Of a DNA stretch of 64,000 nucleotides, positions 1-64,000 are shown piece by piece. Position numbers and translations under genes: made by a program. The notes under the pieces were generated by a model, which was given only the letters and a program-made list of their open reading frames with translations, was not told where the DNA came from and ran no database searches. The first letter of the stretch is position 1. Each line of letters starts with the position of its first letter. Source of the stretch: Bolinopsis microptera (lineage: Eukaryota; Ctenophora; Tentaculata; Lobata; Bolinopsidae); the NCBI RefSeq assembly GCF_026151205.1, contig NC_087080.1:10959837-11023836 (forward strand), in the 5' to 3' direction.

Positions 1-589
1 ACCCCTTTACTCTTTAATTCATCTAACTCGAATGCACAAAATATTTCATGAGCTCTGAATAATGCACTTTTCAGCACTAGTAGTCAGTAGTGTCTCCACA
101 AACCAAGAAGCCTCTCCAATTAAACTTAATATGCTATTTCAATTCGTAACAACAAAACTATAGGACCACAATTGGTCGGCTCTTACTAATTCGCTCGCCC
201 AAAAATTTCACGTGACTTTGGTTTTTATGGTTTTGCAGCTGTAAAAAACGGTTTTACATAAACCCTTATCCCAACCCCAACCCTAGCCTTGGAGGACTTT
301 GTTAACGGGTGATACTCGTAAAATATTTGTTCCATATATTATGGACCGTCGACGAGTCCAACTCGGCGCGCGTCCTGGTAGGTTATAAACCTACAAAGAA
401 TTTCAAGAAAACAACAAATTTTTATTTAAATCAATTATAGCAACAATTTGAAAAACTTTAAAGTTCTTCTATTACCATGGAATATACTACAGGTATGGTG
501 ACTTGGGCTATTGAGTTGTAAAGTAGATTAAGATTAGTAAACATGCACTTGCATTGTATATTTTATAACATTATGTCTTTCCAGATCCC

Positions 590-1265
590 CATCTGGGATT
601 AACAATGTTTTTGTTCTTTACCATTCAAAATAAAGTCTAGCTTTTTCTCCACAGAGTTAATAAGGCCGTTTGTGATCCATGGATTTGTTATATTATTTCA
701 TTTGGTGGTTTTTGGTGAAGCCAATTTGCAAGATATATCTATCTTTTCTTGAAACAGATCCATGAAGGATTCAAAAGAGTCACATCTGTGGTAGAATGTA
801 TCTATGTCGTTTTCAATTTCTTCACAGAGCTTTAAATCAAGGTTTGCATTACTATAGTTATAATAAATGGTTGTTTTTCAGGTGATTTATTCTGTTCCGA
901 ACTAGCATCAGAAGTCATTACTTGAAGGCAGATAATGGGCTGGTGATGTGAAGCATTATCCTGAATAACTCCAGATATAGTTGATGAGTGAATGTCATTA
1001 GTGTGTATGTTATCAATGCACGTTTTTGAGCAGTGGGGCATTTGATGTGTGGGAATGGATATTGTGGGCGTGAACCCATGACTATAAATGACTTCCTCAA
1101 ATATATCTTCATCTGGGCCTGATAAATTGGTTATGTTAACTTGAAGTCCCCTAACATGCATGCTTTATGTCCTTTAAGTACAGTAAGAACTTCTTTTTAC
1201 TGTGCATTGAAGTTAGCAAGTGGATTGCTTGGTGAGCGGTATACAACTCCAACTGTTACTGGTAA
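590..1265 (-). pseudogene. Decayed LINE fragment: APE-type endonuclease C-terminus plus linker
   Basis: Read on the minus strand with frame changes and stops, this contains hallmarks of a non-LTR retrotransposon endonuclease. A 'VGVVYRSPSNP' stretch lies near 1240, a 'LGDFK' motif (family form GDFN) near 1150, then 'IDNIHTND' and 'SGVIQDNASHH', which match the S-x-x-x-D-H type active-site region. Past the endonuclease, a linker motif 'NPWITNGLI' near 650 is typical of CR1/L2/Jockey-like elements. The longest open piece is 832-1161 (109 codons). The copy is truncated at both ends and cannot encode a working protein. It is similar in type to the relic at 41.27-42.9 kb, which has the equivalent 'NPSWITDSI'. 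Identity as a LINE relic is fairly sure; the clade is an inference. Confidence 0.7.
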
Positions 1266-1267
1266 TA

Positions 1268-1323
1268 TTCTTGCTTCGCATCGACAAGATCGTTGCTCTG
1301 CTTCGCAGAGCAATGATCTGGAA
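1268..1323. repeat. Hairpin-containing repeat, copy 1
   Basis: A ~56-bp sequence from TTCTTGCTTCGCATCG to GATCTGGAA contains a perfect 9-bp stem (TTGCTCTGC / GCAGAGCAA) around a 3-base loop. A second, slightly diverged copy lies at 2505-2563 in the same orientation. It may be the end of a small mobile element. Confidence 0.6.
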
Positions 1324-2504
1324 TGGTTGACATCGTCAATCAAACCCTAGCTGCACAGCCCCGAAGCTCAAAGCTATCCATAACCCTTACCACAACCCTA
1401 ATTAATCCTAGTAAAACAAAATTTAGTAAAACAAAATTTTTATTTACCACAAAACAATCAATACATATTTAATATTATTATACATTTACAAATAAATCTA
1501 AATTTAAATTCAGCTATATACACAATACGCAGCCCGCCGCGCAGACAGCCACACATTGCTGAGAGATTCTCAGGTGCAGATGTAAGCGCCGCGCGCGCGA
1601 GGTTTGTTATCTTACAATTACATGTCACGATATATTAACCTGAGCCCTAAACAATCGAATTCATGTTTTACTAGCATATCACGTAACCAAAACGGTTTTT
1701 GCCCATAACTGTCCAGGGAAGCATTTTTACCCTACGTCATGAGGGTTTATTCGGAATCAGCGTCCAAAAATACACCGACTTAGATCAATTTCATACCTAA
1801 AAGGCCTTTTCACAGGAATTTGCTGAAAATTTGGGCGAGTGATTTAGTAGGAGCGCAATTGATCGTCAATCGTGTAATATGCAAATTATATTCTGGATGC
1901 ATAAGAACAATATTGAATATAGTAATATAAATAGTAAAATTTTGATTGATATATTTGATGACGCGAAATATTAGCCTCTAAAATGTAAACAAAACTTGTA
2001 GCGCGATGCACTACTGGGCCGCGCATCCAATAATGCTTCTCGATCTCGCAACCACAGTATGCAAATCAGCGAAATGCGAAAGATTAACATCGTGAATCAA
2101 AACAAAACTAAAAAAGAAAATATTAATGAAAGTATCAGGATAAAAATGCAAAAATACTTAATTTAAATATGTAATACTAATTAAATAAATGGTCTAGACA
2201 AACTTTTTATTTTATAGACTTGAAATATTTCATCACATTCAATTTTTTTCATACTTGCGTGTTAATTGCTTTCATGTTGCTGTTTTGTAAATTTGTATTT
2301 TCAATTTGACATACTTGTCACGCTACACACAATGCAAAATTAAGCAAAGGTCGCGCCGCGCGTAAAATATTAATTTATATTTACGTGCGCAAACATATTA
2401 TTTGAAAGCGCTGCTCGCATACAAAACAATAAATTTTTATAATATTGTATTGAATTTCAAAAAATTATTAAATTAATATTTGTTTCACATTTAAATCATT
2501 TAAG
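1324..2504. other. Non-coding stretch between the two hairpin repeats
   Basis: AT-rich with scattered CG-rich words (GCGCGCGCG near 1590, GCGCCGCGCG near 2350). I see no ORF, no splice-bounded exon and no clear repeat boundary apart from the possible right inverted end at 1824-1861. Confidence 0.4.
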
Positions 2505-2563
2505 TTCTTGCTTCGCATCGTTGACAAGATCCTTGCTCTGCTTTGCAGAGCAAAGATCTGGAA
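2505..2563. repeat. Hairpin-containing repeat, copy 2
   Basis: Direct copy of the 1268-1323 sequence with a few changes, including a loop change from TTC to TTT and an extra TTG after GCATCG. The 9-bp stem is kept intact while flanking bases differ. Confidence 0.6.
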
Positions 2564-3089
2564 GGGTTATTATCAAACATGTCAATCTTACAAATGTCAA
2601 CAATCCTAAAATAATTTAGAACCTAAACGAGATCCTTTGTAAGATTATATGTCCCAAAAGTCAAATTGACTTGTACTCAAGTATAAAGTCGAACAATTTA
2701 CTCCAATAACTACGGTTACTAGCAAGTTCTCTCAAATGAAGAATATCATCATACGACTCCAGCAAGATGAAACGCTTCCAGAGGTCAACCTTCAGGTGGT
2801 GTAGGAGGTTACGTCTGTGAGCCCCGAGTCTACCAACTTCACTAACATCTCGACAGCAAAGCACAGCGCAGCTTGAGCTGGTGATCGTTAATCAAGTTTA
2901 ACTAAAATTATTGAAATCATATTCCTGACCAAATTCTTGAAAGACGTCGCCGCTTCGATGCACCTTATCGGGTGATACTCGTTGATGCCATGGTTGAAGG
3001 TGATAGCAATTGATTACTGAAAGATGTATATTGTATTTTAGGAACACCCTAGGTTCACCCGTTCACAGTTAAAACAATATGTAAAAGTC

Positions 3090-3330
3090 TTCTGTTATGT
3101 CAGCAAGCGACGTTCTGTTCTCGAAGTCAGATCCAGCATTGATCAAGAAATGCCAGTACAGGAGCTCTGCAACTACTCCTCTGACATTGTACACATTGAG
3201 GGCAAAAAGAACACACTGTGTGACTTTCTGAGCAGATTTCCGTTCAGAAGGAGGTTTGTGGAAACATCTTGCCAAACAGAAGTCAGTCTAGATGAGAGAT
3301 CAAAAGGAAAAAAGTTTAACATATCTGAGC
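3090..3330 (+). pseudogene. Fragment of Ty3/gypsy-type RT-RNase H C-terminus
   Basis: The plus-strand frame covering 3150-3300 reads 'LCNYSSDIVHIEGKKN', then 'LCDFLSRFPF'. This is the end-of-RNase-H signature of Ty3/gypsy polyproteins (family pattern: Y-x-x-x-I-x-x-x-x-G-x-x-N-x-x-A-D-x-L-S-R). The complete gypsy ORF at the right end of this window has the matching 'ANCDFLSRLP'. Nothing of the integrase follows before a stop at about 3375, so this is an isolated relic. Confidence 0.6.
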
Positions 3331-3350
3331 TGTGGGTGTCAATATCATTC

Positions 3351-4090
3351 CGAAACACAGCGCTTTATTTTTTGTGATTCCTCTATTGGCATAACACGTG
3401 CACGTGACAACCCTGATCACAACACTTTATCCGTTAGTGAATCTTTTATTAAAGTAACGCATAATCACAACGCTTTTTTAAGAGAGGCTGGGCTAAGATA
3501 GCCCACGAGAGCAGTGGTGTAACGTTGCCTGTTGGCGCCCCCCCCCCCCCCCGAAAAGGTTCCCCCTGTTGGCGCCCCCTCCCCTTTTGGTGCCCCTCCC
3601 CAAAATTGAACAAATTAGGTGATTTTAGAGAATACGCCGGTAAAATCTCTAAAAAAGTGTGTATCTAGAGCGAAACGCACAGTTTTGCTAGTACTTTAGT
3701 TAAGTTTTCGAAATTGTCCCACATTCAAACGACTGAAGACGGCGCCCCCCTGCACAGCGGGGTCAGCAGGGCCCTTCGTTACGCCACTGCACGAGAGGAC
3801 AGCATTGAGATGCTTTGCCTACCTGTTGGGTGTGGTAACCCTGCAGGGGAAGGTTTTAGTAAGACAAAATTTAAAAGTGACTTAAGTCAAAATGATACGC
3901 TTAAGTGCCAGCTGGGTTTGGAAAAGTAGAATGAGACGAGACAGCATATGCATTTACTCTATGTCATCCCGGTCATCACAACCCTTTATCCGTAGTGAAT
4001 CCTCTAATAACGTAACACATGATCAAAACGCTCTATCCGTTGGCGAGTCCTCAAGTAACGTAAAACGTAAACACAACGATTTATCTTTTA
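3351..4090 (+). repeat. Diverged ~50-bp dispersed/tandem repeat family
   Basis: Units of the form 'ATCACAACGCTTTATCCGTT' + 'AGTGAATCCTCTAATAACGT' recur at roughly 3351-3400, 3415-3480, 3975-4025 and 4022-4080. The array is split by the hAT-type MITE at 3512-3789. Copies are strongly diverged and do not encode anything. Confidence 0.5.
3512..3789. mobile_element. 278-bp hAT-type MITE with 8-bp target duplication
   Basis: The ends are inverted: the left begins CAGTGGTGTAACG and the right, read in reverse, begins CAGTGGCGTAACG. CAGTGGCGTA-type termini are typical of hAT elements. CACGAGAG is duplicated exactly at 3504-3511 and 3790-3797, the 8-bp length expected for hAT transposases. The interior has a C run (about 3538-3552) and two GGCGCCCC words but no coding capacity, so it is non-autonomous. 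Confidence 0.8.
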
Positions 4091-4772
4091 TCGTGATGAA
4101 TTTATTTTTTATTACCACGTGATCATGATAAACCCCCACGTTTATCACTTGGGGGTTTTAGGGATAGTGTTAGTCACGTTTATACATGCATTGTTAGATA
4201 TTTAATTAGTCGGTGGTGTTTAAGGGTTTCCTAAGGATTTTAAGAACTTTGCTACTATTATGATAAAGGATGAAATACCAAGTATACGGAAGTGTAGTAA
4301 AGTGTTATTGGACAATTTTTATTTGAGAACAAACACTTTTAAATTAAATATTGTTGTAATAAGAAGGGAATGAGTTTTTCTATTTAAGCTGTTTAGTTCA
4401 CAGAAAAGCAGATATGGACTGCTTTAAAACTTTTATTTTGGAAAAAGTTTTTTCAGTAACCATTGAGAACCAGTGGCCTTTTGTAACTGCATCTTCAACC
4501 TCAGTTTCATTTTGAAACGTCAAGAGACTGGTAAAGTCAAATATTTTGTTACTTAAACATTTTTATTCATATTTTGAAGGGTAGTAATTGTTTAGATCTT
4601 AAACTTCATACGAAACTATTAGTGCTTTTAATAGCTTGTTAGCAGGGTAGAATTTGTTAGGTGTGTTTCTAAAAAATGTTCTGTTGGAAATTAAAGTTTT
4701 TGATCTCTACTATTTATTGTTATTAAAATGCTCATTGTAGCCAGTTATTTTTAAAAGACTTTCATCATTGGT
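4091..4772. other. Non-coding AT-rich stretch
   Basis: No supported gene. A short inverted repeat around 4128-4156 (AAACCCCCACGTTTATCACT...GGGGGTTT) is the only structure noticed. Confidence 0.35.
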
Positions 4773-4922
4773 GAGCGTAGCTTCTCTGTGGTGGCTCCAA
4801 AGATCTACAATCGTCCGCCTGATACCATTTCATTGGCTCAATCACTGCAATCATTTAAAGCTTTTCTTAAAACTTTTCTGTTTAAACTGCCCCTTCATGA
4901 ACTTGAAAAACTTTATCGATAA
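4773..4922 (+). pseudogene. C-terminal 49 codons of a CR1/L2/Jockey-like LINE ORF2
   Basis: The frame beginning GAG at 4773 reads 'ERSFSVVAPKIYNRPPDTIS', then 'SLQSFKAFLKTFLF', and stops at 4920-4922. This is the characteristic last segment of many CR1/L2/Jockey-type reverse transcriptase ORFs (family pattern: R-S-F-S-x-x-A-P-K-L-W-N-x-L-P, then F-K-x-x-L-K-T-x-L-F). Nothing of the RT core precedes it, so it is a 5'-truncated insertion, the usual fate of LINE copies. Confidence 0.7.
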
Positions 4923-5695
4923 TATATTTTGGTCAATATTGGTGTTTGATTTTTACATATAAGTATCATTTTCTGTCATCAGACTTAGCGATATATTTTC
5001 AAGCATTATCTTATTCAAGTACTTTTCTGGGATGTATAAGTTTTATCATAAAAGTGGTGTTATTATTTCATTAGGATTTGTAGTATAGGTAGGTTTGTGG
5101 AAAAAACCGTTGGAATAGATTAGTATAGATTAGTAGTTTTGCGGAGTAGGTTTATCAATAGTTTTACGGAGTTAGTAGCACATGAAGGTCTGGTGGGCAG
5201 TTTAAGTGGTTTAGAGTGGTGCATCTGTGGCGCGTGGTACCACATGGTTTGCCATGTGGTACGGTATCACATGACACAGTGCAGTCACTGTTTGTGGCAG
5301 TTCGGGAGTAACACGTTTGATTCAGTTTAAGCAATTAACTGCTCATTACCCAAGTTATGAGTGGTTTACAAGCAACTTAGCGTTCAGTTGACGCCAAAAA
5401 TAAATATTTGGGGTATAAAAAGCTCCAGGGGGTACCAAATGTTAACATTACGCCTCTGCATTAGAGCCTAACAGCTGCTTCCTTGTACTGGGTTAATCAC
5501 AGTTTTTGTCCTGGGCTCAGCCTGCGTGCAAGCTTCTTTTGTCCTGGGCGCAGGCTGTTGAATGATAAAATTGTATGGTTTATTTACGTTGTTACATATT
5601 TCGTTTAGTATTTCAAATCTGTATTTTATTTAATTCAAATAACCCAAATCGTTCTCCCGTTAGCACAAATCCGTCAAATATCAGAATCTGTGAAG
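4923..5695 (+). other. Intergenic and probable promoter / 5' UTR of the SSX2IP-like gene
   Basis: This region precedes the first coding exon at 5696. It holds a short imperfect duplication around 5507-5565 (two 'TTTGTCCTGGGC' blocks followed by CAGCCTG/CAGGCTG). No TATA box at a convincing distance was recognised. Confidence 0.3.
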
Positions 5696-5746
5696 ATGGC
5701 CAGTGGTATAGATTCAGGCTTCGTGGACATGGCCGGATTTAACAGG
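5696..5746 (+). CDS. SSX2IP: SSX2IP-like gene, exon 1 (start codon)
   Basis: ATG at 5696 opens 17 codons (MASGIDSGFVDMAGFNR) ending at a consensus donor AGG|GTAAGC. It ends in phase 0 and joins exon 2 in frame. Confidence 0.75.
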
Positions 5747-8700
5747 GTAAGCTATTATTTTTAATCAATTTTGCAATTTTAATGCTGGAAGAGATCACTG
5801 TATAACAAAAGTTATAATACTGGTGCATGCATTAGGTGGATGGGTCCAAATAGCCATAGATCGTCTTTACCTGCATGATAGATTGTGTATCGTTCCTTAC
5901 AACAATTATTAACCACAGTGTTGTAATTGATACTAGCACAATATGGTATTATGACATTATTGGAGATACAGTACTAGTACTGATATACGATAGCCTAAAA
6001 GTCAGATAATCATACACCACAGCTGAAACACTCAGCGAATGGGGTGGATTGGTTGTGGTGAAAACTGTGTTTGGTTTCTCAAAAAACATGAACTGTCTCA
6101 AGCACTAGGCTATATTATCGTTATATTTCAAATAGCCTGCCGCAGGCTTAGGTCCTTGTCTGAAATAATGTGCTTGTAGCCGGTGTTAAAGCAAATACAT
6201 TTCTGCCGAATAAACTGTTCCATTACTTTATAGCTATGTAACGTGTATTGCCACCTAGAGCCTATATTATGTGTATTGAGATAAATGTTGAAAGTACATA
6301 TTGTGAGGTTCTGGGAGGGGCCATGCGTTTTTTATTTCAACAAATATTTCTCTTTTTTTAATACATAGTTTTTCATGCTCATGATGTATGCATCAAGATC
6401 TGGAATCCAGTCAAAAGAATGGCGAGGTGATGATATAATGTATTCGTCACATGGAGTACATCACAGCGGGTCCTTCTTTGTTTTTCTTTAAAACCGAGCA
6501 TGATACTTTAGTTGCATTTCTTTGTGATTTAATGTTAAATAAAAAATAAAATATGATAGAATAAAACATACCGCAAGCAGGTTTTAATAAGTTTTTCTCC
6601 TGACAAAGATAAATTGTGTTGACAATTCCAATCCTGCAAATTGTGATATGCATCGGTTCGTGCAGATTTACAATCAAACGATTTGCAGGCCCGCCTCTGT
6701 CACAGCATGCATGTGTGTGTTCTCGAAACATGAAATTGAAGATAAAGTATGCAGTTATACTCTCTTGTATATATCGCCATTAAACAAACGTGCAGAAGAA
6801 ATACTGCGACCCTGTCAATAAGTCTTTAGTGATATAATTTGTGAAGGAGCAGGCCAGTTAGTGACGGTACTTGTTGACAAGCTATGTGTATAATTATATA
6901 CGATATAGCTAACTCTCTGAGAGAGACAGAGAGAGAGAGAGCTCCCTGTACTATACGATATTGTGTTTAACACGTGTTCAGATGCTACACGAGATATTTT
7001 GTTGAGCTGACTTGCTGTTGTCTGAACTTGTATTTTTGGTGCTTTCTTCAGTTATGTTTCTTGAGCATGTCTGATTTGTGCCGTCTGTTCGTTCTAGATA
7101 ATGTAGATATATATTTGGAGTTTTAAGTAAGCACAAGGAGGCACGACGCCCTACTGACAAATTCGACATATTTTTAGTTGATAAAACAATTTAGTTGTCG
7201 GAGGCACTTGGTTGACGTTTGAAGTTTTTATCCCTGGGTTGATGTTTTACGTTTACGGTATCTAATACATACATCGTATAGTTTATACTTTAATATATAA
7301 CACGACGCTAAACAAGATATTAATATATTACTTTGGTAATCATTAGATTGCATGTAAAACCGTAGGTGGTCTCATTGGTATCGTGCACTTTGAACTGCTA
7401 GTCTTAAAGCACCGTTACAGTGTACACTCATACATGGGAGCTTGTCACTAGTTAGTTACCATCAGAGAGTGTTTAAGTGTGGGTTAATATATTGCATTTT
7501 ATAGACGTTTTGAAATTCTTTAGTTTAACATCTGTAGCTGTGACTACGCACTACGGATTGATATGACAACAGGCTGCGCTCGGTAGCTATTACAGTATTA
7601 CTTTAGTTAGATCACGTGTACTACTACTTCTACTACTTGATCACACGTGACAGATCGATAACAGAGACCCTTCTAACTAGTAAACAAAGAAAACATCTGA
7701 ATACATAAATATTGAATACATAACAAGCAAGCCATTTAGCTAACTACATATTGTACTAGAATTACCCTTGATTCTTGAAGAGTCTTTACGCTACTTATAT
7801 CATTGAAGGTTGATGGGCCAGTCCGATCTGCAGCTTTGTATCCGAATCAGCTAATGATATCCTTGTATCGGGGTCACATAATGATATTGCTTCTTTCATA
7901 TTATCTACTAGATCATGATAGTATAGTTACGCTTGCTCCTTTTCAATTATATACCCGATGGTAGGTACTGGTGGTCTGATAGTACCGCCCGTTACTCTTT
8001 AGGTGCTGATCTGGACCTGGTTTAATATTAATTCGGTTAAAACTCGAATAATTGTAGATTGTTTGCAATTAGTTGCTTAAAAGTAATTGACCGTTTGTTT
8101 TTATTAGTTAACTCTAATATTTACGTGCAATAACTTATTGTCGCAACTTTATCATGTGAAGAGTAGTTTCCAATCCGCAATCTAAACTTAAAATATAGAA
8201 ATAATTAATTTATATCATGCTGAAAGCAGAAACGTAAACATGCAAAGCTTTGCTAACAGTTGACGTTGTTTTGTACATGAATGACCCAAACCACAGACGT
8301 TTTGTGTCTGCAAGCACTGCATTGGGCCAATTTGTTTCGTTGCTTTTATTACTTGTCGATTGACAGTATTGTGGTAATTTTCAGACAATAAAGTAATACA
8401 AATATATAATAAACAAAGTAATTTTGGAAATAATCCACTATTTAATGGTATTATAGACAGCATGACGATGACGTTTATAAATTATATTATGATCTATGTA
8501 ATTTAATATAGGCACAAAATCTAAATATATAAGAGCTATTAGCCGGCTTTTCATTGGATGCGGGATAAGCTGTTCAAATTTCAATCACTGATAATCACTT
8601 TAATTCAATATTTAATTATGTTATAAATAATTAATTAATCATTAACTAATTATACACCCTGGTAGTGTCTACAAGCGCTGGGGATGGAGACTGTGTCTAG

Positions 8701-11700
8701 CCAGGAGGAGTTCCAGGGGAAGCTTCATGACGTCAGCAACTTTCACATGGGCTGGATCAATGAGAGAAATGCGCTGGAGGAGAGGTGTGTACTGATTATT
8801 TAAAAAACTCTTAATTTCAATGTAATAAAAATGTAATATTTATATGTTTAAAATATTAATACATAAAAATGTAATATTTATTAACCGCTGTATAAATGTT
8901 CGCTATTCTGTTTATAATGGCTTGTGCCTTAAAATTAATGGACCTTTTAAAGAATCGTTAGTTTATAAAGCTAGAGCTCTTTTCCGAAAGAAATTACAAT
9001 TATTAATGAAAACAGATTTTTTGACACTGTAATAATCTACAGATGCTCCAAGATGCAGGCTGACTCAAACAACTATCTGAACATGATGGACCGATTACAG
9101 GTACTGTGCCCTTTCTTAATCTGGTGCGGTTATTTGTCGCAAATTATGCGGTATTTTCTGAGTTTGATCGAACATAAATTATGCTGTAGTATCAGTATAA
9201 TACTGTTCTGTACAGTATATAATGTTCTTTTATTTAAGGAAAATGATGTAATAATTTAGCGACTAATAATCCTATCAAGGTGCCACTTTGTCATTTGTAT
9301 TAATTGCTACAGTCTGATATAAGTATCGGTACTAATCATGGTGATTGGTTCTCTCACAGTTCATTAATCACGACAAGTAGTACAAGTACTCAACATACCA
9401 GATCTCAATATTGGCAAACAATCTCCTACTTGTCACTTACCTGTCTTACTGACATGTTATGACATATTATGTGTATTGCCCATGTTATTATCATTAGTGA
9501 GTGCTTCACTAACTCTAATATAAACATACCACAAGAAGAAGTAAGGTGTATAAATAACCCGCTATACTCTGTATAACACGGCACACAAATCCACGCTAAA
9601 TCTATATACATAACAACACACATACACTGTAGTATTGGCAGCTGCTGCTACTGTGTAACGACCTATAACTATTAGTTGCGTGTGACCTGATGGCCTCTAA
9701 CTGTCACACAGGGTTTAATAACTCTGAACCCTTACATGTAGTGAGCTGGTGGTTAGTTCCTGGCTATCTGCCAAATACATGCTCAATTGCTCACTGCTCA
9801 TCAACTTGCAGTTTTCTGAGGACAGAATAATAACAAAAGCGCTGATACACAAATAATGACAATTAAAATAATGGCTCTTATTAACCGACTGTATATAAGT
9901 GTAACCGTTCAGGAGCCCTGACCCTTTATACACTCAGCGTTTTGTGGCAATTATGTGTTTGAGAAACCGAACAATGAAGATAGGAGGCCGTAAATCGTCG
10001 GTCCATGTCCTAATTTGAGATAATGGGAACCATGTTATAATATAAGGGTAATCAGTGTTATAGTCCTGCAGACATAACGGTCGTGAGGTTTTATTTTTCT
10101 GAGGTCAAAATATATCATACTTATAATAAATAACAATAATAATATCATAGTTTTAAAGAGTTCCTGAGTTTGTGCTGGAGTAATTATCTGTTTATCATCA
10201 CTGTTTATCATCACTGTTTATTATCATATTCATATGCTAGTTGGGCATGAACCTAATGTTGCACATACCACAGTTTTAAAAGTTCCTATTTTTATTTCAA
10301 CAATGAAATCGTACTGTGTAATATGCGGTGAGGCAGGTTGAGCTGGATATTACTATACAGTCTGCCTCCTGTAAAATACCTACAGGAGAAATACCTGCTG
10401 GTAAAATCATGTTTTATTCAAACATCATCGACAGCCCCTACTAGTCCTGGAGACAAAAGGCAATGTTTCATTACAATTACTAAGTATTCCCAGATAATAC
10501 ACTCCATGAGGAATTGAGGAGGTGTTACCATAACCTGCACACTAATTCTCCACACACTTACAATGTACACACACTATAGTACTGTAGACACAGTGTACTG
10601 TACCTTTCAGAGGTGACATTTGGGAAATGTGAGCAAATTATGCGATCATGGAGGGCCGGGGGGTTCTTGATCTCCTATGTGATCTCCTATGTGAGCTTCT
10701 ATGTGATCTCCTATGTGATCTGTTCTGATTTTTTGTTTCAAAAACCCAAAGAAAAATGCGGAAAATGTTCGTTAAAATACACACGATGTACACACTCTCG
10801 GTATAGTATCCAGTGATACACAGTGTAGTTACACTTGCCACCACACAGTAAGCTGTGTTCTCACTACATTCCATTATATGGAATGTGTTAAGTGTGCCCG
10901 TTTCCTGGTTATAAGAAACACTGCTACTAGACTGGGCAACACGTAGTACGTTATTAGAATAGTCGTCATTATTTATTTAGCTTCAGTATAATTCAAATTG
11001 TTAATAAAATCAAGCACCAAGGTTACGAGCTAAAAAGTTATATTATATTTGAGATATTCCAAAAATTTCTATCTTCTTCTCTAGTTCTTCTCTATGATGA
11101 GAGCGAGGGTCCAGCACCAATAGCAGCACAAAGGTAGTTATCATTCCAATCATAGGGATCACTCGGTTCCTCAATCAAAATGCAGCCTTTTCCAAGAATC
11201 CTCCCAATATAGGAGAATGCGAAATCATAAGGGGAGTCCCTAGGAACACATGTAGGTAGTTGTCTCCCCAATGGTAGTTCTCTGGTTCACTTGGTTCGTA
11301 AATTCTCGTACATTCCATTCCAGGAATAGCTCCAACATAGCTCCATCTCAAGCCAGGATTCTTGTAACCAGTTTCCCAGCAGAGTTTGTTGTCTTGCCAG
11401 TGGGGTGGAGCACTTGGTTCGTTAATTGTCATACAATCGTGTCCGGGTAGAGGTCCTGGCAAATAGCTCCATTTGAATTGTTTTGGCCAGTGTGGGTAGT
11501 TAAGTGCAGCTTGGGTTGAGATCAGGGCTGCTGAAAAAAACAGGACAAACTTTAACATGATGTTGTGAGAATAGCCAGAGGAAAGTTTCTTTGAAAAGAA
11601 CACAGGAAAAACTTTAACATGATGTTGTGAGAATAGCCAGAGAAAAGTTTCTTTACAAATCAATTTCTTTACAAAAATTTCTTTACAAATGTTCTCTTAT

Positions 11701-14700
11701 AGCGTTAATTTTCAGCATATTCTCGACCTTCCTTCGGTTTTTTGTGTGTTGGCTAGCTAACAAATCAGATTATCTCACCTGGTGAATGGTGATGCATTGT
11801 TGCTTAAGTAGATCGTATGTATTTACTGCATTTTTCATGAGGCAACATTGGTTTGTTCTCATCTGACAGCAGACATCTGGTGTAAACCAACTTATGACGA
11901 CACCACTTGTTACTGGGTGGTGTAAACCAATTTAGGACGACACCACGTGGTACTGGGTGGTGTAAACCAAGTTAGGACGACACCACGTGGTACTGGGTGG
12001 TGTAAACCAAGTTAGGACGACTCCACGTGGTACTGGGTGATGTAAACCAACTTAGGACGACACCACGTGGTACTGGGTGGTGTAAACCAACTTAGGACGA
12101 CTCCACGTGGTACTGGGTGATGTAAACCAACTTAGGACGACACCACGTGGTACTGGGTGGTGTAAACCAACTTAGGACGACACCACGTGGTACTGGATGG
12201 TGTAAACCAACTTAGGACGACACCACGTGGTACTGGGTGGTGTAAACCAACTTAGGACGACACCACGTGGTACTGGGTGGTGTAAACCAACTTAGAACGA
12301 CACCACGTGGTACTGGGTGGTGTAAACCAACTTAGGGCGACACCACGTGGTGGAGGTGGCTGGTCCGGTGAATGTTTTAAATACAATCTTTACGTTAAGT
12401 TTTTGATTGTCACCATTAATGAATAAATATTCGATTAAAATAGCAATTTAATTACGGAACAATTTTTGACTCTCCAGATCGAATAACGGAAATTTTGATC
12501 TTCTTTATTTTTACCTTCATTTATATGAATTTGAACACAATGAAACGAAAGTTTAAGTTAACAACACACACAAAATTAAAAAGAACCCTTAGCACCCACA
12601 GTAGCACTCTGCACACAGATAATTATTCTCCCAATAATGCGGATCTCCAGGCTCATTCATCAAAACACACCCTTTACCCTGGATTTTGCCTGCATGGGAG
12701 AAACTAAAATCATAAGGAGAATCACTTGGAGCACACAAGTAATTATTCCCCCAATAATGGGGATCACCCGGTTCATTAACTGCAGTACACCGCATTCCAG
12801 GAATAACTCCACCTAAATCCGGGGTTCTTCCAGCCCGTCTCCCAGCACAGGTAGTTGTTCGCCCAGTAGTGAGGGTCCCCTGGTTCGTTGACTAAAAGAC
12901 AGTCGTATCCGGGAATTGCTCCTGCGTAGCTCCATCTGAAGTGTTTGGGCCAGTAAGGGTAGTTTGCTTCAGCTTGAGAGAGGGTTAGAGCTGATAGGAT
13001 GAGTATCACAGAGGTTAAGGCCAAGGGGGGGGGGGGGGGGGGGGGGGGGGTCCGAGGTCAATCTTGAGATTTTGAGATATGTTGTAGAGCTCGATCTAAA
13101 TTTTCAAATGCTTTTGTCCTTACCGAAAACAAAGTTTCCTATTTGAAGATATCGCGCGCTGAATGTTGAGGTTTACCTGTAATTCTATTGTAAATGAAAA
13201 CTTTAAATGAAATTGTGTTCAAATCTATCTTCTTTTTCAGTTTATGACTTAGAACCTTGTAACTTGGCAACAATGTTCTTCAAGGTATTTTGAGTTTTTG
13301 TTATGTAACGATTTGTGATATCTTGCTCCAATGCTGAGATATGAGGTTAACCATGAGTGCGGGTTACAAAATTTAAAATGGTTAACCTCATAAAAATAGT
13401 TAGGAGCAAAATTATAACAATCGTTACATAACAAACTTTTAAATTTATGTCAGGAACATAAGTTCCAAATTTGAGGTGAAATGGATAAAAGCTCTAGGAG
13501 AAGATAGGTTTTTGAGGTGGTAATAAATTGTTCAGGAGAGTCAAAAGATTGATTCTGAGAAAATATGTTAACCTCAATTTTCCAACAAATAAAGGACATA
13601 TAATAGTTCTGTTCACATTGGATGGCCAATTGATACCCATTGATAAGTTTAACTTGTGATGAGAGCAACAAAATGTTAAGAACTGGTTATTTGTGAGGTT
13701 AACTGATTAAAAAGGCAATAGTTAACCTCAATTTTACGACAAACTAGGCGCTCTGGGGGTGGTGTGCAAGCGTCAGATAGTACGTGGTCTTCCAACTGGC
13801 AAAAAACGTTTTTTTCGACCTCGGACCCCCCCCCTGTGGCCTTAACATGATGTTATAATGATTTGGGAATGGGTTATCGGGGGTTTATATAGTTATATAG
13901 TTATATATAGTTATATAGTTATAAGTAGGCTGAACAGTAATTGTCCTTTGTAAGATTCGTAACAGGTGTCATCATTGTTTCACCCCTCACCAGTCACATA
14001 TACAAGGAACTTGAAGATGATTCTTTGACTTCAAAGATTTCTTGTCAGTTAGCACTCCCATGTGAACCACACATGATGGCATGATGAAACTGTAATTTAT
14101 AAATTTGTATCTTTGCAGTTCACCGCCCCAATCCTTACTGTGCAATTTACCGCCGATCAGCGTTTTCTGATTTTCAACTTTGTAAAAGATTGTAACAATC
14201 CTGCCATATTACAGTCCCCACCTGTACAAATTACTCAAGGTAAAATCAGTCTCTTCTATTCGTTCGCTAACCGTAAAATCATAGCCACAACTTGTAAGTT
14301 AGTGTAGAGAACATGAAGTGAGTAGTTACAGCAATGTGATTAATGAAATCTTACAACTGAGTAGTTACCCGACGGTGGGTAGTGACCCGTCATTTTAACG
14401 TGTCATAGTGTATCCTACACTAAATGTCTTCCTATTTTTGGTAATTTGATTCAGTAAGTCATAAGATGTAGATTCAATACAGTTTACAGTAATCACAAAA
14501 TTCATCATTAATACTTCCAAAATAATTGATCATCATAACATTATTTTTAGGGGGAGTTAGAGGCAGTCAAACGGGAGCTGACAGCAGTCGGAGAAAAGGA
14601 ACGACAAACACGAGTCAAAAACAAACATCTCGCCTCCAGACTCAAACAAGAAGAAGATGAGGTTAGAATCAACAACAATTTAAGTTATTATGTGAAATCA

Positions 14701-17700
14701 TGCCAGTTAAAGATACTGTTTACTGTTGATATTCTGTTTACTGTTGATATTCATCCGACCCAAAAGTTGACTTATTAATTATAAACGGTCTACTTTATAA
14801 TTTAATGGAAAGCGCGGCTGTTTTTCCTCTACAGTTTGAAATTTTGCCGCCAACGCGCATTAGGGCGCGTTTAGGTTTTTGAGAAAAAAAAAGATTTTAA
14901 AATTCAAAATTGCACCTCCAACGACTGCAAATATCTCTTCAGTTGTCGATCATCGATGTCCTGCGGTAATGGGTTGTAAATTTCCAAAATTCACACTAAT
15001 TGATCCAGGAAATTTTTCCGAAACTCAAAGCTTTTTAAAGATTTTTTCGTGAGCAGAAGGTCTATTATTATTTACAGAAGCCACAAATGGTCATCTGACG
15101 AACAACTCTTCCCTCGACTGACTGACTGACGAGTGTATGTTGTTGATCGTGTCAGGTGATACATTTTTGATATTATTTTATACATCTATTTTAGTAAATT
15201 ACAGTAAAACCCCGATCTACCGCCAATTTTCAATGATATCGTGTGCAGTGATAACCACTTATCAAGGTTAATTAGAATAGTTATACGGAATTTGGCCACG
15301 ATAAAACGGTGAATGACGGTGAATGACCCATACCGGTGTCGAAATTTTCTCAGTCTGTCTAACATAGGCTGGCAATGCATTCCACAAAAGCATTGTTCTA
15401 TAAAAGAAGCTGTTTTATAGAATAGTGTAATTGTATTTGGATCTAATTGGTGACGTCACACACGGTAAAAGGTTTGACAAAACTCCTAGTACATCGCTCA
15501 CATTAGTTACAACCTGCGCACTTAAATGTGTTAAAATGGGGCATAAAATCAGCGGCTTGACGTTAAAATTTGTTGCTTTCGTTACAATTCTGGGTACACG
15601 TACTCCAGTTCCTCTCTTGTTCAGTACCGAAGTTTGACAGGGGTGATTTCTAGCGAACTTTAGTTGTCGAACTAGATTACGTGAATCCAGCCTAGTGACC
15701 AATTATTTGGAAGTGGGTGGGTTTCTTTAAATATTTAGTTAATTTAAGAAGTAGTAGAAACCCCTCTATTGCTAAACAATCCATTAAGACTCGGCCAATC
15801 CGTTAACGGCTTCAATTAGTGGATCCAATTAGGGATATGGGGATCTTGAGTATAGTGTAAGTTACAACGTTACAGTAACTCTACATAATATGAAAACTAA
15901 AAGTTCATTTCGCTAATTTGGCCTGGAAGCTTAGCCATACACTTCAAATGTTTTTGTACATATTAATTTATTTGAAGGAATTTGTTGGTCCTTGCGAGTA
16001 TTTAATGGTATTTGAAAGCATTAAGACATATTTAATGGTACTTGAAAGCATTAACACATATTTTAAGACAATCTCCAGAAAATTGAAGATTAATTGAATA
16101 GCTTGGTTACCTCAAATACCTTAAAATGTGTCAGCGGTGTTGCATCCCCCCCCCCCCCCCCCCCCCCATTATGCATATGTCTTATTCCGTAGGAGGTAAC
16201 TTAAAGCCCCTAATGACGACGATAACGGTTAATTGACCAGCTGAATTACTCCAGATACTCTAAAAAGCAAAAATTACGATTGCAGACCGCGAGTACAGCA
16301 ACAGAACTGTCTATGGAATTGAAAGTGATTCCTCACGGTACATCTGGACAGGATACTTCCTATTCATCATCGTCTCATGTTTAGTAGGAGATACGTTCAT
16401 TCTCCTTGCATCCATACATTACAGGGCCTTTAAACTTCACAAAGTAATCGTGTCCATAATCCAACACATAGCGCTGTGCGACTTAACCGTGGCTCTTACC
16501 AACGCACTCCCTAAACTCATCTCTATCATATCCAGTGAATGGATCTTTGGAAACTTCCTCTGTTACATATCTTCATACTCAGGATTTTATTTTGGTCTGG
16601 TTAGCTCTGTTCTTATCTCTGCTTTGACAACTAGCAAGCTGTTCCTCCTGAAATACCCCCTCCGATCAGGAACGATAACATTGAAGAATACCCACGTGTT
16701 GTGCTCGGTATGCTGGATAGCAGCTTTAACTTATCCTGCCACATTCCTTCTGGTGGACGGGCAAGATATTTACTTTTCATACAGAAGGTACCAATGCACT
16801 TATGGTTACTCATCCGACATTTGGCAATGGCTCGGGCCCTTTCTTGCTTTTCTATTCGGTGCCATCCCAACTTGTCTGGTCGTAGTCTCCACTATTTTGC
16901 TACTGATGACAGCGAGAACAGTTGCTCGCAGAGGCAGAGAAAATTTAAAGAGAGAAGGTATCATGACAGCGGTCATTACCGCTGCTGTTTACTGCACCTC
17001 TGTACTTCCAATTGTTTTCTACGCTGCCGGAAAGTTCATTATCATTGTTGATGATAAGAGCGAAACTTTCTTCCACACCTCTTATTACAGACTAGCAACG
17101 TCGTTTGTTTTTCTGAACACCATAAGCAACTTCTACATCTATAGTCTGACTTTGCCGAGCTTCAGAAAGTTTGTCCGGTCAAGAGTTCGGGTCTCCTATC
17201 TGTACATCATGTGTATTAACATACGAAGTTTCAGAAGTCGTGGTAAGAACTTAACAAACCGAATAAACGAACTGTTCCATATCTCTAGAGATCTGTGCAG
17301 ATTAACAAAGCGAATAAACGAACTGTTCCATATCTCTAGAGATCTGTGTAGTTTTACTGACCACTTTATTTGTTCGCTTTTTTATTTGGATAAACAAGTC
17401 ATAATTCATGATTGGTTTTCGGCTTCCACCATTCCATCTTTATTGTCTTTACATCTTTAATTTAAACCCGACACTTACTGTTTAGTGTCTCATCTTATTA
17501 AGTTAATTGTCTGGTCACCATTAGATACTAATTAACCAATTAATCAATAATTCAAATTATCCGCGACCAAGGAAGAATTCTTTCATAATCTGTAGATCAT
17601 TTACAGATTGACCGTTTTTAAACCGCGCGATCTTATACATTTTTTATCAAATTTGGCAATTATGAAGCAAAAATTGGGGAAACATTATATTTGTCTCAAT

Positions 17701-20700
17701 TGATGTAATTCAAATCTTCAGATGAAGCGGCTCACACTGATGATGGAGCACAAACAAGACCATTTCAATCACGACATCAGGAAAAAGGAGCGCGAAACCT
17801 TACAGATGAAGGAACGTCTATCCAAGAAAATTATGGAAAAGAAGACCGAAAAAGGTAAGCATTTTATTGATATTATTTCCTTCCGTAAAACTACATCACC
17901 GGTGTCTCAAAAGAGTAACTTATCGTCCATTCGTTCATTTTCCTAAAATTTCCCCTTCATGCAATATTTGACGTTTTTAGTTTAATATGGGAATAATTAT
18001 CAGCGAAAACAAATTAAAAAACCCATATTTAATTTGTTTTCGCAGATAATTAATCTTTAATCCGAAATTCTTGAAGGTGGTAGAAAATGTATTATTCGAT
18101 CTGACACCATGCCAATAAAACCTGCCAGGAACTCAGCAAGTGTTGAACACAATGCCCCGGACCACGACCGGACGGAGGGCCCAGTGGGGAGACGACCCTA
18201 GAGAGGAGCTGTACAAACAGCTTGTAGAGGAGCAGGAGGAGAGAAATAAGGAGCTGTTTGAGGAGAACGACCACCTCAGACACTGGTACGTGATTAGGAA
18301 AACTTACTTTTTTGTTTTGAAATTCAAGAATGTAATATCCGTTCCATCAATACATCAAACAACGAAATTCAATAACTTCGCTATATCTTTGAATGTTATC
18401 CTAGCATTTTCCTACATATTTTTATTGATCATTCATAATTTCCCATAGCTTGGCGAGTCTGGAAACAGAGCTGATCAACGTCCTGAACTCCGGTGACAAG
18501 GATGAGAGCTTTTTGGAGGAAGTGGACCTGGACCCAAAGATAATATCTCACATCAACATGCCTTACACCGTCGTACAGAACACCTTTAAGAGCTCTATTG
18601 ACGATAAGATCGAACTTATTAAGGAAAAACATCGCCGTATGGCTTGTAACAAAGGTTAACACTTCTTCTCTTTTAGTAGATCATAGCTTATACTTTAATT
18701 TATTTTATTGTTACTCTGGTCTCTGTGATTAAACCATCGTTGTACTTTTTCAATTCAATTCGCTGCCCATTATTTTGATTCTGATTTCCACCAGAGGCAG
18801 AAGAAGAGATAGCATCTCTCCGTAAGGCAGTAGAAACCCAACAACTCACGTTGACCGAGCAAATGGTCGCGCTGGAAGATTGCACGTGCAAAGAAGAGCG
18901 ACAAAATTACTCCGACGCACACGTTAGTTCTTACTGATCTTGTGAACTCTTGTATTTAATCGCCAATTATTGTCTTGTGAAATATATTTCATGATTTTTA
19001 AAGTTTTCAAAAGAGACAGGTATATAACGACTTGTTATATATTGTGACAGGTATACAGTTTTCAAAAATGACTGGGGTATAAATATCTGTCATTTTTGAA
19101 AACTTTAGAAATCCTTCGAATATGCTGCTGGGCTCATTTAACCCTTATTTGTGCCAGGACGCTGAACTTGAATCAAGGTTCCAGCAGTTGATGGAGGAGA
19201 CGGATCGTATTGAGAAGGGAAGAGAGGACCTGAAAAAAGAAAAAGAAGATCTCAGGATATTGGAGAACAAGATTAAAGACGATGTAAGTTTTAACAAAAA
19301 TATGCCGCATGCTAGTTCACTAGTTGTAAACCTGGGTCATCAGTGCTTCAGTTTTATGAGAAAAACACATCTTTGAAATTATTTTTTGAAGCAGTCCACT
19401 TGTATGAAATTGTTTATCTAAAGATCTAACAAATCTAAGAAGCGAAATAGGGAAGACAACCTGAACCAACGAGGCACCTTTTGAGAAATCTGTAACAAAT
19501 TTGTCTATCAGATTGTAAACGTAACCGAACTCGAATCTGAGGACTGGGGAGTAGAAGACGAAGCAATATAGTAATACCCTATATAATAATAACACTCGGG
19601 TGTTCACAACATTTGATCTTCCGACTTTTGATCGTTGGACGTTTTACCACTCAATACTTAAAGTTGGCCTTACAATTGGCCACACAAGTAGGAAGTAAAA
19701 TAAGGACCCGAGCACAGACTAAAATAGATCATAATAAGAGCACAGCTCAAAATAGAACAAAATCTGATTGGCAGTCACGCTGCACGTGACTGCCCGCACG
19801 TGACTGGCGCGCGTCCAATGGACGTTATGAAGGAGATTTGTTTTGGTTATAGCAGGAGAGATCACGTTTAGAGTGCGTCTGTCTGATTAGCCCACGTCAC
19901 TGCACACGTGACTGTGCAGAGCCAATAGGGTGCTATGTAACTTGTGTAAGGTGTCTACGCTAGGTGCGTGTAAGGGACATCTAATTTATTATTAAACACA
20001 GCTGGCCGGCAGAGAATTGAAAATATAAGGACTTTTTATGGATGAAAATCGAAGCGAAAACCTTGTAACCCTATGTTTTCGAGTACGCTGAACAAGATTA
20101 AACTGGTTATAATTATCATACTCAAGGGCAAATTGCTTTTAAATGTACTTGAATGTCATAGATGCAATTATACCGGCTTATCGAGTGGCACCAGTCTCTC
20201 GCCACTAGTTCTCAGCTTATTATCGGGCTCGTGAAGGAAAGATCTCGAGTTCAGATGACGAAAACCATTTTCCCAAATAATGATTTTAAAATCTATTTTT
20301 CATATAGTAAGCAAGAAAAGCAGTCGGTAAGCATTAAAAATGTTAAAATATGTGTACATGATCAGTGTCTAATATCACATATAATCTTCATCAGAACGGG
20401 GTGAAACCTGGTTTCTTCACGTTCTTGTTGACGATCTTGACTGTCATGCCAATCTCGTCATCAAGTCGGAATGCTGGTGTGTCCAGACTTGAGTTTTTGT
20501 TAGGAGAGTGCTCTACCTTCTTTGGGGACCTGAACAACTGAAGGGGGTTCCTATACTTTGGTACAGGATAGTTCTTAGTTGGGGTCCCCAAACCTCTCTT
20601 GCTCCTCTCTTGACCATGGATAGCGGCTGGAGAGCGAGGAAGAGAGGCTGATCGGCCAGGTGGAGAAAAGGATGCCGATGTAGTTTGTGGGGCTGTGAGT

Positions 20701-23700
20701 GGCGAGGCCCCCTGCAACGATCCCATCTTCGGCTTTGCCTTTTCCTTGCCCTTCGGAGCCGATGATTTCAGCAAGCTGGTGAAAGACATCAGCTCCTTTC
20801 TGCCCCCTAGATTGTGCCCAACCCGTAACACGAGATCAGCGAATTTACGTCGCCACGAATTTGGTAACCGTAGTAACATTGTGTCACGTGTTAATTATGA
20901 GCCAATCATGGCAACCTGCGTGATAACTGATATAGAGATATATAAGGGACCGATAGATAAGGTGAGCTCAGATACATTCCTTATCCACATATATCCGTGG
21001 GAACTATTAACTAGTGTGTAAGTGTGGATCAATAACACTGTTCAGATTTTTTGGCACCAAAAATAAAGTGCAACTCCTATTCGGTTCGTGGGATATATCG
21101 CTTCTGGACAAATATTATGCGGGCTATATCAGCACGTGCTGTATTAGCGGGATAACAAATATCATCTACCGGCGCTGGCCCGCTGTACTACAAACAGCCC
21201 GCTACTGGATATATTGACACAAATTTACTAGCTGTACACTCAAAATTTGAGTCTCAAACCGTATTTGAGTCTAAAATACGGTTACTGAATTTGTGTCGAG
21301 CAGGCCTAGTTTTTAGCTATAATATCCATCTTAGAAAACCGAATTGAGGATTCCCAGCACTCAAATACAGTTAATAAATACTTTGATGTCCCTATGTTCC
21401 AAATTTATGGATTCATTTACTGTACACGGCACTGCATTGGGTAATCGTACTGTAGTGCGACACTTACTCTAGTGCGACAAGTACAGCTCTAGTGCGAAGT
21501 CCGACAAAAACACCCTCTTTCGCACTACAGTTATACGTGTCGCACTACGATCCAATTCCAGGATTAAACGGATTAAACGGATTAAACGTTAATTGGTCAA
21601 GAGAAGCCCTAACACTCCTGGCTTGACAATACAAGAATGAAATCATAACCTAGAAATCAGATACGAAAACCGTGAAGAAACAAATATCATAATTTAAGCT
21701 AAGTCTCTCGGGAAACGAAGTGCATCAATATTAACTAAGAATTTAGCAATCTCTTTTAAAAGCTTTGGTTGGGTGAATATGAGATCCATTCCCTCGAAGA
21801 GGTTGGTTTTAGCTTCAGGGCTAAGGCGGTCCCTGTTGTCTTGGTAGAGGGGGCAGGTTCTAAGCACATGAACCTCATCTTCAATTATGGGATCAAAGAA
21901 GGGTAACTCTGCCATGTACTCCAGAGAGTTCTTGTCCTTAGTGGAACATGTAGGACAGATACGATTTAGGATGTTGTTTCTTCTGACTTGTCCATGGCGT
22001 CCCGTTTCGATATTTAGGCGGTGAGAGCTAGTCCTTATTTGGGCTAGTCTTTTTGACTGGTTATATGGAAGATAGAGAGAGAGGTATTTTTCACAACCAA
22101 AACTTGATTTAATCGAATTGTAAAATCCAAGTTTTTTGTTGAGCTGTCTCTCTTCATCCCATTGCGTTCTAAAGCAAGAACGGAGAACATCTCGTTTCTG
22201 AATGGGTGATAGTTGCCTTTCGTTCGTTTCTGCCAGAAATTGATTCATCGACGTAATGCCGGAGTACCATGATAGGCCCATTTTCTTTTGTTCTGTGAAA
22301 GCATGTCGAACAAGGGCGTCCGATCTGGAAGTTTCCATGCTTTCTAGTCTTCGAACATAGTTAAATACTTGGGGACTGGCCTCAATAGCAAGAGGGTATC
22401 GACCCGTATCGCCCCACACTCCTGCATTGGAGGTTCTTTTGCCGACGCTTATAGTCCACTTTAAGAAGGAGAGGTGAACTTTCTCGATCTGATCTTCGGC
22501 AATTTCCTTGAGTTGAGGGAACTTGTTCCGGGAAGAGAATGCCGTCGTGAATTTGGTCTGGGGTAACCATATCTGACAACCGTAAGAGGCGATAGGGAGA
22601 ACTAAGGCGTCGAAAAGCTTAAATATCACAGTTTTCTTAATTGACTGTAGGTCAATCATACTTTTGAGTGAGAAGTAGCTTCTGATAGCTTTCTGCTTCA
22701 ATTTCACTTGTGCTAGCTTCAGACTTCCAGTAAGAGTAAATGTTATGCCGAGGTAGGTATATTCTCGGACAGAGGAGATGGATATTTGGCCGTAAGTGAA
22801 GTTTTTGCTTTCTTTTAGTATCCTCCCAGCACGGTTGAAAACCATGATAGCTGTTTTAGATATGTTAACTGACAAGCCCCACTCAAGGCAGTAGGATTCG
22901 AGAGTGTTGAGCATTTTCTGGAGACTCATCGAATTTAGGGCAAGCAGTATTAGATCATCAGCCCAGAGTAAGTGAGTTACTCGTGTCGAATTGATGATAG
23001 GCACTTCAACTTCTTCCAGCTCGTTAAGGTCTTCAGAGAGCTGATGGATAAATATCTTAAGGAGTTCAGGAGACATTGGGTGACCCTGTTCTGTGCCACA
23101 AAGAACATCAATCCTTTCTGACAGTTTGTTCAAGAGTTTAATTTTCGCTGATGAGTTAGTATACATGTGTTTCAAACAGCTGAAGAATCGGCCTTGTATT
23201 CCTAAGTGCCAAATCTTGTATAAGAGAGCTTCTCTGCAAACTGTGTCGAAAGCTTTGGCATAGTCGACGAAGCACGCGTAGACTCGCTCTTTCTTCTTTG
23301 ATATATACTTCTCTACACATGTTGAAAGGGTTAGCATATGGTCAGCAGTTTGTGCTCCTTTGCAGAACCCTAGTTGATTCGAGGTGTCAGGACAAGCAAG
23401 ATTTCTGAAACTGATCAGGCGCTGTAGAAGTATACCAGAAAATAGCTTCCCGATATTACTAGCAACAGCAATTGCTCTGTAGTTGTTTGGGTCGTATATA
23501 CTACCTTTTTTGTGCAGTGGGGTTACGACTGAGGTGCTCCAGGGGTAGACACCAAAAGAGAGGCACTGATTGAACAAGTGTAAGATAGCGGTCTGCATGT
23601 TCATGTTCGAAGATTTAAGAAATTCGTTCAGGACACAATCCTCGGAAACCGCTTTGCCTCTTTTAAGGGAGTTGATGCATCTAAGGAGTTCTTCATGTGT

Positions 23701-26700
23701 TATGTTTTGATCGAGAGATTCAGAGAGTTCCAACTGCAAATTACTCCTAGTCATCCCGTTCTGCAGTTGCTCGATTCTAGTTTCATCGATTGAAGGTTTG
23801 CCATATAGATCTTTAAAGAATTTGCAGAAGTTTAGCATGTCAAAGACGTCAAGTTTGCTACCTTCTGTCTTCAGTTCTTTAAGTTTCTTGAATCTTGCCC
23901 AATTAATATTGTCACCTGATTCAATATCACTACACAGTTCTTTAAAGAAGGATGACTTCTTAAGTTTGATGAGTTTTCTGTGAAGACGACGTTTCTCATA
24001 GTAGCTGTTTCTAAGATATTGGCTTGCCGGGTTTTTTCCGTATGACTTGGCGAGACGATTCAGTTCTCGCTTGCTATTGATGCACGCAGCATCAAACCAG
24101 GGTGCTTTGGGTTTCATCCGAGCCTTTTTTCCTCGGTATTTTTGGCGCTTTTTCCTATTTTGTTTTGTATTATTATTAGGAGTCATTTTGTCGGCAACAT
24201 CATTTAGAATCTTAACAATACCTTGACTTAGACGTATCACGTCTTCTTTGTTATAACATTCAGTTCCTATTATACTTTCAATTTGGTCTGCAAACTGAGG
24301 GGTATTTTGTACTGCAATATAGCGATACCGGTTCGCTTCATTTTCAGCCCCGTTCCATTTATGTTTTTTGGGTGCATCTTCCAGGGTTTCTGTTAGCGCT
24401 TCCGCGTCGGAGATAACACTTTTACATTTTAGTTTGCAGAAACACGGTTTGTGGTCAGAGAACTTGGTGAGTTCTAGGATTTGGAATGAAGATACTCTCT
24501 CGCGGGTATTAGGGGTAGCAGCAAAATAATCAACTACACTGCTTCCGTTGTAGTTAACCGAGTTGAAATCTCCGAATATATCTCCAAGTGTACACCCATT
24601 TAGGATTTGTAGATTGTTGCATGCTAAGAAGTCCAGAAAAAGCGCTCCCCTTGAGTTGTGTATTTGGTCCTTACTAATTCTCTCGACCGACTCAGGAAAA
24701 CTTATAGGGTAATTTACTTCCGGTTCATGTTCATCACTGAGCTCTTCTGGTGTGGTGTTTTTACCGGCAGTTCTTGCATTCAGATCACCTACCAGGAGTG
24801 TTTCTCCTAAATTGGGGGTTTTGGCCCTAAATTCCAATAAGAGATCTAAAGTACTCGGTTCTGACAATCCTTTTCGTCGTGCTTTGTAAGAGGATTGTTC
24901 AGGGGAGTCATACACATTTGTAATAGTGAATTTCCGACTATCATCTTGGGGGAATACAGTGATGGCCTGGAGATCCGGACATCCCGTTCTTAACAGCTTG
25001 ACGTTCGAAGTGAGGGAACGGTGTACACCAATACATATGCCACCAGAGCGAGAGTCAGCTCTTAAGCTATTGAAACACTCGTAATTGGGAAGCGAGAAGT
25101 TTTGTTTGGTTTCTTGGAGACAGAAAATCAAGCTTTGCTGCAGGATTTCCACAAAATCACTGTCATTTGTTTTAAGGCCCTCTTCGCTCATCACGGTGTC
25201 GTGGATGTTCCAAGATAAGATCGGGAGTTCCGAGAGGATTTTGGTTTCCAGTCTAACATTGGGCTGCGATATTTTAAGAACGGAAGAGCAAGACTCGATT
25301 GTGCTAGTCATTGTCTCTGTCCTTATTTGTGTATCTTGAGATATTGAGTTTTCTTACTCTATCTCTATTAAGTCCAAGGGTTCTTTGCAAGGAATCCTTA
25401 ACTAGCAGCCAGATTTTCCTTTTACCCTCAGGCGATAGGGTTAGTTCAATTCCATGACTTCCAACAGTCCTTGTGATAAGGTTAGCTAAATTGTCATTGC
25501 AGGAAGTAAAGATACGTTTTTTGTACTCATAAGTAAGCCTGATCGAGCTTATCAGGGAGGACATCATTTCATTGACTTGTTGTATCCTTTCGTTCAGGTA
25601 CGGATATCCCTTGATGGGGATGATTTGAGAAACACAGATTCTGGTATTAGTTGTTTCTAGGAGTTTATAAATAAGCTGTTTGTACTTATCGTGTAGATCT
25701 TCAGGGGTTGTCTTAAGCCAGTGTAGATCTTGGAGTCCCACATGGAGAAAGACTGTGTCGTATGAGACATTCTTTATTTTTGCTACCAGGCCGCCTCTTG
25801 ACAGGATATCATTTACAGAAAACACCTTGTATGTGTTGATATCAAACTGTTTACTGAATTTATCACTTTCGAATTCGTTCAGCTGGTCGTCAAAAACAAG
25901 AAGGCATCGTGGCTTTTTATTAGTGTCATTTGTGCTACGTGGTGGTGTCGTCTCTTTATTTCTCTCCTGGTGACTACTAATAGAACCATCACGGTGGCTG
26001 TAGTTTTTATCATACTGGTTATCTTTTTTGGAGCCGTCTTGCTTGGCAGTCTTTTTTCCAGCATGTTGGTCGTGAGCTTTCTTAGCGACGAATGGTGTAG
26101 GTAAAAGAACTTTGTTCGCTTGTGATGGAGTACTGATTTGGGGTTTTTCTTCAGTTTGGTCAGCTCCGCTGGGAGGAGTTTCTTTGTTTTCCGGCTGTCG
26201 TTCAATCTTGTTAGCTGTAGCTAATACAACTTTGTTCGCTTGTGATGGAGTACTAGTTTTGGTTTTTTCTTCAGTTTGGTCAGCTCTGTTGGGAGGAATT
26301 TCTTTATTTTCCGGCTGTTGTTCAATATTGTTAGCTGTAGCCCTACAAGTGGTAGATCTCTGGTTTGGCGAGGGCGCTTCTCTGATCATAAGGATGGTCT
26401 GGGTTTCTTTGCTTTCAATCAGAGATGGTGATGTATTATAAGCTGGTTGATCTGTTTGACATGATGTTTCGGTATGAGTCCCTCTGTCATTTATTTTGTG
26501 ATCATGGGGGTTTGTAGTTTGGGTTTCTCTGTTCATCATTTGTTTGGGTGGATTTGTAAGTAGAGCTTTGGAAGTCCCAACTTGTTGCTCTTGAGTAGAT
26601 CTTTGATTAACAAGGTTGTCAAGGGTGCTTTGCTGAATCTTTATCATCTCTAAGAGAGATAGCACTTTGCTTTTCAGGTCTGACAACTCTGCGTCGACGC

Positions 26701-29700
26701 TTTTGGCTATTTGGTCTTTCTTGAAAAGTTCCAGCTGAGCTTGTTGATTGCTCGTTGTTTCTTGGAGCTTGAGAATACTATTCTCAAGTATTTTGAGGGG
26801 TTTTTCAAATGCTGGATTGCTCATTCCAAGGCTTCCAGTAGCTTGATTTGTTGGGTCTGGTTTTTTTTCCTCTGTTTTTCCGATTTTTGGTTTGCCTTTC
26901 TTGGGGACAAGTTCATGTGGTTCAGCAGATTCTTCTGGTGTGGTAGGAAAACACCTAGCAGTCTTTGAGTCTTGTGCAGACGGTTCATCGGTGTTTTCAG
27001 TGATTTTATCATCCTCTCCGTTCTGCTGAGTGGCATGTAATATAGCATTGCTATCCGAAGTGACATTAGCACAATTTCTCGTTTCTGCGGTAGTGTTAGC
27101 TGCATTATCGTTAGTTTTCTTGGTTGCCCTAGTCTTTTTGTTGCTCTTGTTTTTCTTTCCCTTTGGGTTTTGTTTTTTTGTCTTAGGGCTTCCGATTCTA
27201 CTTTTTTCCAAGCAACAGATTTCATTGAAGTCACTTGAGTTAAGAGTACTGAATTCATTATTGAGGTAGGTTTCAAGGGCGTTTTTACGCATTCTAGCAC
27301 TTTGAGGCACCTCAAGACCCATGTTCATCAGTTCGGCAGTGACTGCTTCATCATTAAGTCTCTTGACAAGTTTATCGATTAGACTCGGCTGGAGTTTCAC
27401 CTTTCCTTGCGAAGCATCCAACAGGTGGTCAAGAACCATCTTCCTGTTTTGTTCTGAAGTATGCGCTACTCTCATGTGGCACAGCTTCACCAGCTCGATG
27501 ATTTTAGATTTCGAGTTTCGGTCAGCAAGTTGCACCAATGTTTCTTTACTTAGAAACAGTTTAAGAGTTTTGGTATCAATGAATGCCGCGTCCGGTGCCG
27601 ACTCTTTCGAGGGGTCGATGGTGCTCTGTGTCTCCACACTCGGTGGGGCAGGAGCTGTCGTCTCCTCAGGATGAGAAGTATTTGAGGCAGTCTTTATAGT
27701 TTGTTCTGCTTTATTGGAGTCAGTAACTGTCGCCTTCTCAGGGGTAGACGAATTTATGACAGTCATAGCGTGATCTGCTTCTGCGGACTCAATTGCTGTC
27801 GTCTTCTCAGGGGTAGAAGTATTTGAGGCGGTCTTAGTTTGTTCTGCTTTATTGGAGTCAGGAACTGTCGCCTTTTCTACGGGGTCATTTGCTGTCGTCT
27901 TCTCAGGGGTAGAAGTATTTGAGACACTTTTAGTTTTTTCTGCTTCTGCGGGATCAGTGTCTGTTGTCTTCTCAGGGGTAGAAGTATTTTGGACAGTCAT
28001 AGCGTGCTCTACTTCTATGGGGTCATTTGCTGACGTCTCCACAGGGACACAAGAATTCGAGACAGTCTTAGTTTGTTCTGCCTCATTAGGATCAGTAGGT
28101 GTCGTCTTCTCAGGGGTAGAGGAAGAATTTGAAACAGTCTCTTCAGGGGTAGACGAATTTGGGACAATTTCGGTGTGTTCTACTGAACAATTGAGGACTT
28201 CGGTTTGTTGCTTTTCAATCGCAAGATCCAGAGTGTTCTCTGTTTTGACAAAGCAAGGTGTTATGATAATACTAAAATCTCCTTTGCCCTTTGGATGAAT
28301 CCCTTCGCTAGGCAAGCTGATGTTCATATGCTGGTAGGTGTCTGGGAAGATTGTTAGGAGAGAGTTGTTCTCCAGTTCGATGTCATAAACACTTAGGCGC
28401 TTCTGGTCGAGTTTTTTTGCAATGATGTTGACGCATCTACTATCATTGCTTAAGTACAAGAGGGTGATAGGCTGTCCATCACTGTCAGGATGGCACTTTA
28501 TAGGAAACTTTTCTGTTCTTTCTGGGAGGATGGTTAATTTTAGTCCATTGAAGTTTGGTTTGTTGGACAGCAGACGAGTTTGGTGAATATTCAACCTACT
28601 GAGTAGGTAAAGTAAACAGTTTCTCTGATCAATTGGGTGGAGTGTGTTTCTGTTTGAGTGTTTCTGTGACACTGCTTCTATTGCTTCCTCACACCAGGCC
28701 ATATTGACAGAAATGTCTGTTTCTCGATGACTTATGTCGTCACCATGTATTGAGAGGGCCTTGGAAATTTCTGCCATAAGTTTCCCTCTATCGATTCTTC
28801 CAGTGTCTTGCTTGTCGAGATAATTGTGCTCAAGGTGGATGTAGCTCCCTAGACCAGCACTACAGTTGTATAGTCCAGGATCTCTTACCCTCACACAGTC
28901 TATTCCACCCTTACTGTGGGATGGAGAAATACCAATAGATTCTGATAGATTTCTCTTCCGCTTAAGCACCGGGGTTTGGTTTGGGAACGTCGAAAGAGAT
29001 TTCAAGTTTGCTCTTTGTTTTTTTTCTCAGGAGGTGTGATGGTGGTACATCGTAAGGGCCGGTTCTAGTGAGTGGGGAGTTTTCTGATCTAGTTCTGATG
29101 CGACCCTTGAGTCTCAGCGCGATGGGAGTGATCTCGGGACAAGCTGTCCCGGTGTAGGTAGTAACGTTCTTGTTGTTTTCTTTGTCTTCCTCATCATGGT
29201 GGCTAACGTCAACTTTATTAGTATCAGTGTCAGTGGTATGTCCGTTCCTCGGGACATTCTCCTCTAATAAAGTGGTATTTTGGATAGATACAAAGGACAG
29301 TTCCGATATATTCGATAAACCACTTAGATTGCTGATTTCTGATATGTTTGGATCATCTTCAGTCGGTCTCTCGAAGGTATTACCATCTTTGTCTTGATGT
29401 AAGTTTCGGCCGAACAGGGAAACATTCTTTGCAGACTTCCACATCGAGCCTAGTGAGTATGAGATCCCGTTCAGTAAGGACATATCAAACGCTGGATAAA
29501 CTGATTCGTTGAGGTTTATCTGCGTGGAGTTGGCCACGGCAGTCTTAGACTTCCGTAGATGGCCTTGAGCGGAGACTTCATGGTTACTGTAGGTGTCATC
29601 GGGTTGATGATTATCATGTTCAGTCATTTCGGATTCTTTCAGCGCAGTAGCTTCACACTGGTGAAGCAGCCGTGGTACTTTGCTGTTATTCTTATCATCG

Positions 29701-32700
29701 TCATCTTCATCGTCATCTTTACCTGAGCTCAGTGAGCCATTCCGTGATCCGTTGAAAAGAGCTCCTCTGCTCTTGATCTGAACTCTTCTTGACTTGGTTT
29801 CAGATGACTTTGAAGAGGTTTGTGATGAATTATTCCCTGTGTCGCTATCCTGTCCATCAGATGTGTCATTGGGGCAGTTATCACCGCTGTGTAATGTATC
29901 ATGTATTTCTCTTTTTAATACATGTCGTGTATAGTTCAGCAATGTACTTTGGTTACATTGTACATGTCGTGTACTGAGTTTGCAGCTCACACTCCCGGAA
30001 GTAGCACAGGGAGTGTTGGTATAAGGTGTAGTAAATTTTACAATATCTACCCGGGCTAGTGGCGGGACTGACACCGCGGGCCAGCCGGGTGGAGAGACTG
30101 CGGCTTCAGTCCGCTCAGACCGCTGCTTTTTGCATACCTCTGCAGTTGTGCTGTTTTGACTCAGGGTGGGACACAAGAAATGGGACACAGAGTATAGGTT
30201 CTGGCAGAGAATTGACAAAAAGATGTAAGTATTGTGCGTGTCAGGAGTGAGAGGTTGCCTGTTCGAACCCGGTGTGGTGATTGTCCTAGTATTATGATAC
30301 ACATTGTTATAAGGGCTAGAGTTTAATAATTCAATATATTTCATAAAATAGACTATCAAAACTCTCAATCTCAATAATAGATCAGTTACTAATAGACTGC
30401 AGACAGTTAATCTAAAAATAGACACTAATGTACGTGACTCCATATAAGGAATAACCTGAGTCACTTCCGGTGTGTGTGGGTAATAACTGTATGGGGGTCG
30501 GTGTTCATTGCGAGTACTGCAGTGTTGTAGTTGTTCCTCTAGTCCTGCTTGCTTCCTTGACTTGTAGTCATCTTCTTGTTGAGCACTGGAATGGTAGGAT
30601 GCCGAACGAGAATAGGAAATAGACAATTGTCATTCATCGGCACCACGACGGTAGTGCATATAAATTTTACAGTACTTAACTTGGGGAAAAGTAGCTGCAG
30701 CCTGCGCTTGTAGGTGTAGAGTTTCCAGAGGTAGAAAGGGATCCTTTAGAGAGTAGTTGGGAGGTTTTCCGCGAGAAAACCTCGGAGGGATCTTCATGGT
30801 TGGTATGAGTTCCATTAGGAGGTGACACGTGTCGAGGTTAGTGTTGAATATCGATCAGCGTGTAAAATCAAACGTATAACAAAAGCGCGTGTAACAAAAG
30901 AGCGTACTCTAGTGCGACATGACAATATCCTGTCTTATTTCCATGTTCAGGTCAGATCCTCTTTCGCACTAGAGTGTATGAGTGCCCTTCTTGTGGACCT
31001 GATTCGTCGGGTCTTTTCACTTTACTTATTTCGAAGTGATCTTGTGGACCCGATTCGTCGGTTCACGTCATGTATTTCGAAGTGATCCACTGATCATAAT
31101 TCCTTCGGCTTCGGGTCAATGATTTTAAATTGAATATTATACAGTCCAGGTATTGGGTATAGCGTACTGAAGTGCGACAGTGTCGGCCTTGAAAATTCTC
31201 TGTCGCACTTCAGGCTCTGCACAGTCACGTTTGCACTTTGCAGTGATGTGCGCTAACAGGAGTGTCAACCAACTTGTAAGTAGCCCTAACACAGTCATAT
31301 GATAATAATTAGTTCATCATAAAACCGCTATGAGTAAAACTGCGGACTAGAAATACCGCTTATACTCTTATAGAAGTCCCGATACAATCCTTGATACTGG
31401 ACACTGGTTAATATACGTATTCGTTAATGTTAGCAAATGTTGAGAAAATGGTTTTCGTCTTCTGAGCTAGAGATTTTTCCTTCACGAGCCCGATAATAAG
31501 CTGAGAACTAGTGGCGAGAGAGACTGGTGCCACTCGATAAGCCGGTATAATTGCATCTATGACATTCAAGTACATTTTAAAGCAATTTGCCCTTGAGTAT
31601 GATAATTATAACCCGTTTAATCTTGTTCAGCGTACTCGAAAACATAGGGTTACAAGGTTTTCGCTTCGATTTTCATCCATAAAAAGTCCTTATATTTTCA
31701 ATTCTCTGCCGGCCAGCTGTGTTTAATAATAAATTAGATGTCCCTTACACGCACCTAGCGTACACACCTTACACAAGTTACATAGCACCCTATTGGCTCT
31801 GCACAGTCACGTGTGCAGTGACGTGGGCTAATCAGACAGACGCACTCTAAACGTGATCTCTCCTGCTATAACCAAAACAGATATCCTTCATAACGTCCAT
31901 TGGACGCGCGCCAGTCACGTGCGGGCAGTCACGTGCAGCGTGACTGCCAATCAGATTTTGTTCTATTTTGAGCTGTGCTCTTATTGTGATCTATTTTAGT
32001 CTGTGCTCGGGTCCTTATTTTACTTCCTACTTGTGTGGCCAATTACATCCACACTTTAACCTTAACCTTACCATTAACCGAAGACTAATTACCTAATGAC
32101 CTTACCCAAAAACCTTGTTTAAAATGCCACAGTGGCTGAGTGGCGCTCAGTGCATTAATTGGCCTGCATATATCACGTGTACAGATTACGGACCGATGAT
32201 TGGCTAGTGATTGATCACGATCCCATTAAATTTCAAACTCTATCACAAGGGACCCATTGGTTACAATTGCGGCACATTTCTAGAATATGTGGTAACACTA
32301 CTGTTGTGATCAACCTTCTGGTGTTTAACTGTTGGAGGGGCTCTGGACATGTATTATACAGATTTGTTTCAGAAGCTTTTGAAAAGCACTCTGCTACCAT
32401 CGTGATTGCTGACGTCAAATGTTTAGATTTTCATAATATCTGGATTAAGGATTAAAAATACTTTTCATCGCATTTGACAATGATCTATCACACAGCACAA
32501 GCGATTCAGAGAAGAACGAACCCAGCTGTTCGAAAGCAACCTCCTCGCCACCCCCAACCTGGCCTCCATCAAACGAGAAAACAACCATCGACATGACAAC
32601 AGACACGAAACAAGAACCCCCGAGTCCCCCATCACTATAACAGGTGCGTGGTCACTGGTCACGTGATGTGTGTACGTGGTGTGTACTGTGTACGTGGGTT

Positions 32701-35700
32701 TGTCTGTTCTTTCTTCTGTGATGTGAAGCAGGCATGTGATGTACCCAAACCTTGGAGCACAACTGCTGTGTCTCTTGCAAGTTGCATATCGTTTCTGTTA
32801 CTTTTGACTCAGGCGTGTACATGTTTTGTTGGATTCTACTAACATCTTATCAGATCACATCAAGTCTATGGATCAGGATCTCAGTACCTCAATTTGCATA
32901 GATGATGTCATTACCGAGCTTGACAACATTCACCACATTTTGAGTGAAACTGGTACTCTTCAATCAGTAGAACTAGAAAACTGCATGTTTTCTCATGAAA
33001 AAGAGTAATTTTGAGTTCGAAAAAATGAATTCTACTTTGCAGTTTTGCACGTTCGGCTTCTCAGCAGCTACAAGCTGGAGATGGCTAAATCACTTCATTT
33101 TCTTTCTCATAAACTTCTTCTGCCATTAGAAGCATGTAAATCTTCTCTGGATAATTCACTATTCGACTATATCACTAATCATTTATATCTTTACAATGAG
33201 TCTTTTTCCATACCTTACAAATCACTTGTATTGGTTGATAGCTAACTCTTCATTGTTCCAAATAAAACTTGACTCTTATTACAATTACAAGTTAACTTTT
33301 AAGTTTAATTTTAAGCGTATGTGTATATAATCACTTGTATATAAATACTTACTTTGTGGACAAATGCAGCCGAAGGATATGATATCGTCAAAACTAGCAG
33401 CAAAGTAAACCATTCAATTATAGCTCGGTCGCGAAAAGATAGTCGCTAAAACTGAGAGGCCAGCTTTTCGCGGCTGTGGTATAGACTTTAAGATCGAACA
33501 ATTGCATTCAAGATATAGCACACTTTGGAAAGCTCCCATCAGTCCTACATCCACATTATTTAACATGGCGCACTGATAACACACCCATTTGTGGGGATGG
33601 TCCCTGTTGAATCGCCTCTGTGCTACAAATTTGTCTTGACACGTGACAGCGGTGTGAACAAATCATTGGTTAAGTCATGTCGTGTATCCTGACAAACTTG
33701 TCTCACTTTACCGCCTATTTTCCAGTCTTACAGTTACAGCCCCTAATTAAAAACCCAATTAACCACTCAACTAATGACCTAATCCCCCTGTAGAGGTAGC
33801 TCGACCTGGTCTGCGTGAGGGACATCTCTACTTCTCTCCGGCCCCCTCGGAGACACCCAGCCACCTCACAACGCCTCCCCCCACTCAGAACACTCACATC
33901 GCTTCTACTGACGAGTTTAACAGAGAACTTTCCAGACTTGATCTTTCAAACTTGCACGGGAAGATTCTCAACGAGTAAGTTATCAAAAATTTACTATTTT
34001 TCGTGAGATATTAAATTATTTTTTCTAATTTTTATCCAGGTATAGACTATAATAGAAAGTACTACAATGGGGGGGGGGGGTGTCACGTCCGTCTATGTCC
34101 GCTTGTCTCATAGAATCCAAAAAGGACAGGACATAGGCGGACATAGGCGGACATAGACGGACATAGGCGGACATAGGCGGACATAGACGGACAAAGGCGG
34201 ACATAGGCGGACATAGGCGGACATTAATGGACACCTAAATTGCTAAATAAAATGTTCAATTTTTGCTGTTATAGGGGGATCATGTTTTTGTCCGTTCCTC
34301 CTCCTCCCCCTGGGTCTTCCTGATCTTCCTCAGTCCTCTTCCTCCTCCCCTCCTCAGTCCTCCTCCTACTCCTCCTCCTCGTCCTCAGTCCTCCTCATCA
34401 GTCCTCAACAGTCCTCCTCCTCCCCAGTCCTCCTCCTCCTCCTGAGTCCTCCTCCTGGGTCCTCCTCCTGGGTCCTCCTCCTCCTCTTCATCCTCCTCCT
34501 CTTCCTCCTCAGTCCTCAGTCCTCCTCAGTCCTCCTCCTCATCCTTCTCCTCAGTCCTCCATCCTCCTCCTCAGTCCTCCCCCAGTCCCCCTCCTCCTCC
34601 TCCTATTTAGTCCTCCTCCTCCTCCTCCTTCTCAGTCCTCCTCAGTCCTCCTCCTCTTCCCTCTCAGTCATCCTCCTCAGCCATCCTCCTCAGTCCTCCT
34701 CAGTCCTCCTCCTCAGTCCTCCTCCTCCTGGTCCTCCTCCTCCTCTTCATCCTCCTCCTCTTCCTCCTCGGTCCTCAGTCCTCCTCCTCCTGGGTCCTCC
34801 TCCTCATCCTTCTCATCAGTCCTCCTCCTCCCCAGTCCTCTCCCAGTCCCCCTCCTTCTCCTCCTCCTATTCAGTCCTCCTCCTCCTCCTCCTCCTCCTC
34901 AGTTCTCCTCAGTCCTCCTTCTCATTTCTCCTAAGTCCTCCTCCTGAGTCCTCCTCCTCTTCCTTTAGAGTCCTCCTCCTGAGTCCTCCTCCTCCTCCCT
35001 CTCAGTCATCCTCCTCAGTCATCCTCCTCAGCCATCCTCCCCAGCCATCCTCCTCAGCCATCCTCCTCAGTACTCCTCAGTCCTCCTCCTTCTCAGTCAT
35101 CGTCAGTCCTCCTCCTCAGTCCTCCTCCTCCTCCTCCTCCTCCTCCTGGATCCTCCTGGGTCTTCCTGATCCTCCCCAGTCCTCTTCCTCCTCCCCTCCT
35201 CAGTCTTCCTCCTACTCTTCCTCCTCGTCCTCAGTCCTCCTCATCAGTCCTCAACAGTTCTCCTCCTCCCCAGTCCTCCTCCTCTTCCTGGGGCCTTTTC
35301 CTGGGTCCTCCTCCTGGGTCCTCCTCCTCCTGGGTCCTCCTCCTCCTGGGTCCTCCTTCTCCTCCTCAGTCCTTCTCCTCCTCCTCCTCAGTCCTCTTCC
35401 TCCTCTTCCTCCTCCTCCTCCCTCTCAGTCATCCTCCTCAGCCATCCTCCTCAGCCATCCTCCTCAGTCCTCCTCCTTCTCAGTCCTCCTCAGTCCTCCT
35501 CCTGAGTCCTCTTCCTCCTCAGTCATCCTCCTCAGTTCTCCTCCTCCTCCTCCTAGGTCCTCCTTCTGGGTCCTCCTCCTCCTCCTTCTGAGTCCTCCTC
35601 CTGAGTCCTCCTCCTCCTCCCTCTCAGTCATCCTCCTCAGTCATCCTCCTCAGCCATCCTCCTCAGCCATCCTCCTCAGCCATCCTCCTCAGCCATCCTT

Positions 35701-38700
35701 CTCAGCCATCCTCTTCAGTACTCTTCAGTCCTCAAAATGTTTGTCCGCTAATGTCCACCAATGTCCGCTAATGTCCACCAATGTCCATCCAAGTCCGCCA
35801 ATGTCCGTCCGGGTCCGCCAATGTCCGTCCGAGTCCGCCAATGTCCGTCCGAGTCCGCCAATGTCCGTCCGAGTCCGCCAATGTCCGTCCGTGTCCGCCA
35901 ATGTCCCAAAAAACACGTCCGTTGTCTCATAGAATCCAAAAAGGACAGGACATAGGCGGACATAGACGGACATGACACCCCCCCCCCCCCTACAATGTTG
36001 GATTTCTCGTTCGATTTTTTCGAAAAAATGTAGCGTCATCATCGACAGTAAAAGGTTTTGTTCGTCAAAAATGGTGTGGGATTTGAAACTCTTAAAGTCA
36101 AAAACATCTTTAGTAAAAACGTCCATTTTCCCAAAACGTGTGATTTCTCGCTCTTGTTGTAAAAAGATGTATATAAGAAGAATAAGAGAAATGATCGCAG
36201 GTTCAACTACTATTTCGGTCGAATGCGAAATCTCTTCTCCAAATCAGACAGTCCATCAAACTCGCTCACTTCCACACCTAAAAAACTCCGTAAATCGGAC
36301 AAAACAAGACTTTCAAAGAGTGACGATCATTTGTTCAGCTGTCTCTCATCTCAGACCTTCATACCAGAAATGCCTCGCTCAAAATCACTAAGCAATGTAG
36401 GAACACTGTCCGATATTGATACAACTCTGCGTTCTGACTCATTGCTAAAATTCACAACGGCCTCTGAGAGTATCGGCGTGATTCGTCACGCGACGTATGA
36501 TAATGACGTGATGTCACGATCCACTCACGTGACGTCATCAGAAGACGTGTCGCGCGAGAGTCTGAGCGAGCTCACGCTGTCTGAATATCTAACACCTGTC
36601 TCTAAAAGTCGGTCTAGTGTGCCGTGAGGGGGCGACCTGTGAGTGCGTGTGTTAGATTGCATGTTGGGTTCCACTCTCCTTCTCTATTCCCGTTTACTTG
36701 AAAGATTGTGCATGCTGATTTACATGAACCAATTCAACAATCAAAATCGCGGGAAACCTGATTTAGGTCTTTAGGTATATTGCACTGGGAAAGTGTGTGT
36801 TAGTGTTTTGTAGAAGTGAGAAAAGTGAGCCTAATCATGAGCGCGACAGTTTATCCCGGAAATAAATCCACCTTTTTTCTAACATTATTATACCAGCACT
36901 AGTTTTTAATTTTCATCCACAAAATAAAACACGTTCGTAATTAGATAAATACTTTACTTTAACAAAGTACAGAAATTTTAAGAAGAAACTTTTGTCACTA
37001 CATTTCCATATAAGTAGGTGACCGTATCATGACTCATAATGTATTTTGTATGGCTACATTTCCACAAATTTCATTATGCAACACCAAAATCCGTACGTCA
37101 TAAAGTGAATGTTGTTGCCTCCTTTAATGGCAACAAAATCAAAATTAAAAGCAGACGATTCCAAACATGCTGTCTCTTTAAAAACTGCCATCAGTGACAC
37201 CACGTCGTATTGCCTTCTTTGACGACTACTCTCACACAGATAGGGATGTACTACTTCTCGTATCACATCCATTTTCTCCAGTATTAATCTTCCCATTTTG
37301 CATCCGATCCAGTTCCACGAACCTCTGAATTGGCCGCTGCAGAGGAAATCATTGACGAGATCATTGACAGATCTGTCGTAATTTTGCATAAACTTCTCTG
37401 ACGATAAAGGACAAAAGAAAGGGACAAAATGCCACTTCTTTATTCCATTCCAGAGGCAATCAGAAACCTCCGTTCTTTTCTTCAGTGATTTCAGCTTAAC
37501 TGCTTTCTCTGCTTCTTTGAGTAGGACAGGTAGGTTGCTCAAGACATTTGTATATGTAATGTTACCATTACATGCCATAATAACCGATACATGCATCATG
37601 TATCTAAGCATATCATCTGGAATATTCTTCCACCATTCTCTGTTTCCAGTACACAGATATGAACGTACTATTTTCTCCGCAAAATCTACGTCCATCTTCT
37701 TGCCTTTGATTACGCGATTCCGACATAGAAAAGTCGACAGTAACAGGATAAGAAAGAGGACACGCATAATAAAATGAAAACGGTCCCTGGAAAAGTTATT
37801 CTTAATAACGTGGGGTTGGGGATTGAAATTCGTGGGTAATCTTTTCGGTGCTGCAAGTGGTATACAATTATATCTTGTTGTCCAGGTGGCTGTTAAAGCT
37901 GAAATTACTAATGAGATTTTGCACCTGTACTTTACTCATTTGATTGGACTGTACGTTCCGAAATTCTGAAACATTTGTATAGTCTTAGCTATGGCACCTG
38001 TTTTTGATCAAGCTGTAATCACCGATATGTTTTCCGATTAAAATTTGGTCCATATTCTGTTAAATCTCACATTCTTCAGGACAACACTACACTCCATAGC
38101 ACTATGAGAGGTTCAAACAAATCTATCACGTGACACGTAGGTTACTGCTGTCAGCTCAAACCTTTTATCTACACAATGCTAAGAAAGATCAGAATATGCT
38201 TCAGAATATGAAAGTTCAGAATCGTTTTTTGGAAAAACCCTTGCTACATGTTCGCTAATTCGCTATATGTTGCCATTCTGGTGTCGGTGATCATTAACTA
38301 GAAAATGCCAAATCTGCTGTATTCCGCAACAAATATAACTTTTAGAATTTAGATGGCTGCTAACTTTTAGATTTGGCCACATTCATTTAGATCACTTATT
38401 ATGTTACCTATGTAACATTTTGCCGACTGTTCGTAAAACTGGCACGTGTAACGTGTATGCAACTATTCTGAGTTTTCGTTGAACAAGCCTTGCCGAAAAC
38501 GGTGCTGTGGAATGGCGCTCATTGATAGTCACAATGTCTCTGTATATCGATAATATGCAGATGCTTGATTTGAACTTGTCGAACGTTGTAATAACTTCAA
38601 TGAAGGTGCATCAAGTTTCAAAGATTCGAGATGCTGTCAAGAAATGAAAGTTTGGTATGTTTGTATGGGGAATGACAAGCAGCTTAGTCCCATGAAGCAG

Positions 38701-39176
38701 TACTGATAGCACTGTCGATTCCACTTCTGCGCAAACTTCTGTTGTGGAAAGTGGGGAAAAATCTGGTTTCGCGTTATGAGAATTTCACGATATCTCCGTG
38801 CCTTCATGCTTCTATACTACTAGAAGGGTTCAAGACAATTCCTAAATTCTACTTTTTATGCATATTTTAAAATTACCCCGAATGCTTTCGATGCTCATAT
38901 CTCTATGCTATGCTGTGCCAAATTTTTAAATGCCACAAACATGTTTCACTCAACGAATAAGTTAACTGATCTAACAATATAAACAACAAAGTAATGTAAT
39001 ATGTGTTTACTACGGCTCAAGTGATAACATACCTTCCCAGGAATAATCTAAACGGAAGTATGACTGACAGCAAGAGTGTAAGCAGTGAAGTTAAAGACTG
39101 CAGTATGGAGAGTAGTAGAGACCTGTTCCACGTCAAACAGTCCCTCATCAACCAGTACATGAACACTCCTGTTTGA
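5696..39176 (+). CDS. SSX2IP: SSX2IP / ADIP homologue (afadin- and alpha-actinin-binding protein), 13-exon gene
   Basis: Proposed joined coding exons: 5696-5746, 8666-8784, 9043-9100, 14551-14661, 17722-17854, 18141-18285, 18449-18654, 18795-18922, 19158-19283, 32496-32643, 33794-33974, 36201-36623, 39041-39176. They sum to 1,965 bases (654 residues plus stop), every junction is GT/AG and phase is kept throughout. The middle of the protein follows the ADIP coiled-coil domain: 'ELEAVKRELTAVGEKERQ', 'FNHDIRKKERETLQMKERLS' and 'ELYKQLVEEQEERNKELFEE' track the vertebrate SSX2IP pattern in order. Human SSX2IP is about 614 residues, so the length agrees. SSX2IP/Msd1 proteins act at centrosomes and ciliary basal bodies anchoring microtubules, and at adherens junctions with afadin and alpha-actinin. 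The Ser-rich C-terminus is not conserved. An in-frame stop at 36625-36627 gives a possible 610-residue isoform if exon 12 is not spliced. Family call is confident; exact ends are not. Confidence 0.85.
5747..8665 (+). other. Intron 1 of the SSX2IP-like gene
   Basis: 2.9 kb without a supported gene. It contains a GA-rich microsatellite near 6915-6942 and runs of AT-rich DNA. Short ORFs here have no codon signal or motif that I recognise. Confidence 0.5.
8666..8784 (+). CDS. SSX2IP: SSX2IP-like gene, exon 2
   Basis: Acceptor CCTGGTAG|TGTCTA and donor GAGAG|GTGTGT. It reads 'CLQALGMETVSSQEEFQ' then 'FHMGWINERNALEE', in the position of the N-terminal segment before the coiled coil in SSX2IP. Phase 0 in, phase 2 out. 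Confidence 0.75.
9043..9100 (+). CDS. SSX2IP: SSX2IP-like gene, exon 3
   Basis: Acceptor ATCTACAG|ATG and donor TTACAG|GTACTG. It completes a split Arg codon and reads 'CSKMQADSNNYLNMMDRLQ', a heptad-like start of the coiled coil. Ends in phase 0. Confidence 0.75.
9101..11091. other. First part of intron 3, no gene seen
   Basis: AT-rich. The only repeats noticed are TTTATCATCACTG units near 10190-10230 and a 12-bp tandem repeat (CTCCTATGTGAT) at about 10670-10722 that makes the short ORFs on both strands there. Confidence 0.4.
11092..11558 (-). CDS. Gene A: small secreted protein with three W-S-Y / E-P / D-N-Y-L-C modules; frameshifted
   Basis: The start at 11558 gives a signal peptide (MLKFVLFFSAALISTQA) followed by 'NYPHWPKQFKWSY'. 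Three modules of roughly 40 residues follow, each of the form W-S-Y-x-G-x-I-P-G-x-x-C, E-P-x-x-P-x-x-W, D-N-x-L-C. The reading frame breaks at 11251-11252 inside the second module's D-N-Y-L-C: the original frame ends at 11175, while the frame shifted there continues with 'CVPRDSPYDF', the third module and a stop at 11092-11094. That is a net change of +2 or -1 base. The family is not one I can name; such W/EP/DNYLC repeats suggest a disulfide-rich extracellular or secreted module. About 60-75 bp around the start codon are tandemly duplicated upstream (11545-11660), offering a second ATG. It may be a pseudogene, or the break may be a sequencing error. Confidence 0.65.
11881..12352 (+). repeat. 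40-bp minisatellite, about 12 units
   Basis: Units of exactly 40 bp begin at 11881, 11921, 11961 and so on to 12321: TGTAAACCAACTTAGGACGA followed by CACCACGTGGTACTGGGTGG. Copies differ at a few positions. Each contains the 10-bp palindrome ACCACGTGGT, an E-box core. The array lies between the paralogous genes A and B. Confidence 0.95.
12589..13848 (-). pseudogene. Gene B: paralogue of gene A, split at its start codon by a TTAA transposon and frameshifted
   Basis: On the minus strand the ATG is at 13846-13848. Its next bases are the right TTAA of an 823-bp insertion, and the gene resumes at 13014. Across the insertion the frame reads a signal peptide (M-L-T-S-V-I-L-I-L-S-A-L) and 'EANYPYWPKHFRWSYAG', parallel to gene A. 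Modules match gene A ('NEPGDPHYWANNYLCWE'). A second break lies near 12810: 'FRWSY' runs into a shifted frame, while another frame supplies 'GVIPGMRC' and the rest, ending at 12589. The sequence there suggests loss of about 11 bp between two short direct repeats (TGGAGTTAT). With two lesions it is probably dead. Same family as gene A; function unknown. Confidence 0.75.
13019..13841. mobile_element. 823-bp non-autonomous DNA transposon with TTAA target duplication
   Basis: TTAA occurs at 13015-13018 and 13842-13845. Just inside, the ends are inverted: GGCCAAGG(G)n TCCGAGGTC on the left and, reversed, GGCCACAGG(G)n TCCGAGGTC on the right. The left G run is about 28 bases, the right about 9. TTAA duplication is the habit of piggyBac and Kolobok transposases. 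The interior encodes nothing recognisable and contains several GAGGTTAAC / GTTAACCTC words. Confidence 0.8.
13846..14550. other. Remainder of intron 3, no gene supported
   Basis: It holds a TATATAGTTATATAG tandem run near 13888-13925. An ORF at 14113-14307 has an acceptor-like CAG and a donor-like GTAAAA but does not fit the host gene's phase. Confidence 0.35.
14551..14661 (+). CDS. SSX2IP: SSX2IP-like gene, exon 4 (ADIP coiled coil)
   Basis: Acceptor TTATTTTTAG|GGG and donor GATGAG|GTTAGA; 37 codons, phase 0 to 0. 'ELEAVKRELTAVGEKERQTR' and 'KNKHLASRLKQEEDE' match the ADIP domain pattern 'E-x-x-K-R-E-x-x-A-x-x-E-K-E-R-Q' and 'K-N-x-x-L'. This exon identifies the gene family. Confidence 0.85.
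14662..16285. other. Part of intron 4, non-coding
   Basis: At 15202-15230 'CAGTAAAACCCCGATCTACC' resembles a pogo/Tigger-type terminal repeat, but no matching right end was found. A 31-bp near-tandem repeat (ATTTAATGGTANTTGAAAGC) lies at about 15999-16060, and a run of about 22 C at 16146-16167. Confidence 0.4.
16286..17460 (+). CDS. Class A (rhodopsin-like) G protein-coupled receptor, main exon, nested in intron 4
   Basis: An acceptor GATTGCAG|ACCGCG opens a frame free of ATG back to a stop at 16261, so the initiator must lie on an unseen upstream exon. Seven hydrophobic segments follow. TM1 contains 'YFLFIIVSCLVGD'; the TM3 end has 'SALTTSKLFLL' where D-R-Y is usual; TM5 has 'WLGPFLAFLFGAIPT'; TM7 has 'FLNTISNFYIYS', with N-F-Y-I-Y in place of N-P-x-x-Y, followed by 'FRKFVR' (helix 8 type). 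Conserved Cys pair: 'FLCYISS' before TM3 and 'YQCTYG' in loop 2. The C-tail carries a perfect 17-residue tandem duplication ('INELFHISRDLC' twice; 51-bp DNA units at about 17250-17351). Ligand unknown. Loss of D-R-Y is common in lineage-expanded invertebrate receptors and may alter G-protein coupling. Stop at 17458-17460. Confidence 0.75.
17722..17854 (+). CDS. SSX2IP: SSX2IP-like gene, exon 5 (ADIP coiled coil)
   Basis: Acceptor AATCTTCAG|ATG and donor GAAAAAG|GTAAGC. It reads 'HFNHDIRKKERETLQMKERL', which aligns with the 'Y-N-H-D-M-K-R-K-E-R-E-x-x-K-L-K-E-R-L' stretch of SSX2IP. Ends in phase 1. Confidence 0.85.
17855..18140 (+). other. Intron 5 of the SSX2IP-like gene
   Basis: The 286-bp intron contains an inverted repeat at 18002-18046 (GCGAAAACAAATTAAA / TTTAATTTGTTTTCGC, stem about 16 bp). 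This small hairpin could be a MITE. Confidence 0.5.
18141..18285 (+). CDS. SSX2IP: SSX2IP-like gene, exon 6
   Basis: Acceptor CAGCAAG|TGTTGA (chosen because the upstream CAG gives an in-frame stop) and donor CACTG|GTACGT. 'EELYKQLVEEQEERNKELFE' matches the SSX2IP 'E-E-x-Y-K-x-L-L-x-x-Y-E-x-R' block. Phase 1 in, 2 out. Confidence 0.8.
18449..18654 (+). CDS. SSX2IP: SSX2IP-like gene, exon 7
   Basis: Acceptor TTCCCATAG|CTTGGC and donor ACAAAG|GTTAAC. It encodes 'LASLETELINVLNSGDKDE', which continues the coiled coil, then 'DDKIELIKEKHRRM'. Phase 2 in, 1 out. Confidence 0.8.
18795..18922 (+). CDS. SSX2IP: SSX2IP-like gene, exon 8
   Basis: Acceptor TTTCCACCAG|AGGCAG and donor GCACAC|GTTAGT. Encodes 'EAEEEIASLRKAVETQQLTL', an acidic coiled-coil segment. 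Ends in phase 0. Confidence 0.8.
19158..19283 (+). CDS. SSX2IP: SSX2IP-like gene, exon 9
   Basis: Acceptor TTTGTGCCAG|GACGCT and donor GACGAT|GTAAGT; 42 codons, phase 0 to 0. 'LESRFQQLMEETDRIEKGRE' and 'EKEDLRILENKIKDD' are coiled-coil heptads. In the intron just upstream, 19003-19105 holds an inverted repeat (AAAGTTTTCAAAAG...CTTTTGAAAACTTT-like arms). Confidence 0.8.
19284..19674. other. Intron 9, left of the large inverted-repeat element
   Basis: No gene seen. The TACA at 19671-19674 is repeated at 32044-32047 on the far side of the 12.37-kb element. Without that element intron 9 would be only about 0.84 kb. Confidence 0.5.
19675..20272 (+). repeat. Left terminal inverted repeat of the 12.37-kb element
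   Basis: Contains several CACGTGAC words (about 19782-19800, 19908) and a CGCGCG core. Matches the reverse complement of 31445-32043 with a few substitutions. Confidence 0.85.
20394..20805 (-). CDS. C-terminal exon(s) of the spliced gene carried by the 12.37-kb element
   Basis: On the minus strand an acceptor at 20806-20808 (CACAATCTAG|GGGGCA) opens a frame reading 'RKELMSFTSLLKSSAPKGKE', then Ser/Pro/Lys-rich sequence with 'LGTPTKNYPVPKYRNPLQLF' and 'RSPKKVEHSPNKN', ending '...KKPGFTPF' at about 20391-20393. A second small intron (GGGGCCTCGCCACTCACAG) near 20700 is possible. T-P and S-P dipeptides with basic stretches suggest a nuclear, cyclin-kinase-regulated protein, but I do not recognise the family. 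It lies just inside the left inverted repeat and is separated from its upstream exons by a LINE. Confidence 0.5.
20880..21562. other. Non-coding stretch with clustered TAGTGCGACA motifs
   Basis: Between the C-terminal exon and the LINE 3' end. At 21447-21553 the motif TAGTGCGA(CA) occurs five times in both orientations. A near palindrome lies at 21255-21282 (AACCGTATTTGAG...AAATACGGTT). Confidence 0.5.
21694..25311 (-). CDS. LINE ORF2: APE-like endonuclease / reverse transcriptase, 1205 residues
   Basis: Domains in order. An AP-endonuclease-like nicking domain (about 1-300) has 'LSWNIHD', 'CLQETK', 'LLVGDLNARTAG' and a C-terminal 'KFSDHKPCF' (catalytic Asp-His). The reverse transcriptase (about 530-850) has 'PNNYRAIAVASNIGKLFS', 'CFVDYAKAFDTV' (first catalytic Asp), 'GTEQGHPMSP' and 'WADDLILLA' (the A-D-D metal-binding pair). 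A C-terminal zinc-knuckle-like segment 'CPTC...EDEVHVLRTCPLY' lies near 1110-1165. Such proteins nick target DNA and prime cDNA synthesis from the nick. The start ATG at 25311 overlaps the ORF1 stop (AATGACTAG), pointing to stop-restart translation. Full length with no stops. The clade is uncertain; the His/Cys knuckle with E-D-E-x-H-x-L is seen in several APE-type groups. Confidence 0.9.
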   Translation of the reverse strand: MTSTIESCSSVLKISQPNVRLETKILSELPILSWNIHDTVMSEEGLKTNDSDFVEILQQSLIFCLQETKQNFSLPNYECFNSLRADSRSGGICIGVHRSLTSNVKLLRTGCPDLQAITVFPQDDSRKFTITNVYDSPEQSSYKARRKGLSEPSTLDLLLEFRAKTPNLGETLLVGDLNARTAGKNTTPEELSDEHEPEVNYPISFPESVERISKDQIHNSRGALFLDFLACNNLQILNGCTLGDIFGDFNSVNYNGSSVVDYFAATPNTRERVSSFQILELTKFSDHKPCFCKLKCKSVISDAEALTETLEDAPKKHKWNGAENEANRYRYIAVQNTPQFADQIESIIGTECYNKEDVIRLSQGIVKILNDVADKMTPNNNTKQNRKKRQKYRGKKARMKPKAPWFDAACINSKRELNRLAKSYGKNPASQYLRNSYYEKRRLHRKLIKLKKSSFFKELCSDIESGDNINWARFKKLKELKTEGSKLDVFDMLNFCKFFKDLYGKPSIDETRIEQLQNGMTRSNLQLELSESLDQNITHEELLRCINSLKRGKAVSEDCVLNEFLKSSNMNMQTAILHLFNQCLSFGVYPWSTSVVTPLHKKGSIYDPNNYRAIAVASNIGKLFSGILLQRLISFRNLACPDTSNQLGFCKGAQTADHMLTLSTCVEKYISKKKERVYACFVDYAKAFDTVCREALLYKIWHLGIQGRFFSCLKHMYTNSSAKIKLLNKLSERIDVLCGTEQGHPMSPELLKIFIHQLSEDLNELEEVEVPIINSTRVTHLLWADDLILLALNSMSLQKMLNTLESYCLEWGLSVNISKTAIMVFNRAGRILKESKNFTYGQISISSVREYTYLGITFTLTGSLKLAQVKLKQKAIRSYFSLKSMIDLQSIKKTVIFKLFDALVLPIASYGCQIWLPQTKFTTAFSSRNKFPQLKEIAEDQIEKVHLSFLKWTISVGKRTSNAGVWGDTGRYPLAIEASPQVFNYVRRLESMETSRSDALVRHAFTEQKKMGLSWYSGITSMNQFLAETNERQLSPIQKRDVLRSCFRTQWDEERQLNKKLGFYNSIKSSFGCEKYLSLYLPYNQSKRLAQIRTSSHRLNIETGRHGQVRRNNILNRICPTCSTKDKNSLEYMAELPFFDPIIEDEVHVLRTCPLYQDNRDRLSPEAKTNLFEGMDLIFTQPKLLKEIAKFLVNIDALRFPRDLA
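25304..29005 (-). CDS. LINE ORF1: low-complexity protein with a C-terminal SGNH-hydrolase-like domain, 1233 residues
   Basis: ORF1 proteins of LINEs bind the element RNA and act as chaperones. Here residues ~1-240 form a globular N-part with several Cys. Residues ~280-450 are an S-T-P-E-K-T-T repeat region, then come Lys-rich and Gln-rich coiled-coil-like stretches (about 690-800). The last ~200 residues look like the esterase-type domain found in some CR1/L2-like ORF1s: 'CLLVFDDQLNEF' (block I position), 'VSYDTVFLHVGLQDL' (block III position) and 'GIELTLSPEGKRKI' (block V position). The canonical Ser and the D-x-x-H pair are not obvious, so catalysis is doubtful. A 38-residue duplication around 26100-26340 ('QPENKE...ADQTEEK...STPSQANKV') is present. 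The true start may be an internal Met, since the first codons overlap another frame. Confidence 0.8.
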   Translation of the reverse strand: MKSLSTFPNQTPVLKRKRNLSESIGISPSHSKGGIDCVRVRDPGLYNCSAGLGSYIHLEHNYLDKQDTGRIDRGKLMAEISKALSIHGDDISHRETDISVNMAWCEEAIEAVSQKHSNRNTLHPIDQRNCLLYLLSRLNIHQTRLLSNKPNFNGLKLTILPERTEKFPIKCHPDSDGQPITLLYLSNDSRCVNIIAKKLDQKRLSVYDIELENNSLLTIFPDTYQHMNISLPSEGIHPKGKGDFSIIITPCFVKTENTLDLAIEKQQTEVLNCSVEHTEIVPNSSTPEETVSNSSSTPEKTTPTDPNEAEQTKTVSNSCVPVETSANDPIEVEHAMTVQNTSTPEKTTDTDPAEAEKTKSVSNTSTPEKTTANDPVEKATVPDSNKAEQTKTASNTSTPEKTTAIESAEADHAMTVINSSTPEKATVTDSNKAEQTIKTASNTSHPEETTAPAPPSVETQSTIDPSKESAPDAAFIDTKTLKLFLSKETLVQLADRNSKSKIIELVKLCHMRVAHTSEQNRKMVLDHLLDASQGKVKLQPSLIDKLVKRLNDEAVTAELMNMGLEVPQSARMRKNALETYLNNEFSTLNSSDFNEICCLEKSRIGSPKTKKQNPKGKKNKSNKKTRATKKTNDNAANTTAETRNCANVTSDSNAILHATQQNGEDDKITENTDEPSAQDSKTARCFPTTPEESAEPHELVPKKGKPKIGKTEEKKPDPTNQATGSLGMSNPAFEKPLKILENSILKLQETTSNQQAQLELFKKDQIAKSVDAELSDLKSKVLSLLEMIKIQQSTLDNLVNQRSTQEQQVGTSKALLTNPPKQMMNRETQTTNPHDHKINDRGTHTETSCQTDQPAYNTSPSLIESKETQTILMIREAPSPNQRSTTCRATANNIEQQPENKEIPPNRADQTEEKTKTSTPSQANKVVLATANKIERQPENKETPPSGADQTEEKPQISTPSQANKVLLPTPFVAKKAHDQHAGKKTAKQDGSKKDNQYDKNYSHRDGSISSHQERNKETTPPRSTNDTNKKPRCLLVFDDQLNEFESDKFSKQFDINTYKVFSVNDILSRGGLVAKIKNVSYDTVFLHVGLQDLHWLKTTPEDLHDKYKQLIYKLLETTNTRICVSQIIPIKGYPYLNERIQQVNEMMSSLISSIRLTYEYKKRIFTSCNDNLANLITRTVGSHGIELTLSPEGKRKIWLLVKDSLQRTLGLNRDRVRKLNISRYTNKDRDND
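26105..26340 (-). repeat. ~114-bp tandem duplication inside LINE ORF1
   Basis: Two copies encode 'ANxIExQPENKExPPxxADQ' followed by 'TEEKxxxSTPSQANKV'. In-frame, so the protein stays open. Confidence 0.85.
27650..28160 (-). repeat. Coding minisatellite in LINE ORF1 (S-T-P-E-K-T-T repeat)
   Basis: Degenerate units of about 60-70 bp containing CTTCTCAGGGGTAGA on the plus strand recur about eight times and encode 'xSNxSTPEKTTxxDxxEAEx'. Unit length varies by multiples of three. Confidence 0.85.
28975..29853 (-). CDS. Large exon of the spliced gene carried by the 12.37-kb element (provisional)
   Basis: The minus-strand frame is open from 30626 to 28962, but much of the upstream part looks intronic. 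The coding-like part begins near 29850 (GATGGACAG|GATAGC, a weak acceptor) with 'DSDTGNNSSQTSSKSSETKS', then 'GKDDDEDDDDKNNSKVPRLL', 'NGISYSLGSMWKSAKNVSLF' and 'SNLSGLSNISELSFVSIQ', ending 'ISFDVPKPNPGA' at 28962. Acidic, Ser-rich and basic patches alternate. It is not recognised. The 3' side runs into the LINE, so the insertion lies in or right after this exon. Confidence 0.5.
30051..30200 (-). CDS. Second exon of the carried gene (provisional)
   Basis: Acceptor TTCTCTGCCAG|AACCTA at 30201-30202 and donor GCCCGG|GTAGAT at 30049-30050; 50 codons, phase 0 to 0. Reads 'NLYSVSHFLCPTLSQ' then 'SPPGWPAVSVPPLAR'. Joins the first exon in frame. Confidence 0.5.
30681..30815 (-). CDS. First exon of the carried gene (provisional)
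   Basis: ATG at 30813-30815 (or 30795-30797) opens 45 codons, 'MKIPPRFSRGKPPNYSLKDP' then 'LETLHLQAQAAATFPQ', ending at a donor CCCCAA|GTTAAG. Phase 0. The TAGTGCGACA motif lies about 90-400 bp upstream. Confidence 0.5.
30816..31444. promoter_or_regulatory. Upstream region of the carried gene with paired TAGTGCGACA-type motifs
   Basis: Motif copies: CTAGTGCGACA at about 30909, the reverse TTTCGCACTAG at about 30963, then GAAGTGCGACA at about 31165 and the reverse TGTCGCACTTC at about 31201, i.e. two inverted pairs with 40-60-bp loops. A 40-bp near-direct repeat (CTTGTGGACCTGATTCGTCG, then TATTTCGAAGTGAT) occurs at about 30991-31085. Role unknown: transposase-binding subterminal repeats or promoter elements are both possible. 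Confidence 0.4.
31445..32043 (-). repeat. Right terminal inverted repeat of the 12.37-kb element
   Basis: Inverted match to 19675-20272; ends ...CTTGTGTGGCCAAT at 32043. Confidence 0.85.
32048..32495. other. Right part of intron 9
   Basis: Right next to the element, 32128-32150 holds GTGGCTGAGTGGCGCTCAGT, which fits a tRNA-type A box (TGGCNNAGTGG). No B box follows at a tRNA or SINE distance. An ORF at 32159-32455 has no recognisable content. Confidence 0.35.
32496..32643 (+). CDS. SSX2IP: SSX2IP-like gene, exon 10
   Basis: Acceptor CACACAG|CACAAG and donor ATAACAG|GTGCGT. Reads 'HKRFREERTQLFESNLL' then 'ATPNLASIKRENNHR'. Phase 0 in matches exon 9, even though 13 kb of inserted DNA separates them. 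Confidence 0.7.
32826..33245 (+). other. Two short coding-like ORFs in intron 10, unassigned
   Basis: 32826-33008 reads 'SDHIKSMDQDLSTSICIDDV' and 'ITELDNIHHILSETGTL'; 33045-33245 reads 'KLEMAKSLHFLSHKLLLPLE'. Composition looks protein-like rather than random, but there is no start or splice context and I recognise no family. Possibly a decayed transposon ORF. Confidence 0.25.
33794..33974 (+). CDS. SSX2IP: SSX2IP-like gene, exon 11
   Basis: Acceptor CCCCCTGTAG|AGGTAG and donor AACGA|GTAAGT. Pro/Thr-rich ('FSPAPSETPSHLTTPPP') then 'EFNRELSRLDLSNLHGKILN'. Phase 1 in, 2 out. An alternative acceptor at 34039-34040 would add only three residues and stop. Confidence 0.75.
34128..34225 (+). repeat. 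10-bp minisatellite (ACATAGGCGG)n
   Basis: About ten units of ACATAGGCGG / ACATAGACGG. It is derived from the element's own terminal repeat. Confidence 0.9.
34287..35736 (+). repeat. 1.45-kb polypyrimidine tract, CTCCTC / TCAGTCCTCC repeats
   Basis: Nearly pure C/T on the plus strand with interspersed CAGTCCTCC and CAGCCATCC units and higher-order blocks. Long mirror-like polypurine:polypyrimidine tracts can form triplex DNA. It sits in intron 11 of the SSX2IP-like gene. Confidence 0.95.
35739..35905 (+). repeat. 20-bp minisatellite (AATGTCCGTCCGAGTCCGCC)n
   Basis: About eight units, the left ones diverged (AATGTCCACC). Related to the 10-bp unit at the other end of the element but in the opposite orientation. 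Confidence 0.9.
36201..36623 (+). CDS. SSX2IP: SSX2IP-like gene, exon 12 (long Ser-rich exon)
   Basis: Acceptor ATGATCGCAG|GTTCAA completes the split Glu codon from exon 11 and reads 'FNYYFGRMRNLFSKSDSPSN' followed by Ser/Thr-rich sequence. A good donor GTGCC|GTGAGG at 36623/36624 leads to exon 13 in phase 2. If unspliced, translation stops at 36625-36627 two codons later. Both forms are plausible. Confidence 0.75.
36624..37053 (+). other. Intron 12 start or alternative 3' UTR
   Basis: If exon 12 is terminal this is 3' UTR; an AATAAA lies at about 36861. No other feature seen. Confidence 0.35.
37054..37767 (-). CDS. Single-exon secreted Cys-rich protein, 237 residues, unknown family
   Basis: ATG at 37767. 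It opens with a strong signal peptide (MRVLFLILLLSTFLC) and then a mature chain of about 215 residues with roughly ten Cys spread through it ('YLCTGNREWW', 'VIMACNGN', 'VSDCLWNGIKKW', 'FFCPLSSEKF', 'WIGCKMGRL', 'YLCESSRQR'). No transmembrane segment apart from the leader; 'CTGNREWW' and 'CSGQFRGSWNWIGC' look like repeated half-modules, so the protein may contain an internal duplication. There is no intron, and it is nested antisense in the last intron of the SSX2IP-like gene. I do not recognise the family. Uninterrupted length and leader make a real gene likely; a 5'-flanking TATA-like element was not identified. Confidence 0.6.
   Translation of the reverse strand: MRVLFLILLLSTFLCRNRVIKGKKMDVDFAEKIVRSYLCTGNREWWKNIPDDMLRYMMHVSVIMACNGNITYTNVLSNLPVLLKEAEKAVKLKSLKKRTEVSDCLWNGIKKWHFVPFFCPLSSEKFMQNYDRSVNDLVNDFLCSGQFRGSWNWIGCKMGRLILEKMDVIREVVHPYLCESSRQRRQYDVVSLMAVFKETACLESSAFNFDFVAIKGGNNIHFMTYGFWCCIMKFVEM
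37768..39040. other. Rest of intron 12, no gene seen
   Basis: AT-rich single-copy-looking sequence without long ORFs or clear repeats. Confidence 0.35.
39041..39176 (+). CDS. SSX2IP: SSX2IP-like gene, exon 13 (terminal)
   Basis: Acceptor ACCTTCCCAG|GAATAA opens a clean frame 'NNLNGSMTDSKSVSSE' then 'SSRDLFHVKQSLINQYMNTP', ending at TGA 39174-39176. Its phase fits the exon 12 donor (and the exon 11 donor, giving a possible exon-skipping form). Assignment to this gene rests on phase and proximity. Confidence 0.6.
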
Positions 39177-41269
39177 GAGTGATGTTTGGGAGTGTAAAAT
39201 GAGTAATTTTTCATTTTGTTATTGTTTGGACTAGTCCTGAAATTTTAAAAAATGTTTGGATTGATGTTACACAGTGAATAACTAGTACAGCTAGTGCCTA
39301 GCACTGTACCCCTAGCGCTTAGCACTGTACCACGGATGTGAAAAACTTGCCTTTGAATTTCTAGCTTTTAGTGGCCATCTTTTCCAGGCTGAGGTATAGC
39401 AGCGCTTCAGCGATGGTTTATAATCGAGGCTATTAACTTTATCATTATTATTTAATTTTTTCCTTTTCACCCTTTTGAAAAAAGGCAATAGTGAAAGGTT
39501 ACGAATGGAGGTTTTTGCAGAAAAACGTGGATTTTGGAGAACGAGATAGGTGGGTTTAAATATGTCGTGTGTCCTTCCTTCCGTTCGTTACCATGCAACA
39601 AAAAGTTGGGCGCGCGCGAGGATTGCTTGCGGAGATGTGATGTATAGTAGCCTGCGCCTGTGATCTATGAATGCGCGGCGCGACTGTGTTTTAATGTATA
39701 TGATGCATGTAATGTATAATATTACTATTAGGTAATACGCCCAATTTGTACGTGGCACGCGTAGTGTATTGATGTGTACACGAGTATAGTTTACATTTGC
39801 TGATAATTTCTTGAATTACAGATACAAGTTAAGTTCTACGGTAATTGAACTGAATTTCAAGTGTTTCCCGTATTTGATGCATAATTTATCAATATTATTA
39901 TCTTGAAGATTGAAGTGAGCTGATTGGAGCTTATACTTAAATTTATAGTAAATGTGAAATGGAAATCTAGCGTCCGCCAAAACGAAACAACGGGCGCAAT
40001 TCTTGTTGGATTTGAAATGGATTTTTGAAAACAATCTGGGATTCCAGAAAATTCATAACCAAAATTTGAGATTGACGAAAATAAATGAAAGTAAAACAGT
40101 AGCGGAACTAAGAAGATGGTTTACGTTTGATTTCGATGATCGCTCAAATTATCGTATCAACAATTACAAATTAAGAAACTGTTGACATATTATTATGTCA
40201 GCCCCCGACGGAGTTGACCCTAATAATATTTCAGCGCCAGCATTTTTTCCGTTTCCAATCTCCCCTCCTCCTCTAATCCTTTGTGCCGACGTAATATGTT
40301 TGTGCGATCCAGCTAAATGTATTGAGTATTAAAACGGCTGAACTGAGTAAAGAATACTATTACTGCTACAGTTTAAATCGATATATTTGACATCGATGAA
40401 TACGGATATTTATCACAATCGCTTAGTAAGTCATGATAGCTAATATTAATTCAAGCATTGGAAAATTTAGCGTTTATATTTGGGATATTTCAAAAAATGT
40501 GAGGTTGTAAGTCTAGAACCAGTGTTGGCTTGTTGTTGGAACAAGATTTTGCGGGTTTTTCGCATTTTGTTTTAAATAATTCAATATCAATAAAATCAAT
40601 TGTTATTTATACTATTTGTAAGACTTTTTGTTCGAGTTTGTAGTTCAAATTTAACGTACCCATTCCCTCCCAAAATTTTGTGAATAATGCCTCTGTATGT
40701 GTGTTATCACCTCATCCTCTGCACACTCCATGCAGTGCGCAGTGAGGCTTATTGTTATGAATTAGAACTGGAAGAAGAAGCTGCGATAGCATCCGATATA
40801 AAACGTAAAAAAACTATAATCCGTCTGCAAGGGTCCTTACTTCGACCTCAGCTCCGTGCCAAGTTCCAACTGTACGGACCCCTACTAGTACTATACAGTT
40901 TCACCTACCCGGTTACCTAGCTTGCAGTTGCTAGTCTATTGCTCGCTCCGCTCACTGTTCAGGAACAAGGAAGCTTGAAAAGTGAAAAAGCGCCGCACAG
41001 AGATTTGCGAGCCAGGTAACCCTACGTCATGCACACAGCACAGGGGGGCTGAAACCAAGTTTTTGGTCTAATGTTGCCATTTGTAGTCAAACTTCACCAA
41101 AAGCAATTAACCTCATGATACAGTTGCTCTCGTCCAATGAAATCGATGCATTATATTGATTGACTTCACATAGCCATTTGAATTTTGTATACGCGTAAGC
41201 TGCGTGACGCGCTTGTTTCACTGCAAGCGAGAGGGCTCTGGTACGTTAGTAGAGCAAATAGCCATCGAT
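39177..41269. other. Intergenic, no gene supported
   Basis: AT-rich with a GGCGCGCGCG word near 39607. The ORF at 40687-40920 (77 codons) starts with a hydrophobic stretch but has no other support. Confidence 0.35.
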
Positions 41270-42900
41270 ATGGAGTTGAAGCGAATCCGGCAATTTTACT
41301 GGTTTACTAGCCTTTGGTTTGAAATGCATATAACAGCACTTTGACATGTTGATGTAAAGTTTGTTAAGGATCATATACTTTTTATACAGCTTAGCAATTT
41401 GTTGCCTTTCTCATAAGCTTCTTCTAAAGTTTTGCCATCAATAAAAATGTTGGTGTCGTCAGCAAATAGTAATAGTATGAAGGTTCCTAAATCCGAGGAA
41501 TTGGCAATATCATTTATGTATAGAAGAAAAAGGAGCGGTCCCAAAACAGAGCCTTGTGGAACTCCATATTTAATGATAACGTTTTCGGATTTTTCATTAA
41601 GGACTTCTGTGTACTGTGTTCTATTTGATAAGTAGCTTTTAATAAGACAGTTTGCATTGCCTCTTATTCCATACCTATCTAGTTTTGTTAGGAGTGTACT
41701 ATGGTCGATTGTATCAAATGCTTTACTCAAATCTATAAATATTCCTAGAACATGATTTCGTTTTTTATGCTCTCTTCAATAATCCTAACAGAGTAGTTAA
41801 CAGCATGGCTAGTAGAATGGGACTTGCGGAAGCCAAATTGGTTTTCATCAAGGATATTTTGCGACAGAGCGAAACTGTAGATACGGCTGTATATCACTTT
41901 TTCAAATATCTTACCAAATATAGGCAGTGTAGAGACAGGTCTGTAGTTTCCTACATCCTCTTGGTTTCCTTTCTTAAATATGGGAGTAACTTTCCCAACT
42001 TTCAAAACATCGAGAAATAGCCCGCTCATCATGAGTTTGTTGAAATGTTGGGCTAAAACAGGGCAGATTAAATGAGCTGACTTTTTGATTATACGGATTG
42101 GGATATCACTAGATTTGCCATTTTCCAACTTGGAAATTATTTCCATGAGCTCAGTATGTGAACAGTCAGTTAGGAATATAGAGTTATTGTTGGATGGCAG
42201 AAGGTAGTCTTCAAATGTTGAAAATTCAGAAGCCTGTATAGGCAGGTCAGCTATTGATTCATTTAGAGTGGAGGCAATGGAGTTAAAGTATTTGTTGAAC
42301 TCGTTTGCAATAACCCTTCTATCTGTTATTTTTCTGTTGTCGATTATAAATGAGAGTTTTATAGACTTTTTACACTTCCCTCTAAGTTCATTAATGATCT
42401 GCCATGTCTTCTTACGGTCGTGCTTATTTTCTATGATTTGGTTGCAATAAGAGTAAGTATTTTTTGCAGAGTTAATTACAGATTTGAGGATCCTTCGGTA
42501 TACCTTGAAGGTTTTTTCGAGAACATGGTCTCCATCAGGGTTTGCCTTAGTTTTAGATGTAATCCAGTTTTAATTCATGTTCTTTTTTTCAACGGCTGCT
42601 GAAATACTATCTGTTATCCAGCTGGGGTTATTGATAGGATTCCGTTTAGTAGTTTTTGGCCTTACAAGTTTGCATGTTGCATCAAGTACATGATCAAATA
42701 ATTTAGTAAAATCTGAGAATTCATGAGAAGTGTGGAGCTTTGAGAGGTCAGTGTTCAGTAGGGTTAGGAATTTATTAAGGTTGGCATTACTGAAGTCGTA
42801 GTAGTAGTACTGGACATGTTTTTCACTTTTTGGACCAACCTCAAATTCGATGTCAGTGAATTCAAATGTTGGAGCATGGTCACCAATTCTATGGAGTGAT
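41270..42900 (-). pseudogene. Decayed CR1/L2/Jockey-like LINE: endonuclease end, linker and reverse transcriptase
   Basis: Minus strand, several frame breaks. From right to left: end of the endonuclease ('IGDHAPTFEFTDIEF', ~42870), linker ('NPSWITDSI', ~42610), then RT: 'KVTPIFKKGNQEDVGNYRPV' (~41980), 'NQFGFRKSHST' (~41820), a break, 'SKAFDTIDHSTLL' (~41715, first catalytic Asp), 'YGVPQGSVLGPLLFLLYIND' (~41550) and 'LFADDTNIFI' (~41440, catalytic A-D-D). A shifted frame continues 'KYMILNKLYINMSKCCYMHF' to about 41290. Breaks lie at about 41738 and 41370, with an extra in-frame stop near 42570. It is truncated at both ends and inactive. Confidence 0.85.
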
Positions 42901-43479
42901 CAGCGATCGCCAGCACCGGAATTGTGATCGATAGTCGAAACAATATTATACATTTTTACGGTTATAATGAAGCTAAAAGTAATAACAAATGTTGATAAAT
43001 CATATTTTCAAAAACATTAAAAAGAACTCGCAGCCAGGCATGCCTGATAACATTATGAACCCATATTTTTTTAAACCTGATATATATATATTATATTCAT
43101 CCAAAATATGCATATTTAAGTTAATTTGAGTCCTTGAAATGTGGCTGCGTTTTTAATGTACTATTTTTCAATAATGTCCGGTATCGCGATGCAGTCCTTT
43201 TTGAATCATCCTATCAGCATAATGGTCAATGGTGTCCAATTAGCCAAGTAAAGGTGACTTTCCGTTACCTCCTAAAAATATAGTTTTACAATTCTTGTTA
43301 CAATTTCAAAATCAAGAATTATTGAAACCTACCATATTTAGGGATTTGTAATGGTCTTAAACGTAAACTAATATGGGCTATGTGGTATGGTTAATAGATC
43401 TTTAATTAAGTATTTCCAATTTATAGATTTCGATATCAAAAGGTATAGTTTAAGTTAGTAATTATAGTTACCGCTTAAT
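42901..43479. other. Intergenic AT-rich DNA
   Basis: Contains a short TA run near 43080-43092; nothing else supported. Confidence 0.35.
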
Positions 43480-46048
43480 TTATTCTCTCGGGTTCGTATG
43501 CAAGATATCGGGCCACCCAAGCCCCCCTCTTGTCTCTAGTTTTTCTTCTCGGTCTCCTCTCCTGATGTGGTAGTTCTGAAAGTGGTGAGGATTATTTGTT
43601 GCTATCGCAGTTTATACTTTTATATAATCAAAATTATCATATAAATCAATTTAATAATCATGGGTATCCGTATAGTGGACCGTTGCCAGTGTCTCTCTTT
43701 CCCAAACAAAAGTAAATGATATTAATTTGAATAACCGTCTGCAAATGCAAAATGATACTGAGAATGAAATCGGTCGCTCGCTTTTCCCATTCACGGCTTA
43801 CGAATTCCCCTTTATTGAAAATTCCGATCCCGGTCGACCTATGATACTGTATTTACTGGTTCGAGGATTCCGTCGTCAAAATTTGAAAATTCGAATATTT
43901 TAGACCACGCCTATTCAATATTAAAACACCTATATTGTTTTCTCTGAACATGATTATTAAATGTTGCATATGATCTGAAAACATGAGGCAAAACGGATGA
44001 GAAATGACAAAGTTATCAAGCATTTTCTGTTTCTCGTTAACAACATTGACTGGTTGATTAGGTGACACCGTGACACGACACCTTAATTGAGCAGCCTTAA
44101 CAATTCCCATAATGTTTAACGGGGTCACCCAATCAACTTCAAGTGATTAGGTAAACCAATCACCTGATCACACGTAATGAATAAACTCGTTATGCTTCAT
44201 ATCTCGGTTATCTGAGAAGCTATAGTTCTAATTTTTTCAGGACAAACGTAATTCGAATGGCAAAACACAATTCAATAAAATTTAGCTCAATCCGGCTATC
44301 CAAACTATCAAATAAATGCAAAAATGAACCTTCATTTGAAAAAAATGAACTCGAATATTTTTCGATTTGACAAATTCCTCGAACCAGTGGTGGTAGTAAT
44401 TTAAGTCATACCAAATAAATAATAATATAATAATAATAACTTTTGGCCACTGACTTTTGGCCCACCCTGTATATAACAATGCCAATATGTAACTTTGTCA
44501 TTGTCATACGTTGTATGACCCGCCGCGCACGAGTGCGCGGCTCCCCCTGTATCGTAGTAACTCTATCGTAGAAACTCTATAGTGAAACGACCGTGGGGGT
44601 CACGACGTGATACAAATGTAACTGTCGTGGGAAAACAGAATCTAATAGAAATCACAAATGAGCAAATTTATCACCTTTCTACTTTCGCACGTGCAAATTT
44701 TGAGCGGCGGACGTTGCGTGCGCATTCAATATCAAATATTGAATCACCGTTCATTTTTGCATGTTGGTATTTTATATGTAGTTTAATAAGCATGCAAAGT
44801 TTCAAAAGATTTCAATAAGAACTTACAGTTACATTACTGATTACAACGGGACTCCAAATTTGATAAAAATCGTGAAAATAGCAATATTTAGTCATTTTAC
44901 ATTTTTACAATTAAATTGTAAATCATAAATGCAATTTTCCATCAATTTGGGCGTATCCCCACGTGTGCAACTTTTTGATTTTCAACTGTTAAATTAATTT
45001 AGTGTTGAACAGATGATAAAGTTTATTTTAATTTGAAACTCTTACCTCTTTCTTTACTAGTTCTACTTTCTCTCCCGGGCCAAGATGCAAGATATCGAGC
45101 CACCCAAGCCCCCCTCTTGTCTCTAGTTTTTCTTCTCGGTCTCCTCTTGTGACGTGGTTCTGAAAGTGGTGAGGATTATTTGTTGCTATCGCAGTTTATA
45201 CTTTTATATAATCAAAATTATCATATAAATCAATTTAATAATCATGGGTATCCGTATAGTGGACCGTTGCCAGTGTCTCTCTTTCCCAAACAAAAGTAAA
45301 TGATATTAATTTGAATAACCGTCTGCAAATGCAAAATGATACTGAGAATGAAATCGGTCGCTCGCTTTTCCCATTCACGGCTTACGAATTCCCCTTTATT
45401 GAAAATTCCGATCCCGGTCGACCTATGATACTGTATTTACTGGTTCGAGGATTCCGTCGTCAAAATTTGAAAATTCGAATATTTTAGACCACGCCTATTC
45501 AATATTAAAACACCTATATTGTTTTCTCTGAACATGATTATTAAATGTTGCATATGATCTGAAAACATGAGGCAAAACGGATGAGAAATGACAAAGTTAT
45601 CAAGCATTTTCTGTTTCTCGTTAACAACATTGACTGGTTGATTAGGTGACACCGTGACACGACACCTTAATAGTTAATTGAGCAGCCTTAACAATTCCCA
45701 TAATGTTTAACGGGGTGGTTAACGGGGTCACCCAATCAAGTGATTAGGTAAACCAATCACCTGATCACACGTAATGAATAAACTCGTTATGCTTCATATC
45801 TCGGTTATCTGAGAAGCTATAGTTCTAATTTTTTTCAGGACAAACGTAATTCGAATGGCAAAACCACATAAATGCAATTTTCCATCAATTTGGGCGTATC
45901 CCCACGTGTGCAACTTTTTGATTTTCAACTGTTAAATTAATTTAGTGTTGAACGGATGATAAAGTTTATTTTAATTTGAAATTAATCTTACCTCTTTCTT
46001 TACTAGTTCTACTTTTGCTACGTTTTCTGCAGGGTCTGCTACTTTCGT
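43480..46048 (-). CDS. Minus-strand gene with tandemly duplicated terminal exons (partial, unknown product)
   Basis: Three exons on the minus strand in order: 45992-46048 (19 codons), 45046-45159 (38 codons), 43480-43575 (31 codons plus TAA). All are phase 0 with good sites (TTTTTCAG|ACGAAA; GAAAGAG|GTAAGA; CCACTTTCAG|AACCAC; GAAAGAG|GTAAGA; CCACTTTCAG|AACTAC). Exons 2 and 3 share 'GDREEKLETRGGLGW', and exons 1 and 2 share 'KVELVKKE'. The two introns are homologous over about 0.9 kb, so the locus arose by tandem duplication of an exon-intron unit. The upstream exons were not found; one candidate is 47609-47635 ('FAPGTANSE'|GTAGGA). I do not recognise the family. Charged, without membrane segment. 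Confidence 0.55.
43492..44262. repeat. Direct duplication, copy 1 (exon plus intron)
   Basis: Nearly the same as 45078-45862: starts GCAAGATATCGGGCCACCCA and runs to GTAATTCGAATGGCAAAAC. Small indels only (for example, AACTTC inserted near 44135). Confidence 0.9.
44263..44925. repeat. ~0.66-kb insertion inside one of two duplicated introns
   Basis: Absent at the homologous place near 45863. It includes a two-hairpin module at 44502-44563 (GTCATAC-GTT-GTATGAC followed by CCGCGCAC-GA-GTGCGCGG) that recurs at 47638-47690, and the mariner-like word TTTTGGCCCACCCTGTAT near 44455. No clean target duplication was identified. Confidence 0.6.
45078..45862. repeat. Direct duplication, copy 2 (exon plus intron)
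   Basis: See copy 1. The adjoining ~120 bp (44926-45050 and 45868-46000) are also duplicated, completing the unit. Confidence 0.9.
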
Positions 46049-46253
46049 CTGAAAAACAGAGGCACATATTAGGTGCGATGGGTGCGGGATCGCACAATTT
46101 ACCGTTTTCCGCACATTTCCGCATAATTTATTGTTTTCCGCACATTTTGTAATTTTCTGCATATTTCCGCATAATCTAGCATTTTCCGCGTAATTTCACA
46201 TAATTTTGAAATTTTCGCGTTAAGATTTTCGAGTGTAAAAACCAAAATATGAG

Positions 46254-46741
46254 TCACGGCCCTTTTAGGACCGTGACTCAGGCCCTTTCGGGACCATGAC
46301 CCAGGCCCTTTCGGGACCGTGACCCAGGCCCTTTTGGAACTCATACCTAGGCCACGTGACCCAGTTACCACGTGACCCAGGCCCTTTCGGGACCCTGACC
46401 CAGGCCCTTTCGGGACCGTGACCCAGGCCCTTTTGGAACTCATGCCTAGGCCACGTGACCCAGTTACCACGTGACCCAGGCCCTTTCGGGACCGTGACCC
46501 AGGCCCTTTCGGGACCGTTACCCAGGCCCTTTCGGGACCGTGACCCAGGCCCTTTCGGGACCGTGACCCAGGCCCTTTTGGAACTCATGCCTAGGCCACG
46601 TGACCCGGTTACCACGTGACCCAGGCCCTTTCGGGACCGTGACCCAGGCCCTTTCGGGACCATGACCCAGGCCCTTTCGGGACCGTGACCCAGGCCCTTT
46701 CGGGACCATGACCCAGGCCCTTTCGGGACCGTGACCCAGGC
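46254..46741 (+). repeat. 23-bp minisatellite with a higher-order unit, inside the hAT element
   Basis: Units GGGACCGTGACCCAGGCCCTTTC, about 15 copies, interrupted three times by the same block containing GGAACTCATGCCTAGG and two CACGTGACC words. The long overlapping ORFs here ('VPKGPGSRSRKGLG') are repeat artefacts. Confidence 0.9.
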
Positions 46742-46843
46742 CGTTATGGTACCTTCGTCGTTACCGTACTTCGATTATAGTGTATCAGTTATCATTTGTA
46801 ACTTCACCACATCATCTGATTACTCTATATCACATCACAACGT

Positions 46844-47098
46844 CATGGACCGTTTCCTAAAGAAACGAACAGCAGACACAGCTACAGACAGTAACCCATC
46901 ATCAAGCTCACCACACAAGAAACAGAAGATACCTGCATCAGCAAAACAAGGGGATATCTCAGCAGCATGGCGATTGGCGAGCTCAAGAGTTTGGTTCACA
47001 TTTTTACGAATCTGGGGGGAAACTGTTCTGTAAGCCCTGCAATACACTTGTGGACCACGCTCGGAAATCAGTCATCCTCAAACACATAGAGTCTTAGT
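46844..47098 (+). pseudogene. Relic of a hAT-type protein with CGGBP1-like BED zinc finger
   Basis: ATG at 46844 reads 'MDRFLKKRTADTATDSN' and 'SPHKKQKIPASAKQGDISAA'. After a one-base frame change near 46970 the other frame gives 'QEFGSHFYESGGKLFCKPCN' and then 'TLVDHARKSVILKHIES' and a stop at about 47096-47098. This matches the zinc-finger part of CGGBP1 (family pattern E-F-G-x-x-x-x-x-x-G-G-K-L-F-C-x-x-C-N-x-x-x-x-H-x-R-K-S-x-I-x-x-H), a vertebrate protein derived from a hAT transposase. The last zinc-binding His lies beyond the stop and the transposase core is absent. Confidence 0.75.
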
Positions 47099-47364
47099 AA
47101 AGAACTACACCCTCAGTAACACATTAAACAGACCTATTTTTGATAAGAGCGGCGGTTATACGTTTAGAATTTCCAAAGTCCTTGAGAAAATACAAAAGAA
47201 AACCGCACAATTCCCGCACAAATTTCGAAAAAATCGCCGCACATTTGCCGCATAATTGGTAAAAATTTACCGCACCTTACCGCATATTTTACCTTTATAG
47301 TCGGGTGCGGTACCGCATAATTTCGATTTTTTTACCGCACCTAATATGTGCCTCTGCTGAAAAA

Positions 47365-48590
47365 TAAATCAACGATCATCATTATGTCAAGGTATGTCGG
47401 ATTCGGGATGTGTCTATGTTTAAGATCTCGACTAATTTCTAAAATAAACTCCAAATAAGACTTTAAAAACTTTAAAGCAATTATCATAAAATATAACTTA
47501 AAACTAACAAAGATACCGATAATGAATTAAAAAATAAAGTTCATGATATCACTGATCTGTTTTCGTTTTTTGGTTGAAATAAAATCATTAACTGATTCAA
47601 ACTCCTACCTCACTGTTGGCTGTGCCGGGAGCAAACTTGTCATACGTTGTATGACCCGCCGCGCACGAAGTGCGCGGCTCCCCCTGTATCGTCAGAACGA
47701 TAAAGGGGGTCATAGTCAATTTGCAAACAATAACAAACCAGAGGGAGAAAAAAATTCTCCCTCCATAATAAAGCGCCGCGCCGTCCGTATTTGTATTGAG
47801 TATCTGTGTGTTGCTTATACGAAATATTTGCGGAGGGTTGCTAAGCGTTTTTAATATTAAATTATTTGGAGACATATCGATGTACAATATATTTTAAAAT
47901 GCTTGCAGAGTATATTACGTAATGAACGTCAGATTGCTATATAAAGTTAACAGTTGATTCGTCTGCACTGTGTGTGTGGTTTGATGCCCGTCTGCCTTGT
48001 CATTGCTTGTTGTTTGCGTCGTGATTCGTGACCCTCATCATCATTTCATTTAATTTTAATAAATTCTGCAACTTCGGCCCTTCTTCAATTTGGCATTCTC
48101 ATCCTCGTTTTGGCTTAAACTGTCAAATATAAGTCACATTATAATAGCGTTTAACACACGATTACTTTGTAAATCCCTACGTTGCGTTTCTGTTCTTTGC
48201 CACAAAGACATCATCATTTATTTATTATAGAGTGTCGGTCAAAACTGTTAACGTGACTATTGTATTAATATTAATGACTTAGTCGGTTCTTGAGATTTTG
48301 CCTTCTTCATATTTGAAACAACTACCGTCCACGGTACGAAGGATAATTGTTATTTTAATTTCTACTAATTTTTAACTTTTTTCTTGTTCTCAGCTCGTTG
48401 GGACAGGATTGTAATGAACAAAATAATTATGATTTTCTTTGATATGTTTCATTTCTTGTTATTGTTTCTCATTCTAATTTGGTAGACGGCCCTAACGTTA
48501 ATTAGTGTATAATAAGTTTATTTTTCTTTTTTAATTAGTTGTCATCCGGCCACACAATTATACATACATGCTACATGAAGAGGTCTCCTC
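47365..48590. other. Non-coding; two-hairpin repeat copy and 3' UTR of the interrupted LINE
   Basis: The repeat at 47638-47690 matches 44502-44563. The right part (about 48510-48590, minus strand) is the 3' UTR of the RTE-like LINE, with AATAAA on the minus strand near 48520. A candidate short exon on the minus strand lies at 47609-47635. Confidence 0.4.
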
Positions 48591-48688
48591 CTAGTCGTTG
48601 GAGTGGCCTGCATCACACACATCTCTTCTACGGCGTAACATGTTCCTCCATTCCACTCGCTTTAGAGCCAACTGTTTTACTGCATCTC
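48591..48688 (-). pseudogene. Detached C-terminal end of the RTE-like reverse transcriptase ORF
   Basis: On the minus strand, the bases just outside the palindromic element continue the frame of the RT ORF at 57760-59308 for 30 codons (ending 'VCDAGHSND') to TAG at 48591-48593, once a single CATCTC copy is counted. This proves that the 9-kb element split one gene. Confidence 0.85.
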
Positions 48689-48721
48689 AGTAGTATATAT
48701 ACATACACCTGGCCCCCAATC

Positions 48722-49003
48722 ACCTAGGTGTGAACTGCCCCCGGGGCCTCCCCGGGCCGAGCTGCCCCCGGGGAGCTGAGGGACTGCCCCGGGGAGCTGG
48801 GGAACTGCTCCGGGAACACCCTCCGTGAACCAGGGGCAATCGCAGCAACAATCACCACAGCCCGGGAACTCACCCGGAACGGGCTCTCTGTGAGCCAGGT
48901 GTGAAATATCCTCGTAACGGGCTCCGGGGACCCTCGAGAGATCGTTCATTTGTTGTTGAGTTCGATTGTTTAGTTTCACACCTCTCGGACTGGAACAAGA
49001 CAT
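48722..49003 (-). CDS. Short GC-rich arm ORF, left copy (provisional)
   Basis: Minus strand, starting 'MSCSSPRGVKLNNRTQQQMN' and followed by 'CGDCCCDCPW' and Pro/Gly repeats ('GAVPQLPGAVPQLPGG') made by the subterminal repeats. The frame runs through the element end, so it has no natural stop inside; doubtful as a gene. The same ORF is at the other end. Confidence 0.3.
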
Positions 49004-49299
49004 CTCAGATGTAAGTATATTTTTATTTTGTAGCGAATATTCTGTTCACGGGGCACACAAAACTGTCCCGGGCCCTTGTTCCTAAGATCCGCAAGTCCGG
49101 TGTGATCTTTCTTAGAGCACGAGGACTTTTATTGCAATAAATCCCTCGGTGTGAACCCGACCCTCCCAGAGCAATAGGTCCCACAATTTGCAGCAAGTAC
49201 TTGCTATATCAAAATCTACACAATCATATTTCAACTTACCCTCCCGATCTCCGCGTGACCACTCCCGGAATTATTATGTTTATCATCATTTCATATGTG

Positions 49300-49653
49300 T
49301 TATCTTTGAAACAGCAATCTACGACACGGCGAGATCTTGACCAATTTTTGTTTACACTTGATGTCTAGTAATGCTACATAGTATTTCACAAGTCCGTTTT
49401 TTATTTCCAACTTGAACTCAAGCTCCGGACACACAGAACTAGTAGCAACAATTGACGCTGCATTATTATATTTTTGAGGTGTGACAATTGTTTGAAGAGA
49501 GCTTTTCATAAATGTATCACAAGACCATGATATGTTGAATATTGTCAAACCTGCCCCCCGTATTACGCCTGATTTACTTGAAATTCGTTTACCAATTTTG
49601 TAAATATGATTATTTGTTGTTATTTCGAAGAGAAGTGACTGAAAAGGTGCCAA
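49300..49653 (-). CDS. 117-residue arm ORF, left copy, unknown
   Basis: Starts 'MAPFQSLLFEITTNNHIYKI' and contains 'SSVCPELEFKLEIKNGLVKY'. Alternating hydrophobic residues suggest a beta-rich fold. Exactly mirrored at 56795-57148. Family unknown. The start may lie elsewhere, as splicing cannot be excluded. Confidence 0.45.
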   Translation of the reverse strand: MAPFQSLLFEITTNNHIYKIGKRISSKSGVIRGAGLTIFNISWSCDTFMKSSLQTIVTPQKYNNAASIVATSSVCPELEFKLEIKNGLVKYYVALLDIKCKQKLVKISPCRRLLFQR

Positions 49654-50276
49654 TTTTTAATTCTGGGACTTGCAACAAAACGTTAGTTTGTCAGGTGAGT
49701 CAGTCATAATGTTAAACTTGAAGAGTAGCGCGGTTGAAACATGTATATAAAATTTTCAATTGTTGAGTATTCTACGTATTCCAACAACATCTTGTTTTTG
49801 TTCATTTTGCTAAGCATTAATTTTACGCTTCCATCATATTGTAAGATTTAAAATTGAGTAATTATAGGACTGTCAAATATTGCAACTAAATTTACAGGGG
49901 TCAATAACAGATAGTGATCCAATCACGTGACCGTTAATCCTTTCACGATACAGTATTACTCCTTACGGACATAAACCATGTAGTGGAACTCACAGCTAGG
50001 AGCTCTACGTTTGAGACTCTGGCTAGGGAGAACTATGATATCCACCTTCACGAGATGCATGCCACACCAGGTAATTACAGATTGAAGCAAATCCCAGTTA
50101 CAGTTTTCAGTTCATTCAACCGAATCCGTTTTCCCTTTTGAATTATATGATGATCATTTTGTAACAGTGCTGATTTTCATAAAACATCACGCAAAACATT
50201 CCAGGGTCTAGAACTGGTGACGATGCAACAAGACTGAACAATATCAAAACAACATTCAAGCAAAATTGAGCGATGT

Positions 50277-50987
50277 TTGAGTAAATTGCTGAGCAGTCCC
50301 CAAGTATATAAAGAGAACAAGGTTGGAAATTCATTTCAATCAGAGATGTCGGTGTTTTGTCCTCTCTGCGATAAACAATTCGCAAACAAGCAAAGTCTGT
50401 CCTCACACAAAAGTCGGTATCATCGGAAGAAGGGAGAATCACACACAAGTTCTATCAACCACCCACCGTCAAAAGCTTATGTGACTGATGAAAAAAGGGA
50501 TAATCCTAAATATTCAGACGCTGATACAACAATATCTGAAGAAGATTATCAAGACAGTTCTAACTCTGAAGTAGCAAGTGTTGATGATGAGTCAAAAACA
50601 GAATCTGATCATATGACAAGTAGAGATAAGCTAGACTCTGACTCCCTGTGGCAACAAAAATGTAAGCGGAAAGAAGTACCAATCAAACAAATAAACAAAA
50701 AGGTGAAGATGTCGAAATTTATCAAAACTTTAGACGTTCTGTCACAAAGAAAGTTATGTAAGGAGGAAGACAAACGTTTTGACTTTTTATCCTCTTACAT
50801 AATGAAAAATGAAGTGTTTGAGACATTGAAGCAGCGACTCAATAACTCTAGGCAAGACATCGCCACCGTTTTAAGTTTGGAAGAACGAGCTCTATTGGAT
50901 GCAGTAATTACAACTACAAGTCTATCTGATGTCAACAAGCTAATGAACGAGAATAAAACAATCGTCAGTAAGATTCTTGAACTTTAA
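50277..50987 (+). CDS. C2H2 zinc-finger protein of the palindromic element, left copy
   Basis: 236 residues from the first in-frame codon; the first Met in good context is at 50346 ('MSVFCPLCDKQF'). One classic C2H2 finger, C-x2-C-x12-H-x5-H ('CPLCDKQFANKQSLSSHKSR' + YH), is followed by an acidic Ser-rich linker ('SEEDYQDSSNSEVASVDDES') and a helical C-terminal domain ('MSKFIKTLDVLSQRKL', 'SLEERALLDAVITTTSL'). The stop is at 50985-50987. The second copy, 55452-56162 on the minus strand, is the same in sequence. One finger plus a helical domain suggests a DNA-binding or transcription factor of the element. Family not recognised. Confidence 0.75.
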   Translation: MSKLLSSPQVYKENKVGNSFQSEMSVFCPLCDKQFANKQSLSSHKSRYHRKKGESHTSSINHPPSKAYVTDEKRDNPKYSDADTTISEEDYQDSSNSEVASVDDESKTESDHMTSRDKLDSDSLWQQKCKRKEVPIKQINKKVKMSKFIKTLDVLSQRKLCKEEDKRFDFLSSYIMKNEVFETLKQRLNNSRQDIATVLSLEERALLDAVITTTSLSDVNKLMNENKTIVSKILEL

Positions 50988-51044
50988 CCGTTGTTAACTA
51001 TTGTTAAGTTTAATAACGAACATATAGTTGTTGAATATTTTGGA

Positions 51045-51640
51045 TCAAATTGACACTGTGTTGAATATTACAGTACACCTGTTACTGCTTGTTGTTGAAA
51101 TTATAATTATATTTCTGGATTTAAAAGTATGATTGATATTGTACACAAGGTTGTACACAATTTTAAATAAACTGGTGGTGTTTTTGCGTTGATCTTTAAT
51201 CCAGCACAAGAGCTGTAGTACCATCCGCAGGCCATCCACCTCTTTTGGGGTCAATCTCTTTTCATAGTTAGGTTTCGACTCTAGTAAACAAACCTATCCA
51301 CTAATGATGATACAGATAAAATTACTAACCTGTTTAACAGCCCTAGGCCTACCCTACTGCCAGCTCAATACTGTATCTTTTTGGTGTAGGGTAATTGTAT
51401 AGAACCATAGACAGTAACTTTTTGGTGTTGATCCAGCATGAGAGCTTAAGTGAACAACGAGGAGGTTCATGTAACCCTCTTCTTGTGATGACCACCGATG
51501 TAGTGTTGATGATCTCCTTTGTATGGTGATGATTCAAGAGGATCAGGTGTTCAATGTAATGAAATCTCTGTATACTACCCAGTACCCAACTGTTGGCGAT
51601 CACTGCTTCTTGTGTGATCCTCATTCACACGACTGTTACA
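51045..51640 (-). pseudogene. RTE-like reverse transcriptase relics inside the left arm
   Basis: Two overlapping fragments on the minus strand resemble the RT ORF that flanks the element. 'CWINTKKLLSMVLYNYPTPK' and 'RYSIELAVG' (51349-51440) parallel 'LKINAKKTQCM...PYTERDSIKLTVEG'; at 51170-51240 'CAGLKINAK' appears in a shifted frame. Mirrored at 54815-55394. Confidence 0.6.
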
Positions 51641-52434
51641 ACTCCAAGTGACATGCAACAACACATTTGTAGGATGCTCTCAAGACACATGCTACTGCAC
51701 TATTAAATTGCTGATAGGCGATTGTAAGGACGATTGTTCACGTAAATACGACGTCTGGGATGACAGAAGAAGAGTGGACCCCTGTAGATCCATCTGGGGA
51801 CCGTCATTGCTGTGGTGATTGTTGTTGTGATTATTTGTGAAGATGTGATCCTCCGATATGTAGTCCCTGCTCGCTCCTGCCTCTTGATACTGACTGTGAT
51901 ACCCCCCTGATCAGATTGGCAAGCTTTTTATTCCTTTGGTATCATTAATTGCACGGTTTTTCATTGCTACCTTTGGAAATGCTTATGGCCTCCAGAAATG
52001 TAAACATACTCATGATTTTTATACAACAGTGGAATCATGAGTTTGGGTATTTTACTCCAAAAGGATAGATTATCAAGGATTTTCATAGATTTTCAGGATT
52101 ATCAAGGATATCAAGATTATCAAGGATTTTCATAGATTTTATAGATATATCACAATCGAAAGAGTCATCAGAGATGACAGACTTTTCTGAGAAAGCAGTG
52201 TTTTGAAAATTTAGTTCGGACTTCCCTGACTTCCCAGGCTTCCACTGGCGGGCCCTGCGCGGAGAATGAGGGGGCGCAGAGGGGAAATCACGGGATGTCT
52301 GGGAAGTCTACTGTCATGCCTATCATTATTATCATTTGTCTATCATTATTATCATTCACCTATAATTATTATCATTTGTCTATCATTATTTGAAATTTTC
52401 AACCCATTTACAATAACCAGGGATTCAATTAAAC
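51641..52434. other. Inner part of the left arm, no gene
   Basis: Contains tandem ATTATCAAGGAT-like units (52060-52150) and a TATCATTATTATCATTTGTC tandem repeat (52318-52390) at the arm/core boundary. The same region is mirrored on the right arm. Confidence 0.5.
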
Positions 52435-53076
52435 TTGCTCGGGATATGTTTACTTAATATGACATCGTTCCATAAGGGTATAAAAGCAATGAAGTCTTAC
52501 CCCCTCCCCCATTCAAACATGAACTTTAATTTTTTATTTAGCGTAGTTTCTACACTGGCCTTCGTCATTGAATTTCCAGTTAATTCAAACAAAACACAAG
52601 ACTACTTCTTTTTTGAGGGGGTCAACAAAACAGCACACCTGTACCGTGAAGACAAAACATTGTTTTTACATTTGAATCGCGATCATGGGAAGATGTTTTC
52701 ACTCTTTAACGCGACTATAGAGAGGGATAGCTTTCTATTCTCCTGGAAAGGATTCAAAATTGATGAAGTTGATATGTTGTTACAGAGATATAATGGAGAA
52801 ATTCAACAAACTGAATTTGAACACTTCACATTTATTTCTCCAATAATCACTGCTATAGACATTGAACCTCCTGCCACTCCTGTTTACAATTTGGAGTCAG
52901 ATGTAAATTATTTCTATTTTTTTATTTTAACGTTTACAGCAGGAGTATTGCTTGAATCTAAAACTAAGGGATTTAGCATATTTAAACAGCTTATTCAGTC
53001 ATCCAATAATAATGTGTATGTTAGTACAGAACTTAATTGTAAGCAGGTTCTCGAGATAAAAGAGGATAATCCTTAA
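52435..53076 (+). CDS. Core gene 1: ~190-residue protein with leader or membrane segments, unknown
   Basis: The likely start is the Met at 52519 ('MNFNFLFSVVSTLAFVIEFP'), which gives a hydrophobic leader; upstream Mets at 52435 and 52459 are less likely. The chain continues 'FFEGVNKTAHLYREDKTLFL' and 'FNATIERDSFLFSWKGFKID', contains potential N-glycosylation sites (N-K-T, N-A-T), and has a second hydrophobic segment 'FYFFILTFTAGVLL' near residue 165. The stop is at 53074-53076. It could be a type I membrane or secreted protein. It is single copy, in the core between the arms, 270 bp upstream of core gene 2 on the same strand. Family unknown; no resemblance to Polinton capsid, protease or ATPase motifs. 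Confidence 0.6.
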   Translation: MLGICLLNMTSFHKGIKAMKSYPLPHSNMNFNFLFSVVSTLAFVIEFPVNSNKTQDYFFFEGVNKTAHLYREDKTLFLHLNRDHGKMFSLFNATIERDSFLFSWKGFKIDEVDMLLQRYNGEIQQTEFEHFTFISPIITAIDIEPPATPVYNLESDVNYFYFFILTFTAGVLLESKTKGFSIFKQLIQSSNNNVYVSTELNCKQVLEIKEDNP

Positions 53077-53346
53077 ACTGAAATATTAACATTTTTCATG
53101 CGATCACCTAATTTTAAATAATTTTATTGATTTGAAAATTTAGTTTTGGATACACTACATCATGAAAAGTATTTGTCGGATATCACAACCATAATTAACG
53201 ACAACAAATATATGCGGACACTGGACAGGGTCTTAAAGTGTTAACCAGTAACTTACCTAAAGAATAAGTATAACTCTATAACTATAAGCTCGATACAACA
53301 ATGTTGGAACTCATTTCTTGTTTTACATCGGCAACTACGTTTCAAA

Positions 53347-53922
53347 ATGGCTTTCTTCAACTGTTACGGGTTTATATCAGAAGTTCGACCAGTAGAAAGA
53401 GGGTATACGAGGTTAACAGTTACTACAAATATACCGTTTAAAACAAAACATTTAAAGTTCAACGTTTGGGATTCATTACTTCTAAAGAAAACAACGATGG
53501 AACCTTTCAAGATAGGCGAGGAGGTTGAAGTACAGTATTCCTTCAAGAATAACTTCCCTCAACTCATCAACATGATACCTGCTGAAATAGACAATTGTCC
53601 AGTGTGCTACTCTTCATTGGAAGCTATGAATGCACAGAGAATTGAGTGTTTGGGGTGTAGTGCTATATCAGAAGCTGAACATTCGAAGAGAGTTAATGCA
53701 CAAATGAAACTTGTATCGTATACTTTAAAGAAGTACGAGAGCTCAAGGGGTTATAGACTTGAATTATATTTTGCTGATGGACATAAAACTTTTACACCAG
53801 TTATTTTTGAAAGCAACTTAGTGTTCAAAATCATCCCTGAATTAAAAGTTGGTGATAGTTACTTTGTTATTGGTTGGATAGCCAGTAATGGTCGTTTTCT
53901 AAATGTAGTTGATATTTATTAG
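53347..53922 (+). CDS. Core gene 2: 191-residue OB-fold-like protein with a zinc ribbon (candidate ssDNA-binding protein)
   Basis: ATG at 53347 ('MAFFNCYGFISEVRPVERGY'). The N-half alternates strands and turns as an OB fold would ('RLTVTTNIPFKTKHLKFNVW', 'KIGEEVEVQYSF'). The middle holds a four-Cys zinc ribbon (C-P-V-C ... C-L-G-C, 'NCPVCYSSLEA', 'IECLGCSA'). The C-half resembles a second OB-like barrel ('RLELYFADGHKTFTP', 'KVGDSYFVIGWIASNGRFLN'). This layout recalls the zinc-ribbon OB domains of RPA-like ssDNA-binding proteins, which would suit an element that replicates through single strands. The fold assignment is an inference from pattern; no homologue is known to me. Stop at 53920-53922. 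Confidence 0.65.
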   Translation: MAFFNCYGFISEVRPVERGYTRLTVTTNIPFKTKHLKFNVWDSLLLKKTTMEPFKIGEEVEVQYSFKNNFPQLINMIPAEIDNCPVCYSSLEAMNAQRIECLGCSAISEAEHSKRVNAQMKLVSYTLKKYESSRGYRLELYFADGHKTFTPVIFESNLVFKIIPELKVGDSYFVIGWIASNGRFLNVVDIY

Positions 53923-54814
53923 TTTCCTTCCCTAGAGGGATAACAGAGTTTAAAGTAATTTTCACATATTACAATTTATAGTAACAGTTCGTTTTAATTG
54001 TTTATTCACTAAATATTAAATAAGTGGTAATAATGATAAAAAATTTCAAATAATGATAGACAAATGATAATAATTATAGGTGAATGATAATAATGATAGA
54101 CAAATGATAATAATGATAGGCATGACAGTAGACTTCCCAGACATCCCGTGATTTCCCCTCTGCGCCCCCTCATTCTCCGCGCAGGGCCCGCCAGTGGAAG
54201 CCTGGGAAGTCAGGGAAGTCCGAACTAAATTTTCAAAACACTGCTTTCTCAGAAAAGTCTGTCATCTCTGATGACTCTTTCGATTGTGATATATCTATAA
54301 AATCTATGAAAATCCTTGATAATCTTGATATCCTTGATAATCCTGAAAATCTATGAAAATCCTTGATAATCTATCCTTTTGGAGTAAAATACCCAAACTC
54401 ATGATTCCACTGTTGTATAAAAATCATGAGTATGTTTACATTTCTGGAGGCCATAAACATTTCCAAAGGTAGCAATGAAAAACCGTGCAATTAATGATAC
54501 CAAAGGAATAAAAAGCTTGCCAATCTGATCAGGGGGGTATCACAGTCAGTATCAAGAGGCAGGAGCGAGCAGGGACTACATATCGGAGGATCACATCTTC
54601 ACAAATAATCACAACAACAATCACCACAGCAATGACGGTCCCCAGATGGATCTACAGGGGTCCACTCTTCTTCTGTCATCCCAGACGTCGTATTTACGTG
54701 AACAATCGTCCTTACAATCGCCTATCAGCAATTTAATAGTGCAGTAGCATGTGTCTTGAGAGCATCCTACAAATGTGTTGTTGCATGTCACTTGGAGTTG
54801 TAACAGTCGTGTGA

Positions 54815-55394
54815 ATGAGGATCACACAAGAAGCAGTGATCGCCAACAGTTGGGTACTGGGTAGTATACAGAGATTTCATTACATTGAACACCTGATCCT
54901 CTTGAATCATCACCATACAAAGGAGATCATCAACACTACATCGGTGGTCATCACAAGAAGAGGGTTACATGAACCTCCTCGTTGTTCACTTAAGCTCTCA
55001 TGCTGGATCAACACCAAAAAGTTACTGTCTATGGTTCTATACAATTACCCTACACCAAAAAGATACAGTATTGAGCTGGCAGTAGGGTAGGCCTAGGGCT
55101 GTTAAACAGGTTAGTAATTTTATCTGTATCATCATTAGTGGATAGGTTTGTTTACTAGAGTCGAAACCTAACTATGAAAAGAGATTGACCCCAAAAGAGG
55201 TGGATGGCCTGCGGATGGTACTACAGCTCTTGTGCTGGATTAAAGATCAACGCAAAAACACCACCAGTTTATTTAAAATTGTGTACAACCTTGTGTACAA
55301 TATCAATCATACTTTTAAATCCAGAAATATAATTATAATTTCAACAACAAGCAGTAACAGGTGTACTGTAATATTCAACACAGTGTCAATTTGA
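54815..55394 (+). pseudogene. RTE-like reverse transcriptase relics inside the right arm
   Basis: Mirror copy of the fragments at 51045-51640; the ORFs at 54815-55090 and 55185-55394 are the same in sequence as those on the left arm. Confidence 0.6.
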
Positions 55395-55451
55395 TCCAAA
55401 ATATTCAACAACTATATGTTCGTTATTAAACTTAACAATAGTTAACAACGG

Positions 55452-56162
55452 TTAAAGTTCAAGAATCTTACTGACGATTGTTTTATTCTCGTTCATTAGC
55501 TTGTTGACATCAGATAGACTTGTAGTTGTAATTACTGCATCCAATAGAGCTCGTTCTTCCAAACTTAAAACGGTGGCGATGTCTTGCCTAGAGTTATTGA
55601 GTCGCTGCTTCAATGTCTCAAACACTTCATTTTTCATTATGTAAGAGGATAAAAAGTCAAAACGTTTGTCTTCCTCCTTACATAACTTTCTTTGTGACAG
55701 AACGTCTAAAGTTTTGATAAATTTCGACATCTTCACCTTTTTGTTTATTTGTTTGATTGGTACTTCTTTCCGCTTACATTTTTGTTGCCACAGGGAGTCA
55801 GAGTCTAGCTTATCTCTACTTGTCATATGATCAGATTCTGTTTTTGACTCATCATCAACACTTGCTACTTCAGAGTTAGAACTGTCTTGATAATCTTCTT
55901 CAGATATTGTTGTATCAGCGTCTGAATATTTAGGATTATCCCTTTTTTCATCAGTCACATAAGCTTTTGACGGTGGGTGGTTGATAGAACTTGTGTGTGA
56001 TTCTCCCTTCTTCCGATGATACCGACTTTTGTGTGAGGACAGACTTTGCTTGTTTGCGAATTGTTTATCGCAGAGAGGACAAAACACCGACATCTCTGAT
56101 TGAAATGAATTTCCAACCTTGTTCTCTTTATATACTTGGGGACTGCTCAGCAATTTACTCAA
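55452..56162 (-). CDS. C2H2 zinc-finger protein of the palindromic element, right copy
   Basis: Same in sequence over its whole translation as 50277-50987: one C2H2 finger, acidic linker, helical C-terminus. The likely Met is at 56093. Both copies being intact suggests recent insertion, or gene conversion or replication that keeps the arms alike. Confidence 0.75.
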   Translation of the reverse strand: MSKLLSSPQVYKENKVGNSFQSEMSVFCPLCDKQFANKQSLSSHKSRYHRKKGESHTSSINHPPSKAYVTDEKRDNPKYSDADTTISEEDYQDSSNSEVASVDDESKTESDHMTSRDKLDSDSLWQQKCKRKEVPIKQINKKVKMSKFIKTLDVLSQRKLCKEEDKRFDFLSSYIMKNEVFETLKQRLNNSRQDIATVLSLEERALLDAVITTTSLSDVNKLMNENKTIVSKILEL

Positions 56163-56794
56163 ACATCGCTCAATTTTGCTTGAATGTTGTTTTGATATTG
56201 TTCAGTCTTGTTGCATCGTCACCAGTTCTAGACCCTGGAATGTTTTGCGTGATGTTTTATGAAAATCAGCACTGTTACAAAATGATCATCATATAATTCA
56301 AAAGGGAAAACGGATTCGGTTGAATGAACTGAAAACTGTAACTGGGATTTGCTTCAATCTGTAATTACCTGGTGTGGCATGCATCTCGTGAAGGTGGATA
56401 TCATAGTTCTCCCTAGCCAGAGTCTCAAACGTAGAGCTCCTAGCTGTGAGTTCCACTACATGGTTTATGTCCGTAAGGAGTAATACTGTATCGTGAAAGG
56501 ATTAACGGTCACGTGATTGGATCACTATCTGTTATTGACCCCTGTAAATTTAGTTGCAATATTTGACAGTCCTATAATTACTCAATTTTAAATCTTACAA
56601 TATGATGGAAGCGTAAAATTAATGCTTCCCGGAATTAGCAAAATGAACAAAAACAAGATGTTGTTGGAATACGTAGAATACTCAACAATTGAAAATTTTA
56701 TATACATGTTTCAACCGCGCTACTCTTCAAGTTTAACATTATGACTGACTCACCTGACAAACTAACGTTTTGTTGCAAGTCCCAGAATTAAAAA

Positions 56795-57148
56795 TTGGCA
56801 CCTTTTCAGTCACTTCTCTTCGAAATAACAACAAATAATCATATTTACAAAATTGGTAAACGAATTTCAAGTAAATCAGGCGTAATACGGGGGGCAGGTT
56901 TGACAATATTCAACATATCATGGTCTTGTGATACATTTATGAAAAGCTCTCTTCAAACAATTGTCACACCTCAAAAATATAATAATGCAGCGTCAATTGT
57001 TGCTACTAGTTCTGTGTGTCCGGAGCTTGAGTTCAAGTTGGAAATAAAAAACGGACTTGTGAAATACTATGTAGCATTACTAGACATCAAGTGTAAACAA
57101 AAATTGGTCAAGATCTCGCCGTGTCGTAGATTGCTGTTTCAAAGATAA
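56795..57148 (+). CDS. 117-residue arm ORF, right copy, unknown
   Basis: Same in sequence as the ORF at 49300-49653. Confidence 0.45.
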   Translation: MAPFQSLLFEITTNNHIYKIGKRISSKSGVIRGAGLTIFNISWSCDTFMKSSLQTIVTPQKYNNAASIVATSSVCPELEFKLEIKNGLVKYYVALLDIKCKQKLVKISPCRRLLFQR

Positions 57149-57444
57149 CACATATGAAATGATGATAAACATAATAATTCCGGGAGTGGTCACGCGGAGA
57201 TCGGGAGGGTAAGTTGAAATATGATTGTGTAGATTTTGATATAGCAAGTACTTGCTGCAAATTGTGGGACCTATTGCTCTGGGAGGGTCGGGTTCACACC
57301 GAGGGATTTATTGCAATAAAAGTCCTCGTGCTCTAAGAAAGATCACACCGGACTTGCGGATCTTAGGAACAAGGGCCCGGGACAGTTTTGTGTGCCCCGT
57401 GAACAGAATATTCGCTACAAAATAAAAATATACTTACATCTGAG

Positions 57445-57756
57445 ATGTCTTGTTCCAGTCCGAGAGGTGTGAAACTAAACAATCGAACTCAACAACAAAT
57501 GAACGATCTCTCGAGGGTCCCCGGAGCCCGTTACGAGGATATTTCACACCTGGCTCACAGAGAGCCCGTTCCGGGTGAGTTCCCGGGCTGTGGTGATTGT
57601 TGTTGCGATTGCCCCTGGTTCACGGAGGGTGTTCCCGGAGCAGTTCCCCAGCTCCCCGGGGCAGTCCCTCAGCTCCCCGGGGGCAGCTCGGCCCGGGGAG
57701 GCCCCGGGGGCAGTTCACACCTAGGTGATTGGGGGCCAGGTGTATGTATATATACT
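57445..57756 (+). CDS. Short GC-rich arm ORF, right copy (provisional)
   Basis: Mirror of the left-arm ORF; the last codons lie in LINE sequence beyond the element, so the stop is accidental. 'CGDCCCDCPW' followed by Pro/Gly repeats. Confidence 0.3.
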
Positions 57757-57759
57757 ACT

Positions 57760-59308
57760 CATCTCTGCTGATGTTATCGACACCTGTAAATTCAGCCGCA
57801 TCCTCGAGTACACAGGCCATCCAGCCTTTGCGGGGTCGTCCTCTCAGTCTCTTTCCATAGTTTGGTTTCCAATCCAGTAAGAAATTGGGAAACTGCGTCT
57901 CTGGCATTCTGACAACATGTCCGTACCACCTTAGTCTAGCCGCACTGATGAAAGTTTCGATAGACTTAATTCCAGCACGCCTGAGAACTTCTTCATTGGA
58001 GACATGGAAGAACCACTTTATCTTCAAGATTCTTCTCAGGGAGGTCAGATGGAAGACCTCAAACCGTTTCATCTGCTTCTTTGTTGTGTTCCACACTTCG
58101 GCTCCATATAACAGAATAGTAATAACAGCAGCCTTGTAGATACGGATCTTGGTGGGCGTTCTTATAGTTCGACTGTTCCATATCTTCCAAAGCTGATGGA
58201 ACGCACCATTAGCACGCTGGATCCTGATGTCAAGATCTCGGTCAATGGTACCATCCCCACTGATGTTGGCACCAAGATAAACAAAGTTGCTGACCTGTTC
58301 AACAGGTTCTCCCTCCACTGTTAGCTTTATACTGTCTCTTTCGGTGTAAGGTCGCTGGGACGCACACTTGCTGATCGCCATGCATTGTGTCTTTTTAGCG
58401 TTGATCTTCAACCCAGCATAAGAGGTGTAATAAGCTAGAAGATCAGTGGACTCTTGCAGCCCTTCTTCGGTATTGTCCATCACTGCCAGATCATCAGCGT
58501 AGTCACTGTCCATGATAACTTTTTCATCTGCACCCTTTAGTTCCTTTTGCAGTACAGCACCATGACTGATTGCCTTGTGAACCTCGGCCAAAAAGATTCC
58601 TAAGTTCAGACAAAAATTAAATACAGGGGGGCCCTGGATATCACCCTGTCCAGTGCCCGAATTAACAGAGAACCAATCAGACATTTCACCATTAACCCTG
58701 ACAGCACTCATGGTTCCGTTGAAGAATGCCTGAAAGATTCTAACATATTTCTCAGGAAGTCCATAGTGTCTCATGCTTGACCAAATAAACTCTCTTCTGA
58801 TGGAATCAAACGCTGCCTTAAAATCAATGAAATTAACATAAAGTGGAATGTTAAACTCAATGCAGTTGTGAATAATGGTGCGGATGGAATAAATCTGATC
58901 AATACATGAGCGGTTCCGTCTGAACCCACACTGATTTTCCCTAAGAAGACACTCCATTCCAACATCCAGCCTCTTAAGAAGAACCATTTGAAGAACCTTA
59001 GAAGACGTTGCCCTAAGAGTTATACCCCTATTATTGCAGCAGTATGAGGTGTCTCCCTTCTTTCCGATAACCACTATAACACCTTTAAGCCAATCCTCAG
59101 GGATCACCTCTTCCTCCCATACCTTTTTAAACAGTAGCTCTAGTTGGCCAACAAGAGCACTTCCACCATACTTAAGTTGTTCATTAGTTATCTCATCAAC
59201 CCCTGCACTTTTGCAGTTCTTCAGTTTCTTTAGAGCATAACTAATCTCATCTCTAGAAGGAGGTCCATCAGAACAAGAAAGGTAGTCAAAACTCGGTTGT
59301 GAGGGCAC
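57760..59308 (-). pseudogene. RTE-like LINE reverse transcriptase, interrupted by the palindromic element
   Basis: The minus-strand frame opens at a GTG (59306-59308) preceded by a stop, so the endonuclease part is missing: a 5'-truncated copy. RT blocks in order: 'KLKNCKSAGVDEITNEQLKY', 'NNRGITLRATSSKVLQMV', 'ENQCGFRRNRSCIDQI', 'NFIDFKAAFDSIRREFI' (first catalytic Asp), 'SGTGQGDIQGP', 'DSDYADDLAVMDNT' (catalytic Y-A-D-D), 'YAGLKINAKKTQCM', then the C-terminal 'RLRWYGHVVRMPE' and 'KRLRGRPRKGW' typical of RTE-type elements. The frame stops at 57755-57757 only because the inserted element begins there; the true end is at 48591. Otherwise no lesions over 515 codons, so the LINE was young when hit. 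Confidence 0.85.
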
Positions 59309-59397
59309 ACCATCGATAAGCTACTTATATTAGTATTACAGCACCATTCATCAATCAGTATATCAAAATATGTCATTTCAATTTTGCATGGCTGAAA
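59309..59397. other. Junction between the truncated LINE and the gypsy LTR
   Basis: The exact boundary is not resolved. One candidate LTR edge is TGTAACG at about 59398. Confidence 0.3.
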
Positions 59398-60200
59398 TGT
59401 AACGTTTGATTTATATATTATTCCCGTCTGAGTCAGCTCAATCAATGTTCAAAAACTATGCACACGGTTCCAACATGTAAGTATCCCAGGCCCGGCTATG
59501 CCAAGTTAAAATCTATATTAAATCACGGCACTTAATAGTATTAAGCCACAATAATCCAGATGGAACTTAAAGTTACATTTAAGCCCCACTCTCATCCAGC
59601 TCCCACTCTGGTAATTAATGTTTTGGCAACCCCGCACGGTATAACGCTATGATATTACATATTGCACCAGTCCAGCGGAGTGCCATGAAGCTTCTTAAAT
59701 CATCCCCAGTGCAAGCCCCAATTACCAGCAGTATTAGGGAAGCCGACTCGAGCCCGATACTAATTTATCCTAACCAATCAGATACGCTAACAGCCCTCTT
59801 AGAAATTTTGATTAAAAAGATTTTATAAAGAAATTTCCTGGACAACAGGGCGAGCCCCTGTTGCCATTTCCGAGCACAAATCCTCTAAAAGATTTCAACA
59901 CAATTATAAGGCTTCGGAAGTCTGGGATCAATGGATCCCTGAGCTTATATATACTAATCAATTGAATTTTCAAATTGAAAAAACCAGTATCTCTATTAGA
60001 TGTCTTGCAGTCAAAAATAATGCTGGATTGTTGTTCGACCTTATATTTTTCTGCTGAAGCTCCATGACGGTTTTTATATACTGTATCTGACAAATGAAAC
60101 CCACTGATTCTTGTACCAACTATGGTCATAGGAGACTAAGGAATATATACATTAGTAAATAAGTTACATAATAATACATAATAAATTACCATATATAACA
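59398..60200 (-). repeat. 3' LTR of the Ty3/gypsy element (left edge approximate)
   Basis: On the minus strand a polypurine tract (AAAATAGAAGGGGAGG, rc of about 60201-60216) is directly followed by TGTTATATATGG, the expected LTR start, at 60200. The other edge is placed at TGTAACG (59398, giving ...CGTTACA on the minus strand) with low certainty because the 5' LTR is outside the window. A 105-codon ORF inside is probably chance. Confidence 0.55.
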
Positions 60201-60216
60201 CCTCCCCTTCTATTTT

Positions 60217-60459
60217 CAAACCACTTGACATAAACAACAAAGATTAAATTATATACCTCGTGTTCATTTACCTCGTGTTAAATTATATATTAAAATAAGC
60301 CGCGCACGTACAAAAGATTACTAACTGGCTAGTCTGTATTCTGAAAATAATTCCGCGCTCAACATAAAGTAAATACCAAATCATCAAAAACAATTATTTC
60401 ACTGCCAGTGAACAATTATCATACTGGACTAAATATTTTAAAAACAAATCTTAAGTTCA
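60217..60459 (-). other. Short untranslated spacer between the gypsy ORF and the polypurine tract
   Basis: AT-rich, non-coding, as usual between integrase and 3' LTR. Confidence 0.5.
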
Positions 60460-63400
60460 TTATGCTGTTTTCTTGAAACCAGCAAGTAACTTATAATCAA
60501 CTTTCGGCTTAGATCGAAGACTAACACGTAACGGTATAATATCATCTGTCACATTACGATTATCAACATTAACTGGTGTACTGTTTACATTCTCTCTATT
60601 CGAAATATCAGAACTTCTACTAGGTAAACTATCGGTTAAAATATCAGGTTCTCTAAAAACTGGTTCAGCTGTAATCACAGATTCAGGTGTACTCACAACC
60701 AATGGACTTACTACTGGTCCAGCAATCTCAGATAACACAGGTTCCACAACAGGTACAAACGGCACAACTCTAACCTGGTGATCATTGTCCGGTACAGTTG
60801 TAGATCTTCTTAACACATCTTTTACTCTCTCTTTTATCGAATCAGCGTGTTTCTGGATCACTCGGTTTCTGTATACCACATCGTATACATTCGACGTACC
60901 AACTCTCTGTAATATCTTAGCTTTTTCCCAAGTCTTATCGTTAGTAGCTTGAATCCAGACGTCTTGATTATCCACAAACTCTCTCCTCTTTTCATTTAGA
61001 AGTTTCTGTTCCTTGTCGGGGTGTAAAGATTTCAATTTCTGTTGATCCGATGGCTTTAATGCGTGCAGGTTAGAACGTAATGTTCTACCGTACATTAGAA
61101 CTGCGGGTGGGGTATTTGTCACCGTATGAGGGCAGTTCCTGTAGGAGATCAGAAACTCTGCTAAACATTCGTCCAAATCCCTATTAGTTTCCCGCATCTT
61201 TTTCAGCGCTTTCTTGAATGTTCCGTTAAATCTTTCAACAATCCCGTTTGTCTTAGGGCTGTAGATTGGAATAAACAGATGTTTGATCCTGTGTTTCTCG
61301 GTAAACTCGCTCATTTCCTGGTTCTTGAAATGTGTTCCATTGTCAGAAACCAGTACACAAGGATATCCTGTTCTAGAAAATATCGTATGTAACGCTTTCC
61401 CGGTAGCATGAGCTGTTGAACTGTTCATCCTGATAACTTCCGGCCATTTGCTGTAAGCATCTTGCAATACTAACCACATGCTGTTCATGAACGGTCCTGC
61501 ATAATCCACATGAACCCGCTGCCATGGTCCGGTTGGTTGATTCCAGGGATGATCAGCGACTCTAGGTTTTGAGTTACCATACTTTCCACAACTATCACAT
61601 GTTTTACATGTGTTTTCAATATCCGCGTCTATTCTCGGCCAATACACATAGCTTCTAGCTATCGATTTCATACCACACATTCCAATGTGCGTGCTGTGTA
61701 AGATCTTCATGACATGACCTCTTAACTGTGCAGGTATCACCACTCTCGTTCCCCAGGTAATACAGTTAAGTTCCAATGCTAACTCATCTCTTCTGTTCCA
61801 GAATGCTTGCATATCCCCCTCTGCTTTCAAGTTACTTGGCCATCCCTCATGAATGTAACCAAATACCTTACTCAAAACAAGGTCTTTTCTAGTTTCCCTC
61901 GCAATCAGCTCTGCGTCAATGTAAGCATCCTCCAGAGTAACAGCAAATATCTCAGCTAGATCATCTTGAACTTCTGAAGTTTTCACAGATTTACTACACG
62001 GTAATCTGGATAAGAAATCACAGTTTGCATGTTGCTTTGTTGACCGGTACTCGATTGTATAATCATATTCTGATAGGAATAATGACCATCGGTTTACTCT
62101 ACTTGAAGCCATCTGTGGAAGTCTGTTCTTTCCAAAGATATAAGTGAGCGGTCTGTGGTCGGTGATCAGCTTAAACTTCCGTCCATACAAGTATATGTTG
62201 AACTTCTTGATCCCCCATACAATCGCTAACGCTTCTCTATCAATTTGAGCATAATTTCGCTCTGCTGACGATAAAGTCCTAGAAGCATACTCTATTGGAC
62301 GTTCCTCCCCTGAAGGTAGTACATGGCTCAGCACTGCGCCCAATCCAACACTAGATGCGTCTGTGTCGAGTTTTAGCTCCAACTCCGGCTGATAATAAGT
62401 CAAAACTCGATCTGATCCTAGCATCTCAATCAACTTGTCAAAAGACTTCTGTTCCGTCTTTGTCCACTTCCAAGACACATCTTTGCTCCTCAATCTATCT
62501 AGTGGTGCAACTACTGTTGATAGATCTGGTAGAAATCGTCGATAATAGTTAACTGCTCCAAGAAAACTGACTAGCTCCTCCGTGTTCGTTGGAACTTTAG
62601 ATGCTTGTAAGTCTTTCACCTTACTCTGCACAGTTCTAATACCGTCCTTCGATATAACGTGACCCAAGTAAACAACTTGTTCTTTCTCGAACTGGCTCTT
62701 CTCACGGTTGCATTTAAACCCTTTCTTCTCCAAGATTTGTATCACACGGTTCAAGTTTTCCAGGTGTTCCTGCTTTGTTCTCCCAGACACGATGATGTCA
62801 TCAATCCGACATGCAGTCATCGGTATTCCCTTGAGAGCTTCATCCACTACTTCCTGAAAAATAGCACCCGAGCTTGATACGCCATAAGGTAAACGATTCC
62901 ACCGGTAGAGTCCAAAAGGTGTGTTTAACGTCGTCAATGTCTTATCTGCTTCCCTCAGCTCGAGATTGTTGTACGCTTTGGCTATATCCACCACGGTAAA
63001 CACAACACCTCCTCTGACTGCATGAAGACATTCCTCTAACGAAGGAATAGGATACTGCTTCACTGCGAGACACTTGTTAACTGTTGACTTGTAATCACCA
63101 CAGATCCTTATCTTTTGCTTTGTGGTAACCACAACAATGGGCGTTGCCCATTCAGAACTTTCCACACTCTTTAAGATTCCGTCTTCTACCATTCTTTGGA
63201 GTTCTTCTTTCACCTTGTCTTTTATAGCAAACGGTAACATCCGAGCTTTCAACGATATAGGTGTAGCGTCGTCTTTGATCCTCAGTTGAGCTTTGAATCC
63301 TTCTACAAGTCCCAGACCACTAGTGAACACTTCACTCTGTTTCAACTGGTCCAGAGTTCTGAATAGAACTGTAGCTGCAGGTTGATTCTTTGTCTTTGTT

Positions 63401-64000
63401 CTTCTTTCTTTATCCTCGATGAGTCTTACATCGAGTCTCTGATCTCCCTTGGTATTCCTACCAAAGTCTTTGACTCCCTTAGCATCCTCGCTAGGGTCTT
63501 TAACACGAACAACAGACTTCTCGCTCACACTGCACAACACATCAGGCTGCTTAGTCTCACCATGCGACAAAACACTGTCACACTTTACGGACACACGCTC
63601 CTGCGACATCAACACAGACTTACGGTCCAAACTGACTGACTCGTCCATGGTCTCACCATGCGACACCTCACTGCCACACTCAACAGACACACGATCCTGC
63701 AACACGGACTCACGGTCTAGACCAACTGACTCAACCTCTCGCACAACATACTGACACAAACTACTCTTACCCTCAGCGTTGAATCTTTCCAGTATCTCTT
63801 TCAACCAACTCTTACCCAGGAATGCTGTTATCCAGTTCCATCCAAACAAAGCCGGAAAGTTCCCTTTGACAATCACTAAGTCTAAACCAGGGATTCTCTT
63901 TCCTTTGAATGTCACATTAACAGTAGCCTTTCCCTTAGCTTCCTCGGACTGACCGTTAGCTACTTTAAGAAGCTGATGATGCGGAGACAACACACAAGAC
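60460..64000 (-). CDS. pol: Ty3/gypsy pol polyprotein: protease end, RT, RNase H, integrase (open at the window edge)
   Basis: 1177 codons without a stop, continuing beyond 64000. The N-part shows the end of the aspartic-protease region ('VIVKGNFPALFGWNWI'). RT: 'ICGDYKSTVNKCL', 'VFTVVDIAKAYNNLEL' (catalytic Asp), 'LPYGVSSSGAIFQ', 'CRIDDIIVSG' (I-D-D where Y-x-D-D is usual). RNase H: 'LKLDTDASSVGLGAVLSH', ending 'ANCDFLSRLP'. Integrase: zinc-binding H-x-G-M...C-x-x-C ('HIGMCGMKS', 'CKTCDSC'), then D-D-E core 'HVDYAGPF', 'VLVSDNGTHF', 'SPKTNGIVERFNG'. A basic C-tail ends at 60460. Such elements copy their RNA and integrate in host DNA. The intact frame suggests a recent copy; the Ile in the RT motif is unusual but the two Asp are present. 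Confidence 0.9.
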   Translation of the reverse strand, partial: SCVLSPHHQLLKVANGQSEEAKGKATVNVTFKGKRIPGLDLVIVKGNFPALFGWNWITAFLGKSWLKEILERFNAEGKSSLCQYVVREVESVGLDRESVLQDRVSVECGSEVSHGETMDESVSLDRKSVLMSQERVSVKCDSVLSHGETKQPDVLCSVSEKSVVRVKDPSEDAKGVKDFGRNTKGDQRLDVRLIEDKERRTKTKNQPAATVLFRTLDQLKQSEVFTSGLGLVEGFKAQLRIKDDATPISLKARMLPFAIKDKVKEELQRMVEDGILKSVESSEWATPIVVVTTKQKIRICGDYKSTVNKCLAVKQYPIPSLEECLHAVRGGVVFTVVDIAKAYNNLELREADKTLTTLNTPFGLYRWNRLPYGVSSSGAIFQEVVDEALKGIPMTACRIDDIIVSGRTKQEHLENLNRVIQILEKKGFKCNREKSQFEKEQVVYLGHVISKDGIRTVQSKVKDLQASKVPTNTEELVSFLGAVNYYRRFLPDLSTVVAPLDRLRSKDVSWKWTKTEQKSFDKLIEMLGSDRVLTYYQPELELKLDTDASSVGLGAVLSHVLPSGEERPIEYASRTLSSAERNYAQIDREALAIVWGIKKFNIYLYGRKFKLITDHRPLTYIFGKNRLPQMASSRVNRWSLFLSEYDYTIEYRSTKQHANCDFLSRLPCSKSVKTSEVQDDLAEIFAVTLEDAYIDAELIARETRKDLVLSKVFGYIHEGWPSNLKAEGDMQAFWNRRDELALELNCITWGTRVVIPAQLRGHVMKILHSTHIGMCGMKSIARSYVYWPRIDADIENTCKTCDSCGKYGNSKPRVADHPWNQPTGPWQRVHVDYAGPFMNSMWLVLQDAYSKWPEVIRMNSSTAHATGKALHTIFSRTGYPCVLVSDNGTHFKNQEMSEFTEKHRIKHLFIPIYSPKTNGIVERFNGTFKKALKKMRETNRDLDECLAEFLISYRNCPHTVTNTPPAVLMYGRTLRSNLHALKPSDQQKLKSLHPDKEQKLLNEKRREFVDNQDVWIQATNDKTWEKAKILQRVGTSNVYDVVYRNRVIQKHADSIKERVKDVLRRSTTVPDNDHQVRVVPFVPVVEPVLSEIAGPVVSPLVVSTPESVITAEPVFREPDILTDSLPSRSSDISNRENVNSTPVNVDNRNVTDDIIPLRVSLRSKPKVDYKLLAGFKKTA

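Follow-up and report, generated by a model that had tools for sequence, protein, structure and literature searches.

A multi-copy palindromic mobile element with Polinton ends in the genome of the ctenophore Bolinopsis microptera

The commonest end motif of vertebrate Mavericks (Polintons) is 5'-AGTAGT//ACTACT-3'; intact vertebrate elements are flanked by 6-bp target-site duplications (TSDs), and their inverted repeats measure 46–1,447 bp, with a mean of 402 bp (PMC8097293). The EMALEs of Cafeteria are likewise integrated linear genomes, with inverted ends of 0.2–2.3 kb, and the repeats of truncated members must have regrown; unlike the element described here, most types keep capsid genes and their TSDs are mostly 3–5 bp, and no near-complete palindrome is described in the available parts of that report (PMC8547959). 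Snap-back sub-genomes also accompany adeno-associated virus, although these belong to a parvovirus and to packaged particles, not to chromosomal families with TSDs (PMC8235507). Among transposons, Galileo/Foldback has non-autonomous copies whose inverted repeats were enlarged by inversion of inner sequence, but it belongs to the P-element superfamily, has 7-bp boundaries and repeats of up to ~1.26 kb, and the two repeats of its longest-armed copy are only 95.2% identical (PMC3573991). Titles and the beginnings of abstracts in the open-access literature contained no palindromic or non-autonomous Polinton or Maverick. To our knowledge, the literature seldom treats virus-like transposons as elements that themselves host satellites.

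The window analysed here is a stretch of 64,000 nucleotides of contig NC_087080.1 of B. microptera. Its positions 48689–57759 form an inverted duplication of 9,071 bp, with arms of 3,711 and 3,720 bp lying between two CATCTC duplications and making up 7,431 of the 9,071 bp (81.9%). Over 3,711 aligned sites the arms differ by 2 mismatches and one 9-base length difference, which bears out the preliminary description of this locus as a near-perfect palindrome of about 9 kb. The doubled C2H2 gene and the two single-copy core genes that it listed are both seen in the open reading frames, the former once per arm. The following features are distinguished:

48683..48688, no strand: left TSD, CATCTC (flank reading; empty sites with one CATCTC)
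48689..52399, + strand: left arm, 3,711 bp, starting AGTAGTATATATACATACACCTGGC (arm alignment)
48689..49213, + strand: terminal ~525 bp, left copy, common with the end of element P0 (sequence match to P0 on contig C11 and to the C5 element)
50346..50987, + strand: C2H2 gene, left copy, 213 aa, pointing inward (ORF, weak Pfam hits)
52320..52390, + strand: short tandem repeat (CTATCATTATTATCATTTGT)n at the inner end of the left arm (repeat analysis)
52400..54039, + strand: unique core, 1,640 bp (arm alignment)
52489..53076, + strand: core gene 1, 195 aa (ORF; homologue in another Polinton-type family)
53347..53922, + strand: core gene 2, 191 aa (ORF; predicted two-OB-fold structure)
54040..57759, - strand: right arm, 3,720 bp, mirror of the left, ending ...ACTACT (arm alignment)
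54049..54119, - strand: tandem repeat (CTATCATTATTATCATTTGT)n again, inner end of the right arm (repeat analysis)
55452..56093, - strand: C2H2 gene, right (mirror) copy (ORF)
57235..57759, - strand: terminal ~525 bp, right copy, common with P0 (sequence match)
57760..57765, no strand: right TSD, CATCTC (flank reading; empty sites)

The window element is mobile and multi-copy, with the ends of a Polinton and TSDs of 6 bp. It belongs to a family (family A) of five palindromic copies of the same layout on five contigs, the other four being located on C3, C8, C2 and C1. Four of the five were read at both flanks, and the TSDs of all four are perfect and distinct (CATCTC, CATACC, AACGAC, and CTCAAT). 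The preliminary description had proposed a search for copies with other 6-bp duplications, which are thus present, and had regarded a different duplication length as contrary evidence, which was not seen in the copies read; the TSD is 6 bp in all eight insertions, including some outside family A, that were read at two intact ends. The terminus pattern has 17 matches in the genome and none in the reversed control. Empty sites were also found: the joined flanks of the window element match copies of a retroelement in 40 of 40 scored cases (621 candidates), at 99–100% through the junction and with one CATCTC. A chance layout is excluded by the copies on C3, C8, C2, and C1 with TSDs of their own, the excess of terminus matches and the empty sites. 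Since the TSDs sit at the outer ends of each copy read at both ends, the palindromic layout predates insertion.

No integrase or PolB is recognised in the window element. The six distinct ORFs of at least 100 aa, scanned against Pfam at E ≤ 1, match no polymerase, integrase or transposase family. They match no ATPase, protease or capsid family either, in a database that likewise fails to recognise the large ORF preceding the P0 integrase. None of the 20 matches to PF03175 (PolB) in the genome lies inside the window element, and none of the 32 matches to one query integrase lies inside it or inside any of the 19 elements of families A, B, and C that were checked. The absence of a polymerase and an integrase of its own, as first proposed, is therefore supported. 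As a refinement of the preliminary description, homologues of both single-copy core genes lie near integrases of Polinton type in the same genome.

The assignment to Polintons, originally made from the 6-bp duplications and AG termini, is supported by the (AGT)2//(ACT)2 ends (PMC8097293) and by an end and genes shared with Polinton-type elements of this genome. The last ~520 bp of the window element are 92% identical to one end of P0, an element on contig C11 holding a piece of an rve integrase and pieces of PolB, and 85% identical to the end of an element on C5. P0 is broken, with PolB in several frames, and carries a 3.4-kb insert that the C5 element lacks; its PolB pieces are so called from 30–32% identity to the family-C frame, the scanned pieces having no Pfam match. 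The C5 element (TSD CTCCCC) is largely P0 minus ~9.9 kb, an internal deletion relative, and its PolB pieces are 95–97% identical to those of P0. A 381-aa ORF before the P0 integrase has no match in Pfam, PDB, or NCBIfam; that it encodes a capsid protein is a guess. The terminal ~525 bp, the left copy of which holds a short GC-rich tandem repeat, are presumed to be the replication-origin and integrase end, and we infer that a Polinton integrase moves the window element. Relative to described Polintons, it is about half the usual length and 82% palindromic, and its 3.7-kb arms are, as already noted in the preliminary description, unusually long against the 46–1,447 bp of vertebrate Mavericks (PMC8097293). 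A plain deletion of P0 was rejected as the origin of family A, as mainly the last ~525 bp of the arm match P0 and the C5 element. No larger element with the whole family A arm was found in the genome, nor a working helper among the Polinton-type elements examined. The affinities of the element are split between sources, its end being like P0, core gene 1 like another family, and core gene 2 like yet others.

The product of core gene 1 carries hydrophobic stretches near both ends, as judged by eye. In another Polinton-type family, a gene ~2 kb away from the integrase is 73–77% identical to it in amino acids and ~81% in DNA. Core gene 1 has no family in Pfam or NCBIfam, so that its identification as a known protein was rejected; a single PHROG match is at chance level (E 0.066), and the predicted structure is useless (pLDDT 31.6). 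The model of the core gene 2 protein contains two OB folds and a CxxC...CxxC loop, with a pTM of 0.46 and pLDDT ranging from 36 to 78.7 over five models. This fold suggests that the protein probably binds single-stranded DNA, although other OB proteins (CusF/SilF, RecO) score as well as single-stranded DNA-binding proteins (SSBs) against the model; searched against PDB, its sequence gave chance-level matches only and matched no known SSB. The C2H2 protein (213 aa from MSVFCPLC) has one N-terminal C2H2 finger, to which Pfam gives weak hits, and its C-terminal region is conserved but cannot be placed convincingly in a family; perhaps it is an end- or promoter-binding factor. Viral contigs scanned for the C2H2 protein, both core proteins and the family-C PolB contained no relatives.

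Both the C2H2 gene and core gene 1 are under constraint between families, with dN/dS of 0.34–0.40 for the window C2H2 copy against L020–L024 and of 0.19–0.24 for core gene 1 against L030–L032. Within family A the changes are too few for a selection test (C2H2 dN/dS of 1.15 and 0.89 against the C2 copy). Four of the five family A copies have intact frames, except that one of the C2H2 genes of the C2 copy is affected in its final ~9 codons; C2H2 frames are broken in the C1 copy and in the family B copy L021.

Further palindromic families occur in the genome, one (family B) with a doubled C2H2 gene and another with a doubled PolB. The arms of family B differ at 0 of 2,546 and 19 of 2,699 sites and those of family C at 4 of 5,747, against an identity of 93.6% between two B copies. 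The family-C PolB is recognised by a 461-aa piece under the genome match, which hits PF03175 above the cut-off (E 5.8e-12), although hmmscan lists this family neither for the whole 1,261-aa frame nor for a 684-aa piece. Inverted pairs account for 35 of the 45 loci with a C2H2 match of at least 180 aa. In family A the C2H2 gene points inward, whereas in the other inverted pairs it points outward, so that palindromy may have arisen at least twice. The existence of several such families suggests a recurrent lifestyle and not a chance event. Of the earlier proposal of an undescribed satellite or streamlined lineage, the satellite reading is retained, and the element is no lone oddity.

The arms are kept identical within each copy while the copies diverge. 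In the four family A copies compared, arm divergence is 0.05–0.25% within a copy, with 2–9 differences left in each, and up to 3.06% between copies; at 106 of 121 variable gap-free sites the two arms agree in every one of the four. The C1 copy carries a 2.1-kb insert at the identical place in both arms, with 4 mismatches and 3 gap openings over 2,163 columns. This insert, which has no significant Pfam match, resembles a retroelement. The left arm alone of the same copy has ~4.2 kb extra, as deduced from end coordinates, and in a degraded relative on C7 (L014) only one arm is recognised.

The window element is probably a non-autonomous palindromic satellite of Polintons, mobilised in trans, with arms kept identical by copying from one to the other. 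We infer that Polinton PolB and terminal protein would act in trans on the common ends, so that the satellite would replicate as linear DNA by protein-primed strand displacement. Once displaced, a strand could pair its two arms as a 3.7-kb stem closed by a 1.6-kb loop, an arm that is damaged or variant would be re-copied from its partner by snap-back, and the product would be inserted by the Polinton integrase. A single-stranded DNA-binding protein would be carried because this life cycle passes through long single strands, and the C2H2 protein would be kept across several palindromic lineages. The palindrome itself could be born if a Polinton has one of its ends replaced by a copy of the opposite end. 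Such a snap-back origin is suggested for the sister family B, whose arm runs collinear with the C2H2-bearing end of larger elements in which this gene is present once.

The arms of such a Polinton satellite could instead have been equalised after insertion, by gene conversion in the chromosome and not in a free molecule. The arms of sex-chromosome palindromes are kept alike by gene conversion, and concerted arms and the insert in both C1 arms would be equally expected, the arms lying only 1.6 kb apart. This course of events is nevertheless rather unlikely: conversion would have to be incomplete to leave the ~4.2 kb in the C1 left arm only and the differences that persist in each of the four copies, L014 retains a single recognised arm, and the layout itself was needed before insertion, with TSDs at its outer ends. 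Less probable still is a terminal relic, that is, a palindromic by-product of Polinton replication comparable to defective-interfering genomes, inserted by chance and without a life cycle of its own. Snap-back genomes do form one of the major classes of defective adeno-associated virus particles (PMC8235507), and repeats grow back in truncated virophage elements (PMC8547959); in this genome, an internally deleted P0 relative lies on C5, and the frames of some palindromes are broken. By-products are not expected to form lineages, however, whereas family A has five palindromic copies up to 3% apart in their arms, most with intact frames, the majority of C2H2 loci are inverted pairs and the genes are constrained between families.

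A fold-back cut-and-paste DNA transposon (Galileo/Foldback, or Ginger/TDD-like), unrelated to Polinton replication, is very improbable. The repeats of Galileo were enlarged by inversion of inner sequence and are longest in copies without transposase, but 7 bp bound that element (PMC3573991) against 6 bp in 8 of 8 insertions here, and such a transposon would not account for ~520 bp of end common with a PolB/integrase element or for core genes with homologues near integrases. Misassembly is well known to arise at long inverted repeats; an artefact of this kind is rejected with near certainty, since the family occupies five loci, each on a different contig, the four copies read at both ends have perfect TSDs that all differ, paralogous empty sites exist, and there are arm-specific differences inside copies.

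As a tentative extension, the Polintons of this genome could possibly form a multipartite community of integrase elements of normal layout, doubled-PolB palindromes, and doubled-C2H2 palindromes with or without the single-stranded DNA-binding protein, each mobilised by the parts of others. Palindromy would then be a selected heritable form, arisen at least twice, that combines self-templated end repair with gene doubling.

These elements also serve as a caution: palindromes of this kind can go unseen or be collapsed in repeat annotation and assembly. Several palindromic families with common ends in one genome document, in nature, how a linear genome replicated by protein priming may duplicate one of its ends, maintain two identical halves, and depend on helpers. 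They make it testable whether Polinton DNA passes through a long single-stranded stage and whether "defective" palindromes may become stable lineages.

The palindrome in the window (G000:C9:10959837-11023836; genome searched, 264.65 Mb in 232 contigs and judged eukaryotic from what it contains) is organized as follows:

48689-57759, whole element, 9,071 bp
48689-52399, left arm
52400-54039, core
54040-57759, right arm

The arms make up 81.9% of the element and differ by two mismatches and one 9-base length difference across 3,711 aligned sites, in agreement with the preliminary description of two inverted arms of about 3.7 kb occupying 82% of a 9,071-bp element between CATCTC motifs. The element starts with AGTAGTATATATAC, ends with the complement of this start, and is flanked by CATCTC on either side.

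The same layout is found in four more copies, on contigs C3 (9,081 bp), C8 (9,007 bp), C2 (9,460 bp) and, enlarged, C1 (17,719 bp), which together with the window copy form family A. The family A terminus pattern (up to three mismatches) has 17 matches in the genome and none in the reversed control, and these group into six facing pairs, namely the five palindromes plus an element on C5. Both flanks, read for the window, C3, C8 and C2 copies, carry perfect 6-mers in 4/4 cases (CATCTC, CATACC, AACGAC and CTCAAT, respectively), so that each of these copies has a target-site duplication (TSD) of its own, as anticipated earlier. Duplications of another length, which had been named as evidence to the contrary, were not seen: in all families, all eight insertions with two intact ends have 6 bp, a ninth element with a decayed right end (L017) being outside this count. 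The host site of the window copy is an abundant reverse-transcriptase element (RVT_1 in 57758-59320). A 245-base empty-site query, joining the flanks with one CATCTC, matched at 99-100% in all 40 places scored from 621 candidates, which directly shows the 6-bp duplication. The copies, TSDs and empty-site matches argue strongly against an assembly artefact.

The window also contains a second inverted-repeat unit (19674-32044; 527-bp repeats, 99% complementary, 12.4 kb end to end), enclosing long minus-strand ORFs, one of 1,219 aa with a reverse transcriptase (RVT_1, E 5.5e-28). A Gypsy-type pol frame with RVT_1, RNase H and integrase core stays open from 60463 to the window end at 63999, and a low-complexity segment at 34247-35929, open in more than one frame, lies in GC-rich surroundings (56.6% in 34001-36000).

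According to PMC8097293, intact vertebrate Mavericks are 12.7-24.6 kb long, most commonly end in (AGT)2//(ACT)2, have 6-bp TSDs, and carry inverted repeats of 46-1,447 bp (mean 402). The window element has the same end motif and TSD length, whereas its arms reach 3.7 kb. Thus, both the assignment to the Polinton class from AG ends and six-base duplications and the remark that known Polinton arms are usually hundreds of bases long are supported, the former also because the end is common to P0, a Polinton-type element on C11. The right end of P0 is 92% identical to the terminal ~520 bp of the window element. P0 encodes an integrase piece (rve, E 8.6e-6, below the Pfam cut-off), an ATPase-like ORF with sub-threshold matches, and PolB in pieces (30-32% identity to a PolB frame where Pfam recognises PF03175), and carries a 3.4-kb insert without counterpart in its C5 relative L018. 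The latter (7,111 bp, TSD CTCCCC) has family A-type ends (85% over ~525 bp), shares 95-97% identity with P0 in its PolB pieces, and for the most part corresponds to P0 minus ~9.9 kb from its middle. No intact helper Polinton was demonstrated among the elements read (P0 and L018). L018 (C5:19430338) and the related L017 (C5:19509505; right terminus decayed) lie 79 kb apart and, since both have the same 20-base left flank, this insertion was probably multiplied by segmental duplication.

For the copies whose arms are complete (window, C3, C8 and C2), both arms agree in every copy at 106 of the 121 variable gap-free columns; at the remaining 15, one copy has unlike arms (C8 at 7, C3 at 5, window at 2, C2 at 1). 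Arm divergence is 0.05-0.25% within a copy vs. up to 3.06% between copies. In the C1 copy, each arm holds a ~2.15-kb insert (L012:2009-4161 and L013:664-2805), in matching positions and next to an identical 9-bp flank; these inserts, of 2,153 and 2,142 bp, differ by 4 mismatches and 3 gap openings across 2,163 columns. Most simply, a single insertion would have been copied arm to arm, or the palindrome re-formed afterwards. Constant in-place conversion could also keep the arms alike, but the C1 left arm contains a further ~4.2 kb (deduced from end positions) without partner in the right arm, which makes this explanation less likely. Being confined to one arm, this segment was probably gained after arrival, and the pattern favours copying in the mobile phase.

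Two other palindromic families are present. Family B (L020 and L021; ends AGTAGTGTAAG, TSDs CGTAGG and GTTGCA) has a doubled C2H2 gene, its frame broken in L021. The arms show 0/2,546 and 19/2,699 mismatches, yet the two copies are 93.6% alike. The 28 matches of its terminus form 12 facing pairs, of which seven have C2H2 matches on both strands, four (13.8-21.2 kb) a single C2H2 gene, and one (3.2 kb) a partial gene. The C2H2 end of two of the larger elements (C13 and C7) is collinear with the B arm at 80-93%, with about 1 kb missing, which is the strongest indication that one end may have been duplicated. Further inward, an ORF of the C13 element is similar across ~68 residues to the C-terminus of a PolB (E 1e-4 to 1e-6, small pairwise search).

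Family C (L041/L042; TSD GACGTC) has 5.75-kb arms with 4 mismatches in 5,747 positions and a 1,261-aa PolB frame in each. With 0-1 mismatch, its terminus gives 14 matches in 7/7 facing pairs (7.7-15.3 kb), one of them read and six known from their terminus matches; four matches with two mismatches are all unpaired. PolB matches occur in four pairs (two each in three, one in the fourth) and are absent from three. PolB elements are not palindromic as a rule, since of the 20 genomic PolB matches 7 lie inside family C and most others are solitary.

The C2H2 protein has 127 matches at 68 loci (matches joined within 12 kb), on both strands at 38. At 45 loci a match reaches at least 180 aa, and 35 of these loci hold inverted pairs, in some of which the partner is partial; four pairs, those of family A, are convergent and 31 are divergent. 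Such opposite orientations suggest that palindromy arose at least twice. About 19 divergent pairs at ~63% identity, known from matches alone, span roughly 4-10 kb (e.g., C3:5322836/5327513 and C13:15281124/15285195).

For the C2H2 gene, dN/dS between the window and L020-L024 is 0.34-0.40 (8 comparisons), and 0.79 and 0.53 for two pieces of L014, a degraded C7 relative; core gene 1 vs. L030-L032 gives 0.19-0.24. Within family A the values rest on few changes: C2H2, 1.15 and 0.89 (C2), 0.50 for one C1 arm and undefined for its partner; core gene 1, 0.29-0.71; core gene 2, 0.19 (C2) and 0.86 (C1). The C1 copy is broken, the insert splitting C2H2 and a stop lying inside core gene 1, and one C2H2 gene of the C2 copy is out of frame over its last ~9 codons. 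Core gene 1 homologues (30-47% identity) also occur in opposite directions ~10 kb apart, with one integrase match near one of them, at three places, possibly long-armed Polintons with integrase:

C1:17404107-17414883, core gene 1 homologue pair
C8:2881314-2891805, core gene 1 homologue pair
C15:39107-49669, core gene 1 homologue pair

From these results and general knowledge of protein-primed linear genomes, such as the panhandle of adenovirus, we infer that the common ends would allow Polinton PolB and terminal protein to copy the satellite; the displaced strand would fold on its own arms, one arm would be rebuilt from its partner, and the Polinton integrase would insert the product. Published precedents are AAV snap-back genomes (PMC8235507), virophage elements with repeats regrown after truncation (PMC8547959) and inverted-repeat growth in the cut-and-paste transposon Galileo (PMC3573991). 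No palindromic or non-autonomous Polinton family was found in titles and abstract openings of the open-access literature searched. Long arms may exist among cryptophyte PLVs, since a study of these allowed for repeats of up to 8 kb (PMC12220804).

Our confidence in the two readings that follow is slightly lowered, since core gene 2, a predicted two-OB-fold protein, is matched equally well by other OB proteins and since several palindromes have broken frames. Family A is likely a trans-mobilised palindromic Polinton satellite, its arms kept identical by arm-to-arm copying. More tentatively, it may belong to a multipartite Polinton community in which palindromy would be a selected, heritable genome form.
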